Source: Paracyclopina nana
Taxonomy: Eukaryota; Arthropoda; Copepoda; Cyclopoida; Cyclopettidae
DNA length: 64,000 nt
NCBI GenBank assembly: GCA_019096065.1
Contig: JAGUCH010000002.1
Location: forward strand, 5,282,501-5,346,500
Direction of reading: 5' to 3'
A program made the position numbers and the translations under genes. Under the pieces are notes generated by a model, which saw only the letters and a list, made by a program, of their open reading frames with translations, ran no database searches and was not told the DNA's origin. Below are positions 1-64,000 of this stretch, in pieces (positions within the stretch are counted from its first letter, which is position 1; each line of letters begins with the position of its first letter).

Positions 1-3000
1 CAATCAAAGAACAGTCTAAGACTGTTCTTTACATGGGCAAGAGAGAGGACGCAAGAAGGAGTCAGTGACCTGAAAGCAAAGAATACGAGAGACGCATTGA
101 GGAGTGGACTGCCATCGACTCAGGGACCACAATATGTCAGAAGAGCCTCGGAGGGAGGGGCCCAGAGAAGAGACGGTGAGAACTTCGGGAAAAAGTACAA
201 GAAGTTCTATACAAAAAAGGGCAACGAGGTCATCGTGGCAGTTGGCAGCGACACTGAACTGACGGATAGCGAGGACGAGGACGATGAGGATTGTGTCTTC
301 CTAGCAGCACCTAGAGACCCATGTTTCGTCTGCGACAAAAAGGGTCACAAAGGGCTAGCATGTCCGGATTGGAACAATACACCAATCCAAGAAATAAGGG
401 ACAAAATCAAGGAAGCGAAACTTTGCCCTAAATGTATCAAGGGACGACACACGGTTGAAGAATGCAGAGGCAAGGATGCTTGCATACATTGTGGAAGCGA
501 TAAGCACCACTCTAAGTTGCACCAAGGAAAACAAGCGAGGAGAGCATCCGAGGGAGATCTGGCAGTGAGCATGCTGGCAAGAATCGAGGAAAGACTGGCT
601 AAGTTACCTCTATTGGAAAAGAAATTGGAAGCCCTAACGAAAGACGCCTGTACCGCGGTGGCATGCAGCCCTGGAAGCTGCAGCACACCGACAACGGGGG
701 ACGACACCCAAGGAGCCGATGTAATAGCACTGACAGCGGGGGACGCAAAATCATGGAGGACACTACCAATAGAAGTAGCATCAAACAAAAACTTCACAGA
801 TGCGGTGTCAATAAACATGGTTCTTGACGAAGGATCCAGCCTCACGATAATAGACCCAGGACTTAAAGATGAGTTGGGACTTCAAGGGAAGGAAGAAACA
901 CTCCGAGTGCACGTTGTTGGAGACAACCAGACAATATCGAAAAGGTCAACGGCAACGACAGTGTACGTCAGGGCTGTGGGAGGAAGAAAATGGTTCGAAC
1001 TACGAGCAAAAACGTTCGGACTACCGGCTGCAATCGAACCTGTGGACCCAAACGAAATTAAGGGATCGTACACAGAAATCCAAAAGATCAAATTCCCAAG
1101 ACCAGTTGAAGGACCAGTCCGGATGCTGCTAGGCTTTGACAACCTGCAGCTGATGAGAAGCATCCAGGACATCTATGTGGAAAATGGACCACTTGTTCGA
1201 AGGACACCGCTGGGCTGGACAATGCTATACCACCCAAAGGCCGGAGGATACGAAGCAGCAATGCTAATGAGTGATTGGAGCCAGTTCAATGCGTCCACAG
1301 CAATGAGGGATAGCCAACTGCAGTTCCTGCTGGACAGGAGCATGGGCATCGAGGCACTGGGCATTGACAGAGATGAAAAAAGATCGAAACGGCTAACACT
1401 GGCTGAAGAGACAGCCTTGAAAAAGATGCAGGAAAGCATAACGAGGGACGAAAATGGACATTACGTCGTGGACATTCCATGGATAGAAGAGACTCCAAAT
1501 CTACCAAAGAACTGGGCACAGGCGAAAACAATTCAAAAAGGAATTGACATGACCCACAAAAGCGACCCGGAGGTGGAAAAGGCAGTCAAAGAGACTATGA
1601 AAGACTACATGGAAAAAGGCATAATAGAAAGAGTACCAGAACAGGAGATCAAGAATAGCTTCTTCCTCACCTTCTTCTGTGTCCCGAAAAGAACAAGTCT
1701 AACCACGAAGTTCCGCTTTGTGTACAACGCCGCTCAAAAGTTCGAAGGAGTGAGCATCAACGATGCACAGTACACTGGCCCCAACTTCCTGGAAGACATA
1801 TATGACGTACTACTCAAGTTCAGAGTCGGGGATGTGGCCGTGGCTGCGGACATCGAAAAGATGTATCTAATGGTGGGAGTGCCTGAAAAAGATAGAAAAT
1901 TCCTGAGGATTTGGGTCTTTGGAGAACCCTACCAATTCAAGAGATGGCCATTCGGGCTGAGGGCAGCACCGAGCGTGGCAAACTTTGTGGTGAAACATCA
2001 CCTCCACAAATACGGATCACCGGAACTAGTCAAGCACATCCAGATATACATGGATGACTTGATTGTGGCATTTCCGGACAAAGACACGGCCATCAGAGTT
2101 ACGCTGGAAGCCAAGGAACTGTTAGCGCAGTGCGGAATGCACCTCAGAAAGTTCGTCTCAAATTCGGAGGAAGTATTGAAGCACATACCACTGGAGCATC
2201 AAGAAAAGTCTCTCACGCTGGGAGGGGAGGAGGATGGCCAAGCTGTCCACTCCACATTGGGAATATCCTGGAACACAAAGAGTGACAAATTAGGCTACAA
2301 ATTCGTACAACCGGACATGAAAAAGATAACGAAAAGGACAATACTACAGGAACTCGCAAAGGTGTTCGACCCACTAGGAATGCTGGCACCATTCATGATC
2401 ACGGGAAGAGAGTGCTTTCAATGGATCTGTAAAGCAGAGAAGGAGACGAAAATCAAATGGGATACTGAGCTGACAAAGATTGACAACGCAAACGTCAAAA
2501 AGGCACTGAAAATGTTCGAAAGCTGGATCAAACAACTGAAGCAAGCCAGCAAGGTCAGCTATCCCCGGAAGGTAGCGACCAATATCCAGGACTGCACGTT
2601 ACACATGTGCAGCGACGGATCAGACACAGCCTTTAGTTGTACTGCAAGTGTCCAAGACGAGACAAAGAAGGTAACGCTCCTGACAACAAAGGCGAAATTG
2701 CAGAAGCCCAAAAAGAACACGATACCAAAAACAGAACTATCAGGAGCCTTAATGGCAGCAAGGCTGTCAAATAGACTCAAGGATATGTTCGACATACCAA
2801 AAGAGAGCATCTACTTCTGGGTAGATAACGTCCCAGTACTATGCTGGATACGAAAACCAGGAGTGGAGAGAGAAGTGTTCGTAAGGAACAGGACGATCGA
2901 AATAAGTGATACCACAATGTTGGAAAAGTGGAATCACATCGCAACAGAGGACAATTGTGCTGATCTCCCCTCGAGGGGAGGGACAGTGGACGATCTGATC

Positions 3001-4719
3001 CAGGATAAGAATTATTGGGAGGGCCCAAAGTTTTGGCAATTGCCGGAAAGTGAGTGGCCAAAGTTTGAACTAGAGGTGACAGAAGAAGAATTGGCTGGCA
3101 CCATGGACAAAATCTTCTTGGCATTGGACCCTGGAAGTCCAACCAGACTGAAGGCGGACCAGACAGCTAACATAGTGCACCACAAAGTGAACCTGAACAA
3201 GGAAGTGGGCTTGGCAAAGGCCAGAAAGATCTTTAAGACATACGAACACAGAAAAATCAAGGAAAATGCCTATCGATGGTCAATCCTTGTAAGATCAATT
3301 GCAAGAATAAAGAACCTGCCAGACAAAGAAGACGTACTACCACTGGAACTAGTCGCAAGGACAGTGCGGGACCTGGTGATACTAGGACAGTGGACAACCC
3401 TACAATCAGAGATAACTTACTACGAGAAAAACGGGAAGTGGCAAAACAAGGAAATGAGAAAGTTTGCCCCGGTGTTCGACGATGATGGGATATTGAGATG
3501 TCTCACGAGGAACTGCAAGCAAAAGAACATCCCACAAAGCCGCATTTACCCAATTTGGGTCGAGGATAACTGGGTGTTCAGATTGCTAGCATATCACATA
3601 CACGTTAAGTCAGGACACTTGGCGTTCGATCCATTCTGGCTGAAACTCACAGAGACATTCGGGGGACCAAAAGTACGAAAACTAGCTGCAAGAATCACGA
3701 AGCAGTGCCCACTCTGCACAAAGTGGCACACGAAGACAATGACACAGCTGATGGGGCCTTCACCAGATCTCGAGCTAGAAAGCATAAAACCCTGCAACAA
3801 GCTCGCAATGGACTTCACCGGGAGCTACTCGGTGAGAATGGAGGACAAGAAAATGAAAGCATACATACTTGTAACGGTGTGCCTACAAACAAAACTGGTG
3901 ACCTTGGAAGCAACGTGGGGAAGAACCACGGAGGCACTGATTATGGCGATTGAGAGGATTGGAGCAAGGAGAGGCCCCATTGACACGATGTACTGGGACA
4001 ACGAGGGAGCCTTTGAAAAACTGGGCGTTGAAGTCAACAAGACAGCAAAAAAGAAAAAACAGAAAACGAGTGTAATGAATTGGGCTAAGGTACAGCTCCA
4101 AACAGGCGACAAAGTGCGAGAGTGGTATTTCAACCCTCCACGAGACCACGAAGCGAACGGGATGGCCGAAAGTCATGTCAAGCTAGTTAAACGGGCCCTG
4201 GAAGCCTGTGAACATGGCACACAAGACTGGGAAGTATTCCGGACAGCAGTGGCACTAGCAGAGGAACGAATAAACTGCAGGCCGCTAGCAATCCTAAAAA
4301 CGAATGAAGGCTACGAAGTAATAACTGCTAATCACCTCATCAGTGGACGAGCAGGACAAAACGCATTCCTAGAATTGGGAGCAAGCTTCTCAGAAAAAGT
4401 AAGAGAACTGATACGGATAATGAAACGAAATAATGAAAAATGGATGGATTACTACCTGCAAGCGCTACATTTTCGGGCCAAGTGGGTGGAAGAAAAGTAT
4501 AATCTAAAAGTTGGAGACAAAGTCGTGATAGCAACGGAAGAACTCAAAAAACACAGGCCGAGATGGGCGGTAGGAACTGTGGAAAAAACATTAACAGGTG
4601 AAGACGGTTTTGTTAGGACAGCGATGGTAAGGACAGGAACGGGCAATTTACTGGAAAGGGGCATAAGACAACTGGCCTTATGCTCACAACTCCCACTCAT
4701 CGATGAAGACCAAGCCTGA
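1..4719 (+). CDS. BEL/Pao gag-pol polyprotein (partial at 5' end)
   Basis: The frame is open from base 1, so the true start lies upstream; a TTG at 97 is only the first start-like codon. Counting from there, CCHC-type zinc knuckles lie at about residues 76-140. The aspartic protease motif is at 244-247 and reads D-E-G-S instead of D-S/T-G. The reverse transcriptase has Y-M-D-D at 651-654. A Pao-type RNase H follows with a C-S-D-G-S motif at about 838-842. The integrase has an H2C2-like zinc region near 1180-1220 and a D1239, D1301, E1358 catalytic triad. The C-terminus resembles the DUF5641 region of BEL elements. The product would process itself and copy and integrate the element. No internal stop or frameshift is seen. 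The stop overlaps the start of the next ORF by 17 bases in another frame. Confidence 0.93.
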   Translation, partial: QSKNSLRLFFTWARERTQEGVSDLKAKNTRDALRSGLPSTQGPQYVRRASEGGAQRRDGENFGKKYKKFYTKKGNEVIVAVGSDTELTDSEDEDDEDCVFLAAPRDPCFVCDKKGHKGLACPDWNNTPIQEIRDKIKEAKLCPKCIKGRHTVEECRGKDACIHCGSDKHHSKLHQGKQARRASEGDLAVSMLARIEERLAKLPLLEKKLEALTKDACTAVACSPGSCSTPTTGDDTQGADVIALTAGDAKSWRTLPIEVASNKNFTDAVSINMVLDEGSSLTIIDPGLKDELGLQGKEETLRVHVVGDNQTISKRSTATTVYVRAVGGRKWFELRAKTFGLPAAIEPVDPNEIKGSYTEIQKIKFPRPVEGPVRMLLGFDNLQLMRSIQDIYVENGPLVRRTPLGWTMLYHPKAGGYEAAMLMSDWSQFNASTAMRDSQLQFLLDRSMGIEALGIDRDEKRSKRLTLAEETALKKMQESITRDENGHYVVDIPWIEETPNLPKNWAQAKTIQKGIDMTHKSDPEVEKAVKETMKDYMEKGIIERVPEQEIKNSFFLTFFCVPKRTSLTTKFRFVYNAAQKFEGVSINDAQYTGPNFLEDIYDVLLKFRVGDVAVAADIEKMYLMVGVPEKDRKFLRIWVFGEPYQFKRWPFGLRAAPSVANFVVKHHLHKYGSPELVKHIQIYMDDLIVAFPDKDTAIRVTLEAKELLAQCGMHLRKFVSNSEEVLKHIPLEHQEKSLTLGGEEDGQAVHSTLGISWNTKSDKLGYKFVQPDMKKITKRTILQELAKVFDPLGMLAPFMITGRECFQWICKAEKETKIKWDTELTKIDNANVKKALKMFESWIKQLKQASKVSYPRKVATNIQDCTLHMCSDGSDTAFSCTASVQDETKKVTLLTTKAKLQKPKKNTIPKTELSGALMAARLSNRLKDMFDIPKESIYFWVDNVPVLCWIRKPGVEREVFVRNRTIEISDTTMLEKWNHIATEDNCADLPSRGGTVDDLIQDKNYWEGPKFWQLPESEWPKFELEVTEEELAGTMDKIFLALDPGSPTRLKADQTANIVHHKVNLNKEVGLAKARKIFKTYEHRKIKENAYRWSILVRSIARIKNLPDKEDVLPLELVARTVRDLVILGQWTTLQSEITYYEKNGKWQNKEMRKFAPVFDDDGILRCLTRNCKQKNIPQSRIYPIWVEDNWVFRLLAYHIHVKSGHLAFDPFWLKLTETFGGPKVRKLAARITKQCPLCTKWHTKTMTQLMGPSPDLELESIKPCNKLAMDFTGSYSVRMEDKKMKAYILVTVCLQTKLVTLEATWGRTTEALIMAIERIGARRGPIDTMYWDNEGAFEKLGVEVNKTAKKKKQKTSVMNWAKVQLQTGDKVREWYFNPPRDHEANGMAESHVKLVKRALEACEHGTQDWEVFRTAVALAEERINCRPLAILKTNEGYEVITANHLISGRAGQNAFLELGASFSEKVRELIRIMKRNNEKWMDYYLQALHFRAKWVEEKYNLKVGDKVVIATEELKKHRPRWAVGTVEKTLTGEDGFVRTAMVRTGTGNLLERGIRQLALCSQLPLIDEDQA

Positions 4720-7700
4720 AGACCAAGAAAACCATCGCAAAACAATAACAAAACCGCAAACTATCACCAAGAATCACGCAACCCATCAAAAATCAAGAAT
4801 AATCGAGCTGAGAAAAAACTCAGCAACAAAACTCGCGAAATCACAACAATCGAAAGCGGCGGCGACGAAAGCCGACGAAAATCCAAAATCGAACAAATTG
4901 AAGCGAATCGGACGTTGGATCGTAAGTTTTTTGAGAAACAACGTAACAAAACTACTTAGAGTAACCACCCACAGACATAAAATGCCGAGAAGAAGCCGGA
5001 GCAGAAGCCGGAGCCGAGGCCGAGGTGGAAGTCGAGATAGAAGCCGAGACCGAAGCGAAGAAAGAAAGCCACGGCCAAGAATCGACAGAACCAGCGACTC
5101 CAGGATAAGAGAGGAAGAACGCCGATCCAGAAGGGAAAGGGAGGAAGCAGACAGGAAACGAAAGGAAGAAGAAAAGGAATTCCGGAGAAATTCGGCAACA
5201 CGAGCAAGAGAAGCGAGTGGATCAACCACAAGGAGCCCGAAAACACCGAAACTGGAGCGAAAAAGCCCTGGTAGCTTTACGCAAAGGTTTCGAGATAGGC
5301 TTGGCCCAAGACTCGAGTCAGACTCGCAAGAAAGTCAAGACGAAACTCCAGGACCGAGTGCGAGACAAGCACCGGATTTGAGTCTTGACGAAATGCGAGC
5401 GGATTGGCTGCATCGAACAGGAGCAACATCAGTCTTGTTCTACGATGACTTCAACATGGAAGAGCTAAAGGAGATCTTCCTAAGGTACTATCATGATCCA
5501 TCAGTACTCATTTTAGGGTCAACGCTTAACTTCGGCCCAAGAGATCCAACACTCTCGATGCCAAACAAAGCAAGAAGGAAAGCACAAAAAGTGGACTACC
5601 TAAAAGCGCTTGTCCGAGCAGTGCTGCTGTACAATGGCGTAGCACCCCAAGACGCAATGATGATCTCGCACGGACCACAATACGCCAAGATCGTCGACAA
5701 ATATGGATCGATCCCTACAAGAGCAGCACTGGATGACGAGTCACGGTTGCAGTTGCTGGCAGCTCGACAAATACTGGAGCAGGAAACGCTGGGGTCAATG
5801 GATTCTGGAGAAGAAGTGCGAGAAATATTCAAGGCGTTCGAATCCGGAAAAGGAATGGCACCACTACCGATCATGGCAAAGGCCTTAAACACAGGCAGAC
5901 AAGCTAACACGCTATTCTTGAGACGAACCAGAAACCTGCTCACAAACGAGGATGTAAAAGAACTAGCAGCGGTTAGAAAAGGGATACGAATCTGGACAGA
6001 TGAGACATTAAAGGACGCCCTCGAATGGTTGAAGAAAGCATGCGAACTCAACCAGGAGCCGATCAAATTGGTCCGGATGGAAGACAAAGGAGAACAAACT
6101 CCTCAAGAAATGATGCCAGAGAGAATAGTAGCTCAAACAGTCGAACGGGTCGTGGAAAAGATTGTCTATAAAAACAAGTTGGAAAAGAGCCCTGGTAGCT
6201 CTTCCCAACTTGAACCAATGGACACGACAGAGACAAAAAGGCCTTCATCGGTGGAAATCATCCCAGCAGGTGCAGAAGATGAATACAGGGAGTTCGAATG
6301 GGGAGAAGATGCACCTTATTACCCGTCGGCAAAGAAACGGAGCAAGATGGAAACATTCAAAGAGAACGAGCCAAAACCACTTGGACCTGACGAAGATATC
6401 ATACGAGAAAAAGCAGGCCACTGCCCGGATACCTGGCTAGGAAAACTCCAAGGCGCACACGTATTGGATGAAAATGTGCAAAAAGACTGCAAAGTCCACC
6501 TGTGCCAAGCCACGCAACCTTTCAATAGGGCGGAGTGCGTCAATCGTAAGGAGGAAATATTCCCAGTATTGACCGTAAGGCAAGCGCTAAGACTTGCAAA
6601 GATGGAAAAGGGCTCAACCTTCGATATGCAAGATCCATCCACCAGGAGAACATTCATCTACGGAAGAACTCAGAAGTTCAACGACAATGAATTTGCGTCA
6701 GAACATTGGGTGGAGATCGATGCAAAGCTGAAAAAGACCGGCTTCTACGAAGAAATCATGAACACACGAATCATGACGTGCGATACGGAGGGAATGTCTG
6801 AGAAATACAAGGACTACTACATCAAAGACAAGAACATCACAGTCGGTGAGCATAGAGACATATTTGCCTACGCTCACTTCGGCGCTTCAAACGGAGTCGG
6901 CCTAGGAATAAGGGTCATGTATGTCGGACATGCCATCATCGGAAAAGCCATACCGGACAGAATAAAGAAACTGCTGGGAGACAAGCGCATCTGTAAAATA
7001 CAATTCGGGATTGAAGGAGACCTGAGAAAATTCGCCAGAATTGGAGCGAGGGTGACAAATTGGGTGGACGCGAGGCACTTCGTCATGTTGCTGGACCCGC
7101 AGTCAAATGAAAATCAACCGAAAAGTGGAAAGGATGCGGCGCTCTTCTTCATGGGAGTAGAAAACAAGGTGCAAAAAGTCAACTACAGGATCGAGCACAG
7201 AGCCATCGAGGTAGACAGGTACGAGAAAAAGATACTTTTCTATGACCGACAGGACTTGTTTGCACCGATCGCTGCACTATATATGGTGGCAGCGGGACTA
7301 ACGATGAGGGGAGGAGGCAGCGCAACCTCAGACACGAGAGGTTACATGATGTTCATGCTGAGCCAACTAAGAGATGTGCTGCCAACGTCAGGAGGCAAAC
7401 CCATCAGAGTCTACAACGGACTCCTATCAAGCCCTGGAAGCTTGAAGGGGGAAGTTGACGTGGATGGAGTGAAAATGCTGAAGTACATCGACCCCAGATA
7501 TAGCACAGAAGAACGAGTGGTAAAGAACTTCCAGGACTTCGACAAGGAGTTCAAATACGAAAAGTTCTACCTGAAAGAAGCGGAACAAAAAGCAGTATCA
7601 AGCATGGAAACAGACAACGTGAGGTACCTTGAGTCTTGGCAAGGAGATGAACTGGTGGACGAACTTTTGGCGTCAACCCGAGAACCTCCGGAAGAAAGAT

Positions 7701-8041
7701 CAGACGACTTCAGACTGGTCACACCTCACCCGTGCAGAAAATGCGGCAAGAATTCGCACAAGACCGACAACTGCGTAGCGAAACTTGGATGCGTAATCTG
7801 CTTTTCAAAAAGCCACCGATCGGAGGCATGCCCGTTCTACATGGTCAGGTGCGTACTTTGCAAAGACTTCGGGCACTCAAAGAATGACCACATGACAAGA
7901 GATCTGGTGCAACTTCACGTGAAGAAAAGGTTGATGGCATACGGCCACTGCACTGGAACGGTGACGCTGGACAGAGACTACAGGGAGAAGGTCATCAGAG
8001 AAGGAAGAAATGTCGCGTACAAAAGGGTGGACAAGTGCTAG
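4703..8041 (+). CDS. Retrotransposon ORF2 with DEDDy 3'-5' exonuclease motifs and zinc knuckles
   Basis: 1112 codons in the +1 frame relative to pol, overlapping it by 17 bases. The N-terminal 150 residues are basic and Arg/Ser-rich. Residues 200-450 are of unknown type. Residues about 690-860 carry what looks like a WRN/Egalitarian-type DEDDy exonuclease: D694-x-E696 in a C-D-T-E-G context (motif I), G-I-E-G-D773 (motif II, as in WRN) and Y847-x3-D851 (motif III). Spacings of 79 and 78 residues are close to those of WRN (61 and 73). Three Cys/His knuckles lie at about 1011-1066. No membrane segment is seen, so it is not an envelope. Translation could start at the first ATG by reinitiation. 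Alternatively it could start at the ATG at 4982, just after a splice-acceptor-like CACCCACAG, from a spliced RNA. Motifs are seen; enzymatic activity is inferred. Confidence 0.85.
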   Translation: MKTKPEDQENHRKTITKPQTITKNHATHQKSRIIELRKNSATKLAKSQQSKAAATKADENPKSNKLKRIGRWIVSFLRNNVTKLLRVTTHRHKMPRRSRSRSRSRGRGGSRDRSRDRSEERKPRPRIDRTSDSRIREEERRSRREREEADRKRKEEEKEFRRNSATRAREASGSTTRSPKTPKLERKSPGSFTQRFRDRLGPRLESDSQESQDETPGPSARQAPDLSLDEMRADWLHRTGATSVLFYDDFNMEELKEIFLRYYHDPSVLILGSTLNFGPRDPTLSMPNKARRKAQKVDYLKALVRAVLLYNGVAPQDAMMISHGPQYAKIVDKYGSIPTRAALDDESRLQLLAARQILEQETLGSMDSGEEVREIFKAFESGKGMAPLPIMAKALNTGRQANTLFLRRTRNLLTNEDVKELAAVRKGIRIWTDETLKDALEWLKKACELNQEPIKLVRMEDKGEQTPQEMMPERIVAQTVERVVEKIVYKNKLEKSPGSSSQLEPMDTTETKRPSSVEIIPAGAEDEYREFEWGEDAPYYPSAKKRSKMETFKENEPKPLGPDEDIIREKAGHCPDTWLGKLQGAHVLDENVQKDCKVHLCQATQPFNRAECVNRKEEIFPVLTVRQALRLAKMEKGSTFDMQDPSTRRTFIYGRTQKFNDNEFASEHWVEIDAKLKKTGFYEEIMNTRIMTCDTEGMSEKYKDYYIKDKNITVGEHRDIFAYAHFGASNGVGLGIRVMYVGHAIIGKAIPDRIKKLLGDKRICKIQFGIEGDLRKFARIGARVTNWVDARHFVMLLDPQSNENQPKSGKDAALFFMGVENKVQKVNYRIEHRAIEVDRYEKKILFYDRQDLFAPIAALYMVAAGLTMRGGGSATSDTRGYMMFMLSQLRDVLPTSGGKPIRVYNGLLSSPGSLKGEVDVDGVKMLKYIDPRYSTEERVVKNFQDFDKEFKYEKFYLKEAEQKAVSSMETDNVRYLESWQGDELVDELLASTREPPEERSDDFRLVTPHPCRKCGKNSHKTDNCVAKLGCVICFSKSHRSEACPFYMVRCVLCKDFGHSKNDHMTRDLVQLHVKKRLMAYGHCTGTVTLDRDYREKVIREGRNVAYKRVDKC

Positions 8042-8156
8042 ATCACTTGGCACCCAAAGCGACAACACGAGATTGACTAGGGACATGGAAAAATTCAAAA
8101 TATAATCGAAAATTTCAGAATATGATCGAAAACTCAAGCCTGGTTGACAACACTCG

Positions 8157-8166
8157 CAAGGGGGAC
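8157..8166 (+). other. Polypurine tract
   Basis: A purine-rich run (AAGGGGGA) sits immediately before the TGTTG start of the LTR, in the position of the plus-strand priming site of LTR retrotransposons. Confidence 0.7.
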
Positions 8167-8418
8167 TGTTGAGATGGAGCAGAGGATTGCGAGACGCCGT
8201 CAACAGCAGCTGAGTCCGCGGAAAATAGATGTCAACTGTCATTTTCCCGCGTATATATTTATCAGTTACTTTCTAGATTTCATTTGATACAGACAATAAA
8301 ACGTCTTTTTATCGAGATCTCGAGAGTTTCTATTGCTGCATTCAAAGTGATTCACATCCTTTATTCGACTGTCATTCATCATACGTTTGATTAGTTGTAC
8401 AGGTGGACCCTTGCAACA
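8167..8418 (+). repeat. 3' LTR of the BEL/Pao element
   Basis: About 252 bp, bounded by TGTTG and CAACA, a perfect 5-bp inverted terminal repeat. It contains a TATA-like GTATATATTT at 8251 and a polyadenylation signal AATAAA at 8295, in the order expected for U3-R. The right boundary is chosen from the inverted repeat because the partner LTR is outside the window. Confidence 0.75.
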
Positions 8419-9151
8419 AAAACCTACCTAGTATTCATTCTACCCAAATTGTCATTTTAGCATTACATTTTAATCAATAAAAAGCGAGCATATCGAATGT
8501 GTTCGAGCCAATTATTGCATATCAATATGCATGTACTAGTAGAGCCCGCCTTTAAGTCAATATCAATAGTTGCTCTTTGCTTCACAGAGCCCTTCAAGCG
8601 AACCTGCTGTAGTTGCTGCATGAAACGTTAAATGCTGAAACTACCGCAAGCAACATATACAGTCAGACAATTATCATCGTATGTGAAAATAATAGTATTG
8701 CTGCCGTTAATGTACCTTCATTTAAAAAATTGGGAAATAACAACGCGTCATTAGCTGATGAAAAGGTTTGATGAAATGTCGCGTATCAGTAGAGAAGAAG
8801 AAAAAGAACGCGAAATATTCGAGAATCGACTCGATCGAGAAGATGGGAATTTCATCAGAACAGGTTTAAAGGTCTGCCAGCGAGCCAATCAGCATCGAGG
8901 AAAGGTCTCGACGTCAAACAGCGTTCGCCAATCAGAAAATGCCACAACGACACACGAGCATGACACAAGTAACGCAAGGACAGGAACTGTGATAGAATTA
9001 CATCAGACGACTGAAGAGAATAATCCAGGAGGAGATTGAGGGAGGCCAGAGCTCAATCGTGAATGCAATATCGAGCCGTCAAGACACTCGAGAAGTTAAG
9101 AGAGGTGGAAAAAGTGTCGAGTACAAATATTAGCCTGGATAAGCACACACC
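8419..9151 (+). other. Upstream region of XBP1
   Basis: No convincing gene. It should hold the XBP1 promoter and 5' leader. A 93-codon Glu/Arg-rich ORF (8758-9039) lies in the presumed leader; it has no recognisable similarity and may be a chance or upstream ORF. Confidence 0.5.
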
Positions 9152-10165
9152 ATGAAGAAGTCGAGTATCTCTCTCCCGGCCAAGACGATCACCATTCGCC
9201 CATCAACGCAGACGTTTTCGCTAGCCAAGAGCCAACAGCAGCAACAGCAAATAATCGTCATCCCACAAAGCATGTTGGTCAACGGCTGCATCTCTGCAAA
9301 AGACTTGAAAACCATCATCAACTCAGACAAGGAGCAACAACCCTCCATCAAGACCATGGAGAACAGAGAGAGCCTTAAGCGGCCAGGCTCATCCGACAGC
9401 TGCTACGGATCAGACAGTGAAATCAGCGAATCGTCAGAAAAATCTGTAAGAAAACGCGCAAACCTCGATCACTTGTCACCCGAGGAGAAGCTCATGAGAA
9501 GGAAGCTAAAAAACAGGGTAGCAGCGCAAAACGCACGGGACAAGAAACGCGTCAAATTCGAGGAAATGGAGGGCGAGCTACAAAGGCTTAAGGTAAACAA
9601 TAGAAGCATTTTCCGTCTGTCGCATACTCACGCAAAGTTTCTCCGTTTAGGCCCACGCCAAAGCATTAGAGCTGAAAAACGCAGAACTGGTGGCAATCAA
9701 CCAACGCTTGGTGGCTCAAAACGACGCCTTGCTCTCTTCGGAGGCCACTGTCAGAGGCCAAGAGGCCGTCGGTCCACTTGTCACGCCTTGCCAACCCCCT
9801 GAGTCAGCAGAACTCACTAGTGAACCTCAGCAGCAGGATCAGGGTCGGCTCGTGGCAGGTGGGTCAACAGTCTCGACAGCCTCACTGATGGCAGCCTCCA
9901 AGTTGTTGCTCGGCATCCTCAAGGCCAACAGGCGACAGAAGAAGTTGCCAATCAAGAAGCGGGCTCGATGGCCGACGTAGTGGACAGCCTCGCCATCAAG
10001 TCTGAGGATTTCGAAGAGGACGATGCTAAAGCGTGCGAGCAAATTCTAGACAAGTTCCTCGAAATGACGCATGAAGCCCCTGATGCTACACCTACCATCT
10101 TGGACACAGCCTGGGAGGAGACTTTTAGCGATCTTTTCCCCGAGTTGGGCGAATGCACCTTTTGA
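9152..10165 (+). CDS. Xbp1: X-box binding protein 1 (bZIP unfolded-protein-response factor)
   Basis: Exon 1 is 9152-9592 and exon 2 starts at 9651 (58-bp GT-AG intron, phase 0). The bZIP basic region reads R-R-K-L-K-N-R-V-A-A-Q-N-A-R-D-K-K-R, the XBP1 signature, and is followed by a leucine zipper that crosses the intron. A poly-Gln run is near the N-terminus. Unspliced mRNA stops at 9980 (256 aa, hydrophobic C-terminal stretch). If the 23-nt IRE1 intron at 9808-9830 is removed, the frame shifts and runs to 10165 (310 aa), ending in an acidic-aromatic activation-type tail with W-E-E-T-F-S-D-L-F. By family knowledge the short form is a weak regulator. The long form activates ER chaperone and secretory genes after IRE1 splicing in the cytosol. 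BiP, a classic target, lies 28 kb downstream. Confidence 0.95.
9800..9840 (+). promoter_or_regulatory. IRE1 splice-site hairpin pair and 23-nt unconventional intron
   Basis: The left hairpin has a 5-bp stem TGAGT/ACTCA (9800-9804 with 9812-9816) around the 7-base loop CAGCAGA. The right hairpin has a CCT/AGG stem around the loop CAGCAGC (9828-9834). Both loops fit the IRE1 consensus CNG-CNGN, with cleavage after the third base (after 9807 and after 9830). The excised 23 nt has the length known for Drosophila and gives exactly the shift needed to join the two XBP1 frames. Confidence 0.93.
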
Positions 10166-10251
10166 ACATCTCATAGCAACAAGGAATTTGAAAGCCATTA
10201 ATATATGTAAAGTATTTGCAATTTCGTTTTAGCGCTATCTTCTTTAGTACA

Positions 10252-10257
10252 AATAAA
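10252..10257 (+). terminator. Polyadenylation signal of XBP1
   Basis: AATAAA 87 bp after the spliced-form stop. Confidence 0.7.
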
Positions 10258-10932
10258 AAATCCGCAAACTTGGTCCATGCTTGAGTACTTCGTGTACGAC
10301 ATAAAGATTGGAATTATGAAAAAACAGTACAGCTTGTAAAGCCGATCGAGGGTACTGTATCTATGCAAAATGGAAATGGAACTGAGCTCGCTGGTCTGTC
10401 TTCATGATGCTCAGATTTTTCAACATTTTGCTGCCATAGAAAAGCTTTTTAAGCTTAAGGCACAGCCACAATTTTTAACAGCTAAGAGTTTAGCCAAGAC
10501 CTATAGTCATTCTTTTGCATATTACAAAGCATTCAACTAATGGTAATTAGTTTTCTTGTCTTCCAAAATAGCTTATATATCATGGCTCCGTTTGGCTTTT
10601 AGTCCTCTGATGCCTGAAAATGTTACCGTCAGTTCACAGATCCTAATTAGCTTGCTTAATTTGCTGTAATCTAGGTCTAATCTAAATCAGCATTTAGTAG
10701 GGCGATCTTAATCCTGGTCCTATTTTCATAGTTCTGAATTTTTTAAGCATAGTTTGCATTTCACCAGAAGTTATGTTAACCGGTTACATATCATCTGCAT
10801 GCTAAGATTTTATGCGACAGTAGGGCCTCACATGCGCCGTAAGTATGATGGCTTTGTTGCTTGGATACTCTCTTTTTTAAGACGATTACGATTTTCAAGC
10901 AGGCCTCAGTGAGCAATAGCATACAAAACCAT
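10258..10932 (+). other. Intergenic, XBP1 to receptor-like gene
   Basis: AT-rich, with no ORF or repeat I can support. It may hold upstream exons or the promoter of the next gene. Confidence 0.5.
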
Positions 10933-11963
10933 ATGGACGAAGACTCAAGTTCACCCGAGGAAATCAAGGACATTTTCTGCGGCAACGCACTCTTTGCGAT
11001 AGCTTGGTCAACGTTTTTTACGTTGACCCAAGTCACAAGCGATACCCTTCTAGCCACGATTATTTGCTACGAGTTTTTCGCCGGCGACCCCCAAAAAAGA
11101 ACGATCCTCAACCGACTGCACTCTTTTATGGCCATGAGCACTCTGGGCGTATCTGTAAGCCAAGGCTCAGTTCTCGTCATCCGACCGTTGACTGGCCCCC
11201 TCAACGAATTGGTTATAGTAGCCGTGTTTGACCTCCCCAGAATGGCATTTTCCTACTGCAACACGCTATGCTTAATGGAAAAATTCGTCCTAAAATGGCT
11301 GAGCATTGTGCTATGGAAAAGGATACCCCCAATCAATGATGAATTCTTCTCAACTTTCTTCTTGAGCCTCAACCTGCTCATAAGTCTGGGCTTGACACTG
11401 ATTAGAAACGCGGGGTTTCTTGGGGTCAGCGGTGGAATCTCAATAGTGCTGAGCGGCAAAGAAAGAACCAATGACCAAAACTTGCCAAGCTTTCCGTAAG
11501 TCTGATAATTTTCACCAAAAAGTTAGTCCTTTCTGTGCCATTACTTTTAAGCTGATCTTTAAGGGTCTTTGTCTGGGTGATTGGCATCGCTTGCATCATT
11601 TACATTCTTCTTGGTCTGCATTTGGCTCTGCGAAATGTGATTAAAGGCCATTCCAGCAACGCCGTAGAGACGCCTGCAGAAATGGGCCAAGTGGGAAACC
11701 ATTACAACAACCAGGGATCAAACGATAGCTTATTCAGTCCTATGGTTCATGCTTTCGTGGCTTCGTCAATTATCTATACGCTTCTCGCGCATAACTTCTT
11801 GGCTACAAGCAACTTCTTGTTGAATGCCATTTTTAAGTTCATCATTCCGTATGTAATTTTCACTCTAGGTGTACCCTTGATCATTTGCCAGCAAAAGCCT
11901 GCAATTCTAAATTATTTGCGGTCAAGCCTGGAGAAAATGTTGCGGAGATTCCGTTGCAAATAA
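10933..11963 (+). CDS. Seven-helix receptor-like membrane protein
   Basis: Two exons, 10933-11495 and 11564-11963 (68-bp intron, phase 2), give about 320 aa if the ATG at 10933 is used. The frame is open further upstream to a stop at 10846, so a 5' exon is possible. Seven hydrophobic stretches can be counted: five follow in exon 1 to early exon 2 and two more near the end. The second segment is preceded by the short polar motif G-D-P-Q-K-R-T, which looks like a conserved loop. The C-terminus is basic. It could be a chemoreceptor or an arthropod-specific GPCR-like family; I do not recognise the family. No signal peptide. Function unknown. Confidence 0.6.
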
Positions 11964-13365
11964 AAATTATCAACTGCCTTGCTTCTTTGCGGCGCGGTCA
12001 CAATTATTCATGTCATAGTAAGCTCTGACGACGAGTACTCTGTTCTCTTGGAGTCTTGCCTGATTTTTCAGCACGAACGTCAACTATCTGACTTGTTGGC
12101 CGAATTGCAATTCAAGCATGTTTCACACCTAACACAGCACGCCAACTACGCACATTTAAACATTTCTAGATTCTCCACATAACTCTTTCTTTTGGAGATT
12201 TTTAGCGTTCCTCCTTTTCATTCCTTTTCGCGGCGATTGCGGAGACAGGTAATTTCGGCTCCATTAAAAAAAAGAGAAGCATCAGCTCAAAGGAGCTTTT
12301 CTAGTGACCTAGCTGCTCTAAATGGATTCTTAAATACAGCTATAATCGAGGCTGACAAGATAAGAGTGTGGGCTTAACGCTTTTTTGCAGCTTCAGGCTA
12401 ATTCACAAATATTCTTTGCCGCCTATTTCAAGGAATACTGACAATTTCGCCCATACATCACGAATTAGCTACGACCAAAATTACTCAAGTGTGCAACCCT
12501 TTTTCCTCAGGATTTGTGAGCTGCACAAAAAAGCTGACGGCTACTGCTAAATTGAAAGAAATGCCTGGAATGAGTTCAATTTTTGCACTATGCTCAACAG
12601 CATTTGGGGTTTGTAGCGAAAAAAGCGTCTGCAAAAATCCAAAGCATATGAAGCGTAATAGCAGTACTATGAGAGGAGAAAGCATGGAGCGAACAAAGAA
12701 TTACTTGTATTATTTTACAATGCATGCTCCTGATGCATCATTTGACACAGACAGTATGAGAAATGATTCTGACTAACTACTTGAGCTGATGGATAAAAGA
12801 AAGTCACTTCTGGCCCCAAGGCCTTTCACAATCACGGCCTTGACAAAGTAAGCATTTTCAAAAGAGCTTTCACAAAGATGCCAGAATTTAGCACTATCTA
12901 GCTAATTTCTCTCTAATTGCTTTTTGTAGCCCGCCTCACAGCTTTCGCACATAGATGTATAATGAAGATAGAGAAACAATGCAAATGATCCAGCCAAGGG
13001 CATCTTTTGACATGATGATCAGACTTTGTTGGATCCTTGCATGTGGGTGAGAAGTGGTCATCAAAATGACTGGCTTTCTAATTTCAATAAAACTTGCCAC
13101 CCTAGAAGTATAGAGTAGTGGGCAGCCTGAGAGATAAGCTGCAACACTGCCCATGTATCAGCAGGGTTGACAGAAACCTGGCCTGAAAGTCTGCTCAAGA
13201 GATAGGCCACTTGTCCAATTCATTATAGATTTATCCCTTGAGGTGAGCAGACCGAAGCTCTCACAGAATAAGGATAAAAGGACCTCTGTAATAGTGAGAT
13301 ACAAAAGCTCCCATTTGATCTATAAATTACACATCGCTTCTTTCCATTGCACAGCATCAGCCAAG
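11964..13365 (+). other. Intergenic region
   Basis: Several short ORFs occur (for example 12489-12776, Ser/Lys/Cys-rich) but none has splice support, family similarity or a good start context. A TATA-like TATAAAT at 13321 belongs to the next gene. Confidence 0.5.
13321..13327 (+). promoter_or_regulatory. TATA box of the spectrin-repeat gene
   Basis: TATAAAT 45 bp before the ATG, so the 5' leader would be only about 15 nt if transcription starts 25-30 bp downstream. Confidence 0.55.
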
Positions 13366-15283
13366 ATGACTTTTTGGCAGGAAAACTATCCCTTCATCAA
13401 GGATGTCTACCTGATGAGGCAAACCAAGATGGTTGAATGGATGGAGAATGTGGAGAAAGCCATCTCTAGGATCATGGCTGATAAAGTCTACACCTCAGCA
13501 GAATTCAAGCGCGAGAGGGACAACTTCCATGTAAGCAATCACATTCTTAGCCAGGGAAAAAATATAAACTGAAAATTGTTCAGGCCTTGTGCAAAGATCT
13601 TGAGCGCGCTGAGGTCAAGAAATGGCTCCAACAAATCCTTGAGATCCTCATGGCTGAGAGAGGAAAAGAGGAGCGTGCTGAGCAAATTCAAAAGCTAGAT
13701 GCCATAATTAAGAAGCACGAGGAGCTCATTCCAACTGTTCTCAAGACTCAGGTCAAGGTGGATCTCTACTGGAAGTGCTATGCATATGGTGATGAGCTTA
13801 AACCTCATATTGAGTTCTTGGATGGGATCATGCTCAGCTCAACTCGCGACATTGCCCCTAGCTGCATAGAGAATGTAGAAGAGTTGATTGAGAGGCAAGA
13901 AAAATCACTGAATCAACTTGAAACCAGAAGGGCAGTGGTCAAAGACCTTATTGTCAAAGGCAAACAGCTTCTTGAAAATCCAGAGTAAGTGTACTCAGCT
14001 GATAATCAGAGATATGCCTTGACTTTCCCTAAATAATTTAAATTTGCAGCAAACCCAAGTTCTTGGACAGTCATGTTAAGCGAATTGAGGAGGGTTGGGA
14101 TGAAACCAAAGATAAGGCCACTCAGAGGTTGGACCTACTTAACAACACCAAGGCTGCTTGGCAGGGATATGCTCTTGGTCTTGAGCAAATTGCCGAGGAA
14201 TTTGAAAAGGCTGAGGATGAAATTAAAAAAGTCAAGAAGCGCTTCAACCTTGCATCAGCTCTTGAAGACTTGGAGAGGAGGCAGAACATTTTCAAAAATA
14301 CCAAAAACACTATTGACAAAATGTACAAGGGAATCCAGCATGACTACGACGTGATGACCATGACCTTGCCTGAAGACAAGAAGGACTTTGTCAAGAAAGA
14401 AGTCAAAGCAGTCACTGATAAGCTAGAAGTGGTGGACAGGTTTAAGGAGAAGGTTGATAAAATTGATGAATTTGTCACCAGCCTCAAGAACTTTGACGTC
14501 ACACTTAAGGACATTGATAGCTGGATGAAGGGAGCTGAGGTTCAGCTCAACGAAATCAAGAACAACTCTGACAAAATGACACCTGAAGATCGAGTATCAT
14601 ATACTATGGAGCTGCAGGAAGACGTTTCCTGTAAATTTGACATCATCAAGAAGAACATTCAGATTGAGGAGGAATTGCTACCTCAGGGTGAAAAAGTACC
14701 TCAAGATGCCCAAGACTACAAAGATGAGCTCAAGCGTATCAAGGAATTTGTCGAAAGCTTGTACCAAAAGGTTGTCAAGGAATGCGACAACTTCTCAGAG
14801 GATGTCAAATACTGGGCTGAGTACAAGACTGGCATCAAGGAATTCAGGCCATGGTTAGATAGCGCTGAAAAGCGCTCTACTGAGGGATTGAGTAAGCCTC
14901 AGACCCTCGATGAGGCAAATGCAATGTTTGCCAACGTCAAGGAGTTTGAGCAGTCCTGCTTGAAGCACCTGAAAATTCTGGATGATGCTGCCAATGCTGC
15001 CAACAAGATGACAACCCACAAAGAGGCTGATACAGAGGTGGCTGAACTCAAGGTTCGCTACGGCAAGGTCAAAGTAGTGGCTGATGAGTGGGTGAAGAAG
15101 GTTGACACATTGGTTAAGGAATGGCAGCTTCTGGACAGCACCGTCACTGAGCTCAATTCATGGGTAGCCAAGGACAGGGGAGCAGAGGGCGAGCAATCCT
15201 TCTCCCTTGAGAAAATGGAGTCGACCCTGGGAGAACTCAAGAACATTTTCAAGGAGAAAGAAAAGCTTGTGGAAAATCTATAA
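13366..15283 (+). CDS. Spectrin-repeat protein, Msp300/nesprin-like (599 aa)
   Basis: Exons 13366-13530, 13584-13984 and 14050-15283, joined in frame. Almost the whole chain is alpha-helical, charged and heptad-like, with Trp residues at repeat-like spacing (for example E-G-W-D-E-T and K-A-A-W-Q-G-Y), typical of spectrin repeats. The wording of the middle third resembles insect muscle-specific protein 300, which links nuclei and Z-discs to actin. This protein has no actin-binding calponin-homology domain, no KASH tail and no membrane segment. It is therefore either a free-standing short relative or part of a larger locus; the stop and a good polyadenylation signal at 15739 favour free-standing. 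Spectrin-repeat nature is well supported; the Msp300 link is from recollection. Confidence 0.75.
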
Positions 15284-15783
15284 TCAACACATTACTATTT
15301 CATCTGCATTGACTGAGCATTTGTTCTGCCTGTTCATCAATATTATTAAGGAAACTTGCCCAACTGATCCTCAGCTCGAAATACCTTAGATATGAAGTAA
15401 CTACCAGTGACTGCAACCCACTCGTCCCTCTAATTTTAGTATTAAAAGATGTATCAAAGATTCAACAAAGAGATGACCCATTTGCCTATGATCGCTGTAG
15501 CAACTGTCAGCAACGGACCAGTAACTGCCATATGTCCCCTGTCAATGCTGGTTCCCAAGTCTGGCGATAAGCGAGGATGGTCGAATGGATCATCATTTTT
15601 GGTTTACAGCGGTTCCTTAATGATTGGCTACTTTTGAAGAATGGTCACAAAAAATGCTCAACATATGAACTATTTGTGCTTTCCAATCATTACGGCTATG
15701 TACTTTACATGAAGATTCAACTTTATCTGACCTGTCTCAATAAAAAAGCTAAGAATGACTACTTCAGTTTGCTCACTAATTCC
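15284..15783 (+). other. 3' UTR of the spectrin-repeat gene
   Basis: No coding signal. AATAAA at 15739-15744 is the likely polyadenylation signal. The last 8 bp (CTAATTCC, 15776-15783) are the left target-site copy of the following MITE. Confidence 0.6.
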
Positions 15784-16217
15784 TAGTGATGGAACGAGCC
15801 GCAAATGGTCAGCTTGATCAAGCTTTTTTAAAGGTGTTTGAGCGATCCCAAGTTTTTGAAAATTATTATCAAGCTAAAAATTTCACATTTCAAGCTTTTT
15901 ACAAGCTTTTCATTTTTTTAGTATTTTGACAACAAAAAATGGCAATTCGTCAGACTTGACAAAATGACTAAGAAAATACAAAAAATGACAGAAATAGCTT
16001 TATCGTTAAGTAGAGTATTGTATTCCTTAGGAATTTGTCAATTTTAAAACAAGCCCCTTTTTCTTTTGACTGAAAAAAGGATTAAAAGTTTCGCAATTTT
16101 CGGGGTCAAGCTTTTTCAACCCTTTCAAAATTTGGTTTGAGCAATTCCAAGCTTTTTGCTATTGTAGCTCAAGCTGGATTTTAGTTTCAAGCCAAGATGA
16201 AACTCGTTCCATCACTA
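15784..16217 (+). mobile_element. Non-autonomous hAT-type MITE
   Basis: 434 bp bounded by 15-bp perfect inverted repeats (TAGTGATGGAACGAG and its complement) and flanked by a perfect 8-bp duplication CTAATTCC (15776-15783 and 16218-16225). An 8-bp duplication and a TAGTG-type end are typical of hAT elements. The interior is AT-rich with many AAGCTT-like pieces and no transposase ORF. Confidence 0.9.
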
Positions 16218-16395
16218 CTAATTCCCTTAATTTGTTCGTTCTGTTTGCCCGAGGCATTGACGCAAGAGGTTCTTCAAACAAGAACTTTTTGACATTGTTT
16301 TTCAATCATGCTTGAATTAAAGTGTCCTTCATAAGATAACTGATCGACTATAATACAACTTAATTACTGGTAATCTGAGCAAATAAGGCTAACAG

Positions 16396-16403
16396 TATAT
16401 AAG
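16396..16403 (+). promoter_or_regulatory. TATA box of the serine protease gene
   Basis: TATATAAG 51 bp upstream of the chosen ATG (16454), a normal core-promoter distance for a short leader. Confidence 0.65.
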
Positions 16404-16453
16404 CATGGGTGAATTTGCTACGATGACAATTAGTCGGGAGAAATTAGAGCAAC

Positions 16454-17674
16454 ATGAGAGTTCTATTGGTTTTTGCGCTTGCCTTTGTGGCAGCCAATGC
16501 AGTAAGAAGGAATTTTGCCACTTAATATTACTCGCAACTCAACCTCGGCTTTTTTGCTCAGCTTGTGTACAAGGGAAGGGAGTACAAACCAGCCTACACC
16601 CGAATCCCCGACTACGAAAAATACTTCACAGGGGAAAAGAAAATGAACCAGCAGCCATCCACAATGAAGTTCACTCCCAGAAATGAAATCAAGCAAGATC
16701 GTAAGTAAAGAATTCGTACCTCCTTCAGAAGTCGATGATTGAAGAAGAATATCCTTATAGCTGAATGTGGCGTTCCCAATGCTCTTGCTGATGAGAAAAT
16801 TGTTGGTGGCGAAATTGCTCAACCTCACCAATTCCCCTGGCAAGTAGGAATATTTTTCAGTGGATACTTCTGCGGAGGAACCATCATTTGTAATGCATGT
16901 TTAAACTCGCGTGAACCCGATTTGTTTGCTAACCAGCTGAGTACTTGTAGCTGACAGACATATCCTCACTGCTGCCCATTGTGCTGACACTGGTTTCTCC
17001 TGGGAAGTTGTGATTGGTGCCCACAGAATCAGGAGCGATGGCGTTTCGGTGGTAACTGACGATGCAAAGGTCCACCCTCAATGGAACCCCTCTACCATAT
17101 CAAATGATGTGGCCATTCTGACACTGAAGGAACCAATCGACTTTGACAGTTTCAATGGTGACTCGTGGACTATCCAGTTTTAGGTTTTTTCTGTAATTTT
17201 TCAATTAAAGGCGATGCCAGGCCCAACTGCTTGCCGACTAGAGCTGATGAAAACAATGACTTTGTTGGGGAAAAGGTTCTTGTCAGCGGCTGGGGCCTAA
17301 CCTTTGACGGCGCTTCTAGCATTGCTGACGAGCTTCACTATGTTGACAACGTCCCAATCATTTCTCAGGGAGATTGCGAGGACGTCTATGGATCCCTGAA
17401 TGAGGGCGTCATTTGCATTGACACCGCTGGAGGCCATGGCTCATGCAGCGTAACAATGGAGTCGTTTCATATAAGCAATTTAAAGTTACATCTTTTTTAG
17501 GGCGACTCTGGTGGACCCATGTCTCTACCGGGAGGTAAATTCAAGCAAATCGGTGTTGTTTCTTTTGGAGCCTCAGCTGGCTGTGAAATCGGTTACCCAG
17601 CAGGCTTCACTGAAATCACCAAGTACCTCGATTGGATCTCCCAAGAAACAGGGCTTGAAATCAAGGAGCATTAA
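16454..17674 (+). CDS. Secreted chymotrypsin-like serine protease (S1A), 311 aa
   Basis: Six exons: 16454-16501, 16562-16700, 16761-16889, 16951-17157, 17211-17449 and 17501-17674, all with GT-AG borders and continuous frame. Exon 1 encodes exactly a 16-residue signal peptide. A propeptide of about 55 residues with one Cys precedes the activation site I-V-G-G. The catalytic triad is present: T-A-A-H-C, N-D-V-A-I-L and G-D-S-G-G-P. The residue six before the active serine (position 189 by chymotrypsin numbering) is Gly, so trypsin specificity is unlikely and chymotrypsin- or elastase-like specificity is expected. Probably a digestive or extracellular enzyme, activated by cleavage before I-V-G-G. 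Its stop lies only 89 bp from the convergent SNX3 stop. Confidence 0.92.
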
Positions 17675-17763
17675 GTTTATGAAAGCACTAATTAAAGCAA
17701 ATTATTGATCCAAAATTATTATTTCTCTCGTTGGTACATTTTAAACGAATCACTCAGAGGCAA

Positions 17764-18371
17764 TCACATTGGGATTTTACCAGGAAGAAAATTTCTTCTG
17801 TCAAGCTTTTCCTCAAGGAGGAAAGCGTGCAAGCTTTTCTCATTCTGCACCAAGGGATGGCCAGCTACAACGTTGATAAACTCCTCCAAGCCCTGCCTTC
17901 TGTCGTCAATGAAATCGGGCTCAAAAATGCCATCATCAGCGTTAAGAAAAGGCAGTTGTTTGAAATAGGCTTTGGGTGGCAGCTCAGGCACAACTATGGC
18001 TACATCTCTCTCAATTTCATTCCTTAGCCACGCAAAATCGCTGTATCTCCTCCTAGTTGATACTTCTTTGACTCTAATAAAAAGGGAAACCTCACATGAT
18101 TGACATCAAATGAAGCTCTGTCTGACCTTACTTGAAGACGGGCAGGTTGGTTTTCATGTGAACCTCGTAGTCAGTGTACTTTTTGCCCTTTTCGTCAGTA
18201 TGCGTTATGGGACGGCAAACTTCGATTTCCAGAAAGCTAGCTGAAGTGATTTTCTGGTGAATTGGCTTGCCATTAGTAAGAAGAAACGTGGGAAGGCTCA
18301 CCTGGAGGACTATATGCGTCGTCTAGGGTTTGCTTCCTAGGTGGAATTCTCTTAACGCCATCATAACTCAT
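17764..18371 (-). CDS. Snx3: Sorting nexin-3 (PX domain), 162 aa
   Basis: Three exons on the minus strand: 18371-18302, 18240-18132 and 18073-17764. The protein is one PX domain: F-L-E-I-E-V start, R-R-R-Y-S-D-F phosphoinositide-binding motif, L-P-P-K-A-Y segment, R-R-Q-G-L-E-E-F-I helix and L-P-G-K-I close to the end. Length and sequence match animal SNX3/SNX12. SNX3 binds PI3P on early endosomes and works with retromer to recycle cargo such as Wntless. It lies 294 bp downstream of the SUGP1 stop on the same strand. Confidence 0.95.
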
Positions 18372-18665
18372 GTTGCCAGCAGTTTACAAGCTGCTCGTGA
18401 TAACACGTGATCTTGGAAAACTCCCACTTTCAAAACCCATGCATGATTAAGCTAAAAATGTTACAAGCAATTTTCGAAGCGAATTCAAGATAAGCAAAAA
18501 ACTCTGCTGTATAATGAAGCTCAAGTCTTTTATAATTTACGCTTTTGACTGCAAGACTACTTTTTATTGCCTTAGACGAACAATTCTACAGCACAACGGC
18601 GATGCAGAAAGAAAAGTTCAGTAGTATGCCCTTCTAGGATTATTCTGTAAGGAAAGTTGGTGGTA
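18372..18665 (-). other. Short spacer between SUGP1 and SNX3
   Basis: 294 bp containing the SUGP1 3' UTR and SNX3 promoter. No other feature seen. Confidence 0.5.
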
Positions 18666-20959
18666 TCAGTAGGCTATCCATTTTAGAGGCTCGAAATAAT
18701 TTACCAAGGGGTTAGGTCTGAACCTATAGGCGAGCATCATTCTCTTACGATAAGCGTCGAACTCATCATCACCCTCCTGGAGATCGTGCGATGGACCTAC
18801 ACCGAGGCCTTTCTTGTCACTGCTTTGCTGGCCCCTAATGATAAATCAATGATGAAATTCTCTTAGCACTTTGAAGCTCAAACCTACTGTCCAATAGGAT
18901 TGGTAATGCCTTGGCCCTCTGAGCCAAGACCCTTTCCCTCGGACCATCCCATGCGTTGCAACATTTTGAAGCCCAAATTGTCATTGGTCAACTTTTGATC
19001 GGCATAGTCGGACTCGTCAACAAAGGCTTCTCCTGACTTGATTGCTTGAAATTTGAACATAAATTTGGTGAGCTCTTCGGGTGGCAGAAAATCACCGATA
19101 TGATGCTTTCCTTGGGCAGCTTCAGTCAGTTCAACGGCTTTCTCTTTGGTTTTCTCCATTTCTAGCCGTCGAGCTTTGTGCTCCCAAGTGCCATCCTATG
19201 AATAAAATTCATCACAAAGGCCCAGAGCAGACTGCCATTTTATGATAACTACCTCAACATCCTCATCCGAGTCGTATTCAAACTGCTTTTTTCCTTGCAT
19301 TGCCATAATTTCTGCACGTTTTTGCTTCATTAGAAGTTCGTTGTAGACTTGTGTCATCTGAAAACAATGAAAAAACGATTTGATGTTGATCTCATAAGGC
19401 AATTATGGATTGTGATACATAGAAAATTCAGATCATTATAAGGCCAAAGTTGTCTTCATCCATGTCCCTAAAGAACATTCAAAGTGCAAGGATGATTTTC
19501 ATCATATCGTCTGAACTACAAAGTTACGAAGAAAAACTTTCACGAACCTTTAGCTGATCCTCACATTGCTTCCATTGAGACTCCTCAAGATCCGTTGTGC
19601 CAAAAACTCTAATAGCATATTGGAGCAGTTGCGGATTGCTTTTTTGCGAGTGGGATGAGAGGCTAGTACATTCAAGCATAGGCATAAGACTTGGTTGAGA
19701 CAACACAACTTTGTCACTTTCGTCTCCCCATCGACTTTTACGCTTGGATCCTCCTGGTTTATCGGCTTGAGCAGCATCCTCTTTTCGGCTAGTACTTTCT
19801 GCGATCACGCCCCTACGCAACGATTCCACACGCTTTCGATAGCTATGGTATAGCGACGATTCCGTGTCAAATAAGAACCTTTAGAAGAATTTGTAAAGCC
19901 TTATGTTTTAGATATATCAATTGTCTACTTACGCTAAGGCTTCCTCGCCGACATTTCGAGCCCTCGCAATTTCCTCCACATGATCCCCACTAACAGCAAC
20001 CATGGAGGCTAACTCGTTGATCATAGTGGGCAAATCTTCCTCTTGGGTTTCTGCTTTAACTTTATCTAGAGAATAAACTAGAAACCACGCGTGAGCCCTT
20101 CTAAGAAAATGTCAATGATCCACGATGGGGCGGAGGCAATCAATTTGGTCAGCAAATAGGCCCCTTTTTTACCTGCTGAAGCAATCGATGTAGAAGCTTC
20201 ACTAAAGTCTCCACAGGAGACAGGCTTAACATGTACAGGAGAGTCCTCTTGTTTTGTCTTACCACTGTAGCCTGTGAAATGAAAATGATGATGACAATAA
20301 AATGTCAATCAAATGACAAGACGCCTGCTTACCAACGAGCTTTTCTGATTTAACATCTGGAGAAGAGTGAGCTAACATCTTAGCAATACTTCGAGCGCGC
20401 TCTAGAGCAGCTTTGTATTCGATGCAAAGAGCTCCCTGGTCTTCCTCAACCTCAGTTTTAGGCTCAATCTTGGGGCCAGAATTGACCTCGATTTTTGGCA
20501 AGACCTCGGGTTCAGCACTATTTTTTTCGCACTTGATCTTTTTGAATTGTTCGAAAAAGCTTCCATCGTTGTTGAAGTTATTTGTAAAGGTTGGTTTGGA
20601 ATCTGATTGTCCCAATCCGACAGAGGAGGGTGTTGACAGCATTGACGAAGAATGATGAGCATGAGCATTGCTCTCTGGATTATTGCGCTTCCCCTTAAAC
20701 CCCCTGAAATGAAAGCAGTTTTAAAAGACTGCAATTTTAAATTTCATCATTACCATCTGTTTTTCAAAGGTTTTCCTATCATGGGACTAGATTTCGATAA
20801 TGCGTTTCCGCCTTTAGACTGTAAGTCGGACTTCTGACTGGTAGAAGCCTCATTTGCAGCTTTAAGTTTAGCCTCAATTTCAGCTTTTTTTCTCGCAATT
20901 ATGGCGGCTTGCTCAGACATCTGTGAGAAGCGATCGTGTCCTTGAGGCCTAGAAGACAT
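18666..20959 (-). CDS. Sugp1: SURP and G-patch domain protein 1 (splicing factor), 573 aa
   Basis: Eight minus-strand exons: 20959-20754, 20703-20333, 20271-20173, 20065-19933, 19878-19548, 19357-19253, 19195-18888 and 18834-18666; all join in frame. The N-terminus has an [11 protein letters not shown] helix and an N-D-G-S-F-F-E-Q-F motif, as in SUGP1. One SURP domain spans exons 4-5. A K-R-K-S-R-W-G-type signal follows, then a coiled segment ending in [18 protein letters not shown] leads into a G-patch ([11 protein letters not shown]). The end is Y-R-F-R-P-N-P-L plus a short tail. Vertebrate SUGP1 has two SURP modules; only one is visible here. The family acts in branch-site recognition with SF3B1 and activates DHX15 through the G-patch. 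Confidence 0.93.
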
Positions 20960-21630
20960 TTTGAGTCGATAGTAAAGGTTTCAGTCTTCATCGAGGATCC
21001 TCGCCATCTCTTTTCACGAAGCACTTGACTCTCAGTCTATTGCACTTCAGTATTATTAATTCGCTTCCCTCATCCGCTCATTGCTAAGCTCAGGCCGCTG
21101 AGCTCCCTGGAGTCCCTGCTCGCATCTTATCAGCTTCGAAAAAAGCTCGATCGTAATTAAATGTAGCTTCGAGGTTGATATTAGCCTTCAAAGTTTCAAA
21201 ATACTAAGAAAGGAAGAAAATGGCATGCATCAATGTAACTTTCCATTCATAGAAAAGTACAGATTTTGAGAGTTCACCATAAATCAGCCTCTCAGGAGCT
21301 ATACAGCTCTTTTGTTGAAGTACCAAAAATGTGGCATCGTGCCCGATAGTCCTCATGCACTGATGAGTTCCCGAGTTTTTCGTGTTCTTATTTTTTGAAG
21401 TGCTGGCGCCAGGCACTACAGGCAGTCGCAGAAATTCGAACAAAACTCCAAAAAATAAATAAAAGCTAGAATAGATTAATGTGTGTGAACTGTAAATGCT
21501 TCTGATGAGCCAAAAATAGGTTTCGTCAATCGTCTCTTTTGGCGTTTCTGAGCAAGCCACATATTCGACTATCTGGAAGCAACGCCAAAGAGTGAAGACA
21601 ACAATAACAGAAAAATACCAAGTTGCAAGA
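20960..21630. other. Divergent promoter region, SUGP1 and LRR gene
   Basis: 671 bp between two divergently transcribed genes. A minus-strand ORF (21204-21689) with two hydrophobic stretches covers much of it, but it overlaps the LRR coding exon in antisense and has no splice or family support, so it is not called. Confidence 0.45.
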
Positions 21631-23174
21631 ATGACATTTCTCGTGCGGAAAGATTTGGTTGCTTCTGAACCAGTCCAGCAACTGACCAAGTTTGCTCATC
21701 TTCAGGTGCTTAAGCTGGTTGTAAAAGCTGCAAAAACTCAAGAAAGCTCAGAAGTGATTGGTAAGCGACTACAAGAGCTTCCGAGGCATTTGGTTGAGCA
21801 TCTATTTCAATCGGCATTTTTCAATGGTCACTCCAATGTTGCCATTTTCAAGAAAAAATCGTATGCTTGTGAAGTGAACGTTTATCCTCCCTCTTTGCTG
21901 GCTGATTTGAGGCAGATGTCAGGCCTGTCATTTTTTCGGCTGTGGTCCATGTTCTTTGATGAGAGTCATACAAAGAAAATCGGCTTTGAGATAAATGACA
22001 TAAAGTTTGGAGAAAACTTGCTCTGCTTCAAGCCCATTTACAAATCAGTTCTGGAAGATTTAGTTCTGACGTACAATTGGATACTGAGGAACGATTTCAT
22101 TCGCTTGCTGAACAGCCTGAGACACTTGAAAAGACTGACTGTGTACGTTAAGTGTAAGAATGCTGATATCGTCCTGCAAGATCTGATTGCAGTCTCCACT
22201 AAACTGAAGTCATTCAATCTGGCTGCGAAAGATACTTACGTGTCTAAGTTGAGTATGTCTAAAAATGCAGCGGCCAATTTTTTTCGTAGCCAATCAGAGC
22301 TAGAAGAGCTGAATATGCTCAATTGGAATGTCAATGGCGATGAACGACATGAAATATTCGAACTACTTGGTGGTCTTCAAAAATTGAAAAAGCTGCATTT
22401 CACCTTCTCTGCTATCACAGACTTTAAGTTGGTCTCGTCCCTTATTTCCCTAGAGGAAATCATGCTTGTCCCAGTAAGATTTCAACCTTGTTACTGTATG
22501 ATAAAGTTGTAACCAATTATTTACCGTAGGAAATACCTCAACTTTTCCAAACCTTCTTTGACGAAGACGTGCTGGACATTGCATTGGCTAAGAAAGACAT
22601 CAAGATTAGGCTGTCAGGCTTGATCCTCACACAAAGGAAGCTGAACGTGTTGAGCCAAAACAGTTGTTTCGTCGAACAACTCAGAGAACTCGATTGCACA
22701 ATTGAGAAAGACACTTACGAAAGGTTCACTCTGAGCAGGAGTAACTTTAATTTCCACAATTTGGAAAAGTTGAGCATCATCATTCCTGAGTTTGACCACT
22801 CGGTGGTGGCCAAATTACCCAACTTGAGAGAGTTCTCGGGCATCTTCACTTCTTCAGCAACCACATACGACCACCAACAGCTCAGTCAGTTATTGATCTC
22901 GTGCCCAAAACTGGAGAAATTCACCGTGAAAGCGCCGATGATCACGGCATTCTACATTTTCCCACCCATAGAAGACCATACAATAATTCCTAATCTTAAG
23001 TCCCTATGCCTCAGTGAGCTAAGGTCTGATTTTTGTGAGAGAGCAATGACTGATTCAATTCTTGAAAAGGTAGTCGGTGCTTGTCCCAATCTTAGAGAAA
23101 TTTGGCTTCCAAATGTAATGATCACAAAGCACCAAAAGGAATCGTTTGCCAAAAAATCCTTCATGGCGTTCTGA
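21631..23174 (+). CDS. Leucine-rich-repeat protein, F-box-like, 495 aa
   Basis: Exons 21631-22473 and 22530-23174 (56-bp intron, phase 0). The ATG at 21631 is the first in frame. After about 40 residues there is an L-P-R-H-L-V-E-H-L segment that resembles a weak F-box. Irregular leucine-rich repeats of 24-30 residues (L-x-x-L-x-L and L-K-x-L/F-x-L patterns) run to the C-terminus. No signal peptide or membrane segment. Such F-box/LRR proteins usually select substrates for SCF ubiquitin ligases, but the F-box here is too weak to claim that. The 3' end meets the convergent TMED gene: their stops are 112 bp apart. Confidence 0.75.
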
Positions 23175-23187
23175 AATGCATGCATTA

Positions 23188-23193
23188 TTTATT
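23188..23193 (-). terminator. Polyadenylation signal of the TMED gene
   Basis: AATAAA on the minus strand, about 95 bp past the TMED stop and only 14 bp beyond the stop of the convergent LRR gene, so the two transcripts probably overlap at their 3' ends. Confidence 0.55.
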
Positions 23194-23286
23194 CCAATGT
23201 AATTAAGATACATTCAGTTGTGTGATTATATATAATGAAAATAACAAAAACACACAGCCTAAGATTGAAAATTAACAAAGAGCTGC

Positions 23287-24827
23287 TCAGATCCGTGCTT
23301 TGGATTTGTTCATTGAAGATCCTTGCCTAGGATCAGCAAAGAGTTTTTTCACAAAGTAAACTTGAACAATTCCCGACATAATGACCACCAGCACTTGCGC
23401 CAGTGACCACGACGACACATAAGTCATGTTGGAAATAAGAAGATTGTAGTCCCTTGATTCGAGGCCCCTAGAAAGTTGTTGGAATTGTCTCATGACCTGG
23501 ACACGACGGTCAACGCCTTGCAGTACTGACGTAAAGTTACCAACGCTCATATCAAGCTCCTGCAATAAGCACACAGCTAAAAGAAAGATACTTTTGAGAG
23601 CAAAATTATTCCATTTACCTGAAGGTCCTCAGCGAACTTTTCCCATTCATCGTATCTGAATGTGGTCAAATATAAATTAACCAGTTTTGCACTGAACTTG
23701 GAAAACTGATTGTCAAGGCAGACGGACCAATAACCGGCTGCAGCGCTAGCCTCTTCGAATTCTGCACTCGCTTGCCATTTGTAGGGCAAGGCTATGGTTC
23801 CGTCCGGCTTTTTGACAGCTACACCGATCTTGCTATCGCCACCCTTTAAAACTTGGGCAGAGACATACAATGTTGCCCCCTCGTGAACATATTGCCAGTA
23901 GCAGTCTTCTTTGGCAGCATCTACGTGGACTTTATATTCCATAGCAACGCCTGGAACTTCGTCCATCCAGCTGCCGCCATACTCATCTCCCCTTTCTCCA
24001 GGGGGAGGAGGAGGGGGAGCATTCAGGATCCCCTTGGGGGCATGAGGCTGGAATTGTTGCTGCTGCTGAAACTGTGGCGGCTGGAATTGGCCTTGAGGCA
24101 CACCCGGAGGATGTCTCATTTGCTGTTGGTGCGGTTGCTGCTGACCTCTCTGAGGAGGCATTCCTTGCTGATATTGCTGTGGATTGACTCCTGGAGGAAG
24201 CCTCTGTTGTTGCCCCATTTGCATTTGCGGATGTTGTCCTTGGAACTGAGGCTGTCCTTGGAACTGAGGCTGTCCTTGGAACTGAGGCTGTCCTTGGAAC
24301 TGAGGCTGTCCTTGAAACTGAGGCTGCCCACCCTGATTAGGAGGTGGAGGGCCCCCTTGAAATTGCTGCTGTCCACCTTGATTAGGAGGCGGAGGACCTC
24401 CTTGAAACTGAGGCTGTCCACCTTGAGGAGGACCTCCTTGAAACTGTTGTTGGCCTCCCTGTTGAGGACCTCCTTGAAACTGAGGTTGTCCACCTTGTGG
24501 AGGACCTCCTTGAAACTGCTGCTGGCCTCCTTGTTGAGAACCTCCTTGAAACTGAGGCTGTCCACCTTGCGGAGGGCCTCCTTGAAACTGTTGCTGTCCG
24601 CCTTGATTAGGAGGCGGAGGACCTCCCTGAAACTGAGGCTGACTTCCCTGGTTTGGTGGAGGTCCTCCCTGAAATTGAGGCTGACCCCCCTGGTTAGGCG
24701 GAGGTCCTCCCTGAAATTGAGGCTGACCACCTTGAGGCTGTCCTCCTTGATTAGGAGGCGGCTGGAATTGTCCTTGCTGAGAGGCCGCTAAGCCTACCAG
24801 CAGCGGAAACAACAGCAATGGCTTCAT
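23287..24827 (-). CDS. p24/TMED family cargo receptor with long Gln/Gly/Pro-rich lumenal region, 493 aa
   Basis: Exons 24827-23619 and 23559-23287 (phase 0). The start at 24827 gives a clear signal peptide (M-K-P-L-L-L-F-P-L-L-V-G-L-A-A-S); an upstream in-frame ATG at 24965 would spoil it. Residues about 17-275 are Gln, Gly and Pro, in repeats of the type Q-P-Q-F-Q-G-G-P-P. Residues about 285-375 form a GOLD domain with its two cysteines (E-D-C-Y-W and S-V-C-L-D). A coiled stretch, one transmembrane helix and a short tail with F-V-K-K-L-F follow. p24 proteins cycle between ER and Golgi in COPI/COPII vesicles; ordinary members are about 200 aa. The repeat region would face the lumen. It may be TMED6-like, but the subfamily is not certain. 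Confidence 0.88.
24055..24785 (-). repeat. Imperfect tandem repeat coding for Q-P-Q-F-Q-G-G units
   Basis: Degenerate direct repeats of 27-45 bp plus a run of near-identical 18-bp units (Q-F-Q-G-Q-P, about 24234-24325) lie within TMED exon 1. All preserve the reading frame. Confidence 0.85.
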
Positions 24828-25803
24828 TTTGAAGTAAAATGCTGAGTGAATCAAAATATGGCAAGACACGTCACTGCCACCATACCAGATGCCAGAGATC
24901 TTGCGCTTCAACAGGTATAGGGATTCTATGGTTGGTGGCAAGCGCGGGTGAAATGTACGCACCATTAAAAGGTTGAGTTGAAAAAATCAGCCAAGAGACC
25001 ATCCAGCCAACACACTTTACAGCCACTAAGAGATATTTCAATGGGTGTAACTTTTTCCTATCATCGATGAATACTTGATTGCTTGGTGTGAGCTTTGTTT
25101 TAAGCTCAGTTGCGGCGCTAGGGGGCGCTGCTAAAATTCGAACACCAAATATTGGCGTATGAAGCGGGTTCTGAGAAGTTTCCACTTTTTCTTGATTCTT
25201 TCATAAATAGTCATAGTATTAAAAGGTTAAATTACAATCTTTCCAACACCATTGAAGTAGATCAGACCCGAAAAAAGCAAAAAATCCAAAATATGGTCTC
25301 AAATTGCCATAAAAAAGGTTGTCATTCTCACTCACAAAAATGCAGACAAACGAATATTCAGTCATTACAGATATCTTTAAGGAGTTATTTCTTATCCCTT
25401 TTCGCTATTTATTGAGTGATGCAATACTTTCAGGAATTCACTGCAGAAAAAGTTCAAAATTGCAATTTAGGTTTAGTTTAGATCATTACGTAATCAAATG
25501 ACTGTATAAGCGCCAAGCATCTAACGCCATCTGTGGCGGCTTCGAAAACTAAATCGGCGCAGTGCAAGCAATGAAGTATTCGCCCACCCTGACCGCATAC
25601 ATTTTTGGAAACCTCTTTAACTAGCTAGTTGCTTAGCTCGAACTCGACTCGGTAACTCGAAAGTAGAGCGCTCGAAAGCACAACTTGGCTCGGATTCGAC
25701 AATAAAAGGTTTTTGAAAAAATGTTATGAACATGTTTTTTGGTATAAATGCAGTTACAGAATATGGCTTATGGACTTATCTCTCCTTACAGAAATGACCA
25801 CTT
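24828..25803. other. Intergenic, upstream of TMED
   Basis: Contains the TMED promoter and the 3' flank of the next minus-strand gene. No coding or repeat structure recognised; short ORFs at 25152-25501 look random. Confidence 0.5.
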
Positions 25804-27357
25804 TTATTGAATAGACGAAGATGCCATTTGCAACTGATGTGTGACAATAATACTTTCATTTGCCTCATTTTCAGACATAACCCACTTGATTTTGTCCATT
25901 ATCCTTTCCCAAGTTGATTTTTCAGGCAAATTTAGGACACTAACAAGGGCTGCCTGCCTATTTATCAAATTCTGTAACTCACTCTTGTGCAACTTCTCAA
26001 TTTTGCTCTTCTCAGACTCCAACGCTTCATTAAACTCTCGTCTGATTGCGTCATCTCGCGTACCTTGCTCACATAGCCACTGCTCCTTCAGTCTTTTCTC
26101 ATGGGCCTCTAACTTTTTTGTTACCTCCTGATCACTTGCCAGAGCAGACAACAGCTGAGTTTTCAGTCCCACGAGTTCTGATATGGCAGTTTTTTCAGTT
26201 GTCATCGTTTCTATTTGTTCTTGGGCAGATTTTGCCTTACTCTTCCATTTATCCCTGAATCGTTTCAACTTGTCAACTTTCTCTTGCAGCTTTTTTGCTT
26301 TGCAATCACTATCGGCATTGGTGGAGCAAGAATCCTCGTACTTTTTCATCAAATTAGTCATGTCAAGTTTCTTAAGCTCTTCTTCTACGTAATCGTCGTC
26401 ACCGCTTCCAGACGCTAAGATAATTTTTGCGATGAGTAAGTTGCGAATTTTTCTAACATCTCTGTACGCAGAGCTCATTTCAGCATTGGATCTTTCTAGT
26501 TCATCGACTTTGTCTTCCAAATGCGCGATTTTCCTCTCGTAGTTGTGCAAGCTTTTCGCTTGATCTTTAAGCAAAATATTGACCGTTTCTTTCTCTTTGA
26601 TTTGAATTGCCTGTGAATTAGCAATCAACTTTTGCTCATTCATTTCTTTTTGGATCTTATCATTCAGGATTTTTTCCCCAGCGAGCTCTTTTTCAAGGAC
26701 TTTGATTCTCTCTCTTAATTCTACAATACTTTCAGGGGAATCCACTTTTTCTGCTTTTTCTGATGACAACGAGGTAGGAACAGGCTTCTCAATGAAATAT
26801 TCTTTGGTAGAGGTACTTGGCAAATCTAAATCAGCGGCATCAAAATCTGGAATATTATCGTCCGAGTCATCGTTGATGGCGGTTGAAGCAGCCATTAAGG
26901 CAAGATTTGGTCTATCTGGAGCAGTTTGTGGTGGACAACTAGGTTCTTGAGCAATATCCTCAAAATCTGGTATTTCGTCACACTCGTCGCCACTGCTACT
27001 GGAACTGGTATCCTTCTGACATTGGATCAATTTTGGCGGAGGCTTTTTATGCCTGACAACTGTTGCTGCTGGCTTTTTCTTCTGAACTCTACTTCTGGAT
27101 GAAGCAGAAGTAGATGCCAACTTTCGCCTCGGCTTACTTGCATGCTCATACCTAGGCTTTTGAGAGACGACAATGTTCACGTTGAGATTGTCAAAAGTTT
27201 TAAAATATTCCTTCTTTTTGGTTTTCGAGTCATCTCGCGGCTTTTTCGCAATCGGTTCATCAGCCAAAACTTCGAGATTCTTCAATCCCATCAAGCTTCT
27301 CCAATGTGGCCGAGGCCCGAGTACATCTCTGGTATCACCAGAGTAAGAGTGCCACAT
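25804..27357 (-). CDS. Unrecognised coiled-coil protein, 517 aa, single exon
   Basis: The N-terminal 130 residues are basic (several K-K-K and R-R-K clusters, likely nuclear signals). Two acidic patches each contain an I-P-D-F-E/D motif (about residues 130 and 170). From about residue 210 to 480 the sequence is heptad-rich, Lys/Glu-rich and predicted coiled coil. There is no signal peptide or membrane segment. The stop codon TAA is part of an AATAAA hexamer (25808-25803), so the polyadenylation signal overlaps the stop and the 3' UTR would be very short. I do not recognise a family. A nuclear or centrosomal structural role is only a guess from composition. Confidence 0.7.
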   Translation of the reverse strand: MWHSYSGDTRDVLGPRPHWRSLMGLKNLEVLADEPIAKKPRDDSKTKKKEYFKTFDNLNVNIVVSQKPRYEHASKPRRKLASTSASSRSRVQKKKPAATVVRHKKPPPKLIQCQKDTSSSSSGDECDEIPDFEDIAQEPSCPPQTAPDRPNLALMAASTAINDDSDDNIPDFDAADLDLPSTSTKEYFIEKPVPTSLSSEKAEKVDSPESIVELRERIKVLEKELAGEKILNDKIQKEMNEQKLIANSQAIQIKEKETVNILLKDQAKSLHNYERKIAHLEDKVDELERSNAEMSSAYRDVRKIRNLLIAKIILASGSGDDDYVEEELKKLDMTNLMKKYEDSCSTNADSDCKAKKLQEKVDKLKRFRDKWKSKAKSAQEQIETMTTEKTAISELVGLKTQLLSALASDQEVTKKLEAHEKRLKEQWLCEQGTRDDAIRREFNEALESEKSKIEKLHKSELQNLINRQAALVSVLNLPEKSTWERIMDKIKWVMSENEANESIIVTHQLQMASSSIQ

Positions 27358-27981
27358 TACTAATTTTTTCCAATGCTAGCAAATTTTTTTTATCAGTTTT
27401 CAAGATTTTCACTAAACACCTTACAAGTTACAAAACTTACAATTACAAACAGCTGATTATGCCTGGCCTGACGCCATGAATCTTCAAGGAAGTTAGTAAT
27501 ATGTGCACTCCATCGCTACTTATATTTCGATCTATGATACACAACAGCACAAAATCTTGCTTAAACATTGCTCATTTAATTCACAGATGTTTTATGGCAA
27601 ATTTGACTATGTAAAGATAAAAAGATTAATGTATAATATATTTCACTCAAAATGCTGGCCGCTTCTTTGTTGTCATTTGTGATTGAGAGTTTGAGAGCCG
27701 TAGCTGGTTTATTGAGGCTTAAACAAGCAACACCAACGGTAGAAAGTAGGTGATTCTTTTTAGCATAATTAATTGTTGAAATTGATTCGCTCATTTCAAA
27801 TTATTTTGAGCTTATTTAAGTATATTTTTTATTATATCATTTATATCATTTCCAAATTTAGAGATAAATTGAGTTAGTCCGATGCACTAATATCTCGTTC
27901 GATCTGGCAGCTTTACATTTTTTGCCGCAAAACAAAAACTGCGGCTTGTTTTTGTAGTCTACTTCACTGCCAGTCCCAAAT
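27358..27981. other. Divergent intergenic region upstream of ATAD2
   Basis: AT-rich. Short ORF 27576-27794 (minus) is not supported. No clear promoter element recognised. Confidence 0.45.
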
Positions 27982-30900
27982 ATGAAGAGGAAACGTTCTC
28001 CCTCGCCATCAACGAGGAGAACCTCGAGGTCTCCTCACTCACCTAGGGCTACCAGAGCCTCAAATCGATCTCCTCCACGTGGGGCAACGACGCCCAGCCC
28101 CGAAGGAAAAGAAGAAGACACATCTCTCAACAGCATTCGTCGATCCTCTCGAACTCGCAAGTTAAGCTTCCCTTACTACAACTCTGAGTTCCTTACGCAA
28201 GATGACGTCATTCGCAACCGGGATCTCAAGCTCAAGTCCGAAGAGCTACTCAAAAACGGCCACTCGAGGTCGACAACGCCTGAGATCGGAATGGAGTCGC
28301 CGTTCTTCACCAACAGTCACGTTCGTTTTTCACCCTCAGCAAAACCAGGATCACCAGCCAGGTGGCCTCGGCATGGCCAGCGAGCGGCGGCTAGTATTGC
28401 GAGAATGAGGCTGCAAAATGTTCCTTCTGAGGACGAACAGTCCGAGTTCAATCGCAGGTATTCTCGCGACCTTAGAAGCCGACGTCGTGAGCGAAATGGT
28501 AAGTGGGAATTTGCAATTATGTCTTGTGATTTATATAAAATTCTAATTGCCTTAATACAGCAACTGCTGATGGCGATGACACCTCAGAAATCATTACAAA
28601 CATTACCAAGAAATCGTCCAGACGTGAACTATCAGGTGACGAGATGGCACCTGTCAGTCGAAAATCACGCGGGAAAGGCCAACATGATCCTCATGAGGAT
28701 GCTGAAGATGAAAGATCAGAATATGACGATGAGCACGACGACGTCAAGCCGAAACAGAGTAATGGTGGAAAACAGCCCATCCGCAGGGTGACTCGGAATC
28801 GGCACTCCGATCAAGTTGTTGCTGATGATCCAGAGGACGACGAAGACATTCCTCTTGGAAGAAAAGTGTTGCCGAAAAAAGACGCAATCACAAACAATGA
28901 TGACGTTTCGGTTGCCTCATCAGAGGAAATGATTGACAATGCGTCTAATAGAAGAAGCCGAGCTTCCTCGCGGATATCCAAATCCATGAAAGATCCTAGT
29001 TCTACAGAGGAAGACGATGAGAATTTAAAGTCTGGTAAGAATATTATTTCGTTAACTTTGCAATTATTTTTTCTGCCAATTGACTATGGGATAAATTTTC
29101 GTGAAATTGCTTGACTAAATTTTTAATGGGTTGTGCAGATCGACCAAAACGAAGCAGAGTGCCTGTGGAGAGGTATGGTTATGAAGCTCCAACCAGGCAG
29201 TCTTCGAGCGGACGGATTCGCCGCGGCGAAGTTAGGAATTTAGACCAATATTCATCGGACGACGATTTTGTTGGGGACCAAAGTAACTCTTCCAGAAGGC
29301 GTAAACAGTATGACATGCGGCCAAAAAAGAGGTGCTCTGCTCGCACATCCGAGCGACGGAAGTCTCATCGACCTCGGGATACCAGCTCCAGTTCCAGCAG
29401 TGAGAGCGTTGACGAGCAGAAATTCATCAAGCGCAAGAATAAGCGCATGATGATTGAAAGATCCAAATTGAGGCCCATGAATATGTCCAGGGCGGATGCC
29501 GCCAAGGCTATTTTCAGGTATGCTTTATTTCTTATTTTAAAAGCTATACTCTGGCTCACTTTATGCAATCTTAGGGAAAGAAACAGCGTAGGTGCCAGCA
29601 TGGCAGACATTCAGCCCATGGAGATGGACTCCAACATCACCTTTGAATGCGTCGGAGGAGTGGATGATCATATTAACAGCCTGAGAGAAATGATTGTCTT
29701 CCCCTTGCTATATCCTGAAGTGTTCTCAAAGTTCTCCATCACACCACCGAGAGGTGTGCTCTTCTATGGGCCCCCGGGTACCGGGAAAACTATGATTGCC
29801 AGAGCTCTGGCCAACGAGTGCTCAAGGGATGGAAGAAAAGTAGCTTTCTTCATGCGCAAAGGGGCTGATTGTCTGAGCAAATGGATCGGAGAATCTGAAA
29901 GGCAATTGCGACTGCTGTTTGACCAAGCTTTCCTAATGAGGCCCTCCATCATCTTTTTCGACGAAATCGATGGTCTTGCTCCAGTGAGGTCAAGTCGGAA
30001 TGATCAAATCCACTCCTCTATTGTGTCTACTCTCTTGGCGCTTATGGACGGGCTCGATAATAGAGGAGAAATCATTGTCATCGGAGCCACAAACAGAATT
30101 GAAAATATTGACCCAGCCCTTCGAAGACCAGGTCGATTTGACAGAGAGCTTAGATTCGGCCTCCCCACCAGAGACTCAAGACGGGCCATTCTTGGCCTTC
30201 ACATGAACTCATGGACTCCACCAGTGGAGCGCGCAATGCTGGATAACTTGGCTGACAAAACTATTGGCTATAGCGGTGCAGATCTCAAAGGTCTTTGTGC
30301 TGAGGCAGCCCTTAATGCCCTGAGGCGTCGTTATCCTCAAGTCTACCAGACTAGCTTCAGGCTGGCATTGGACTACGACAAGATCAGAATTAGCGAAGTG
30401 GACTTTGAAAGGGCAATGGAAAAACTCGTGCCGTCCACTCACCGAATTCAGGATCAGCTCCAGAGTCCCCTTGTGCCAAGACTGCGACCCCTCCTTGCAT
30501 CAACAGTGTCTAGCATTTGTGCCAAGCTAGATGAGGTAAGTCGCAACAAGGAATTCAGCTATAGACCTCGCATACTCATTCGGGGGCGACCTGGTCAATG
30601 TGTATCTACATACATTGGACCTGCGGTATTGCACCACTTAGAAAAGTTGCCTTGCCATAAACTTGATATATCAGCGCTTTTCTCAAACTCTGCGAGATCT
30701 CCTGAAGAAGCCATGTTTCAAATTATTCACGAAGCGAAAAGGACAGTGCCTTCTGTGGTTTACATTCCCCACTTGCTCAAGTTACTCAGAAGAGTGTTGA
30801 CAGATACGCAAAGAGAGGCATTTTTTGCAATGATGTCAGACATACAGCCTACTGCTCCTTTAATTGTCATTGCCTTCACTGAAGAACTGGCTGAGGAGGA

Positions 30901-32250
30901 CAGTGATGAAATTCTAGGCGACCTCTTTGATGCACAGACTGAGGTTATGGAAATAGCTAACGCTGATGATGAGCAAAGGCGTTCTTATTTCAAGCCAATT
31001 TTTGAAGCGGCTCTGAAACCTCCTGAGGACAGTGAAGGCCAATTGGAGGAGACTGCTCATGAGGTTCTCTCTGTCATTCCCATTCCTGAGTCTCGCGAAC
31101 TTACCGAAAAGGAGGAAAAACGACTGAAGCGTAAGGAGGACGAGCTTCTCCGAGAACTCCGCATATTTTTGAGAGACATTTGGCAAAAAATCAACCGTGA
31201 GCAAAGATTTTTCATGTTCAGAAACCCCGTGGACACCGAAGAGGTAAATCATTTATCATATTTACATTAGGTCGTTATGCAGTCAATTTTTAATTATGTA
31301 GGTGTACGATTACCTTGACATTGTGCAAAAGCCAATGGATTTTGACCAGATGCTCACTAAGCTGGACAATGGCGAGTACAGCTGTGCCCAAGACTTTTTA
31401 GATGATATCAATCTCATTTCGGAAAACGCGTTGGCTTACAACAGCGACCAGAATTACGAGACGAATAAGGTTATTTGTCATCGAGCCCGGGCATTGCAGG
31501 ATTTCGCCTACGCGTTGGTCAAAGCTGAGATGGATACAGACTTTGAGGACAATTGCAAAGAAATTGTAGTGAGGCGCAAAAAATTGACTGAAAAGCTTGA
31601 GAAGCCTCCAGAGTCTAAAGCTTTTGATCCTAAGACAAACCAGGTCATATCACTGGACGCCTCAACCTCCCAAAATGCGAATTTGAGCACTGCCGACAAA
31701 CCCTTTACTGCCATGACCGGTGCTGTTGCCAAAAAGAAAAAGCCTTTCAGGAAAAGTAGATGGTCTAGTGGCCTTTTGGTTAAGAAAAGGAAGGCCAAGC
31801 CCAAATCATCCGACTCGGTTTTGAGTACTGAAGGTAAGGAGGAGCAAGATGAGTCGTTCGATCAAAGCTCAGAGATGGTTGATGTGTCTAATCATGTCAA
31901 TGGTGATAGCGATAGCGACGATGAGGTCATTCTGAACGAATCGAAAGAGTTTAAGGTGAGCACCACAAAGCTTTTTTTAATTGGGAGCATTGTAGGCAAA
32001 AAGTCATTTCTTTTAGGTGGATTCCAAAAAGCTTAGTGCTATCGAGGACGATCTTGTAAAACGAACTGAAGATTTGGCCACCGAGAATCTTGAAAAGATT
32101 TTTGTCAAGTTAATGGAGTGTGTATCTCATTACAAGCTTGCCCATGACAGGTCGCAATTGCCCAAAGAGTTAATGGAGAAAATGGAAAACTTGCAGATTC
32201 TGCGAAAAATTACCGCTGCGAAAAAGAAGGCCACGAATTCACCTCAGTAA
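27982..32250 (+). CDS. Atad2: ATAD2-type AAA+ ATPase with bromodomain, 1308 aa
   Basis: Six exons: 27982-28498, 28561-29034, 29139-29517, 29575-31243, 31302-31955 and 32017-32250. The N-terminal 450 residues are Ser/Arg-rich and acidic. The first AAA domain has Walker A G-P-P-G-T-G-K-T (about 522-529), Walker B F-F-D-E-I-D (about 586) and R-R-P-G-R-F-D. The second AAA domain is degenerate. A bromodomain (about 975-1080) spans the exon 4/5 border, with the acetyl-lysine-binding Asn at about 1059 in N-A-L-A-Y-N. A basic linker and a helical C-terminus follow. ATAD2/Yta7 proteins are nuclear hexamers that bind acetylated H4 and remodel histones on chromatin. The 57-bp intron 29518-29574 is a multiple of three and free of stops. 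Confidence 0.95.
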
Positions 32251-32716
32251 TTCTTAATCAAATCATTGAACAAGGCCACTAGTTTGCCCCTTTAGACTTT
32301 AACCGTATAGACTGCACTCAATAATATGTATGATCACCTAAGACCATTCAATTATAATTTTTACGTATCTTGAATGCTCACAAGCTTCTTTAATTTTTAG
32401 GGACTGTTTGTCACAATTCGCGCCGTCGTAGTTGAGTCTTATGCGGCGAATTTAAGTATGTCTTGAATTTACTGTGACCGATTTTCCGAAAAAATGAACT
32501 TGCAGAAATGCCGTGGTGTGTAGTCTATGCAAAAAAGGTGACTCATTCGGTAAAGTGCACGAGTCCAGATATTGGGTTGAAAATCAATATCTCAAATTAT
32601 TCGCTGCATCAGTCTCGAGGTAACTCACGCAACCTTCCTTCCCCCAAAAAACCATAGCTGCTTTCTACTACTACCAAAAGTACCTGCGTGGTGACTAAGT
32701 CTGAACTAAGGTGAAA
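32251..32716 (+). other. Intergenic, ATAD2 to IFT56
   Basis: 466 bp with the ATAD2 3' flank and presumed IFT56 promoter. No clear AATAAA close to the ATAD2 stop and no other feature seen. Confidence 0.5.
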
Positions 32717-34387
32717 ATGATTTTATCGCGAGCAAAACCTGCCATTCAAACTCCCAAAGATGGGGAATCTACCATTAATTCAGCCACGAAGAAGCAATTA
32801 CCGAAGCTGGAAGATTTTCTGGCCAAAAGGGACTACATGGGTGCGATCAGCCTTTTAGAGTTCCATCGCAATTCTGGCCAGGGCGACGAAATCAATGACA
32901 TGTGGATAGGATACTGCGCCTTTCACGTAGGAGACTACAAAAGGGCGCTTCTCGAATATGAGGCCATAACTTCGTCTGGCAAGAAAATTCCAAAGGATGC
33001 GTATGTGGCTCTGGCCTGCACCTACTTTTACTTGGGCATGTACAAGGAGGCGGAGCAAGCGGCTGAAAAGTCCGAGAAGAACCAGCTCAAAACTAGGCTG
33101 AGGTTTCACTTGGCGCACAAGTTTGGTGATGAGAAAAAGCTCATGACTTTCCACCAAGAGCTCGAGGACATCATTGAAGATCAGTTGTCCTTGGCATCCA
33201 TTCACTACTTGAGATCTCATTACCAAGAGGCTATCGACATCTACAAGCGGATTTTGCTTGATAACCGCGAGTACTTGGCCCTTAACGTGTATGTGGCGCT
33301 ATGCTACTACAAATTGGACTACTACGACGTGTCCCAAGAGGTGTTGGCTGTTTACCTCCAGCACTTTCCCGACTCAGTCATTGCCATTAACCTCAAAGCC
33401 TGCAACAATTTCCGGCTGTATAATGGCAAAGCTGCCGAGCAAGAACTGAAAACTCTGCAGGAGCAAGCATCGTCTTCGTTTGCATTTGGTCAAGACCTCA
33501 TCCAGCATAACCTTGTGGTTTTTCGCAATGGAGACGGGGCCCTGCAAGTTCTCCCTCCTCTGGTGGACGTGATCCCCGAAGCCAGGCTCAACTTGGTCAT
33601 TTACCTACTAAAGCAAGACGACATCGCTGAAGCCTATGCCCTCATCAAAGATCTGGAGCCTACAGTTCCTCAAGAGTACATCTTGAAAGGCGTTGTTAAT
33701 GCTGCCATTGGCCAAGAAAATGGCTCAAGGGAGCATTTGAAAATTGCACAGCAATATTTCCAGTTGGTAGGAGGCTCAGCATCAGAGTGCGATACCATCC
33801 CTGGCAGGCAATGCATGGCAGCTTGCTTTTTTCTGCTAAAGCAATTTGATGATGTGCTCCTGTACTTGAACTCCATCAAATCATACTACTACAATGATGA
33901 CACCTTCAACTACAATTATGGCCAGGCCAAGGCTTCTGTGGGCAATTTCAAAGAAGCTGAGGAGATTTTCTTGCAAGTTCAAAATGACAAGATTCAAAAT
34001 GACTATGCCTATTTATCATGGCTGGCCAGATGCTACATCATGAATGGAAAGGCCAGACTTGCGTGGGAGCTATACCTCAAAATGGAGACAAGTGGCGAGT
34101 CTTTCTCTTTGCTTCAGCTTATTGCTAATGATTGCTACAAAATGGGCCAGTTTTTCTACTCCGCTAAAGCTTTCGATATGCTAGAAAGGCTCGACCCTAA
34201 CCCAGAGTATTGGGAAGGAAAAAGAGGAGCTTGCGTCGGACATTTCCAGCTCATCATTGCAGGCAGAGAAGACAGGCAAACGCTAGCAGACATTGTGCAG
34301 ATGCTGAAAAATACCACCAATCCACAGGTGGAAAACATAGTCAAGGTTCTAAAAAAGTGGGCTAAAGATAATCGTGTCGCCGTTTGA
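32717..34387 (+). CDS. Ift56: Intraflagellar transport protein 56 (TTC26/DYF-13), 556 aa
   Basis: A single exon covers the full-length protein. The start M-I-L-S-R-A-K-P matches the conserved N-terminus of animal IFT56. Tetratricopeptide-like helical repeats fill the chain. Long blocks such as [18 protein letters not shown] and the C-terminal [16 protein letters not shown] are nearly invariant in animals. IFT56 is a peripheral IFT-B subunit needed to carry motility-related proteins into cilia. In insects that means sensory neurons and sperm. Lack of introns in a genome where neighbours have several suggests intron loss or an old retrocopy, but the sequence looks intact. Confidence 0.96.
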
Positions 34388-34932
34388 AAAAAAAGAATAT
34401 TTTATTAAAAATCATTCTTTTCTAAAAAAAGAAAAGGTTTCAGCTTCACATATGGGCAACAAAATTGAAGAATGGATTATGGAAACTCATATTTCATTAA
34501 AGTCAAGATAAAAATTGACTTAGCATAATAAATAATACCTTAGCTTACTACCCTTTACCGCTTCGGTAAAATGGAGTTTGCAATAAAAATCTTTAAGATC
34601 GAAATGGTTGGTAAATTAATTAATCTTTCATCTTCATTAACTTTGTAAGCTCGATCGAGTTGTCAGAGTGGCTAGCGCAAATGAGAGGCGCAAATGGCCG
34701 TGAGAGGATTTTAAATATAGGAAATACACGAGTAAATCATCACTGTTCCGAGCCTGCGAGGATGCATTTTTAAAGTTCAGTATTCAAAAAGACTGGTGAC
34801 ATAAATAAGGTGATTCTGATATCGGTTAACTGGATTATTTCAAGAGGAAAGGAAATATTATTTTACTACTATATTACTGGCAGCTTTTTGAGACTAGAAA
34901 AGCTGATGTCATCTGAGGAGAAATTCGCTGTA
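34388..34932 (+). other. Intergenic, 3' of IFT56
   Basis: AT-rich. Just after the stop an inverted repeat (AAAGAATATTTT... with ...AATCATTCTTT) could form a small hairpin. No gene seen. Confidence 0.45.
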
Positions 34933-35836
34933 CAGTGGGTCTGTATAATTATAGATGCGTTAGATGATTTAGATGACTTAGATGGTCCTCTTTGTCATCT
35001 ATATTTGTACCGTTTTTGGTCCAAAAATAGATGATTTTTGCCAATAGTCATCTATATTTGTACCACCAATCTCCTGCACTAACAAGATGTATAAATATAG
35101 ATGATTTTTTCCTGTCATCTATATTTGGATTAATTTAGATGATCACAATTAGCTTTGATGAGCTACTTTAAAGCTAATATTCAGCTGGACCCAAAATATT
35201 TTTAAAATATATTCTACCTGCCAATTAAAATGGACCAAACTACATAAAAACCTAAATTAAAGAAATTAGATTTAAGAGTTTCATAAGACTTTCCGAAATA
35301 AAAGGTACTTTCCAAATTATCATTGTGCTCGATAAATGAAGCATGAGCAAGTAAGCCAACAAAACCAACTTTTTGAATGCTTTTGGAACAAAAATCAAGT
35401 GAAATATTGAACTTCTGGCTCAAAATGTTTCGAGCTTTTTTGCCCTAAAAATTAGAGCTATTATTTTAGTTCTTTAATAAGTTTTTCTTAGATTTTCCTT
35501 ACCATGAAATGAAAAGTAATTATAATTGTTCTGATTATTTTTCCTAAACCAGGTTTTAAAAGAGCCATGTATTTATTATAAGGAGCAATATTTCAAAAGA
35601 CATCATTTTTGCTTGAGCTTGGTTTACGTCTAAAATCACCTATATTTGGTCCAGATATAGATGACTGATCCAAGAATCATCTATATTTATACCGCACTTG
35701 AGCAAAGGCATGTAGCAGTCCAAATATAGATGAGGATTGTCAAAAATCATCTGTAAATGGTACAAATATAGAAGACAAAGATGGTCATCTAAGCCATCTA
35801 AATCATCTAACGCATCTATATTTATACAGAGCGCTG
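34933..35836 (+). mobile_element. Long-TIR non-autonomous element (Tc1/mariner-like by TA flanks)
   Basis: 904 bp with terminal inverted repeats of about 200 bp and flanking TA dinucleotides (34931-34932 and 35837-35838). The ends read CAGTGGGTCTGTATAA and, on the other strand, CAGCGCTCTGTATAA. Both arms are built from many copies of TATAGATGA / TCATCTATA at irregular spacing. No transposase ORF. The TA target site and CAGTG end suggest a Tc1/mariner-related MITE, but the flanks are partly palindromic (CTGTA on both sides), so the exact end is open by a few bases. Confidence 0.8.
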
Positions 35837-36446
35837 TACGGTAGTGTTGAGGTTTGTGACGTTGTCAAGGACTTAGACGCAGTCAGCACCAATAGTGCCA
35901 TAATTTAACCACCGCCCGCTAAATATTTATATTTTCTCAAAGCCCTTGACCCCTGGATTCCAACGGTGTTATAATCAGTTGTCGCAGCTACCGACTACAT
36001 AAAAGTTTTTTCTCGCCAAATCGATAACTGCCGACCTTTAACTCTATTTTTCATATACAGCTCTTCTACGGCTGGACTAGCATGTATCACGCCCTAACTT
36101 CCGATCATTTTTGTCGTAATGGAATATCGACAATTTTTCTCAAATTATTCCACTGATTTTGTCGTGGTAAATGAACTGGGCATTATTATTTGCTTGATGT
36201 TGCCGGTATCCCACTTTCCAATACACCATCACTAACTCTAGGATTTCCTTTCTCCATTTACTTTGAAAAAACTTCTTTATGGTTTTTAATTTATCAAGAA
36301 AGCATCGGGATTGCAAAAAAGCTGAGATAACAAGCAGAGTGAATTGCTCACGGTTTAAAGTTTGAACTGTAATTTTTACATTATTGTACCAAAATTCACA
36401 TACGTAGGACTACTATCATTTTATTTTTGAAGCTTTGTATAATATG
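35837..36446 (+). other. Intergenic region between two repeats
   Basis: No coding signal recognised; AT-rich unique-looking sequence. Confidence 0.45.
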
Positions 36447-37570
36447 GGCTACGCGCATGTGTCCAGCTCCACGAAAAAAGTCAAAATTTCTGCCAAGATA
36501 GTCCTCTAAATTGTCACACATTACGATGTCCCATAATATATGGCCGCATGAATAATTATAAAGTAACATTCTGTGCTACATCAGGCAACATGGGCCCACA
36601 CATAATGTCACATAGCATTCTGTCCCATAGCATTTTGTCTCATAGCATAATGTCCCATATCATATTGGCTCATAGCAAATTGTCACATAGGCATTTGTCT
36701 CATAGCATATTGTCTCATAGGATATAGTCCCATAGCATAATGTCACATAGCAGTCTCATACCATATTGTCACATAGCAAATTGTCACATAGCATTTTGGC
36801 TCATAGCATAATGTCTCATAGCATATTGTCACATAGCAAATTGTCACATAGCATTTTGGCTCATAGCATAATGTCTCATAGCATATTGGCACATAGCATA
36901 ATGTCTCATAGCATAATGTCTCATAGCATAATGTCTCATAGCAAATTGTCACATAGCATTTTGGCTCATAGCATAATGTCTCATAGCCTATTGTCACATA
37001 GCAAATTATAAAAAGCCAATTTAACTAAGCATGCTAATATGCATATTGTCTCATAGCATGTTGTCACGTAGCATTATATCCGATGAGACAATTTGCTATG
37101 TGACAAATGCCTATGAGACAATTTGCTATGAGACAATTTGTTATGTGACAATTTGCTATGAGCCAATATGCTATGTGACATTGTGCTATGTGACAATATG
37201 CTATGAGACAATATGCTATGAGACAATATGCTATGAGACAATATGTTATGAGATAATTTGCTATTAGACAATTTGGTATTAGACAATTTGCTATGAGACA
37301 ATTTGCTATGAGTCAATATGCTATGGGTCTTTTGCCTATGAGACAATATGCTATGAGACAATTTGCTATGAGACAATATGCTATGAGACAATCTGCTATG
37401 TGACATTATGGTATGTGACAATATGCTATGAGACAAGGTCCTTTTTTCAAATCAGTAAGTATTATATAACCTTGTAGCCTTATTGGCTATGTGGAACATT
37501 TTGTTATGTTCCAAGAATATAAAACTATTAATTTGCAATTTTTTGTAAAGCTGGACACATGCGCTTAGCC
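36447..37570 (+). mobile_element. Foldback-like element carrying a palindrome of 15-bp repeats
   Basis: Terminal inverted repeats of 22 bp (GGCTACGCGCATGTGTCCAG... at 36447 and the near-complement at 37549-37570, one mismatch) enclose about 1.1 kb. The flanks ATAATATG and ATAATAGG form an 8-bp duplication with one mismatch. Inside, about 27 copies of a 15-bp unit (type GTCTCATAGCATATT) lie in one orientation from about 36600 to 37015. After a short spacer about 23 copies lie in the opposite orientation (about 37085-37435). The single strand could fold into one very long hairpin. Because 15 is a multiple of three, open frames appear on both strands; these are not genes. Confidence 0.8.
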
Positions 37571-37882
37571 ATAATAGGTAATCTAGAAAGATTTGCCTGC
37601 TTTGGAGCTTTGAAATAGCTGTTTTTATCCTTTTTGATGATCTGGCTCAAGTAAATTCCAAAAATATGCTGTTCAGATAAAAAACAACCCGATAATAGCT
37701 TTTGTTCCATTCTCAATTGCGGATAGATTGCAATCGTTTTTAGGCAAGCGTCATTTATTGCAAAAAAAATCTTCAGTTCAACTTCCCGTTCGTAGAGATT
37801 GGTTACTAACTCTATCTAGCATTAGCGAATGTGCTTTAATTTTGTGCCAATATATACAAAGCTCAAGAAGTTAGTTCGCAGT
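37571..37882 (+). other. Intergenic, upstream of the Gly/Tyr-rich peptide gene
   Basis: 312 bp with no gene. It ends with a TATA-like TATATACA at 37851-37858, about 25 bp before the ATG of the next gene. Confidence 0.5.
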
Positions 37883-38241
37883 ATGTCAGCCTTTGTTTTA
37901 ATTCTGTTGTTAGTGCAATGGGTTAATGGTTCTTACATTGCATTGACCAAGTGCTGTCCTATGAAGGCAAGTCTATTTTGGGTCATCTTGGAGGACACCA
38001 TGGAGCTTATTATGATGACAGCTACAACATTGGAGGTCTCAATAGCCACTATCTTGGTGCGATTAACAATGGTGGCTATTATCACGGATATGGCGGTGGT
38101 CTCAACAGCTATTATGGAGGTCTTGGAAAATACTACCAAGGTGGATATGCATATAATCAAAATAGAGGCCATGCAACCACGAACAGGCTACGAAGAAATA
38201 GAATTGAGAAAGGAATTCTGTCCTTCTTCGGTTTGGCTTAA
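37883..38241 (+). pseudogene. Small secreted Gly/Tyr-rich peptide gene with apparent frameshift
   Basis: An ATG at 37883 opens a typical signal peptide (M-S-A-F-V-L-I-L-L-L-V-Q-W-V-N-G). Its frame then loses cuticle- or antimicrobial-like composition. From about 37951 another frame encodes a Gly/Tyr/His/Asn-rich chain (G-H-L-G-G-H-H-G-A-Y-Y and Y-Y-G-G-L-G-K-Y-Y type pieces) ending in a basic tail at 38241. No intron of normal size fits between the two, so a one-base indel, a sequencing error or a decayed gene is likely. A TATA-like TATATACA at 37851 would place the start of transcription almost on the ATG. AATAAA at 38262 follows. The family is not identified; similar compositions occur in insect cuticular and antimicrobial peptides. 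Confidence 0.5.
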
Positions 38242-38261
38242 TATTCATAATCAAATGAGGA

Positions 38262-38267
38262 AATAAA
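38262..38267 (+). terminator. Polyadenylation signal of the Gly/Tyr-rich peptide gene
   Basis: AATAAA 20 bp after the stop. Confidence 0.6.
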
Positions 38268-38486
38268 TATGTAAGAGCAAGATCACTATCGCACTATTTT
38301 CAGTTAGTGGTATCCATTGCAGAAGCGGCCATTCTTATTCATCATTTTTACACTTATATATTTCATATTTTGTGAATTACACAATTCCCTAACTCAAAAT
38401 TTCTTTAATCCATTGCTCGTCGACTTCTTACACTTACGTTGCACAGAACAAAATTTCATCATCACGCGACGGTGAGCGTATTTTAA

Positions 38487-38497
38487 CGTGGACCAAT
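38487..38497 (+). promoter_or_regulatory. ERSE-II element in the BiP promoter
   Basis: CGTGGACCAAT is a perfect ERSE-II (ATTGG-N-CCACG) read on the opposite strand. In animals ERSE-II is bound by NF-Y together with ATF6 or spliced XBP1. It lies 90 bp upstream of the TATA box. A second CCAAT box is at 38523. Confidence 0.85.
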
Positions 38498-38575
38498 CAG
38501 AGATCGCCATATCAACTACTAGCCAATCAAAACATTGCCCGTCATTTGACAAGAATTCTGATGTCAACAAACCAG

Positions 38576-38582
38576 TATAAAT
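38576..38582 (+). promoter_or_regulatory. TATA box of BiP
   Basis: TATAAAT 91 bp before the ATG, a standard position for a stress-inducible chaperone gene. Confidence 0.75.
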
Positions 38583-38666
38583 TCGCGAAAGTGTCGCAAG
38601 TTTGTCAATAGTTTGAGACGAATACCTCAACAGGCAACAAGAACAAAAAAAAACACCCTTAAAACC

Positions 38667-40753
38667 ATGATGAAAAGCACAGCTATGGCCGTTGTGGCCT
38701 TTGCAGCGCTTTCGAGCGTTCATAAGGTTCAATCTGAGAGTCAACTGGACATGGGAACTGTTATAGGCATCGATCTGGGTACGACATATTCTTGGTAAGT
38801 TGTTTCTTCACTTAACAGGTGTAACGCATTTCATACGCCAAGTTCTAATCACAGCGTTGGAGTCATGAAAAATGGCCGCGTTGAAATCATTCCCAATGAT
38901 CAAGGCAACCGAATCACTCCTTCGTACGTGGCTTTCACCGAGGATGGCGAGCGATTGATAGGAGATGCAGCCAAGAATCAGCTCACTTCCAATCCTAAGA
39001 ACACAATTTTTGATGCCAAGAGGCTGATTGGACGAGACTGGAAAGATGAAACTGTGCAAGGTGATCGCAAATATTTCCCATTCGAGACTATCAACAAAAA
39101 TGGCAAGCCCATTATCTCGGTGAAGAGTGGCAGCAGTGTCAAAGAAATGTCCGCTGAGGAGGTTTCTGCCATGGTTCTGTCTAAAATGAAGAAAATCGCC
39201 GAAGACTACTTGGGCCACAATGTTACTCATGCGGTTGTCACTGTTCCTGCATGTAAGTTATTCGGCTGAATATCTAATATGGGGCTATTTTAAAAATTGA
39301 TTTTGTATCATTGCTAGATTTTAACGATGCCCAAAGAGCAGCCACCAAAGATGCTGGAACTATTGCTGGTCTCAATGTTATCAGGATCATCAATGAGCCT
39401 ACTGCTGCTGCTATAGCGTATGGTCTCAACGAGAAGTCATCAGGCGAAAAAAATGTCCTCGTTTTTGATCTTGGTGGAGGAACTTTCGACGTCTCACTTC
39501 TAACTATCGCTGATGGGGTGTTTGAGGTTGTTGCCACCAATGGTGACACTCACTTGGGAGGAGAAGACTTTGATCAACGTGTGATTGAGCATTTTGTGAA
39601 AGTGTTCAAGAAAAAGACTGGCAAAGACTTGAGGAAAGACGATCGTGCAGTTCAAAAGCTGCGTCGTGAGGTTGAAAAAGCCAAGAGGGCTCTATCTAAC
39701 TCACATCAAACCAAGTTGGAGGTGGAGGCTTTGTTTGAAGGTCAAGACTTTTCTGAGACTCTGACAAGAGCCAAGTTTGAGGAGCTGAACATGGATCTAT
39801 TTCGAAACACTCTCAAGCCTGTCAAAAAAGTCCTCGAAGATGCAGATATGACAAAGAAAGACATTGATGAAATCATCTTGGTTGGTGGCTCTACTCGCAT
39901 TCCGAAGATCCAACAACTCGTCAAAGAGTTTTTCAATGGAAAGGAACCCTCACGCGGTGTCAATCCGGATGAAGCAGTTGCCTATGGTGCAGCAGTTCAA
40001 GCCTGTAATCTTTCCGGGGGAGAGTGTGGCGATCAAGCAATGGTTTTACTGGACGTCAATCCTCTTAGTCTCGGCATAGAAACTGTTGGCGGAGTCATGT
40101 CTACCATCATTCCAAGGAACACAGTTGTCCCTGCGAAAAAGCAGCAAGTCTTCAGCACAGCTGCAGATAACCAAGAAACTGTGACAATCCGAGTTTATGA
40201 GGGGGAGCGGCCCATGACCAAGGATAACCACTTGCTTGGCTCTTTTGACCTCTCCGGAATTCCACCAGCAGCCAGAGGCGTTCCCCAAATTGAAGTCACA
40301 TTTCAAATTGATGCCAACGGCATACTCCAAGTATCTGCCAAAGACAAGGGCACCCAAAAGGAGAACACAATCACCATAACCAACGATAACAATCGATTGA
40401 CTCCTGAGGAAATCCAGAAGATGATTGAGGATGCCGAAAAGTTTGCTGAAGAAGACAATCTGATGAAGGAGCGAACTGAGGCCAAGAACGATTTGGAGCA
40501 GTATGGTTACAGCCTCAAACGGCAGCTCGAGGATAAAGAGCAGCTAAGCGAAAAAGTGAGCCAAGAGGACAAGGAGTCAATCCTGAATATCGTTGAGGAG
40601 AAACTTGACTGGCTCAAAGAGAATGAAGAAGCCTCCACAGAGGAATTTAAGGCAGCCAAAAAAGCTATTGAGGAAGTTGCCCAGCCGATCATCGCCAGGT
40701 TATACCAAAATCAGCAAGGGTCCGAAGGTGGTCACACTGACGATGAACTTTAA
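38667..40753 (+). CDS. Hspa5: ER chaperone BiP/GRP78 (HSP70 family), 653 aa, ends DDEL
   Basis: Exons 38667-38794, 38855-39252 and 39318-40753. A signal peptide of about 23 residues leads into the HSP70 ATPase domain with [19 protein letters not shown] and [10 protein letters not shown], then the substrate-binding domain and lid. BiP folds and retains nascent proteins in the ER and restrains IRE1, PERK and ATF6. The C-terminus is T-D-D-E-L rather than K/H-D-E-L. DDEL is accepted by the retrieval receptor of the yeast Kluyveromyces lactis but is unusual in animals. Regulation by the unfolded protein response is supported by ERSE-II and CCAAT boxes upstream. Polyadenylation signal at 40875. Confidence 0.97.
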
Positions 40754-40874
40754 TTTGATTTGCGAGAGCTTCCTCGAACGGCTGTGATGACTCCATTGGC
40801 TTTGCACCTTAAATATTCCAGTATGTTGCTTAGAAATCACTAATTGAAACTGAATGTGTAAAGCATGATCATAC

Positions 40875-40880
40875 AATAAA
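40875..40880 (+). terminator. Polyadenylation signal of BiP
   Basis: AATAAA 122 bp after the stop and 55 bp before the stop of the convergent SLC26 gene. Confidence 0.65.
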
Positions 40881-40935
40881 CATTATTATCTATATATGTT
40901 AATCAAAATCTATATTGCGTAATTCACAACCATGA

Positions 40936-43025
40936 TCACGGCTCGAGTATTGTGTGGTATGCAATCGCATCTTGCAGTGAGGGAAAACACTGATTTTTCG
41001 GAATGACACTAAATACCTTCATGTCACACATACGTCGCCAAACATTGCCACGGATTCCAGAATAGAGCAAAGTTTGACCTTTCTTCCCAAATCCCTTGTG
41101 GAGCTTTTCAATTTGTTCACATGCTGATGGGTCAATATGGGGTACGCAAAGCAAGTCAATGATGATTGATGAAGGCTGTTCATTCTTTGACTCTCCGAAT
41201 TCTTTGTCTAGTAGGTCAATGATTTGGCCTTCCAGCAAAGGAGCATTAGCTAAGTTAAGATTTCCAGTTATTCGCACAATTGCCACGTTGCCTCTCTCAA
41301 AGGAGATATCCTATGAAGCAGAGTGATGTCTGAGGAAACAAAAAATGCATTGAAGCGAGGGATAGTTACATTGTTCTTGTCAATAAATATGTCGTCTTGG
41401 TCGGTTTGCCCGAGAAGCTCCACCTTGGGGTAGTAGCCCCACCATAGAAGAAAAGCCGTAGAAGTACTGAGGCCAATCATAAGGCCATAGTCAATATCGA
41501 TGAAAATCGTGGAGAGCAAGGTAGCCAGCCACACGAATACCTCCGAGTAAGATCTTCGTCCGAACTTAACTAAATCTGTGAATTGCACCAGCACTCCTCT
41601 AAGGCTGACGATGATGAGTGAAGCCAAAATGGCATTGGGAAGGTCAGAAAATAAAGGTCCAGCAAATAGGAGAACCCAAAGGAGCAAAAACACTGACACT
41701 GCTGAAGTGATCAACGTTTTGCCTCCTGTGCTCACTTGAACCATGGTCCTTGACATGGAGGCTGTCATCGGCAATGACTGGAAGAAGCATCCAAAGATAT
41801 CAGAGGCTCCCATGGCAATCAGCTCTTGATTAGGGTCCACCTTGTAGCCATGCTTGGCTGCAACTATTCTGGCAATTGACAGACTGATGACATAACCAAT
41901 TATAGTGATAGTGAAAGTATTGCTGAACACATCCAACATTATGCTGAAATCCGGAAGCTCTGGACTTGGCAAGCCCGTCGGCACAAATCCAATAACTTTG
42001 ATGTCTGCTACGACCTTCAAGTCCAATAAATACGAAATGAGAGTGCCAACCACGACAACGATGAACTGCACTGGCACTTGAAATTTGCAGTACTTGCTTA
42101 GCCTCGGCTTCACCACAACATCGAATCCCAGGAACAGAAACATGCAAATCAATGATATCAGCAGGGCCACATAGTTCACCTTGCCCAGAGAAGAAAACAG
42201 CTCAACGTAGCTTTTCGCCAACCATCCTGGTCCCACATATTTGGTGATGGTCAAGCCTAATACGTACTTGATCTGGGAAGTGAAAACATGCACTCCAGCT
42301 CCTGTAGTAAATCCACTTACTATAGGGTCTGTTAAGAGAGCATTGAGAGATCCCAGTCTTAAGCAGCCGAGGCAAACCATTATCACTCCAGCCAGAAAGG
42401 ACACAGTTGACATGACTCTAACAGCGCACTCAGGGTCATCGTCATGGTTATGGCAAAGCTCAATGATGGGCTTCGATGTGAGAATGCTTATGACTGCAAA
42501 TGTGCCCATGGATGCATGTCTAGAGGTGCCGAAGATGACGTATATGATGACAGGGAAAAAGGCAGTGTATATGCCAACAATGGGAGGGACGTTGGCCAAA
42601 ATGGCATATGCCAGCCCTTGAGGCACTTGCATCACTGCAACTGTGAACCCTGCTGCACAGTCGTCAGAGAAGTCAGCTCTCCAGTTATATCTTGGCAGCC
42701 AGCTAAGAATGGGAAGAACTGAACACAGCAGCTTGTAAAAGTCGAGCTCACGTAGACTCCGGATGCACCTGCGAGTTGACCTCCCCAAGGATCTAAATCC
42801 ATTTTCATAAGCTTTGCGCCCTCGCAGTTTGCCATCATCCAGACCATAAGAGTGGTGGAAATCTTCCTGGTGCAGTGCCGGCCTGTCAACTCTGACAAAA
42901 GGAGGCTTACTATTAGTGGTGCTGTCAGTGTCCGGAGTATCTTTGAGGTCGTGCCAGCAAATATCTTCAGCAGACGACGATTTGTTGCATAGGGAATCTT
43001 CTGCACCACCCACGTCATCTTCCAT
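40936..43025 (-). CDS. SLC26-family anion transporter (prestin/pendrin-like), 676 aa
   Basis: Exons 43025-41370 and 41310-40936 (59-bp intron, phase 0). A cytosolic N-terminal region of about 110 residues is followed by the transmembrane domain. The family signature lies early in it: M-Q-V-P-Q-G-L-A-Y-A-I-L-A-N-V-P-P, Y-T-A-F-F-P and G-T-F-A-V-I-S-I-L. The second exon encodes a short STAS domain (V-A-I-V-R-I-T-G-N-L-N-L to D-P-S-A-C-E-Q-I). SLC26 proteins exchange or conduct chloride, bicarbonate, sulfate or oxalate across the plasma membrane. The G-T-F-A-V-I-S-I-L wording points to the prestin/SLC26A5-6 side rather than SLC26A11. The substrate cannot be read from the sequence. Confidence 0.93.
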
Positions 43026-43912
43026 CTTTTTAATGGATAGAGTAATGTCGGTGGTAGCTCCTTAGATGTTTTTTCCAGAAAGGCCAACCTGCCAGAATAC
43101 CACGCTGCTGTGGCAAAGTATACCTTCTCAGCTGATAGCTTTCACTCTACTGTTGCGTACTTTCAATCTTAGCAATTGCGAGCTCTCAACTTCGTTGCGT
43201 AGGCTTGCCGCTCACAGTTCTGAGCGCAGAGTCGTCAAGGCTGTCAATGAAGGATTTGAGAAAGCCGGCTGTAGCCGGCTGTCCGAAACGCAAAGGATGC
43301 ATGATATTTTAGCAAGCCATGTTGCATCAATTGATAATTGCAGTATTCACTTTCAAATTATGGAACTGTTGTGATTCCCTCTACACTCCACCCTATTGAA
43401 AATGATTCAATGCAATGACCGAAGCTGAAAAGCAGACAGCATTTGATTGCAAACTATTGTGGTCAGGGCCAAAAACTCAACAAATGATAAACTTTAGTGA
43501 CAAGTTCCTGATTCCTTGAAAAATGGAGATCTCTAGAAAATACTGGTAAGGCGTTACTGTCTAAGGGGCTACACGCGAACACATCATGCGAATGCCATTA
43601 ACAACAGCCTAGCGAAGATATCATTACACTTTATGGCCAAATTATTGCTCTGTGAAATATTTTCTTCAAAAGCTCACTCACAATGCATCGTTCTAGATCC
43701 ATAACTTTTACTATCCCTAATATTCATATTTAGCATTTGCCGTATTTAACTACTTCTCGCATTCATTAACCTACTTAAAATGGTAATTCAAAACCCGCTA
43801 ATACAAACCACTATCTTAGACCTGATCACCACATGTCTTCTTTCCTGTAATTTGGCAATTTATCGTGTATTAGGCATCTTGCAAAATTAATTAAACAAGA
43901 GCTACATCTACT
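43026..43912 (-). other. Intergenic, ADRM1 3' flank and SLC26 promoter
   Basis: 887 bp. A 102-codon ORF on the plus strand (43066-43374) runs against the SLC26 leader and lacks support. No repeat recognised. Confidence 0.45.
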
Positions 43913-45151
43913 TTAATCGAGTGCCATTTCATCATCTTTAGCGTCTCCAGCTGATTCTTTTTCCGGAGTTTTCTTGCCGCTTTGAAGGGCTTTGACAAAA
44001 GCCTCCATGTCACCCTTAGTAGCAGCATCGATTGCCGCATCTCCAAGGTTGAACTCACGGATAAGAGGTGCAAGTTGGCCAGTTTGCAGGCCAGAGGAGA
44101 ACATGCCTAAAGCCTGGCGAAACTGAGGGGAATGCAGAGTGCCTTTTACTTCGCCCAGGGCATCTTCGGCTAGCTGCTCTTCGTCGGGGAGCAATTCCTT
44201 CATCTTCCTTACGAACTCAGGATTTTCCAGCAATGGCTGCAAGGCCTCGGAGGTCAATCCGCTGGACAAATCGACATTGGGACCAGACGCACCACCGGAG
44301 GCTCCTGGCAGACCAGAAAGTACGTTTTGCAAATCGGATAGTCTTATGTTAGCAGAGGACTCGTTGTTGGCTTTAGTAGGCGCAGCAGGAGTGGCAGCGA
44401 CAGCGGCAGCAACAGCCGGGGCGTTGGAAGGCGTGGCCGTTAACGCTGAAGGTGTGGCCGAAGCTGCAGCGGCTGCAGCGGCCCTAGCCGTGGAACGCTG
44501 ACGCGTGCCAGAAGATCCAGAGCTTCCACCAGTCAAGGCAGCCAAGCCTCCACCACCGCCACCGAACAGTTGCATGAGCTGCGATTGGCTCATGTTATTC
44601 AGCAGAGATTGCAGCTCAGAGTCTCCAAGATTGGACAAATCCAAGCCTGGAATTCCAGAGCTAGATCCCGAGCCCATAGATCCACCGCGAGAGCCTCCAC
44701 TGGATCCAGGAGGAGGAGGATTGTTCAAGTACTCGTTGACCTTCTTGCAAAACTCGTCATCCTTATCGTCTTTGGGCTCCTTTAAGGATGCTCTAACATT
44801 GATGACTCGTTTACAAAATGAGAATAGTTTTACCTGCATCCAGAAGAAGTGTTTCCGGGTGTTGGACTTGAATTTTAAGATGAAAACCCGACCCGTGGTG
44901 CACTGAGGAACCTTCTTAAATTCGACGTCATCAGGGAAGATGATCAGGTCGTCCTCAACATTGCCAGAGGTCCTGTCCTTCCATTTAAAGTGCATGAGCT
45001 GGTCATCACCTTGCTCAATTAAAACTTGGCCTTTCCTCTTATCAGGCGTGACCAAGTTGCCACTCATGGACATTTTACCTGCCCGGAACTCAACCAGAGC
45101 TTTGGGACCATTGGAAGAGCGACTCCCACCGCTACTAAATAGTGCAGACAT
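43913..45151 (-). CDS. Adrm1: Proteasomal ubiquitin receptor ADRM1/Rpn13, 394 aa
   Basis: Exons 45151-44834 and 44779-43913. The N-terminal Pru domain (about residues 15-125) has the family pattern A-L-V-E-F-R-A-G-K-M, V-T-P-D-K-R-K-G, R-K-H-F-F-W-M-Q and V-N-E-Y-L-N-N-P-P-P. It binds ubiquitin and the Rpn2 tail of the 26S proteasome. A Gly/Ser/Ala-rich linker follows, then a C-terminal DEUBAD domain (about 270-375, with a Q-F-R-Q-A-L motif) that recruits and activates UCH37. The 54-bp intron is a multiple of three and free of stops, so an unspliced message would stay open with an 18-residue insertion in the Pru domain. Confidence 0.96.
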   Translation of the reverse strand: MSALFSSGGSRSSNGPKALVEFRAGKMSMSGNLVTPDKRKGQVLIEQGDDQLMHFKWKDRTSGNVEDDLIIFPDDVEFKKVPQCTTGRVFILKFKSNTRKHFFWMQVKLFSFCKRVINVRASLKEPKDDKDDEFCKKVNEYLNNPPPPGSSGGSRGGSMGSGSSSGIPGLDLSNLGDSELQSLLNNMSQSQLMQLFGGGGGGLAALTGGSSGSSGTRQRSTARAAAAAAASATPSALTATPSNAPAVAAAVAATPAAPTKANNESSANIRLSDLQNVLSGLPGASGGASGPNVDLSSGLTSEALQPLLENPEFVRKMKELLPDEEQLAEDALGEVKGTLHSPQFRQALGMFSSGLQTGQLAPLIREFNLGDAAIDAATKGDMEAFVKALQSGKKTPEKESAGDAKDDEMALD

Positions 45152-45896
45152 ATTAGCTTAAAATGATGACTTTCAACTTTTTCCGCAATCGGAACGATGC
45201 TTGTTTAGAGTGCTACCAGATTTTTTCAATGAAATATCGCCGCTTGGTCGAAAAATAGGCACATCTGCGTGTAAAATTGCAGCTGGGGTTCTCTATATGG
45301 AGGCTACCGTTAATCCCATAAGCTCCATGCTGCATGGCTTCCTTCTACGATAGGCAAAATGTTATACGAACCTAGAGCTAAATATATGATTCTGCTTACA
45401 AAGGTCAAAGGCTGAAGAATGAAAAATTGAAAATCCCTGAAATTTGCTCATCTTTTGAGTAAATTAAGTAAGCCATTTTTTGAAAATAAACCCCAAGATC
45501 TAATCATTAGACTGCTGCTCCAAAATACTTAATATTTGTAATGGTTCATTGCGTTTTCGACAAAAATTGGTTTTGAACCGTATTATTGCGCGAATGGTGT
45601 CAACATTTTACTCACAGTTGCACCAAGCGTTTTTGCGTCAAAACGAGTTCGGAAAATTGCTGAGCGTTACATTGCTCAATGATAACTGATAAGCGAGAAT
45701 AATGAATTAGAAATTACCGCCGCCATTTTCTTCGAAAAAGTTCAAGTAAGATTTCGTCTTTTCCTAAGTCATTATGGCCTTGTCTTCATATTAATGAATA
45801 CCGTGGAGCATTGAAATTCACCTGGTTCTGCCGCTGATCTGAGGAGAAAGTTGCTAAAGCTAACATTCTTCACTTTCAGGCTAAACGGAGTCAATC
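45152..45896. other. Divergent promoter, ADRM1 and the giant ORF
   Basis: 745 bp between head-to-head genes. A splice-acceptor-like TTCTTCACTTTCAG ends at 45879, 17 bp before the giant ORF's ATG, suggesting a 5' UTR intron in that gene. Confidence 0.55.
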
Positions 45897-48800
45897 ATGG
45901 AGGACTCCAAGAGTGATGTTGAAAGCGAAGACTCAGAGAAGGACGAAAATTACTGCTACAAGTGTCAGGGGGATGTCGGCCACCTAATTGACAATTGTCC
46001 CAACATGAGGTGCTTGCAATGCGACCAGTTTGGCCACATTCAGAACAATTGCCGTAGCATTTTCTGCCAGCATTGCAAAATTTGGAATTCTGGTCATGCC
46101 ACTGACACTTGCCCCAACTTGGCAATTGAATCTAAATCTGACCTTTCACCAGCTGATGTCAATCGATCTCAGGACAGTGAGTTAGATGAGAAAGAGGGCG
46201 AGGAGCTTTACTGTGACATATGTCAAGAGGAGACTCATGTTGCGATAGATTGTCCTCTGCAAACATGCTTAAACTGCCAAAAGCGTGGCCACATCAAAAT
46301 TGCCTGCCCAGAATTGAAAGCTGCACCTTCAATTGATACTGAATCACGAATCAAGATAAGAAGTGACTTGTTTCTTAGTTCATCTTCAACAACTCAAACT
46401 GCTGCTCCGCTTGTGGGTGTAGCCACAAATACATTGAATGAAGCCATTGATCTCATCAATCAGGGGGAAGAAGTAACCTCAACTTTGCCAATTACCAGCA
46501 CAATCATGCCTCAACAAAAGCCAGCCAAAAAAGTGAAGAAAAAACTCCCGAAAAAGCAGGCAAAAAAGCAGGAAGCACCCATAGTGGCCAAGTCTGATGA
46601 CACTTCTTCTGATGTGTCATTGAGTTCTGTCGAATCAAGTAAAAGACCAATCACAAAATCAAAACTCAAACCTGTTAGGAAGGCATCCTCAACAGGACCA
46701 AGGGAAAAACAGAGGTCACCCCTACCAAAAGGTACAAGCAATGCATTTGATCAACAAAATCCTGGGGAAGAACTAAAACATCTTGAGAGAAACCTTTCAA
46801 GTGGTGAATGCTCCAGGAGTCCATCAGGAAAAAGAGCTCAGATTAGAACAGAAAAAAGGAGCTCTACTAGTGCTTTCCCAAAAAGTAGATCAAGAAGCCC
46901 AACAACTTCGGGAGTTCGGCTACGGTATAAGTCAAGAAGTCCTAAAAGCTCTTCTTATCCTAGAAGTAGGTCTAAAAGTCCAACCACTTCCAGAGCATGG
47001 CTCAGGAGCCGGTCAAGAAGCCCAAAAAGCAGGACAAAGAGTCCAACAAGTTCAAGAGATTGCCCTTTGCAAAGAACAAGAGCTTGGCCTAGAAGTAGAT
47101 CAAGGCAGAGATATGCCGTTAAAGGTCATCACCATAGGTACCGTTCAAGATCCAGAAGTTGGAGCTCTGAAAGGACAAGAGGACAAGATTCTGTAAGGAG
47201 TCCCACATTTGGAAGACAATCTTCCTTACGGAGGAGTAGAACTCCTCCATCTGCTGAAAGAGACAAATCTTATGGACCTAAGTCCAGAAGTAGGTCACCA
47301 AGCCATCCCAATAATACAGTTGGCAAGAGGATGAATCATGAAGATCACTTAAAGTTTATGAAGGAAATGGTGAATCCTGGTGCTCAATGTCATCAGAACT
47401 TGATGCCTCTGCTTGGAACTCAGCCTTCTTTGATGCCATATCCACCTCCAATGGCCCAACCTTTAATGACATTAGGAAGTCAACATCATGTACCTATGCC
47501 TGCTGCTGCCACAAGGCTGCCTTTGCTAATTCCTACTCACTCAAGCAATGTTTCTCAAAAACTGGCTCATCATTCTAATTGTGGCCCTCCGTCATCTGAA
47601 AGCACTCCTAGGTCTTCTCCTGTCAATGAAACTTTAACTGGAGAACAACAAGAGAAAATTGACAAGCTGGGCCATCTGTGGGATATGTCTTTTCTTAAGA
47701 CTTCAATCTCACATACAGATACTTTGATCAGCTCATATCTGAGGCTAAAATTCATTCCTGCATGCTGGAGTAAATCAAATGTGATTGATTTCCTCAAAAC
47801 TTGTGAATTGATTCAAGGGGAGACAGTCATCTCTGTGGAAATGAGAAATGAAGAAAAGTGCAATATTGCTGAAGTCAGGCTTGTGTCCAAAACAGCTGCC
47901 TTTATTGCTAAGCAAAAAATTGAACTATCCATCATCAAGCCAGTGACCATGACAGTTGTATTTCACCCTAAGGAATTTATTCCCAATGAGCTTAATCTGA
48001 AGAACTATTATCATAACATCAAGGTCAAGCAGGCAGGAGTTGTGTCCCATTTCAGAGCAGTGCCTGTCATGTGTGCCACTATTTGTATAGACTTAAGGTT
48101 TGGACAGTTTATTGAGAACCTGAGTATTACTCTTGAAAACAAGACTTTATTGTATTCTGGGAACACTGGATCTGCCCATGAGTTTTTGGCTGCTGTTGCT
48201 CTCATTCTACAGGAAAATCTTACCACTACAAGTCCTCAAAATATTGCTGAGAAAGTTGTAATCTATTGTGAGACCTATGATAAAATGGCATTGTTCATGC
48301 AGTGGGCCAAAAAGCATAATGATGAAGCTTTCAAAATTTTTGAGGCAATAGTGATTGGTGTCTCACTTGTTGAAAATGTTGAGGCCATTATCAAGAAGAT
48401 CCCAATTCAGGGAAATTTGTCAGTCATCCATCGATCTGCTGCAATTGAAGATGAAATGAAGCTTAGGCATAAGACATTGCATGGATTAACTTTCAAGTCC
48501 TTGGAAGATGTGTTTGCCATGCCATCTGCACAAATACTGCCTTGTTTTGTGAACATTTTTGTGTCCTCAACATTCACAGAGCTGAATGTAATGTTGAATG
48601 ACAATCCCAAGACATTTGTGCTCAGTGACACTAATCTTACCTGCATGAAGACAATTATGAGATACCATTCAATAGACAAGCACACTCTGAAATCTCATGC
48701 CAGCAATGATATTTTGCACTGGTACTCTGTGAAAGAAGGCCTGAAGCAATTTTTCAAGTACCTAGAAGACATGGTTGACTCATTTGGGAGCAGTCGGCTC

Positions 48801-51800
48801 ATTCTTTGCACTTCTTCTCATTGGTTGGTTACAGCTTTCCTCATGAAAATTTGCAGTGAGAACAACCTTGATATGAGCAAAGCATTCATTGGGGCTGTGG
48901 ATGTCTACTCACTTGTGACAGAGTTAAAAAAGAAGGACCTAGTTGTGTCTGGGGCCCAAATTACTTTGAATTGGCCTTTGGGTTATCTAGCTGAGGAATA
49001 TGGATGTGATACAAATGTGCCTCCCATCAAGCTTCTCAGTAACCTGTTCTCTGCTCTTGGTGTGTCATCAAGTGAAGATTTCTCCAAACATTCAAGAGGA
49101 TTTGATGAAATTTTTTCTGGAACCCCTGAAAAATCAAGTAAATTGAATCAGTTGTCTTCGAAACTCTTGATGCCCTTTGGCCATGAGGCATTTAAAGTCA
49201 AACTTGTGTGGCCAAACAGCTGCCCAATCAGTGATATTCTATTGATCCCCACTACTGATGAGCTAGTTCCAATGAAGCTCTCTCTTAAAGAAGAAACCAC
49301 TTACCTGGAAGTTGTCAATGTTGGGAATCAACTTGTTACTGAAATTCCATCTACTCCTTTTCTGCTACCTCAGGCAGCAGTAAGTAATATAGTGCAATTG
49401 ATGGAAAGTGCTCAGAACCACCATGAAAAAGATGCTTTTCTTGACAGTACCCTTGGCATTTCTGTAAGAAAGCAGCTAAATGCACATATTAATCTCAACC
49501 CTGCACCCTGCAATGGAGGTCAACGAGTTGCTCCTGAGATCAATACCTCTGAGTACATCAACTTGGACCCCAACTTCTACACATTCTACTACCTCTCCTC
49601 TAGATTGTTTTTATGTGAAAATGATGTGGTGGGATGTCAAATTTATCTCCTTAACATCTTTGAGGACAATGCTGAATCCAACTTACATGCTACCTATCTT
49701 ATTCCATCAGTAAGCCTTAATATGAAGTGTGTGACATCCAAAAACACAATAGAAGAATTGTTGCAAGAGGAAATAAGTGCTCAATTAAGCAATTTTTTTG
49801 CTGACAAACGTGTTGTAATCATCAGCTTTCGAGCCTATGATGAAATGACTTTTCTTCTCAAGAGTGCCCCAACCATAAAGGACTCAATTCATTTGGTTGC
49901 AGATCTGCAATGGTTTCTGAAGCAGAGTCCTGAGGATCAACCTCTGTCATGGATTGAGTGCGTCCAAGCATTGATTCCACAATCACAACTTAAGAGCAGC
50001 CAATCACTGAAGGAGATAGCTGTCACCTCAAAGAGAGCAATACTTAACTATCTTCCATCAACAATCCCTAAAGTTGCCCTGGCTTCTAGTTACTGTATTC
50101 AGCTAGGAGATCTCCTCAAGCTCAAGGGTTCTGATTCATTGGTCACTATTAAACGGGTAGCAAAAAAACAACAACTAGCCAAGAAGCTTGAAAAGCTAGA
50201 AGCAAAGTCACTTCAACAGTTTTCAACAGTCTATTTGGACCTTGCCTTCATACCTCAGCCTCATGTGTTTACATCTGTCTCTATATTTTGCCCAGAAATA
50301 TCAGAAAAACTGGTCACCACTTTAGCTCTAACCCCGCCTCAACAGTTTTCTGGTGTACAAAAAAAGCAGCATTACAAACTCTCCAAAAAGGGTGAATGGA
50401 TACCTAAAGGACTAATTGAGGAAGATATCTCTGATGTTTGCAGTGTGAGCCAAGCAGACAAATTATTGTGTAGTTTTCTCCTCAAAGTCAAAAAGATTAA
50501 GCCTAATGTGAAGATGGTGCTTTGTGTTCCCTTTGTCAGCTATGTTCACTATATTGCTCTAAACTTCCGAGAGCTCTACAGGAAGTTTGTTGGGTGGATG
50601 GACATATACTCATTGGCAGCAAAAAAGTTCCATGACAGAGACCCTGTCCTAAAGGCTCCCTTTGAGTCGGTCAGTTTTATGAAAGAGTTGCAACTGTCTT
50701 TTTTGAAGCCATCTAGTCAGCTTACCACAGGCTTACCAGCAATGAAGAAAATATTGGAGTCACTTTCTACCCCAGCAACTGTTGAGGAATATGTTAAAGA
50801 AAACTTGAATTGCTTTACATTATCATCTGACACATGCTACTTGCTTGTTTTCATTCAAGCTGATTCCACTATTGTTCAAAGTGGGGAAGAAGTGATAACA
50901 GCCATTTCAGTATACATACCTGATGACAACTGTCAGTCTGCATTTGTGCCCATTAAGCCCAAAAAACAATTTGAGAGGTTCTTTGAAAAGCTACCAAACT
51001 TCAAGAAATCCAAAAATGGAGAGTGGATGTATGTCTGCAAAAGTGACAAGGCCAGAAAGTGCAAGCCAGAATCAGATGCACTGTCATATATTGTTAGCAT
51101 AATGAAGAGAGCACTTGCTGGTACCAATGATAAGGCCTTGGTTCTTCTGAGTTTGGTTAATAAGGGAGGCATTGCCTTAATTCTCAAATCAATGATTGAG
51201 AATAATATTGACCCATCTATCTTCAAACTCATTCATGGTGTGGGTAATGTGCAGACAGCTATTGAACTTGCCTCGTCTAGAGATGGCCGAAAGCCACTGT
51301 CAGAAAAAGATCTTGAAGAGATGCACAAAAAACTTTCCAACAACCCCAGATTTGGTATCTTCAAGAATGGCAATTGCAAAGACCAAGCTAAGGCAGCTGA
51401 GTTGCTCCTAACTAAGAAGCTTGGTGAGAAAAAGCGAAAAGATGAGAGAGAATATGCATACCCATTGCAATCTCCTTACACCAACAATCTACTTCATGAA
51501 AGCAAATTTACTGCATTTCTGAACAGCTTTGACATTTGCCTGGCAGAAAAGTTTTCCAAAAGTAATGCTTCTGCTGTCCAAGTGTCCATTTTAGTAGTCA
51601 TTAAGGGGCTTCTATTCACTGAATCTCCTCTTCATCTGAGACCATGTGTTTCATCTCCTTTATCCTTCAATGCCTTCATTAAAACTGTGAAACCTAGCCA
51701 GTGCTTCATGATCAATGTGACTTGCGATGATTACATTGGCACTCTTGATGCTGGAGCAATCATAGGCTATGGAACTTTGCCTGATGAAAAGAAAATTCAT

Positions 51801-54800
51801 GATGAAATTGTTCTGTCACTAGCTGAAGACAGTTTAAGCATGGAATTATCTGCTCTTCAACCTCAGCAAAGAGGTAAAAGAAAGTCTAAAGTACCAAATT
51901 GTCATGATCCCTGCTTTGAAGAGACATTTGGAAAAATTGTACTGCTTCCAACCAAGAGACCTAGGGAGTCAGTTGGCATGAAGAACCCATCTGTAACCAA
52001 AGAAGAACTCCCAAAAATGACAAAGCCATTTGAAATGAATGCAGGAACTGTTAGTCTGGAGAAGGGAAACATTCCAAAAACACAGACTTACCTTTTTCAG
52101 AGCATAGAAAAATCAAATGAAAAGCATAACCAACCACCAAGCCCAAATGCTCCAAGCAATTCCAACTTGGGTTCATTTCCTGAGGTAAACAAAGCTGATG
52201 GAAATTCGAGTGAAATAACTAAGTCAACTTTTGACGAAAATTCTGTCAACAACAATCCATTGGCAGGTTCAACAAGCACCATATCAGCTGATGTTGAAAC
52301 TGAAAGCAGATTTCCTATTGACTTTCAAGAGCCTGCTGGAAGTAAGTCTAAAACGGATGGTTTGGATCAAATATTCACTGAAGTCAGCATCCCTGCAGAA
52401 ATAAGTGACGAATTAGCTTTATCAGCAGGCACCAGCAATTTTAGCTCAAGTGGCGAAGTGGCCATCTTATCAACAAACAGCTTAGTTGGCTGTTCTGAAA
52501 ACAGTAGTGAGCAAGTGCAGAGAAAATCTGTTTCAGAACAATCCATGAGGTACTGTTTGCCTAAGTTGGACATTGACTGGAAACAATTAAAAGATCAACC
52601 TCAATTCACTGATTATCTGGAGAAGTTACAAATGGATTATGAAACTTATCCAGAGCAACAGTTCCTCATGGAGCTCTATGTGGGCAGCTGCATCTGCATA
52701 AGCAATTCTGAACCTAGTTCTGATGTCATTGACAAGCTGATAGCTGGTTCTATTGCTGCTGCAATTAACAACTCAAAAGACCTTGCAGCATTTGCTTTGG
52801 AGATGCTTGATTTGGGGCTGTGCTCTAACTCAATTGAGTATGTGAAGGCAAAAGATCTCTTGAATCATAGCTTTGATGACTGTGCTCAAGAGTTTGCTAA
52901 TGTTCTTCTGATTTATCTTCACATCCACCATCCTTTAAAATCAATTCCAGATGAGCAAGCTCTTCAGTTCAAACCAGTAATCCTCAAAGAAGACTGTCTA
53001 ATCTTGCTTTCTGAATTCGAACCACTCAAGGAAGGGGTAAATCTTATTCAAGATGAAACTTTGCAATCGGCTTCATTCAGTTGTCAACCTTCCATAAAGA
53101 CTGCATCAGCTGCACCTATGCAAACAAGTTCTAATGGCGCTACTCCTTCTGTTTGCCCAGCAGAAAAGCAACTGGTGCAAGATTCAATTGGCTCTGCTTG
53201 TGGAAAATCACTGCAGAGCTTGGCAAAAGAAAATAATGAAGACCCTATACTTGAAGAATGTCAAAGTGTTGAAAAAGTCATGCCTGAACTGAGTATGAAT
53301 ATAATGGAAGATGGGCTCATAGCTGAACTAAGGACATGTCCCTCAAATCTCGAAAATGCTGTCTCTCCCTCAAATCTTGAAAATACTGTCTCTCCCTCAA
53401 ATCTTGAAAATGCTGTCTCACTAATTGAAGAGCACAATGAATCTCCATCTCTGCAATCTAGGGGCAAACAATGTTGCCTTGACTTGACAGAAGTAAGGAT
53501 GCTAACACAGCTCTGCCAAGGCTCAGAAAGTATTTGCTTTGGGGAAGTGGCTGAAGTAACAGCAAATGGTCTAAGAATCAGGACCCAAGAAGAACTCTTT
53601 GATGTGCTGCAAATTCAAGTTTTCTATTATGATTCTGTGAAGGTGAAGGATTGTGTGCTATGTTTCATGTTTCAGGGAATGTTCCTTATTTTGGCTCTTA
53701 AAAGCTGCAACACATTCTGTGATACCTTTGGTGGGTTTATTAAGCAGAAGCAAAATAAGGGCAAGGTGGACATAGGAATAATCAAAGAGCAAAAAATTGA
53801 AATTGTGCGACGCCTTCCAGTGGGTAAAATAATTTCAAAGAAGTCACAAGAAGATTTTCCAGGCAGATATGTGATTGTGGTTGTTCAAGATAGAGATATT
53901 AGTTTGGTTGTGGATCACCCTGACTTGAAGCAGCCTCCAATGGAAATTATTGAAGATACAAATCCGTTGATGGTCTTTATGCCAGATTATTTTCCATCAA
54001 TACAAGTTGAGTCTGGATTTTTCCTAAGTGCAAAGCAAGTCTCTATTGCTAGGCCAAAAAGTCAGCAACATGCAACAGAAATTCAAAATAGTGATCTAGA
54101 AGAATTCTCAAAATTCATTACTCATTACTTAAATCAAGAGTGCCACAAAGTCCTTTCCATTGAGTTGACTGATGATGACATTGTTCGTGTTGAAAACATT
54201 TGCAAGACCAAGCGTGTATTTGTTCGCATTCGTGAGAATGGTCAACAACTGCTAGTTTGTGGCCCTAGAGCTGATGTTGTTTTTTTTGAGTCAAATTTCA
54301 AGGCCAATTTGATTACCAATGAAGGCTCAATAGTTCCAGTGTGTAAACAAGAGCCACCATTAGAGCTGAAGAGAGAGAAGCTTTTTGCCACTCAGTCTGA
54401 GAACTCAGTGGATTCAGTTGGAAATGATGAAGACTTGGATACTTGTATGGTGGTCAAAAAACTGCTCCAAGATGAGAGTGGTCATGATTCTTCAATCATT
54501 GTTGATGAAGATGAATGTGTAGCTTTCTGTACTCTTCAGGAACTGCCCAAACCAGTTAGAACCAAGCTGTCCACAGCAAATGATAACTTTCATGAGCTTA
54601 AGATTGGAAAATTTGATGTGAACTCACCTTTTTGTTCACCAATTCATTTGGCAAAAACCTATCAGATCTTAGCACCTGAAGAAAAGGAGTTTCAAGTTAT
54701 TATTGGCAATATTGGAATTATGGTCAGTGATGTCTCTGATGTTTCAGTGTTTCATCTCCTTACCAGCCAAGCAGAAATTGCTGCTGAAGTGATACATGCC

Positions 54801-55838
54801 TTCCTTGTTGCAGAAAGCCTGTTGTTACTTATTGTGAAGGCAAAAACATCAACAAAGCTGTGTAGGAACACTCCTGTGGGTTACATTCTAACTGATCCCA
54901 CTTACAAGTTCTTGAGGCGATCAACTCAAAGTCTGCCAATTTTACCTACCATGCAAATGACCGGTGAATTTCAGCTAATTGCTCAGATCAAAAACAGCTC
55001 TTTTGTCAAGGATCTTCAAGGAAAAGTTTATCTTACTGCTCAAGGACTTTTGACTCAGAAGACCATCAATGTGTTGCCGTTGACACCTAAAGTTCAAAAA
55101 GCTATAGCTGACAAATTACAAGTATTTGTTCCTGACTACATCGTGTTTTCTTCAGCAAATGGAATGTTGGGAGCTTACTTTGAAATGTGCCTTATCAATA
55201 TTTGCAGCCTTGACTATCAGCAGCTTAAGTCTTCCATTGAAGAAGAGTTAAGGCCCAACTCAAGGGAGCTGTATCCACTGAATGAAGAAATGGTAATAGT
55301 TGATGAAATTGCAGTCTCACAGCCCACTCAATCCACTGCCTCAAAAAGAATGCAAGTCAAAAGAAGAAAAGATCATCACCTCCCTGTGAAAAGATCAAGA
55401 TTCCAAGAAAGGGAAGAAATAAGAGTTGCCACAAATAAGAAAAGCTCTCAGCTCTGCAAGTACTATTTTTTGCACAATTCTTGTAGGTTTGGCTCTCGAT
55501 GTATGAACCTACACATTGTCCCAAGCCATGTTTGTATTAACTACATGAGAAAATGTTGCAAGGACCAAGCTTCCTGTTCCTTGACGCACTTAACCCTGAA
55601 TCAAGCCCAAAAGGAAGTTGGTGATTTGGAAAGTCAAGCTTGGCGCCTCAAGTCAATTAATAAACGTCCAATTCATGAAAGGATTGGTTGGAAGGTCAAT
55701 GGAAGTCCTGAGTACATCCCAACCTATGATGTTGACCAAAGTAATCATAATTTTGAGGAGATTTCAGAGGACGATGAAGATTGCCCAGAACCTTCAAATT
55801 CTAGAAACTTTATTGAAGTGTCATCTGACTGTGAATAA
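45897..55838 (+). CDS. Unrecognised giant zinc-knuckle/RS/CCCH protein, 3313 aa, single coding exon
   Basis: One uninterrupted frame of 9.9 kb. Residues 20-142 hold five Cys/His knuckles, of which three fit C-x2-C-x4-H-x4-C. Residues about 300-470 form an Arg/Ser-rich domain of the splicing-factor type. From about 715 to 1950 at least four modules of 130-200 residues share a layout that resembles the DEDDh exonuclease fold with the catalytic residues missing. Examples are near 1442 (V-Y-L-D-L-A-F-I-P to M-D-I-Y-S-L-A) and near 950-1080 (ending G-A-V-D-V-Y-S-L-V-T-E-L). A Ser-rich spacer and a second kind of duplicated module (about 2540-2720 and 2900-3100) follow. The tail has a tandem CCCH zinc finger at about 3187-3230 (C-x8-C-x5-C-x3-H, then C-x7-C-x5-C-x3-H). 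No signal peptide, membrane segment or known catalytic motif. An RNA-binding scaffold is the best guess; precedents for dead DEDDh folds are Exuperantia and Maelstrom. Confidence 0.85.
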   Translation: MEDSKSDVESEDSEKDENYCYKCQGDVGHLIDNCPNMRCLQCDQFGHIQNNCRSIFCQHCKIWNSGHATDTCPNLAIESKSDLSPADVNRSQDSELDEKEGEELYCDICQEETHVAIDCPLQTCLNCQKRGHIKIACPELKAAPSIDTESRIKIRSDLFLSSSSTTQTAAPLVGVATNTLNEAIDLINQGEEVTSTLPITSTIMPQQKPAKKVKKKLPKKQAKKQEAPIVAKSDDTSSDVSLSSVESSKRPITKSKLKPVRKASSTGPREKQRSPLPKGTSNAFDQQNPGEELKHLERNLSSGECSRSPSGKRAQIRTEKRSSTSAFPKSRSRSPTTSGVRLRYKSRSPKSSSYPRSRSKSPTTSRAWLRSRSRSPKSRTKSPTSSRDCPLQRTRAWPRSRSRQRYAVKGHHHRYRSRSRSWSSERTRGQDSVRSPTFGRQSSLRRSRTPPSAERDKSYGPKSRSRSPSHPNNTVGKRMNHEDHLKFMKEMVNPGAQCHQNLMPLLGTQPSLMPYPPPMAQPLMTLGSQHHVPMPAAATRLPLLIPTHSSNVSQKLAHHSNCGPPSSESTPRSSPVNETLTGEQQEKIDKLGHLWDMSFLKTSISHTDTLISSYLRLKFIPACWSKSNVIDFLKTCELIQGETVISVEMRNEEKCNIAEVRLVSKTAAFIAKQKIELSIIKPVTMTVVFHPKEFIPNELNLKNYYHNIKVKQAGVVSHFRAVPVMCATICIDLRFGQFIENLSITLENKTLLYSGNTGSAHEFLAAVALILQENLTTTSPQNIAEKVVIYCETYDKMALFMQWAKKHNDEAFKIFEAIVIGVSLVENVEAIIKKIPIQGNLSVIHRSAAIEDEMKLRHKTLHGLTFKSLEDVFAMPSAQILPCFVNIFVSSTFTELNVMLNDNPKTFVLSDTNLTCMKTIMRYHSIDKHTLKSHASNDILHWYSVKEGLKQFFKYLEDMVDSFGSSRLILCTSSHWLVTAFLMKICSENNLDMSKAFIGAVDVYSLVTELKKKDLVVSGAQITLNWPLGYLAEEYGCDTNVPPIKLLSNLFSALGVSSSEDFSKHSRGFDEIFSGTPEKSSKLNQLSSKLLMPFGHEAFKVKLVWPNSCPISDILLIPTTDELVPMKLSLKEETTYLEVVNVGNQLVTEIPSTPFLLPQAAVSNIVQLMESAQNHHEKDAFLDSTLGISVRKQLNAHINLNPAPCNGGQRVAPEINTSEYINLDPNFYTFYYLSSRLFLCENDVVGCQIYLLNIFEDNAESNLHATYLIPSVSLNMKCVTSKNTIEELLQEEISAQLSNFFADKRVVIISFRAYDEMTFLLKSAPTIKDSIHLVADLQWFLKQSPEDQPLSWIECVQALIPQSQLKSSQSLKEIAVTSKRAILNYLPSTIPKVALASSYCIQLGDLLKLKGSDSLVTIKRVAKKQQLAKKLEKLEAKSLQQFSTVYLDLAFIPQPHVFTSVSIFCPEISEKLVTTLALTPPQQFSGVQKKQHYKLSKKGEWIPKGLIEEDISDVCSVSQADKLLCSFLLKVKKIKPNVKMVLCVPFVSYVHYIALNFRELYRKFVGWMDIYSLAAKKFHDRDPVLKAPFESVSFMKELQLSFLKPSSQLTTGLPAMKKILESLSTPATVEEYVKENLNCFTLSSDTCYLLVFIQADSTIVQSGEEVITAISVYIPDDNCQSAFVPIKPKKQFERFFEKLPNFKKSKNGEWMYVCKSDKARKCKPESDALSYIVSIMKRALAGTNDKALVLLSLVNKGGIALILKSMIENNIDPSIFKLIHGVGNVQTAIELASSRDGRKPLSEKDLEEMHKKLSNNPRFGIFKNGNCKDQAKAAELLLTKKLGEKKRKDEREYAYPLQSPYTNNLLHESKFTAFLNSFDICLAEKFSKSNASAVQVSILVVIKGLLFTESPLHLRPCVSSPLSFNAFIKTVKPSQCFMINVTCDDYIGTLDAGAIIGYGTLPDEKKIHDEIVLSLAEDSLSMELSALQPQQRGKRKSKVPNCHDPCFEETFGKIVLLPTKRPRESVGMKNPSVTKEELPKMTKPFEMNAGTVSLEKGNIPKTQTYLFQSIEKSNEKHNQPPSPNAPSNSNLGSFPEVNKADGNSSEITKSTFDENSVNNNPLAGSTSTISADVETESRFPIDFQEPAGSKSKTDGLDQIFTEVSIPAEISDELALSAGTSNFSSSGEVAILSTNSLVGCSENSSEQVQRKSVSEQSMRYCLPKLDIDWKQLKDQPQFTDYLEKLQMDYETYPEQQFLMELYVGSCICISNSEPSSDVIDKLIAGSIAAAINNSKDLAAFALEMLDLGLCSNSIEYVKAKDLLNHSFDDCAQEFANVLLIYLHIHHPLKSIPDEQALQFKPVILKEDCLILLSEFEPLKEGVNLIQDETLQSASFSCQPSIKTASAAPMQTSSNGATPSVCPAEKQLVQDSIGSACGKSLQSLAKENNEDPILEECQSVEKVMPELSMNIMEDGLIAELRTCPSNLENAVSPSNLENTVSPSNLENAVSLIEEHNESPSLQSRGKQCCLDLTEVRMLTQLCQGSESICFGEVAEVTANGLRIRTQEELFDVLQIQVFYYDSVKVKDCVLCFMFQGMFLILALKSCNTFCDTFGGFIKQKQNKGKVDIGIIKEQKIEIVRRLPVGKIISKKSQEDFPGRYVIVVVQDRDISLVVDHPDLKQPPMEIIEDTNPLMVFMPDYFPSIQVESGFFLSAKQVSIARPKSQQHATEIQNSDLEEFSKFITHYLNQECHKVLSIELTDDDIVRVENICKTKRVFVRIRENGQQLLVCGPRADVVFFESNFKANLITNEGSIVPVCKQEPPLELKREKLFATQSENSVDSVGNDEDLDTCMVVKKLLQDESGHDSSIIVDEDECVAFCTLQELPKPVRTKLSTANDNFHELKIGKFDVNSPFCSPIHLAKTYQILAPEEKEFQVIIGNIGIMVSDVSDVSVFHLLTSQAEIAAEVIHAFLVAESLLLLIVKAKTSTKLCRNTPVGYILTDPTYKFLRRSTQSLPILPTMQMTGEFQLIAQIKNSSFVKDLQGKVYLTAQGLLTQKTINVLPLTPKVQKAIADKLQVFVPDYIVFSSANGMLGAYFEMCLINICSLDYQQLKSSIEEELRPNSRELYPLNEEMVIVDEIAVSQPTQSTASKRMQVKRRKDHHLPVKRSRFQEREEIRVATNKKSSQLCKYYFLHNSCRFGSRCMNLHIVPSHVCINYMRKCCKDQASCSLTHLTLNQAQKEVGDLESQAWRLKSINKRPIHERIGWKVNGSPEYIPTYDVDQSNHNFEEISEDDEDCPEPSNSRNFIEVSSDCE
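53338..53418 (+). repeat. 24-bp tandem repeat inside the giant ORF
   Basis: Three near-identical copies of a 24-bp unit coding for P-S-N-L-E-N-A/T-V-S. In-frame and probably a recent slippage expansion in a linker region. Confidence 0.85.
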
Positions 55839-56407
55839 TATAACGTTGAATCTTCAGAAAAGAGAATAACAATGTTTTGTTCAAAGTTTTGATTTTAGTT
55901 TTTCTGCATATTTCTCATATTCTCCAGTATGAGATGCAATATTTGGCTGTCTTGGAGTTAACTATGGGAAATATCCTCTCTATACCTTTTGAAAAATGCT
56001 TTTTTTACCCATTAGTTTTAATGCCATAGGAACCCGAAGGCAAGCTCACTGCACTAGATGGCACCGAGTTCAGACGGCTTGACGTCATCAGTGCGCGCGC
56101 GTAGTTGACCCATTCAACAATTGAACTGCCAGATTTGAACTATATTATAAAGTCAAAAAGAGCCAGCTCCCTCATATAAAAATGCCACTTTAATTTATTG
56201 TGTCAATCTGGATACACTTTTAATTAGTTGCCCGTAAGCCAGCCCAAAGGCCAGCCTGGAATTTCAGGAAAAATAGCTCTCTAAATATAGTGAGATGTAA
56301 ATATAATTGGTCAATTTGAATCTAAGACACTACTTGAACTTGTAAAAATTATACCTTACGAAAAATAATCAAGAAAATAAGGCATTTTGCGCAGGCAACA
56401 ATCAGCC
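55839..56407 (+). other. Intergenic, 3' of the giant ORF
   Basis: 569 bp, AT-rich. No gene. No canonical AATAAA close to the stop. Its last 8 bp are the left target duplication of the following element. Confidence 0.45.
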
Positions 56408-57565
56408 GGGTATACTGGTAAAAGGCACTTTTTGGGTAAGGCACCTACATAAATTGGCATTTCTGTAAAAGGCACCATACAATATTAGCACTTTAATAAA
56501 AGGCACTATACAGTCTGACCGTTCAAAATTGGACGGTACCGGAATCTTTACTTTTTGTCACATATTCAAGAAATACAGGACTTTTAAATGATAGCGTTGG
56601 AAAGATTGAGCCTTTTTCCATCTTTTTTGTAAAAGTAGAAAAAATCAATTTAAGGAGGAAAAAATCAGGAAAATTCAATTTTCCCAAGGTAATCCAGAAA
56701 ATTGTCACGAAAAACTGGTGAGTCATTTATTTTTTGAGGTCACGGGGAATTCACTATAATATTTTTCATTTTGTCAGAAAACAAAAAAGATGGCTAAAGG
56801 TTCAAGCTTTCCAACGATACCCATTAAGCCACAAAATTCATGAATTCACAACACAAACTTTTGATTCCCGCACCGTCCAATTTTGAACGGTCAGACGGTA
56901 TAATATTGGCACCCCTAGTATAAGCCACCCATCTCATTTATTTGATCGTTTTGGATTAAAAAAATCTGTGTTTTCTGATACACTTGGCTGAAATGACATA
57001 AGATTGGTCAACATATGAAAGATGTCGATTAAATTGGCTAGAAACAATACTTGATTTGCTGAGAGGCCTTATGCTTTGAAAGTGTAGATTCAAAAACCTT
57101 GGTTGGGTAGTGTAGGGTTGCTATATCAGTGAAAAAAATACTTTATGGCACCAGTACATTTTCCACATTTTGTGATTTTCTTGTCATAGACAAAGTTATG
57201 ATCAGTAATGTTAACATCGGACATTTTGCCAAATGAAACTATTATAGCAAACTGACGCTCAAGAAACGGAAAATGCCCCTTTTTTTGTGCTAAAAATCAT
57301 GTGATGTTGGTCACTTACCTTGCCATTGAGCGCATGCATGCAAATCTTGCAAACTTCGCGAACACCTCAGCAAGCTATTTGCCCCCCAGAAATACCGTGT
57401 CACCACCTTGCGGAATTTTGAGTACCTGATAAAGCTCATTTGTCTTGCTTGCTATTAGTTGTGGCAGTGCCTTTTATTGCAGTGCCATTTATTGCAATGC
57501 CATTGTACAATAGTGCCAATTTATGTAGGTGCCTTTCACAAAAAGTGCCTTTTACCAGCAGAGCC
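56408..57565 (+). mobile_element. Non-autonomous hAT-like element with subterminal AAAAGGCAC repeats
   Basis: 1158 bp flanked by a perfect 8-bp duplication AATCAGCC (56400-56407 and 57566-57573). The ends form imperfect inverted repeats of about 100 bp (GGGTATACTGGTAAAAGG and GGCTCTGCTGGTAAAAGG on the other strand). Both arms contain several copies of (T)AAAAGGCAC, which look like subterminal transposase-binding sites. No transposase ORF. It is interrupted by a second element at 56511-56898. Confidence 0.85.
56511..56898 (+). mobile_element. Tc1/mariner-like MITE nested in the hAT-like element
   Basis: 388 bp with inverted repeats of about 28 bp (CAGTCTGACCGTTCAAAATT... against CCGTCTGACCGTTCAAAATT...) and TA on both sides (56509-56510 and 56899-56900). 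No coding capacity. It sits inside the left arm of the larger element and so inserted later. Confidence 0.88.
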
Positions 57566-57573
57566 AATCAGCC

Positions 57574-58421
57574 ATCTGAAATCTTATGAGCTTGCCGGTA
57601 GGATAAATATGGTACGATTTACGGTTCCCTTGCGAGCTTTTATGGCCGTATATAGAGAAGGAGGGAAAATTAACAAGTCATTGATGGAAAAATTCTTTGT
57701 GCTGGGAGTTCGAATGTATCACTGAAGAAGTATCAAAAATTGTTCGAAAATGGGTTTATTTATTAGTACCTGCTCGTTAATCCTAGACCATGTTGAGTGG
57801 CCCCACTCCAAGGGAACCTTTTAAAATAGCTAACATTATTCTCTATCTGATCATCTTGATCATGGCTCTGATGTTTTCAAGCTAGGCGTCAATTATGATT
57901 CTTAACTGAAGTCTTAACTCTTACCCCGAAGTAGCAATCTTAAAAATAGTGTCAAACTGGTTCAAACTTTTGAATGCTCCTTTAAAAAACGTATTGTTTT
58001 GTTCTCTTGTTTGAGAATCCCATCGTTTATTACCACGTTGATGCATCACATGCTCTTAGGCTCCTTTTGTTTGCCATAAAGGCTAGTATGATCCTTAGAA
58101 AGAATTGATCCCATTTTTAGCGAAATCATTACAAAGAGCAAGAATTTTGGCACATAGACATTGCAAACTTTGCAACCATGACAAAAACTTTTAACCTTTC
58201 GAATGCATTTATTTGGTATTTGTCAGCAGCATTGAAAAGTAGTACACCACATCAATTTTCAGCATTTTCTTAGCGTCGAATTTTCGTAATAAGTACGCGA
58301 AACGGCATCGCGCGCAAAGCGTGTTCAACATGTACGTCCAAGTAACCTAATTTTTCCTTCAGTTTGGTTCTGGGATCGCATCAGCCAGGAAGACAAGGAG
58401 AGAAAACATGGAGCTGCCATA
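57574..58421 (+). other. Intergenic region
   Basis: 848 bp with no convincing ORF. A very short ORF at 58408 (M-E-L-P-stop) precedes the start of the next gene by 14 bp and could act as a minimal upstream ORF. Confidence 0.45.
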
Positions 58422-59610
58422 ATGGTAACTTTATTATTCGAAACTGCTCTAGCGAAAGGGTTGCAAGAGTCTGAGGCCAGATTGCTATTTGGTGGGTCAA
58501 CTGCAGTGGTGACAAACTCAACTGTCATCAGGCTTGTGGGATTCATTATTGGCAGTTTGCTCATCTTCTTGCCTTTGCTAGCTACCTTCGCGTTATCCTT
58601 TCTTGGCCTCCCAAACACTGACAGCTCTTTCACCAATCACCATAACGAGTATTCTCCTCGTAATGCCAAAAAGAAAAGAGCCAAGAGGAAAAGGCTCAAT
58701 AACTCAACCACTGAACGAGCCGAGCTGGATTACCTTTTAAGTAAGTGTTTTTTTATGCTTTCAGAAACACCCGCACCTGATCCAGGCCTTAGGCCTTGTC
58801 CTATTACTGCAATGTAGCTTCGCACTTGGTGATGATCATTTCAGAGACATTTTGGACGAGTATCATCATCAGCTAGCTGGTAAAGTTAGCAGTTTGCACT
58901 TAAGCATAGTAACCAAATTTAGTGAGCAATAACCTCTATATATAGAAAACAATGGAGAGTTTGTTGGAAGGCAGTTTTTTGCTTCCAACATCTCTTTGGT
59001 CATCACATATGTCACCATCGTAGTAGCTGCACTTATGCTAGCAGGCTTCCTCTGGATGGCCTTTGCCTTTTCGGGAAATAACAACAATAACAGTTATCAC
59101 GGGAGAAGGCGAAAACGAGAGGGCTACTCCGATGACCAAGGTGAGTTTTTCCCACATGTTGGCAAGTACTGTTATACTCTCTCCTCATCATCCAATTTAT
59201 CGTGCGCGCGTGCACATGGTATATCTAACATCTTCTCCTACCATCTCGTAGACGCTGCAGAAAAGATGCATTGGATCAATGAGTCGTTCAAAAAGTACCA
59301 AATTGCTGACGAAGGCTGCAAAATGTATGTGGCTTGCGAAGCAGGAAAATCAAAGGGCCAAGCAGATGATTCCCTCCTCGCTGAACTCACAACCTACTTG
59401 CATAAATTGATAGCGTAATAGCAAACGATCAGCATCTCGGCCAAACTCTCAAAAGAGGGTATTTTTCTTATTTGCAGACCAATCCAATTGCAAGATGTCG
59501 ACTCTCTGGGCGAAGAGTTGGGCAAAATTTTCCTAGCCTACCAAGAAGGTTCGATGTTGGATATGACTTGCTCCGATTTATATAGTGCAATATGTAGCAA
59601 TATTGTTTAA
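58422..59610 (+). CDS. Unrecognised multi-exon membrane protein, about 298 aa
   Basis: Proposed exons 58422-58740, 58793-58879, 58946-59140, 59252-59414 and 59478-59610 join in one frame. Exons 3-5 are well supported. The second exon's acceptor is less sure: a better-looking CAG at 58762-58764 gives the wrong frame, while TTAG at 58789-58792 keeps it. Hydrophobic stretches lie at about residues 35-60, in exon 2 (L-V-L-L-L-Q-C-S-F-A-L-G, signal-like) and in exon 3 (V-V-A-A-L-M-L-A-G-F-L-W-M-A-F-A-F). A basic cluster R-R-R-K-R follows the last. The soluble end contains four cysteines including C-K-M-Y-V-A-C-E-A. Exon 2 might be the true signal-peptide start of a shorter protein with a different first exon. 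Family not recognised. Confidence 0.5.
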
Positions 59611-59683
59611 TTTGTACCAAAAATCTATTGCCATTGTTATGAAGAAAAATATCAAATATTTGCGAATAGTTATTACATAAACT

Positions 59684-61765
59684 TTATTGTTGAATTTCTT
59701 CCAGCTCAGAATTGTTTTCTGAGTTTTCGTTGTAGTTCAAGGTTTTCCTGGGTCGTTTCGTGCCCCTCTCGGCTTTTGTTTTGGAGGTTTTCCGCTTGCG
59801 GCATTTCTTCTCTTCTGGAAGGCTTAGTGGGTTACTTTTGAGACTCTGTAGCTCCGAGAGGATTTCGGTTTGGTTGGTGAGCAATCTGCCAAAGCTGTCA
59901 TTTTTGGAGAAAATCCTCAGCTCCTCTTCCAAGGTTGCCAATAGCTGATCATGCAAAGGCTTTAACTCTTCTACAGGCTCCAAAACTGTATTGGCCAAAG
60001 CTTGCAGTTGGTCCTCCACTACAACTCCTTTGGCCATCTCCTCATTGATCTCCTTGCACGTGACTTTTATCTGATTCAGCATTGGAATCACCAACTTAGA
60101 AAAGAGCTCTTCCACGTGCTTTTTCAAATCCAAAGCAGAAATGAAGTGATCCAGGCTAGAGGCGATGCTGTCGCCCAAAATCTTGCATTGGCTCGAAGTA
60201 TGCATTTTAAGCTCCAAAATGGAAGAGTTAGAGTTGAGCAGATTCTCCCCTGGGCTCTCGGAAGCAACGACAGTTCGTTGATTGGAATTGTTTGGTATAC
60301 TAAGCGGCTTTTGTGGCTGCTCAATGGCAGTAGGAAAATTTTTGACATACTTTCGGATGACTCCAAAGCGGTGCTCGACAATTTCAAATTTGTTCATGAT
60401 ACTCTCAAAATTTTGCTGTTCTCCAACGAGGATTTGCTCCAACTGTTCCGACTGCTTGTTGCTTTTTTCCTTGATTTCTTGAGCTAAAGTTGCCATGGAT
60501 TCGATCTTGGACCCTGAGTCATAGACCGAATTTGGAATGCTAGACGTGAGCTGTTTCAAATCTTCTATCGAGTTGATTACTTCAGATGACACATTCACAT
60601 TTTTGTCAAGGCTATCCGAAACAGCCTGCAAAGCTTTGCCAACAACTCTATCTTTCTTAGAAAAAGCCTCCAAAACCTTTTTACAGCTGGCACTGATGCA
60701 GCTTTTCAAGTCAGTCTCTTGATTGGCCACATTAGTCGAAACTTTACACAGAGTTGAAGTTATAGCGGCCAGCTGGACTGTGATTTCGGGTAAAAGGTTC
60801 TTGAGAAGTTCTTCAAACTGTTTGGATATTTCACCAAATTGGTTGGTTCTCGCGTTAGTCTCTTCAATGCAATTTTCGCTGATTGCCTTCAGAATTTCAG
60901 AAGACTTTTCCATGGAAGAATCTTTCAGCTCAATCGTTTTCTTGGTAATAAAAGCCTGCAAATTCTCTTCCAAAATATCATATCTGGGCGTTAGATCTTT
61001 TGGCCGCCAGGATAATAGATAATTTAAAATTTCCTCCTCGTGTTGCTTGAGCTGTTGAGCATGTAGGTCAACATTTTTAGCTATTAATGCAGATATTTGC
61101 TCAAACTGATCACTTGAGAGCCTATCATCAGGTACACTAGCAGAGTTTATTTTCTCTTTGAGCTGAAGCAGGTTTCCCTGCACTTCTGCTTGATCCATAG
61201 CTAACTTCTTCACAATGTAAGACACATTTTGCTGGCTCTCTTCCAGATGGTCTAATTTCTTATTCTGTTGCTCGAGCTGCTCTTTCAATGCTTGGAATGG
61301 GTCGACACCAGGTTTTTCTTTGGGAGTATCATCACTTTGGTTGGTATCTTTCTTTTCCGAAAGCTTAGCAACCTCAGCTATAGCCAGGTGCTTGTGAACT
61401 TTCACTACTTTTTCTAGTACGCTGTCAGAGTTAAGCAGACTTTCCCGGACGTCCTCTTTAATATCCTTAACTGTCTCACTCATGGAGTCAAGCGAGTCCT
61501 GAACACTATACACTTCATCCTTGATTTTTCGCGAGACTGATTCATGCTCGTCAACCAGATCATCAACGAGCCTCTGAATCTTGACGAGTAAGGGGAGTAC
61601 GCGGTCATATCCGCTCTTCTGTTCGAGCATTCCCAGCCGATGCTCTAAAGGCTTGAATTTCTTGTCAAGGAGCTTCTCAATGCTGTCCAAAATCGTGTCA
61701 CCTTTGGTGCACGTGGAGTCGGGCTGGAAGCCGCCCACCTTGGTCAAGACAGGTGCGTCATCCAT
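59684..61765 (-). CDS. Unrecognised coiled-coil protein, 693 aa, single coding exon
   Basis: The start chosen is the ATG at 61765, two bases after an acceptor-like CCATTTTCAG, which suggests a 5' UTR intron; the frame is open further upstream. Nearly the whole chain is heptad-like, rich in Leu, Glu, Lys and Gln, and interrupted by short Ser/Asn linkers. The last 50 residues carry a basic cluster (K-K-C-R-K-R-K and K-R-P-R-K) that looks like a nuclear signal. The TAA stop lies inside AATAAA (59688-59683), so polyadenylation signal and stop overlap, as in the gene ending at 25804. The plus-strand neighbour ends 73 bp away in convergent orientation. Family not recognised. Confidence 0.7.
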   Translation of the reverse strand: MDDAPVLTKVGGFQPDSTCTKGDTILDSIEKLLDKKFKPLEHRLGMLEQKSGYDRVLPLLVKIQRLVDDLVDEHESVSRKIKDEVYSVQDSLDSMSETVKDIKEDVRESLLNSDSVLEKVVKVHKHLAIAEVAKLSEKKDTNQSDDTPKEKPGVDPFQALKEQLEQQNKKLDHLEESQQNVSYIVKKLAMDQAEVQGNLLQLKEKINSASVPDDRLSSDQFEQISALIAKNVDLHAQQLKQHEEEILNYLLSWRPKDLTPRYDILEENLQAFITKKTIELKDSSMEKSSEILKAISENCIEETNARTNQFGEISKQFEELLKNLLPEITVQLAAITSTLCKVSTNVANQETDLKSCISASCKKVLEAFSKKDRVVGKALQAVSDSLDKNVNVSSEVINSIEDLKQLTSSIPNSVYDSGSKIESMATLAQEIKEKSNKQSEQLEQILVGEQQNFESIMNKFEIVEHRFGVIRKYVKNFPTAIEQPQKPLSIPNNSNQRTVVASESPGENLLNSNSSILELKMHTSSQCKILGDSIASSLDHFISALDLKKHVEELFSKLVIPMLNQIKVTCKEINEEMAKGVVVEDQLQALANTVLEPVEELKPLHDQLLATLEEELRIFSKNDSFGRLLTNQTEILSELQSLKSNPLSLPEEKKCRKRKTSKTKAERGTKRPRKTLNYNENSENNSELEEIQQ

Positions 61766-62108
61766 GCTGAAAATGGAAAAGACTAGATGATGATAAATGC
61801 CACTCAAATATGTATGTGTTTCAAGTAACGTGCAACTTTAATTTTAGAATCAAGTTCATCGAAGGGAGTCGTCACTTATTTTCCTTCTTGAGATCCTTTC
61901 CAATCACCATCACAGCAACTCACGGCAAGCGACATCAACAATAGCACTTGTACCACTCCTTTTCTAAGTTGTCAAACGATAGCCTTGAGTGCATGGAGTA
62001 GAGAATATCGAGAAAGTGTTTTTAAGACACATTTGAAAGAAGTCAAAGCTCAATCAGGCAGAGGTTGATTGCCAAAGCATTTTTCTTCTCTATCATTTAG
62101 CTATATCT
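61766..62108 (-). other. Spacer between HEXD and the coiled-coil gene
   Basis: 343 bp holding the leader of the coiled-coil gene and the 3' flank of HEXD. Nothing else recognised. Confidence 0.45.
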
Positions 62109-63771
62109 TCAGTAATGGTCATAATACGGCTCGTCATAAATAGGATCGAAGTTTGGTGGGCCATAACTGGGACCTTCTATCAGGGGCTCTCCGGAATGCT
62201 GGTCGAGAACTTGGATCCCTCGATCTCTGCATTGGCAAAGTTGCTTCACTAAAGGTGCAACATAAGTGCCCAGCCACTCAGTAACCGTGCATTTGTCGAA
62301 TACATTACTCAGAACCGGCGTAATGCATTTCTCAATATAGCTAAGATCGTCGATGGCAATTTTGACATTGTTGATGAGCACCCGGATCTGCAGTGTTGAC
62401 ACTCTACCATTGGCAACTTGCCAATCAGAAAACCAAGTGGTCATTGCATCGTGATTGAGTAAAGCCTTGGCAGAGGCTTGCGAGTTAACAAACCTCTGCA
62501 TTAAAACGTATACATCTGCTCCAGGAAATTTGAACTGTCCGGAATCACTAGGAATTGCTTGAGGACGAGGGTACACATCCATAGGGATGTCAGGCATGCC
62601 GAGAATCATTTTGGCATCATTCAGCTCTTCTTGCTCAAATCTACCTCGACTCAAAGCTATCAAGCAACACTTAAGGCTGGGGATGCCGACCGGCAAAAAT
62701 TCACAGAGGGAAGCAAAATGATCATAGCGCTGCCAACCGGTCAAAACGAAGCCATGCACGCCGACATTTTGATTTTCCTTTCGGCCGAGCATCTCAAGCC
62801 AACCTTAAAAGAAGTAATTTCATGCAATGTGGCCACAATGATGATTAGGATCAATGTAGTATACCTAGATGATTGGCTACATGAACTCCAACGCCAGGGA
62901 TGAGTGCACAGCTTGATGTGGCTCCTTTAAAGGCTGTTGCAGCCCAAATGCCTTGCCTAAAGATGGATCGATAGCGAAGCAGTAAATCTGTGGGCAAATG
63001 TTCATAAGGTTTCTCGGAGTACTGCCACACCACCAGCTCAACATGATCCCTTATGAGACCGTACTCAAATCTATTTAAGACGTCCAAAGGAGCAGACCTG
63101 AGCATATCATCCCAGAGCATGATTCGCTTCCCAGGGTACTTCCTTAGAATGTAGTCAATCACGAAGGAGTAGTGCTTCAAGAAAAGGTCGCCCTTGCACT
63201 CCCCCAAATCGAGTCTCTCCTGGAAGTAATAATTGGTATGTCGAATTACGCAAGCTAGCCAGGATATGAAGCCTACCTGTGATCTAATGCCACTACCGAG
63301 GTGCCAAACTTCATCCCCTCCTAGATGGATTGCTGGTGCGCTTGGACTGATGCTGAACACGTCGTCTATGAGTTGAGTGACAATGCCAAAAGCTTCGTCG
63401 GTGAATGACTCGATGGGAATAAGGCAATCTGGCCTCTCCGGGTGTTCGCGCAAGTAGCTGAAGTGCTTGAGCACGTATTCAAGATGGCCAAACGTCTGAC
63501 AAAGAGGAATGACACGGAGGCCACAATCCTCGGCCACTTTGATCATCCTTGCCGCCTCTTCTCGGCTGTACACCCATTCTTGGTGGTACATTCGAAGAAC
63601 GTCCAAGGGGTAAGAGTCCTCCCACTCGATGATGAGTCCTTCCACATCGCCCCAGTCCCGAAGTAAACGGCAAAAGTTGATCCAGAATTGAAGCTGAGGT
63701 CGGGCTCCTTTCAAGTCAATGTGAACAAAGTTGCAGGAAATTTTCCGAGGAGAACTACCGTTCCCTTCCAT
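62109..63771 (-). CDS. Hexd: Hexosaminidase D (GH20), 514 aa
   Basis: Exons 63771-63277, 63219-62865 and 62803-62109. There is no signal peptide: the chain starts with a short polar stretch and then H-I-D-L-K-G-A, as in cytosolic/nuclear hexosaminidase D. The TIM barrel shows L-C-Q-T-F-G-H-L-E-Y-V-L-K-H, the catalytic pair D153-E154 in H-L-G-G-D-E-V-W, L-W-D-D-M-L-R, A-A-T-A-F-K-G-A-T and L-T-G-W-Q-R-Y-D-H. GH20 enzymes remove terminal beta-N-acetyl-galactosamine or -glucosamine by substrate-assisted catalysis; HEXD prefers GalNAc substrates. The extra C-terminal 150 residues are helical, ending in a Pro/Tyr/Asp-rich tail. The first intron (57 bp) is stop-free and a multiple of three. Confidence 0.95.
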
Positions 63772-64000
63772 AGTTGCTGGCTTTTCTTCCTTTTGCAGCT
63801 TTCACTTCATGCACGACAACAGCACTATATTAAAAGATCATGATACAAGAAAGCTGCTGCAACTACAGCTCCATTTGCGTTTGCGCATTGGCGTAACAAC
63901 AATGGAAAGTGCTGAGAAACCATCGTCTCTCACCTGATGTGAATATGCGCACCTCGTCCAAAAACAAAACGCCAACTCTATTTTCGCAGAAAAATTATGA
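63772..64000 (-). other. Upstream flank of HEXD
   Basis: On the minus strand a donor-like CATCAG/GTGAGA occurs at about 63935, which could end a 5' UTR exon of HEXD. No coding sequence seen before the window edge. Confidence 0.35.

Follow-up and report, generated by a model that had tools for sequence, protein, structure and literature searches.

Does the second open reading frame of a BEL/Pao retrotransposon in the copepod Paracyclopina nana encode a DEDDy-type 3'-5' exonuclease, and if so, does it belong to the element as a gene? The standard account of an LTR element is gag-pol, to which an env may be added. A first-pass annotation of the locus had read this frame, ORF2, as such an exonuclease. 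We analyzed the 64,000-nucleotide stretch that holds the locus (contig JAGUCH010000002.1, positions 5,282,501 to 5,346,500), referred to here as the window, together with the related copies in the same genome. The genome itself points to an arthropod: it has 80 matches to Chitin_bind_4, which is mainly a family of arthropod cuticle. A nematode host, at first suggested by the genes nearby, was dropped in view of these matches and because nematode cuticle collagen and TTR-52 gave none, in searches run without a positive control.

Structure of the element

The window opens within a BEL/Pao element on the + strand, its position 1 already lying inside the element (Table 1). The ORF1 (pol) frame has its start outside the window, on the upstream side, and is open for 2237 aa overall. 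Peptidase_A17 (E 5.9e-30) and RVT_1 (E 2.7e-8) scored above the Pfam cut-off and rve (E 3.7e-5) below it, while the zinc-knuckle and aspartic-protease regions gave weak Pfam matches ahead of the reverse transcriptase. Peptidase_A17 is described as most likely the RNase H of the BEL/Pao element in the available text of PMC3985635, and the order RVT_1, Peptidase_A17, rve thus corresponds to the RT-RNase H-integrase order of a BEL/Pao pol. The LTR ends (TG...CA) and the short target-site duplication are also those of a BEL/Pao element. The 5' LTR lies outside the window, at window-equivalent positions -2243 to -2009, and is the same as the 3' LTR at 235/235 bases. Because the LTRs are identical and a GGTGG duplication flanks the element, we conclude that the window copy inserted recently; its ORF1 and ORF2 frames are both open. 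The 3' LTR is preceded by a purine-rich tract, a type of signal expected at that place.

Table 1. Features of the BEL/Pao element, in window positions
Feature	Position	Strand	Remarks
ORF1, 3' part	1..4719	+	Zinc-knuckle, aspartic-protease region, RT with YMDD, RNase H (Peptidase_A17), integrase
ORF2	4703..8041	+	1112 aa from first ATG, no stop; frame +1 to pol
Arg/Ser-rich N-terminal part, residues 94-200	4982..5302	+	From translation
Central segment, residues 258-334	5474..5704	+	BLAST match in an ORF2 of the sister lineage; without Pfam match
Invariant cysteines C574, C596, C601	6422..6505	+	Ahead of exonuclease domain
DEDDy exonuclease-like domain, residues 640-905	6620..7417	+	Alignment and profile matches
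Motif I, D694-x-E696	6782..6790	+	
Motif II, D773 in GIEGD	7019..7021	+	
Motif III, Y847-x3-D851	7241..7255	+	
Three C-terminal zinc knuckles (CCHC, CCHC, CCHH)	7733..7891	+	From aligned ORF2s
Purine-rich tract	8158..8166	+	Ahead of 3' LTR
3' LTR	8167..8401	+	235 bp, TG...CA
Target-site duplication GGTGG	8402..8406	.	5 bp; same five bases left of 5' LTR

In the interval 8401-9802, about 750 bp downstream of the end of the insertion, there is an ORF that carries a bZIP domain (E 4.5e-7) and looks like XBP1. The insertion could affect the promoter of this gene, or could be polymorphic. Farther along, two ORFs with many hydrophobic segments and no convincing Pfam match lie at 10861-11963, and a single long, apparently intronless open frame of 3313 aa occupies 45897-55838 (+). 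Its translation shows CCHC-like knuckles towards the N-terminus, several stretches rich in RS, and is CCCH-like at the C-terminus.

Expression and anatomy of ORF2

In the window copy, pol and ORF2 overlap at the first ATG of ORF2, and M94 at 4982 is the second ATG in frame. The pol stop of 17 relatives is followed after 26-253 nt by the first in-frame ATG, which may stand in any frame; because these positions vary in this way, we conclude that ORF2 is a separate cistron. ORF2 occurred in all three frames relative to the pol stop among the 21 copies compared, three of them from the sister lineage described below, and we therefore rejected the idea that ORF2 is generally reached from pol by a frameshift or by reading through the stop. 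By a crude rule, a splice acceptor was present near the ORF2 start in only 2 of 18 copies.

Residues 1-200 of the window ORF2 contain 20% Arg and 17 RS/SR dipeptides, with fewer of these in most other copies. The three cysteines ahead of the exonuclease domain form a possible metal site. All twelve Cys/His ligands of the C-terminal zinc knuckles were invariant in 19 aligned ORF2s, the spacing of the second knuckle being variable. Since ORF2 sits behind pol, at the position of env, we considered whether it encodes an envelope-like or cell-transfer protein whose DEDDy likeness is incidental. In a rough hydropathy scan, the 19-residue maximum of the window ORF2 was only 1.41, with no strong transmembrane stretch, while maxima of 0.87-1.82 across the window's lineage and 1.59-1.98 in five sister-lineage ORF2s did reveal moderately hydrophobic stretches in some relatives. 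The low maximum in the window copy, the zinc knuckles and the EXD2 profile homology with aligned motifs given below all speak against an envelope, which we regard as very improbable.

Conservation of the DEDDy residues

Residues 694, 696, 773, 847 and 851 of ORF2 are D, E, D, Y and D as annotated, in the contexts TCDTEG, FGIEGDLRKF and FYDRQDLFAP. Their codons fall at 6782-7255, within the annotated interval 6700..7300, and the spacings of 79 residues (D694 to D773) and 78 residues (D773 to D851) were also correct. The GIEGD wording, which had been likened to WRN, is present in the WRN chain aligned by the ORF2 profile.

The 92-Mb genome that holds the window contains 97 matches to ORF2 residues 600-932; after 6 of these were dropped as second pieces of one copy, 91 places remained. 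When the window ORF2 was aligned with 25 others or pieces of others, each of the five residues was kept in every row covering it. In an exonuclease alignment of 25 rows (the window and 24 others, 34-67% identical to the window), the D-x-E of motif I, the D of motif II and the Y-x3-D of motif III occurred in order in all 25. Only 32 of the 266 columns were invariant and all five residues were among them, so the DEDDy signature is more than chance. Three broken copies keep whatever motifs remain visible in their pieces, motif II not being shown in one.

Profile links to EXD2 and WRN

Searched alone, the window ORF2 matched Pfam DNA_pol_A_exo1 with a marginal E of 0.011, below the cut-off. On its own, such a match would be compatible with five residues picked by eye, by chance, in a 1112-aa ORF. 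The comparison of copies refutes this explanation through the invariance in 25 rows, the profile matches and the behavior of unrelated control proteins, and we consider chance barely credible.

DNA_pol_A_exo1 was matched at E<=1 by 19 of the 25 rows (best 1.1e-5) and not by the remaining 6. It exceeded the Pfam cut-off in the genome search for L005 (25.3 bits) and the broken copy L008 (27.7 bits); read as a longer ORF, L005 scored 22.4 bits, just below the cut-off, and the whole ORF of L026 had no Pfam match at all. Against solved structures, the 25-row profile gave its best matches to WRN (E 0.034) and EXD2 (E 0.054), which are weak and of the right kind. The clearest link was to an EXD2-like exon of the host, which itself matches EXD2 at 6.7e-19: hhalign aligned it with the 25-row profile at E 1.3e-8, all three motifs falling in register, and with 20% identity to the ORF2 domain over 165 columns. 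Two unrelated proteins used as hhalign controls gave E 0.11 and 0.47. The EXD2-like exon was the closest of three host DEDDy exons compared singly, the other two reaching E 0.041 and 0.057, hardly above the unrelated controls. Pooled into one profile, four host DEDDy exons reached only 49.6% (E 0.00017). The link to EXD2/WRN therefore rests mainly on the EXD2-like exon.

By sequence-profile similarity, the ORF2 domain falls with known DEDDy members and is nearest, by sequence, to the EXD2/WRN branch. Together with the presence of all five residues in every row, these profile links support the annotation of ORF2 as a predicted DEDDy 3'-5' exonuclease.

Selection on ORF2

We calculated dN/dS over ORF2 residues 154-1100 for 44 within-group pairs. 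Synonymous divergence was saturated in 36 of these, and in the 8 with computable dS the ratio was 0.02-0.09, which bears out the earlier suggestion that the open frame is maintained by selection. Seven of the 8 computable pairs had a dS greater than 1.3; L026-L027 was the sole close pair (dS 0.09, ratio 0.06). The exonuclease region had the lowest dN in many pairs, and its dN for L016-L019 was 0.03-0.06 with synonymous sites at or near saturation.

L016-L019, L002-L005 and others are co-resident BEL families between which synonymous sites are saturated and the ORF2 protein is highly conserved. This could mean that the lineages have lived together for a very long time, or that elements have arrived repeatedly from other species.

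Long-term retention under selection would also be expected of a counter-defence nuclease, directed against host silencing RNAs or against the tails that mark transposon RNA. Cellular DEDDy relatives do act in small-RNA pathways, among them mut-7 and the inactive Maelstrom and EXD1, according to the available text of PMC5408684. Of the three host DEDDy exons compared singly, the one closest to ORF2 is instead EXD2-like, and we think a role in counter-defence quite unlikely.

Inheritance of ORF2 with pol

An ORF1-like pol lay upstream on the same strand in 19 of the 20 long loci of the window's lineage (L009-L028). Using the best 150 Peptidase_A17 matches in the genome, we found 44 of 50 distant ORF2 matches with a Peptidase_A17 match 4.3-6.2 kb upstream on the same strand. 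Only 2 of the 41 close-group places were linked in the same comparison, because it was made with these best 150 matches. Overall, 46 of the 91 places were linked; 200 random placements gave 0.91 on average and never more than 4. Counted from pol, 46 of the 150 scored Peptidase_A17 elements were followed within 9 kb by an ORF2 match.

BEL elements abound in the genome, with at least 150 Peptidase_A17 matches and many frames of 2000-3100 aa that are still open. Other third genes may be present in the 104 of the best 150 Peptidase_A17 elements for which the 9 kb downstream gave no ORF2 match.

A tree of the integrase (22 rows, only 3 of them from the sister lineage) and a tree of the exonuclease domain (51 rows) both separated the two lineages with 100/100 support. 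Within the window's lineage, L016-L027 stood apart from the rest with 98/97 in the integrase tree and with 89/83 and 91/90 (unstarred) in the exonuclease tree. Some finer branches differed between the trees, and long branches meet, as the tool warned. The shared main splits indicate that ORF2 travelled with pol. ORF2 is common to dozens of relatives in the same genome, in intact or disarmed form, and judged from these sequences it looks like an old, inherited gene.

ORF2 residues 560-1112 had no relative outside the Paracyclopina nana genome among 6672 candidates, and a profile of 19 ORF2s found none elsewhere among 7998 candidates scored. Viral contigs gave 18 and 1 pattern matches, none of which was confirmed as an ORF2 relative, and phages gave no relative. 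These searches require shared 5-residue words and diverged ORF2s may escape them. As a positive control, ORF1 residues 430-1000 had 275 matches in the same protein collection (best E 8.8e-75), with identities of at most 34% among the 120 matches listed, which carry PF05380. The collection therefore contains BEL elements, none of them, among the matches listed, near the window's lineage.

A sister lineage without the active site

Fifty of the 91 places formed a distant group with 24-35% identity. Profile against profile, 25 distant copies matched the close group at 99.8% (E 3.7e-28), and in five long ORFs of this group BLAST matches spanned the exonuclease domain and reached the zinc knuckles; the distant group is therefore homologous to ORF2. 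In the 26 of the 50 copies that were read, D694 was kept in 0, E696 in 4, D773 in 5, Y847 in 16 and D851 in 0, the alignment being unsure around motif III. None of the 50 distant matches contained a stop inside the matched stretch, and the 22 closest pairs had pN/pS values of 0.04-0.32. ORF2 is thus retained in the sister lineage without, as far as its sequences indicate, the catalytic residues. Against solved structures, the best match of the sister profile was EXD2 at a non-significant E of 0.073, followed by unrelated designed ankyrin repeats; the Pfam exonuclease family was absent from the families matched by 25 sister-lineage copies, and the host EXD2 exon was matched at E 0.00022 over 46 columns. 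The first-pass annotation had named a lack of the five residues in other copies of the element as grounds for refutation. This applies in part, to the other families of the sister lineage, which lost the residues and kept ORF2, and does not apply to the lineage of the window element. Loss of the active site would be the simpler history on the unrooted tree because the nearest cellular relatives are catalytic.

As the 26 sister copies read lack the active site, ORF2 as a whole does not depend on catalysis. This invites comparison with CERV of Cer1, a C. elegans LTR element; CERV is required for export of the genomic RNA and is not expected to have enzyme activity, according to the available text of PMC10309623. 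ORF2p could likewise be an RNA-export or packaging factor, using a nuclease fold for RNA binding only, even in the window's lineage, and its Arg/Ser-rich N-terminus and zinc knuckles would suit such a role. Pure RNA binding leaves the invariance of the five catalytic residues in the window's lineage unexplained, however, and we consider it unlikely that export or packaging is the whole function there.

Proposed function

We think it likely that ORF2 is an inherited accessory gene of a large BEL/Pao lineage, encoding a nucleic-acid-binding protein with a DEDDy exonuclease that is most likely active in the window's lineage. This reading draws on the build of ORF2, the active site that never varies in the window's lineage, purifying selection, co-inheritance with pol and the EXD2 profile homology; from these we infer how the protein folds, that it is catalytic, what it acts on and at which step of the element's life cycle. 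ORF2p would consist of an Arg/Ser-rich N-terminus, a central domain, a DEDDy domain of EXD2/WRN type and three zinc knuckles. In the window's lineage, the protein would trim 3'-5' by two-metal catalysis while the zinc knuckles hold the substrate, the likeliest candidate for which would be the 3' ends of the element's own RNA or cDNA. In the sister lineage, ORF2p would be a pseudo-exonuclease. Nucleic-acid binding is probably the core job of ORF2p, because the sister lineage keeps the protein without the catalytic residues.

More tentatively, a BEL/Pao lineage may have captured an EXD2-like exonuclease once, long ago, and then split into catalytic and pseudo-exonuclease branches (compare Maelstrom and EXD1), the protein managing the element's RNA or countering silencing. 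We hold this history to be possible and rather doubtful.

Comparison with known systems

EXD2 and WRN share with ORF2 the motifs in register and supplied its best matches among solved structures and host exons. To our knowledge, these are cellular proteins without zinc knuckles of this kind.

The first-pass annotation had held that no DEDDy exonuclease was known from an arthropod BEL/Pao element. This agrees with the open-licence literature in PubMed Central, where, among the matches listed, we found no DEDDy ORF in any BEL/Pao element; the main text of one BEL/Pao survey (PMC3118150) does not contain the word exonuclease. In LTR elements more broadly, a DnaQ-like exonuclease was termed a well-known accessory domain in 2019, the rotifer work being among that cited (PMC6338049, available text). 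The DEDDy ORF3s that the annotation mentioned in rotifers are on record: Rodriguez et al. 2017 described them in the Juno and Vesta LTR elements and the Athena Penelope-like elements of bdelloid rotifers (PMC5408684, as are the rotifer details below, from its available text). Like ORF2, these place a DEDDy-type exonuclease on an extra ORF of a retroelement. Compared by description only, Juno and Vesta belong to element clades other than BEL/Pao and to another host phylum. The rotifer ORF3 motif is changed to DEED, whereas ORF2 has the canonical D, E, D, Y, D. The extra rotifer ORFs were described as evolving within the genome without significant departure from neutrality. Vesta2 and Vesta5 carry a Cys-His-Cys motif, while ORF2 bears three knuckles of CCHC/CCHH type and, in its sister lineage, is missing the active site.

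In two species, Dada DNA transposons are likewise mobile elements with a DEDDy exonuclease domain, for which 3'-end processing was proposed (PMC3706591, available text). There the domain sits as an insertion within a DDE transposase, and here it forms a separate ORF of a retrotransposon. CERV has a G-protein-like domain for which activity is not expected, with no nuclease likeness mentioned in the available text, and Cer1 is a Gypsy/Ty3 element (PMC10309623). The sister lineage finds its parallel in Maelstrom and EXD1, two non-catalytic proteins of the cell with a DEDD fold (PMC5408684, available text); these retain a nuclease-like domain and have lost the active site, and they are host proteins, compared here by description only.

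In dozens of copies from widely diverged families of one genome, BEL/Pao elements thus carry a further gene, clearly under purifying selection, that resembles an enzyme for the 3' ends of RNA or DNA. Its apparently active and disarmed branches occur side by side, which opens the role of catalysis to direct comparison.
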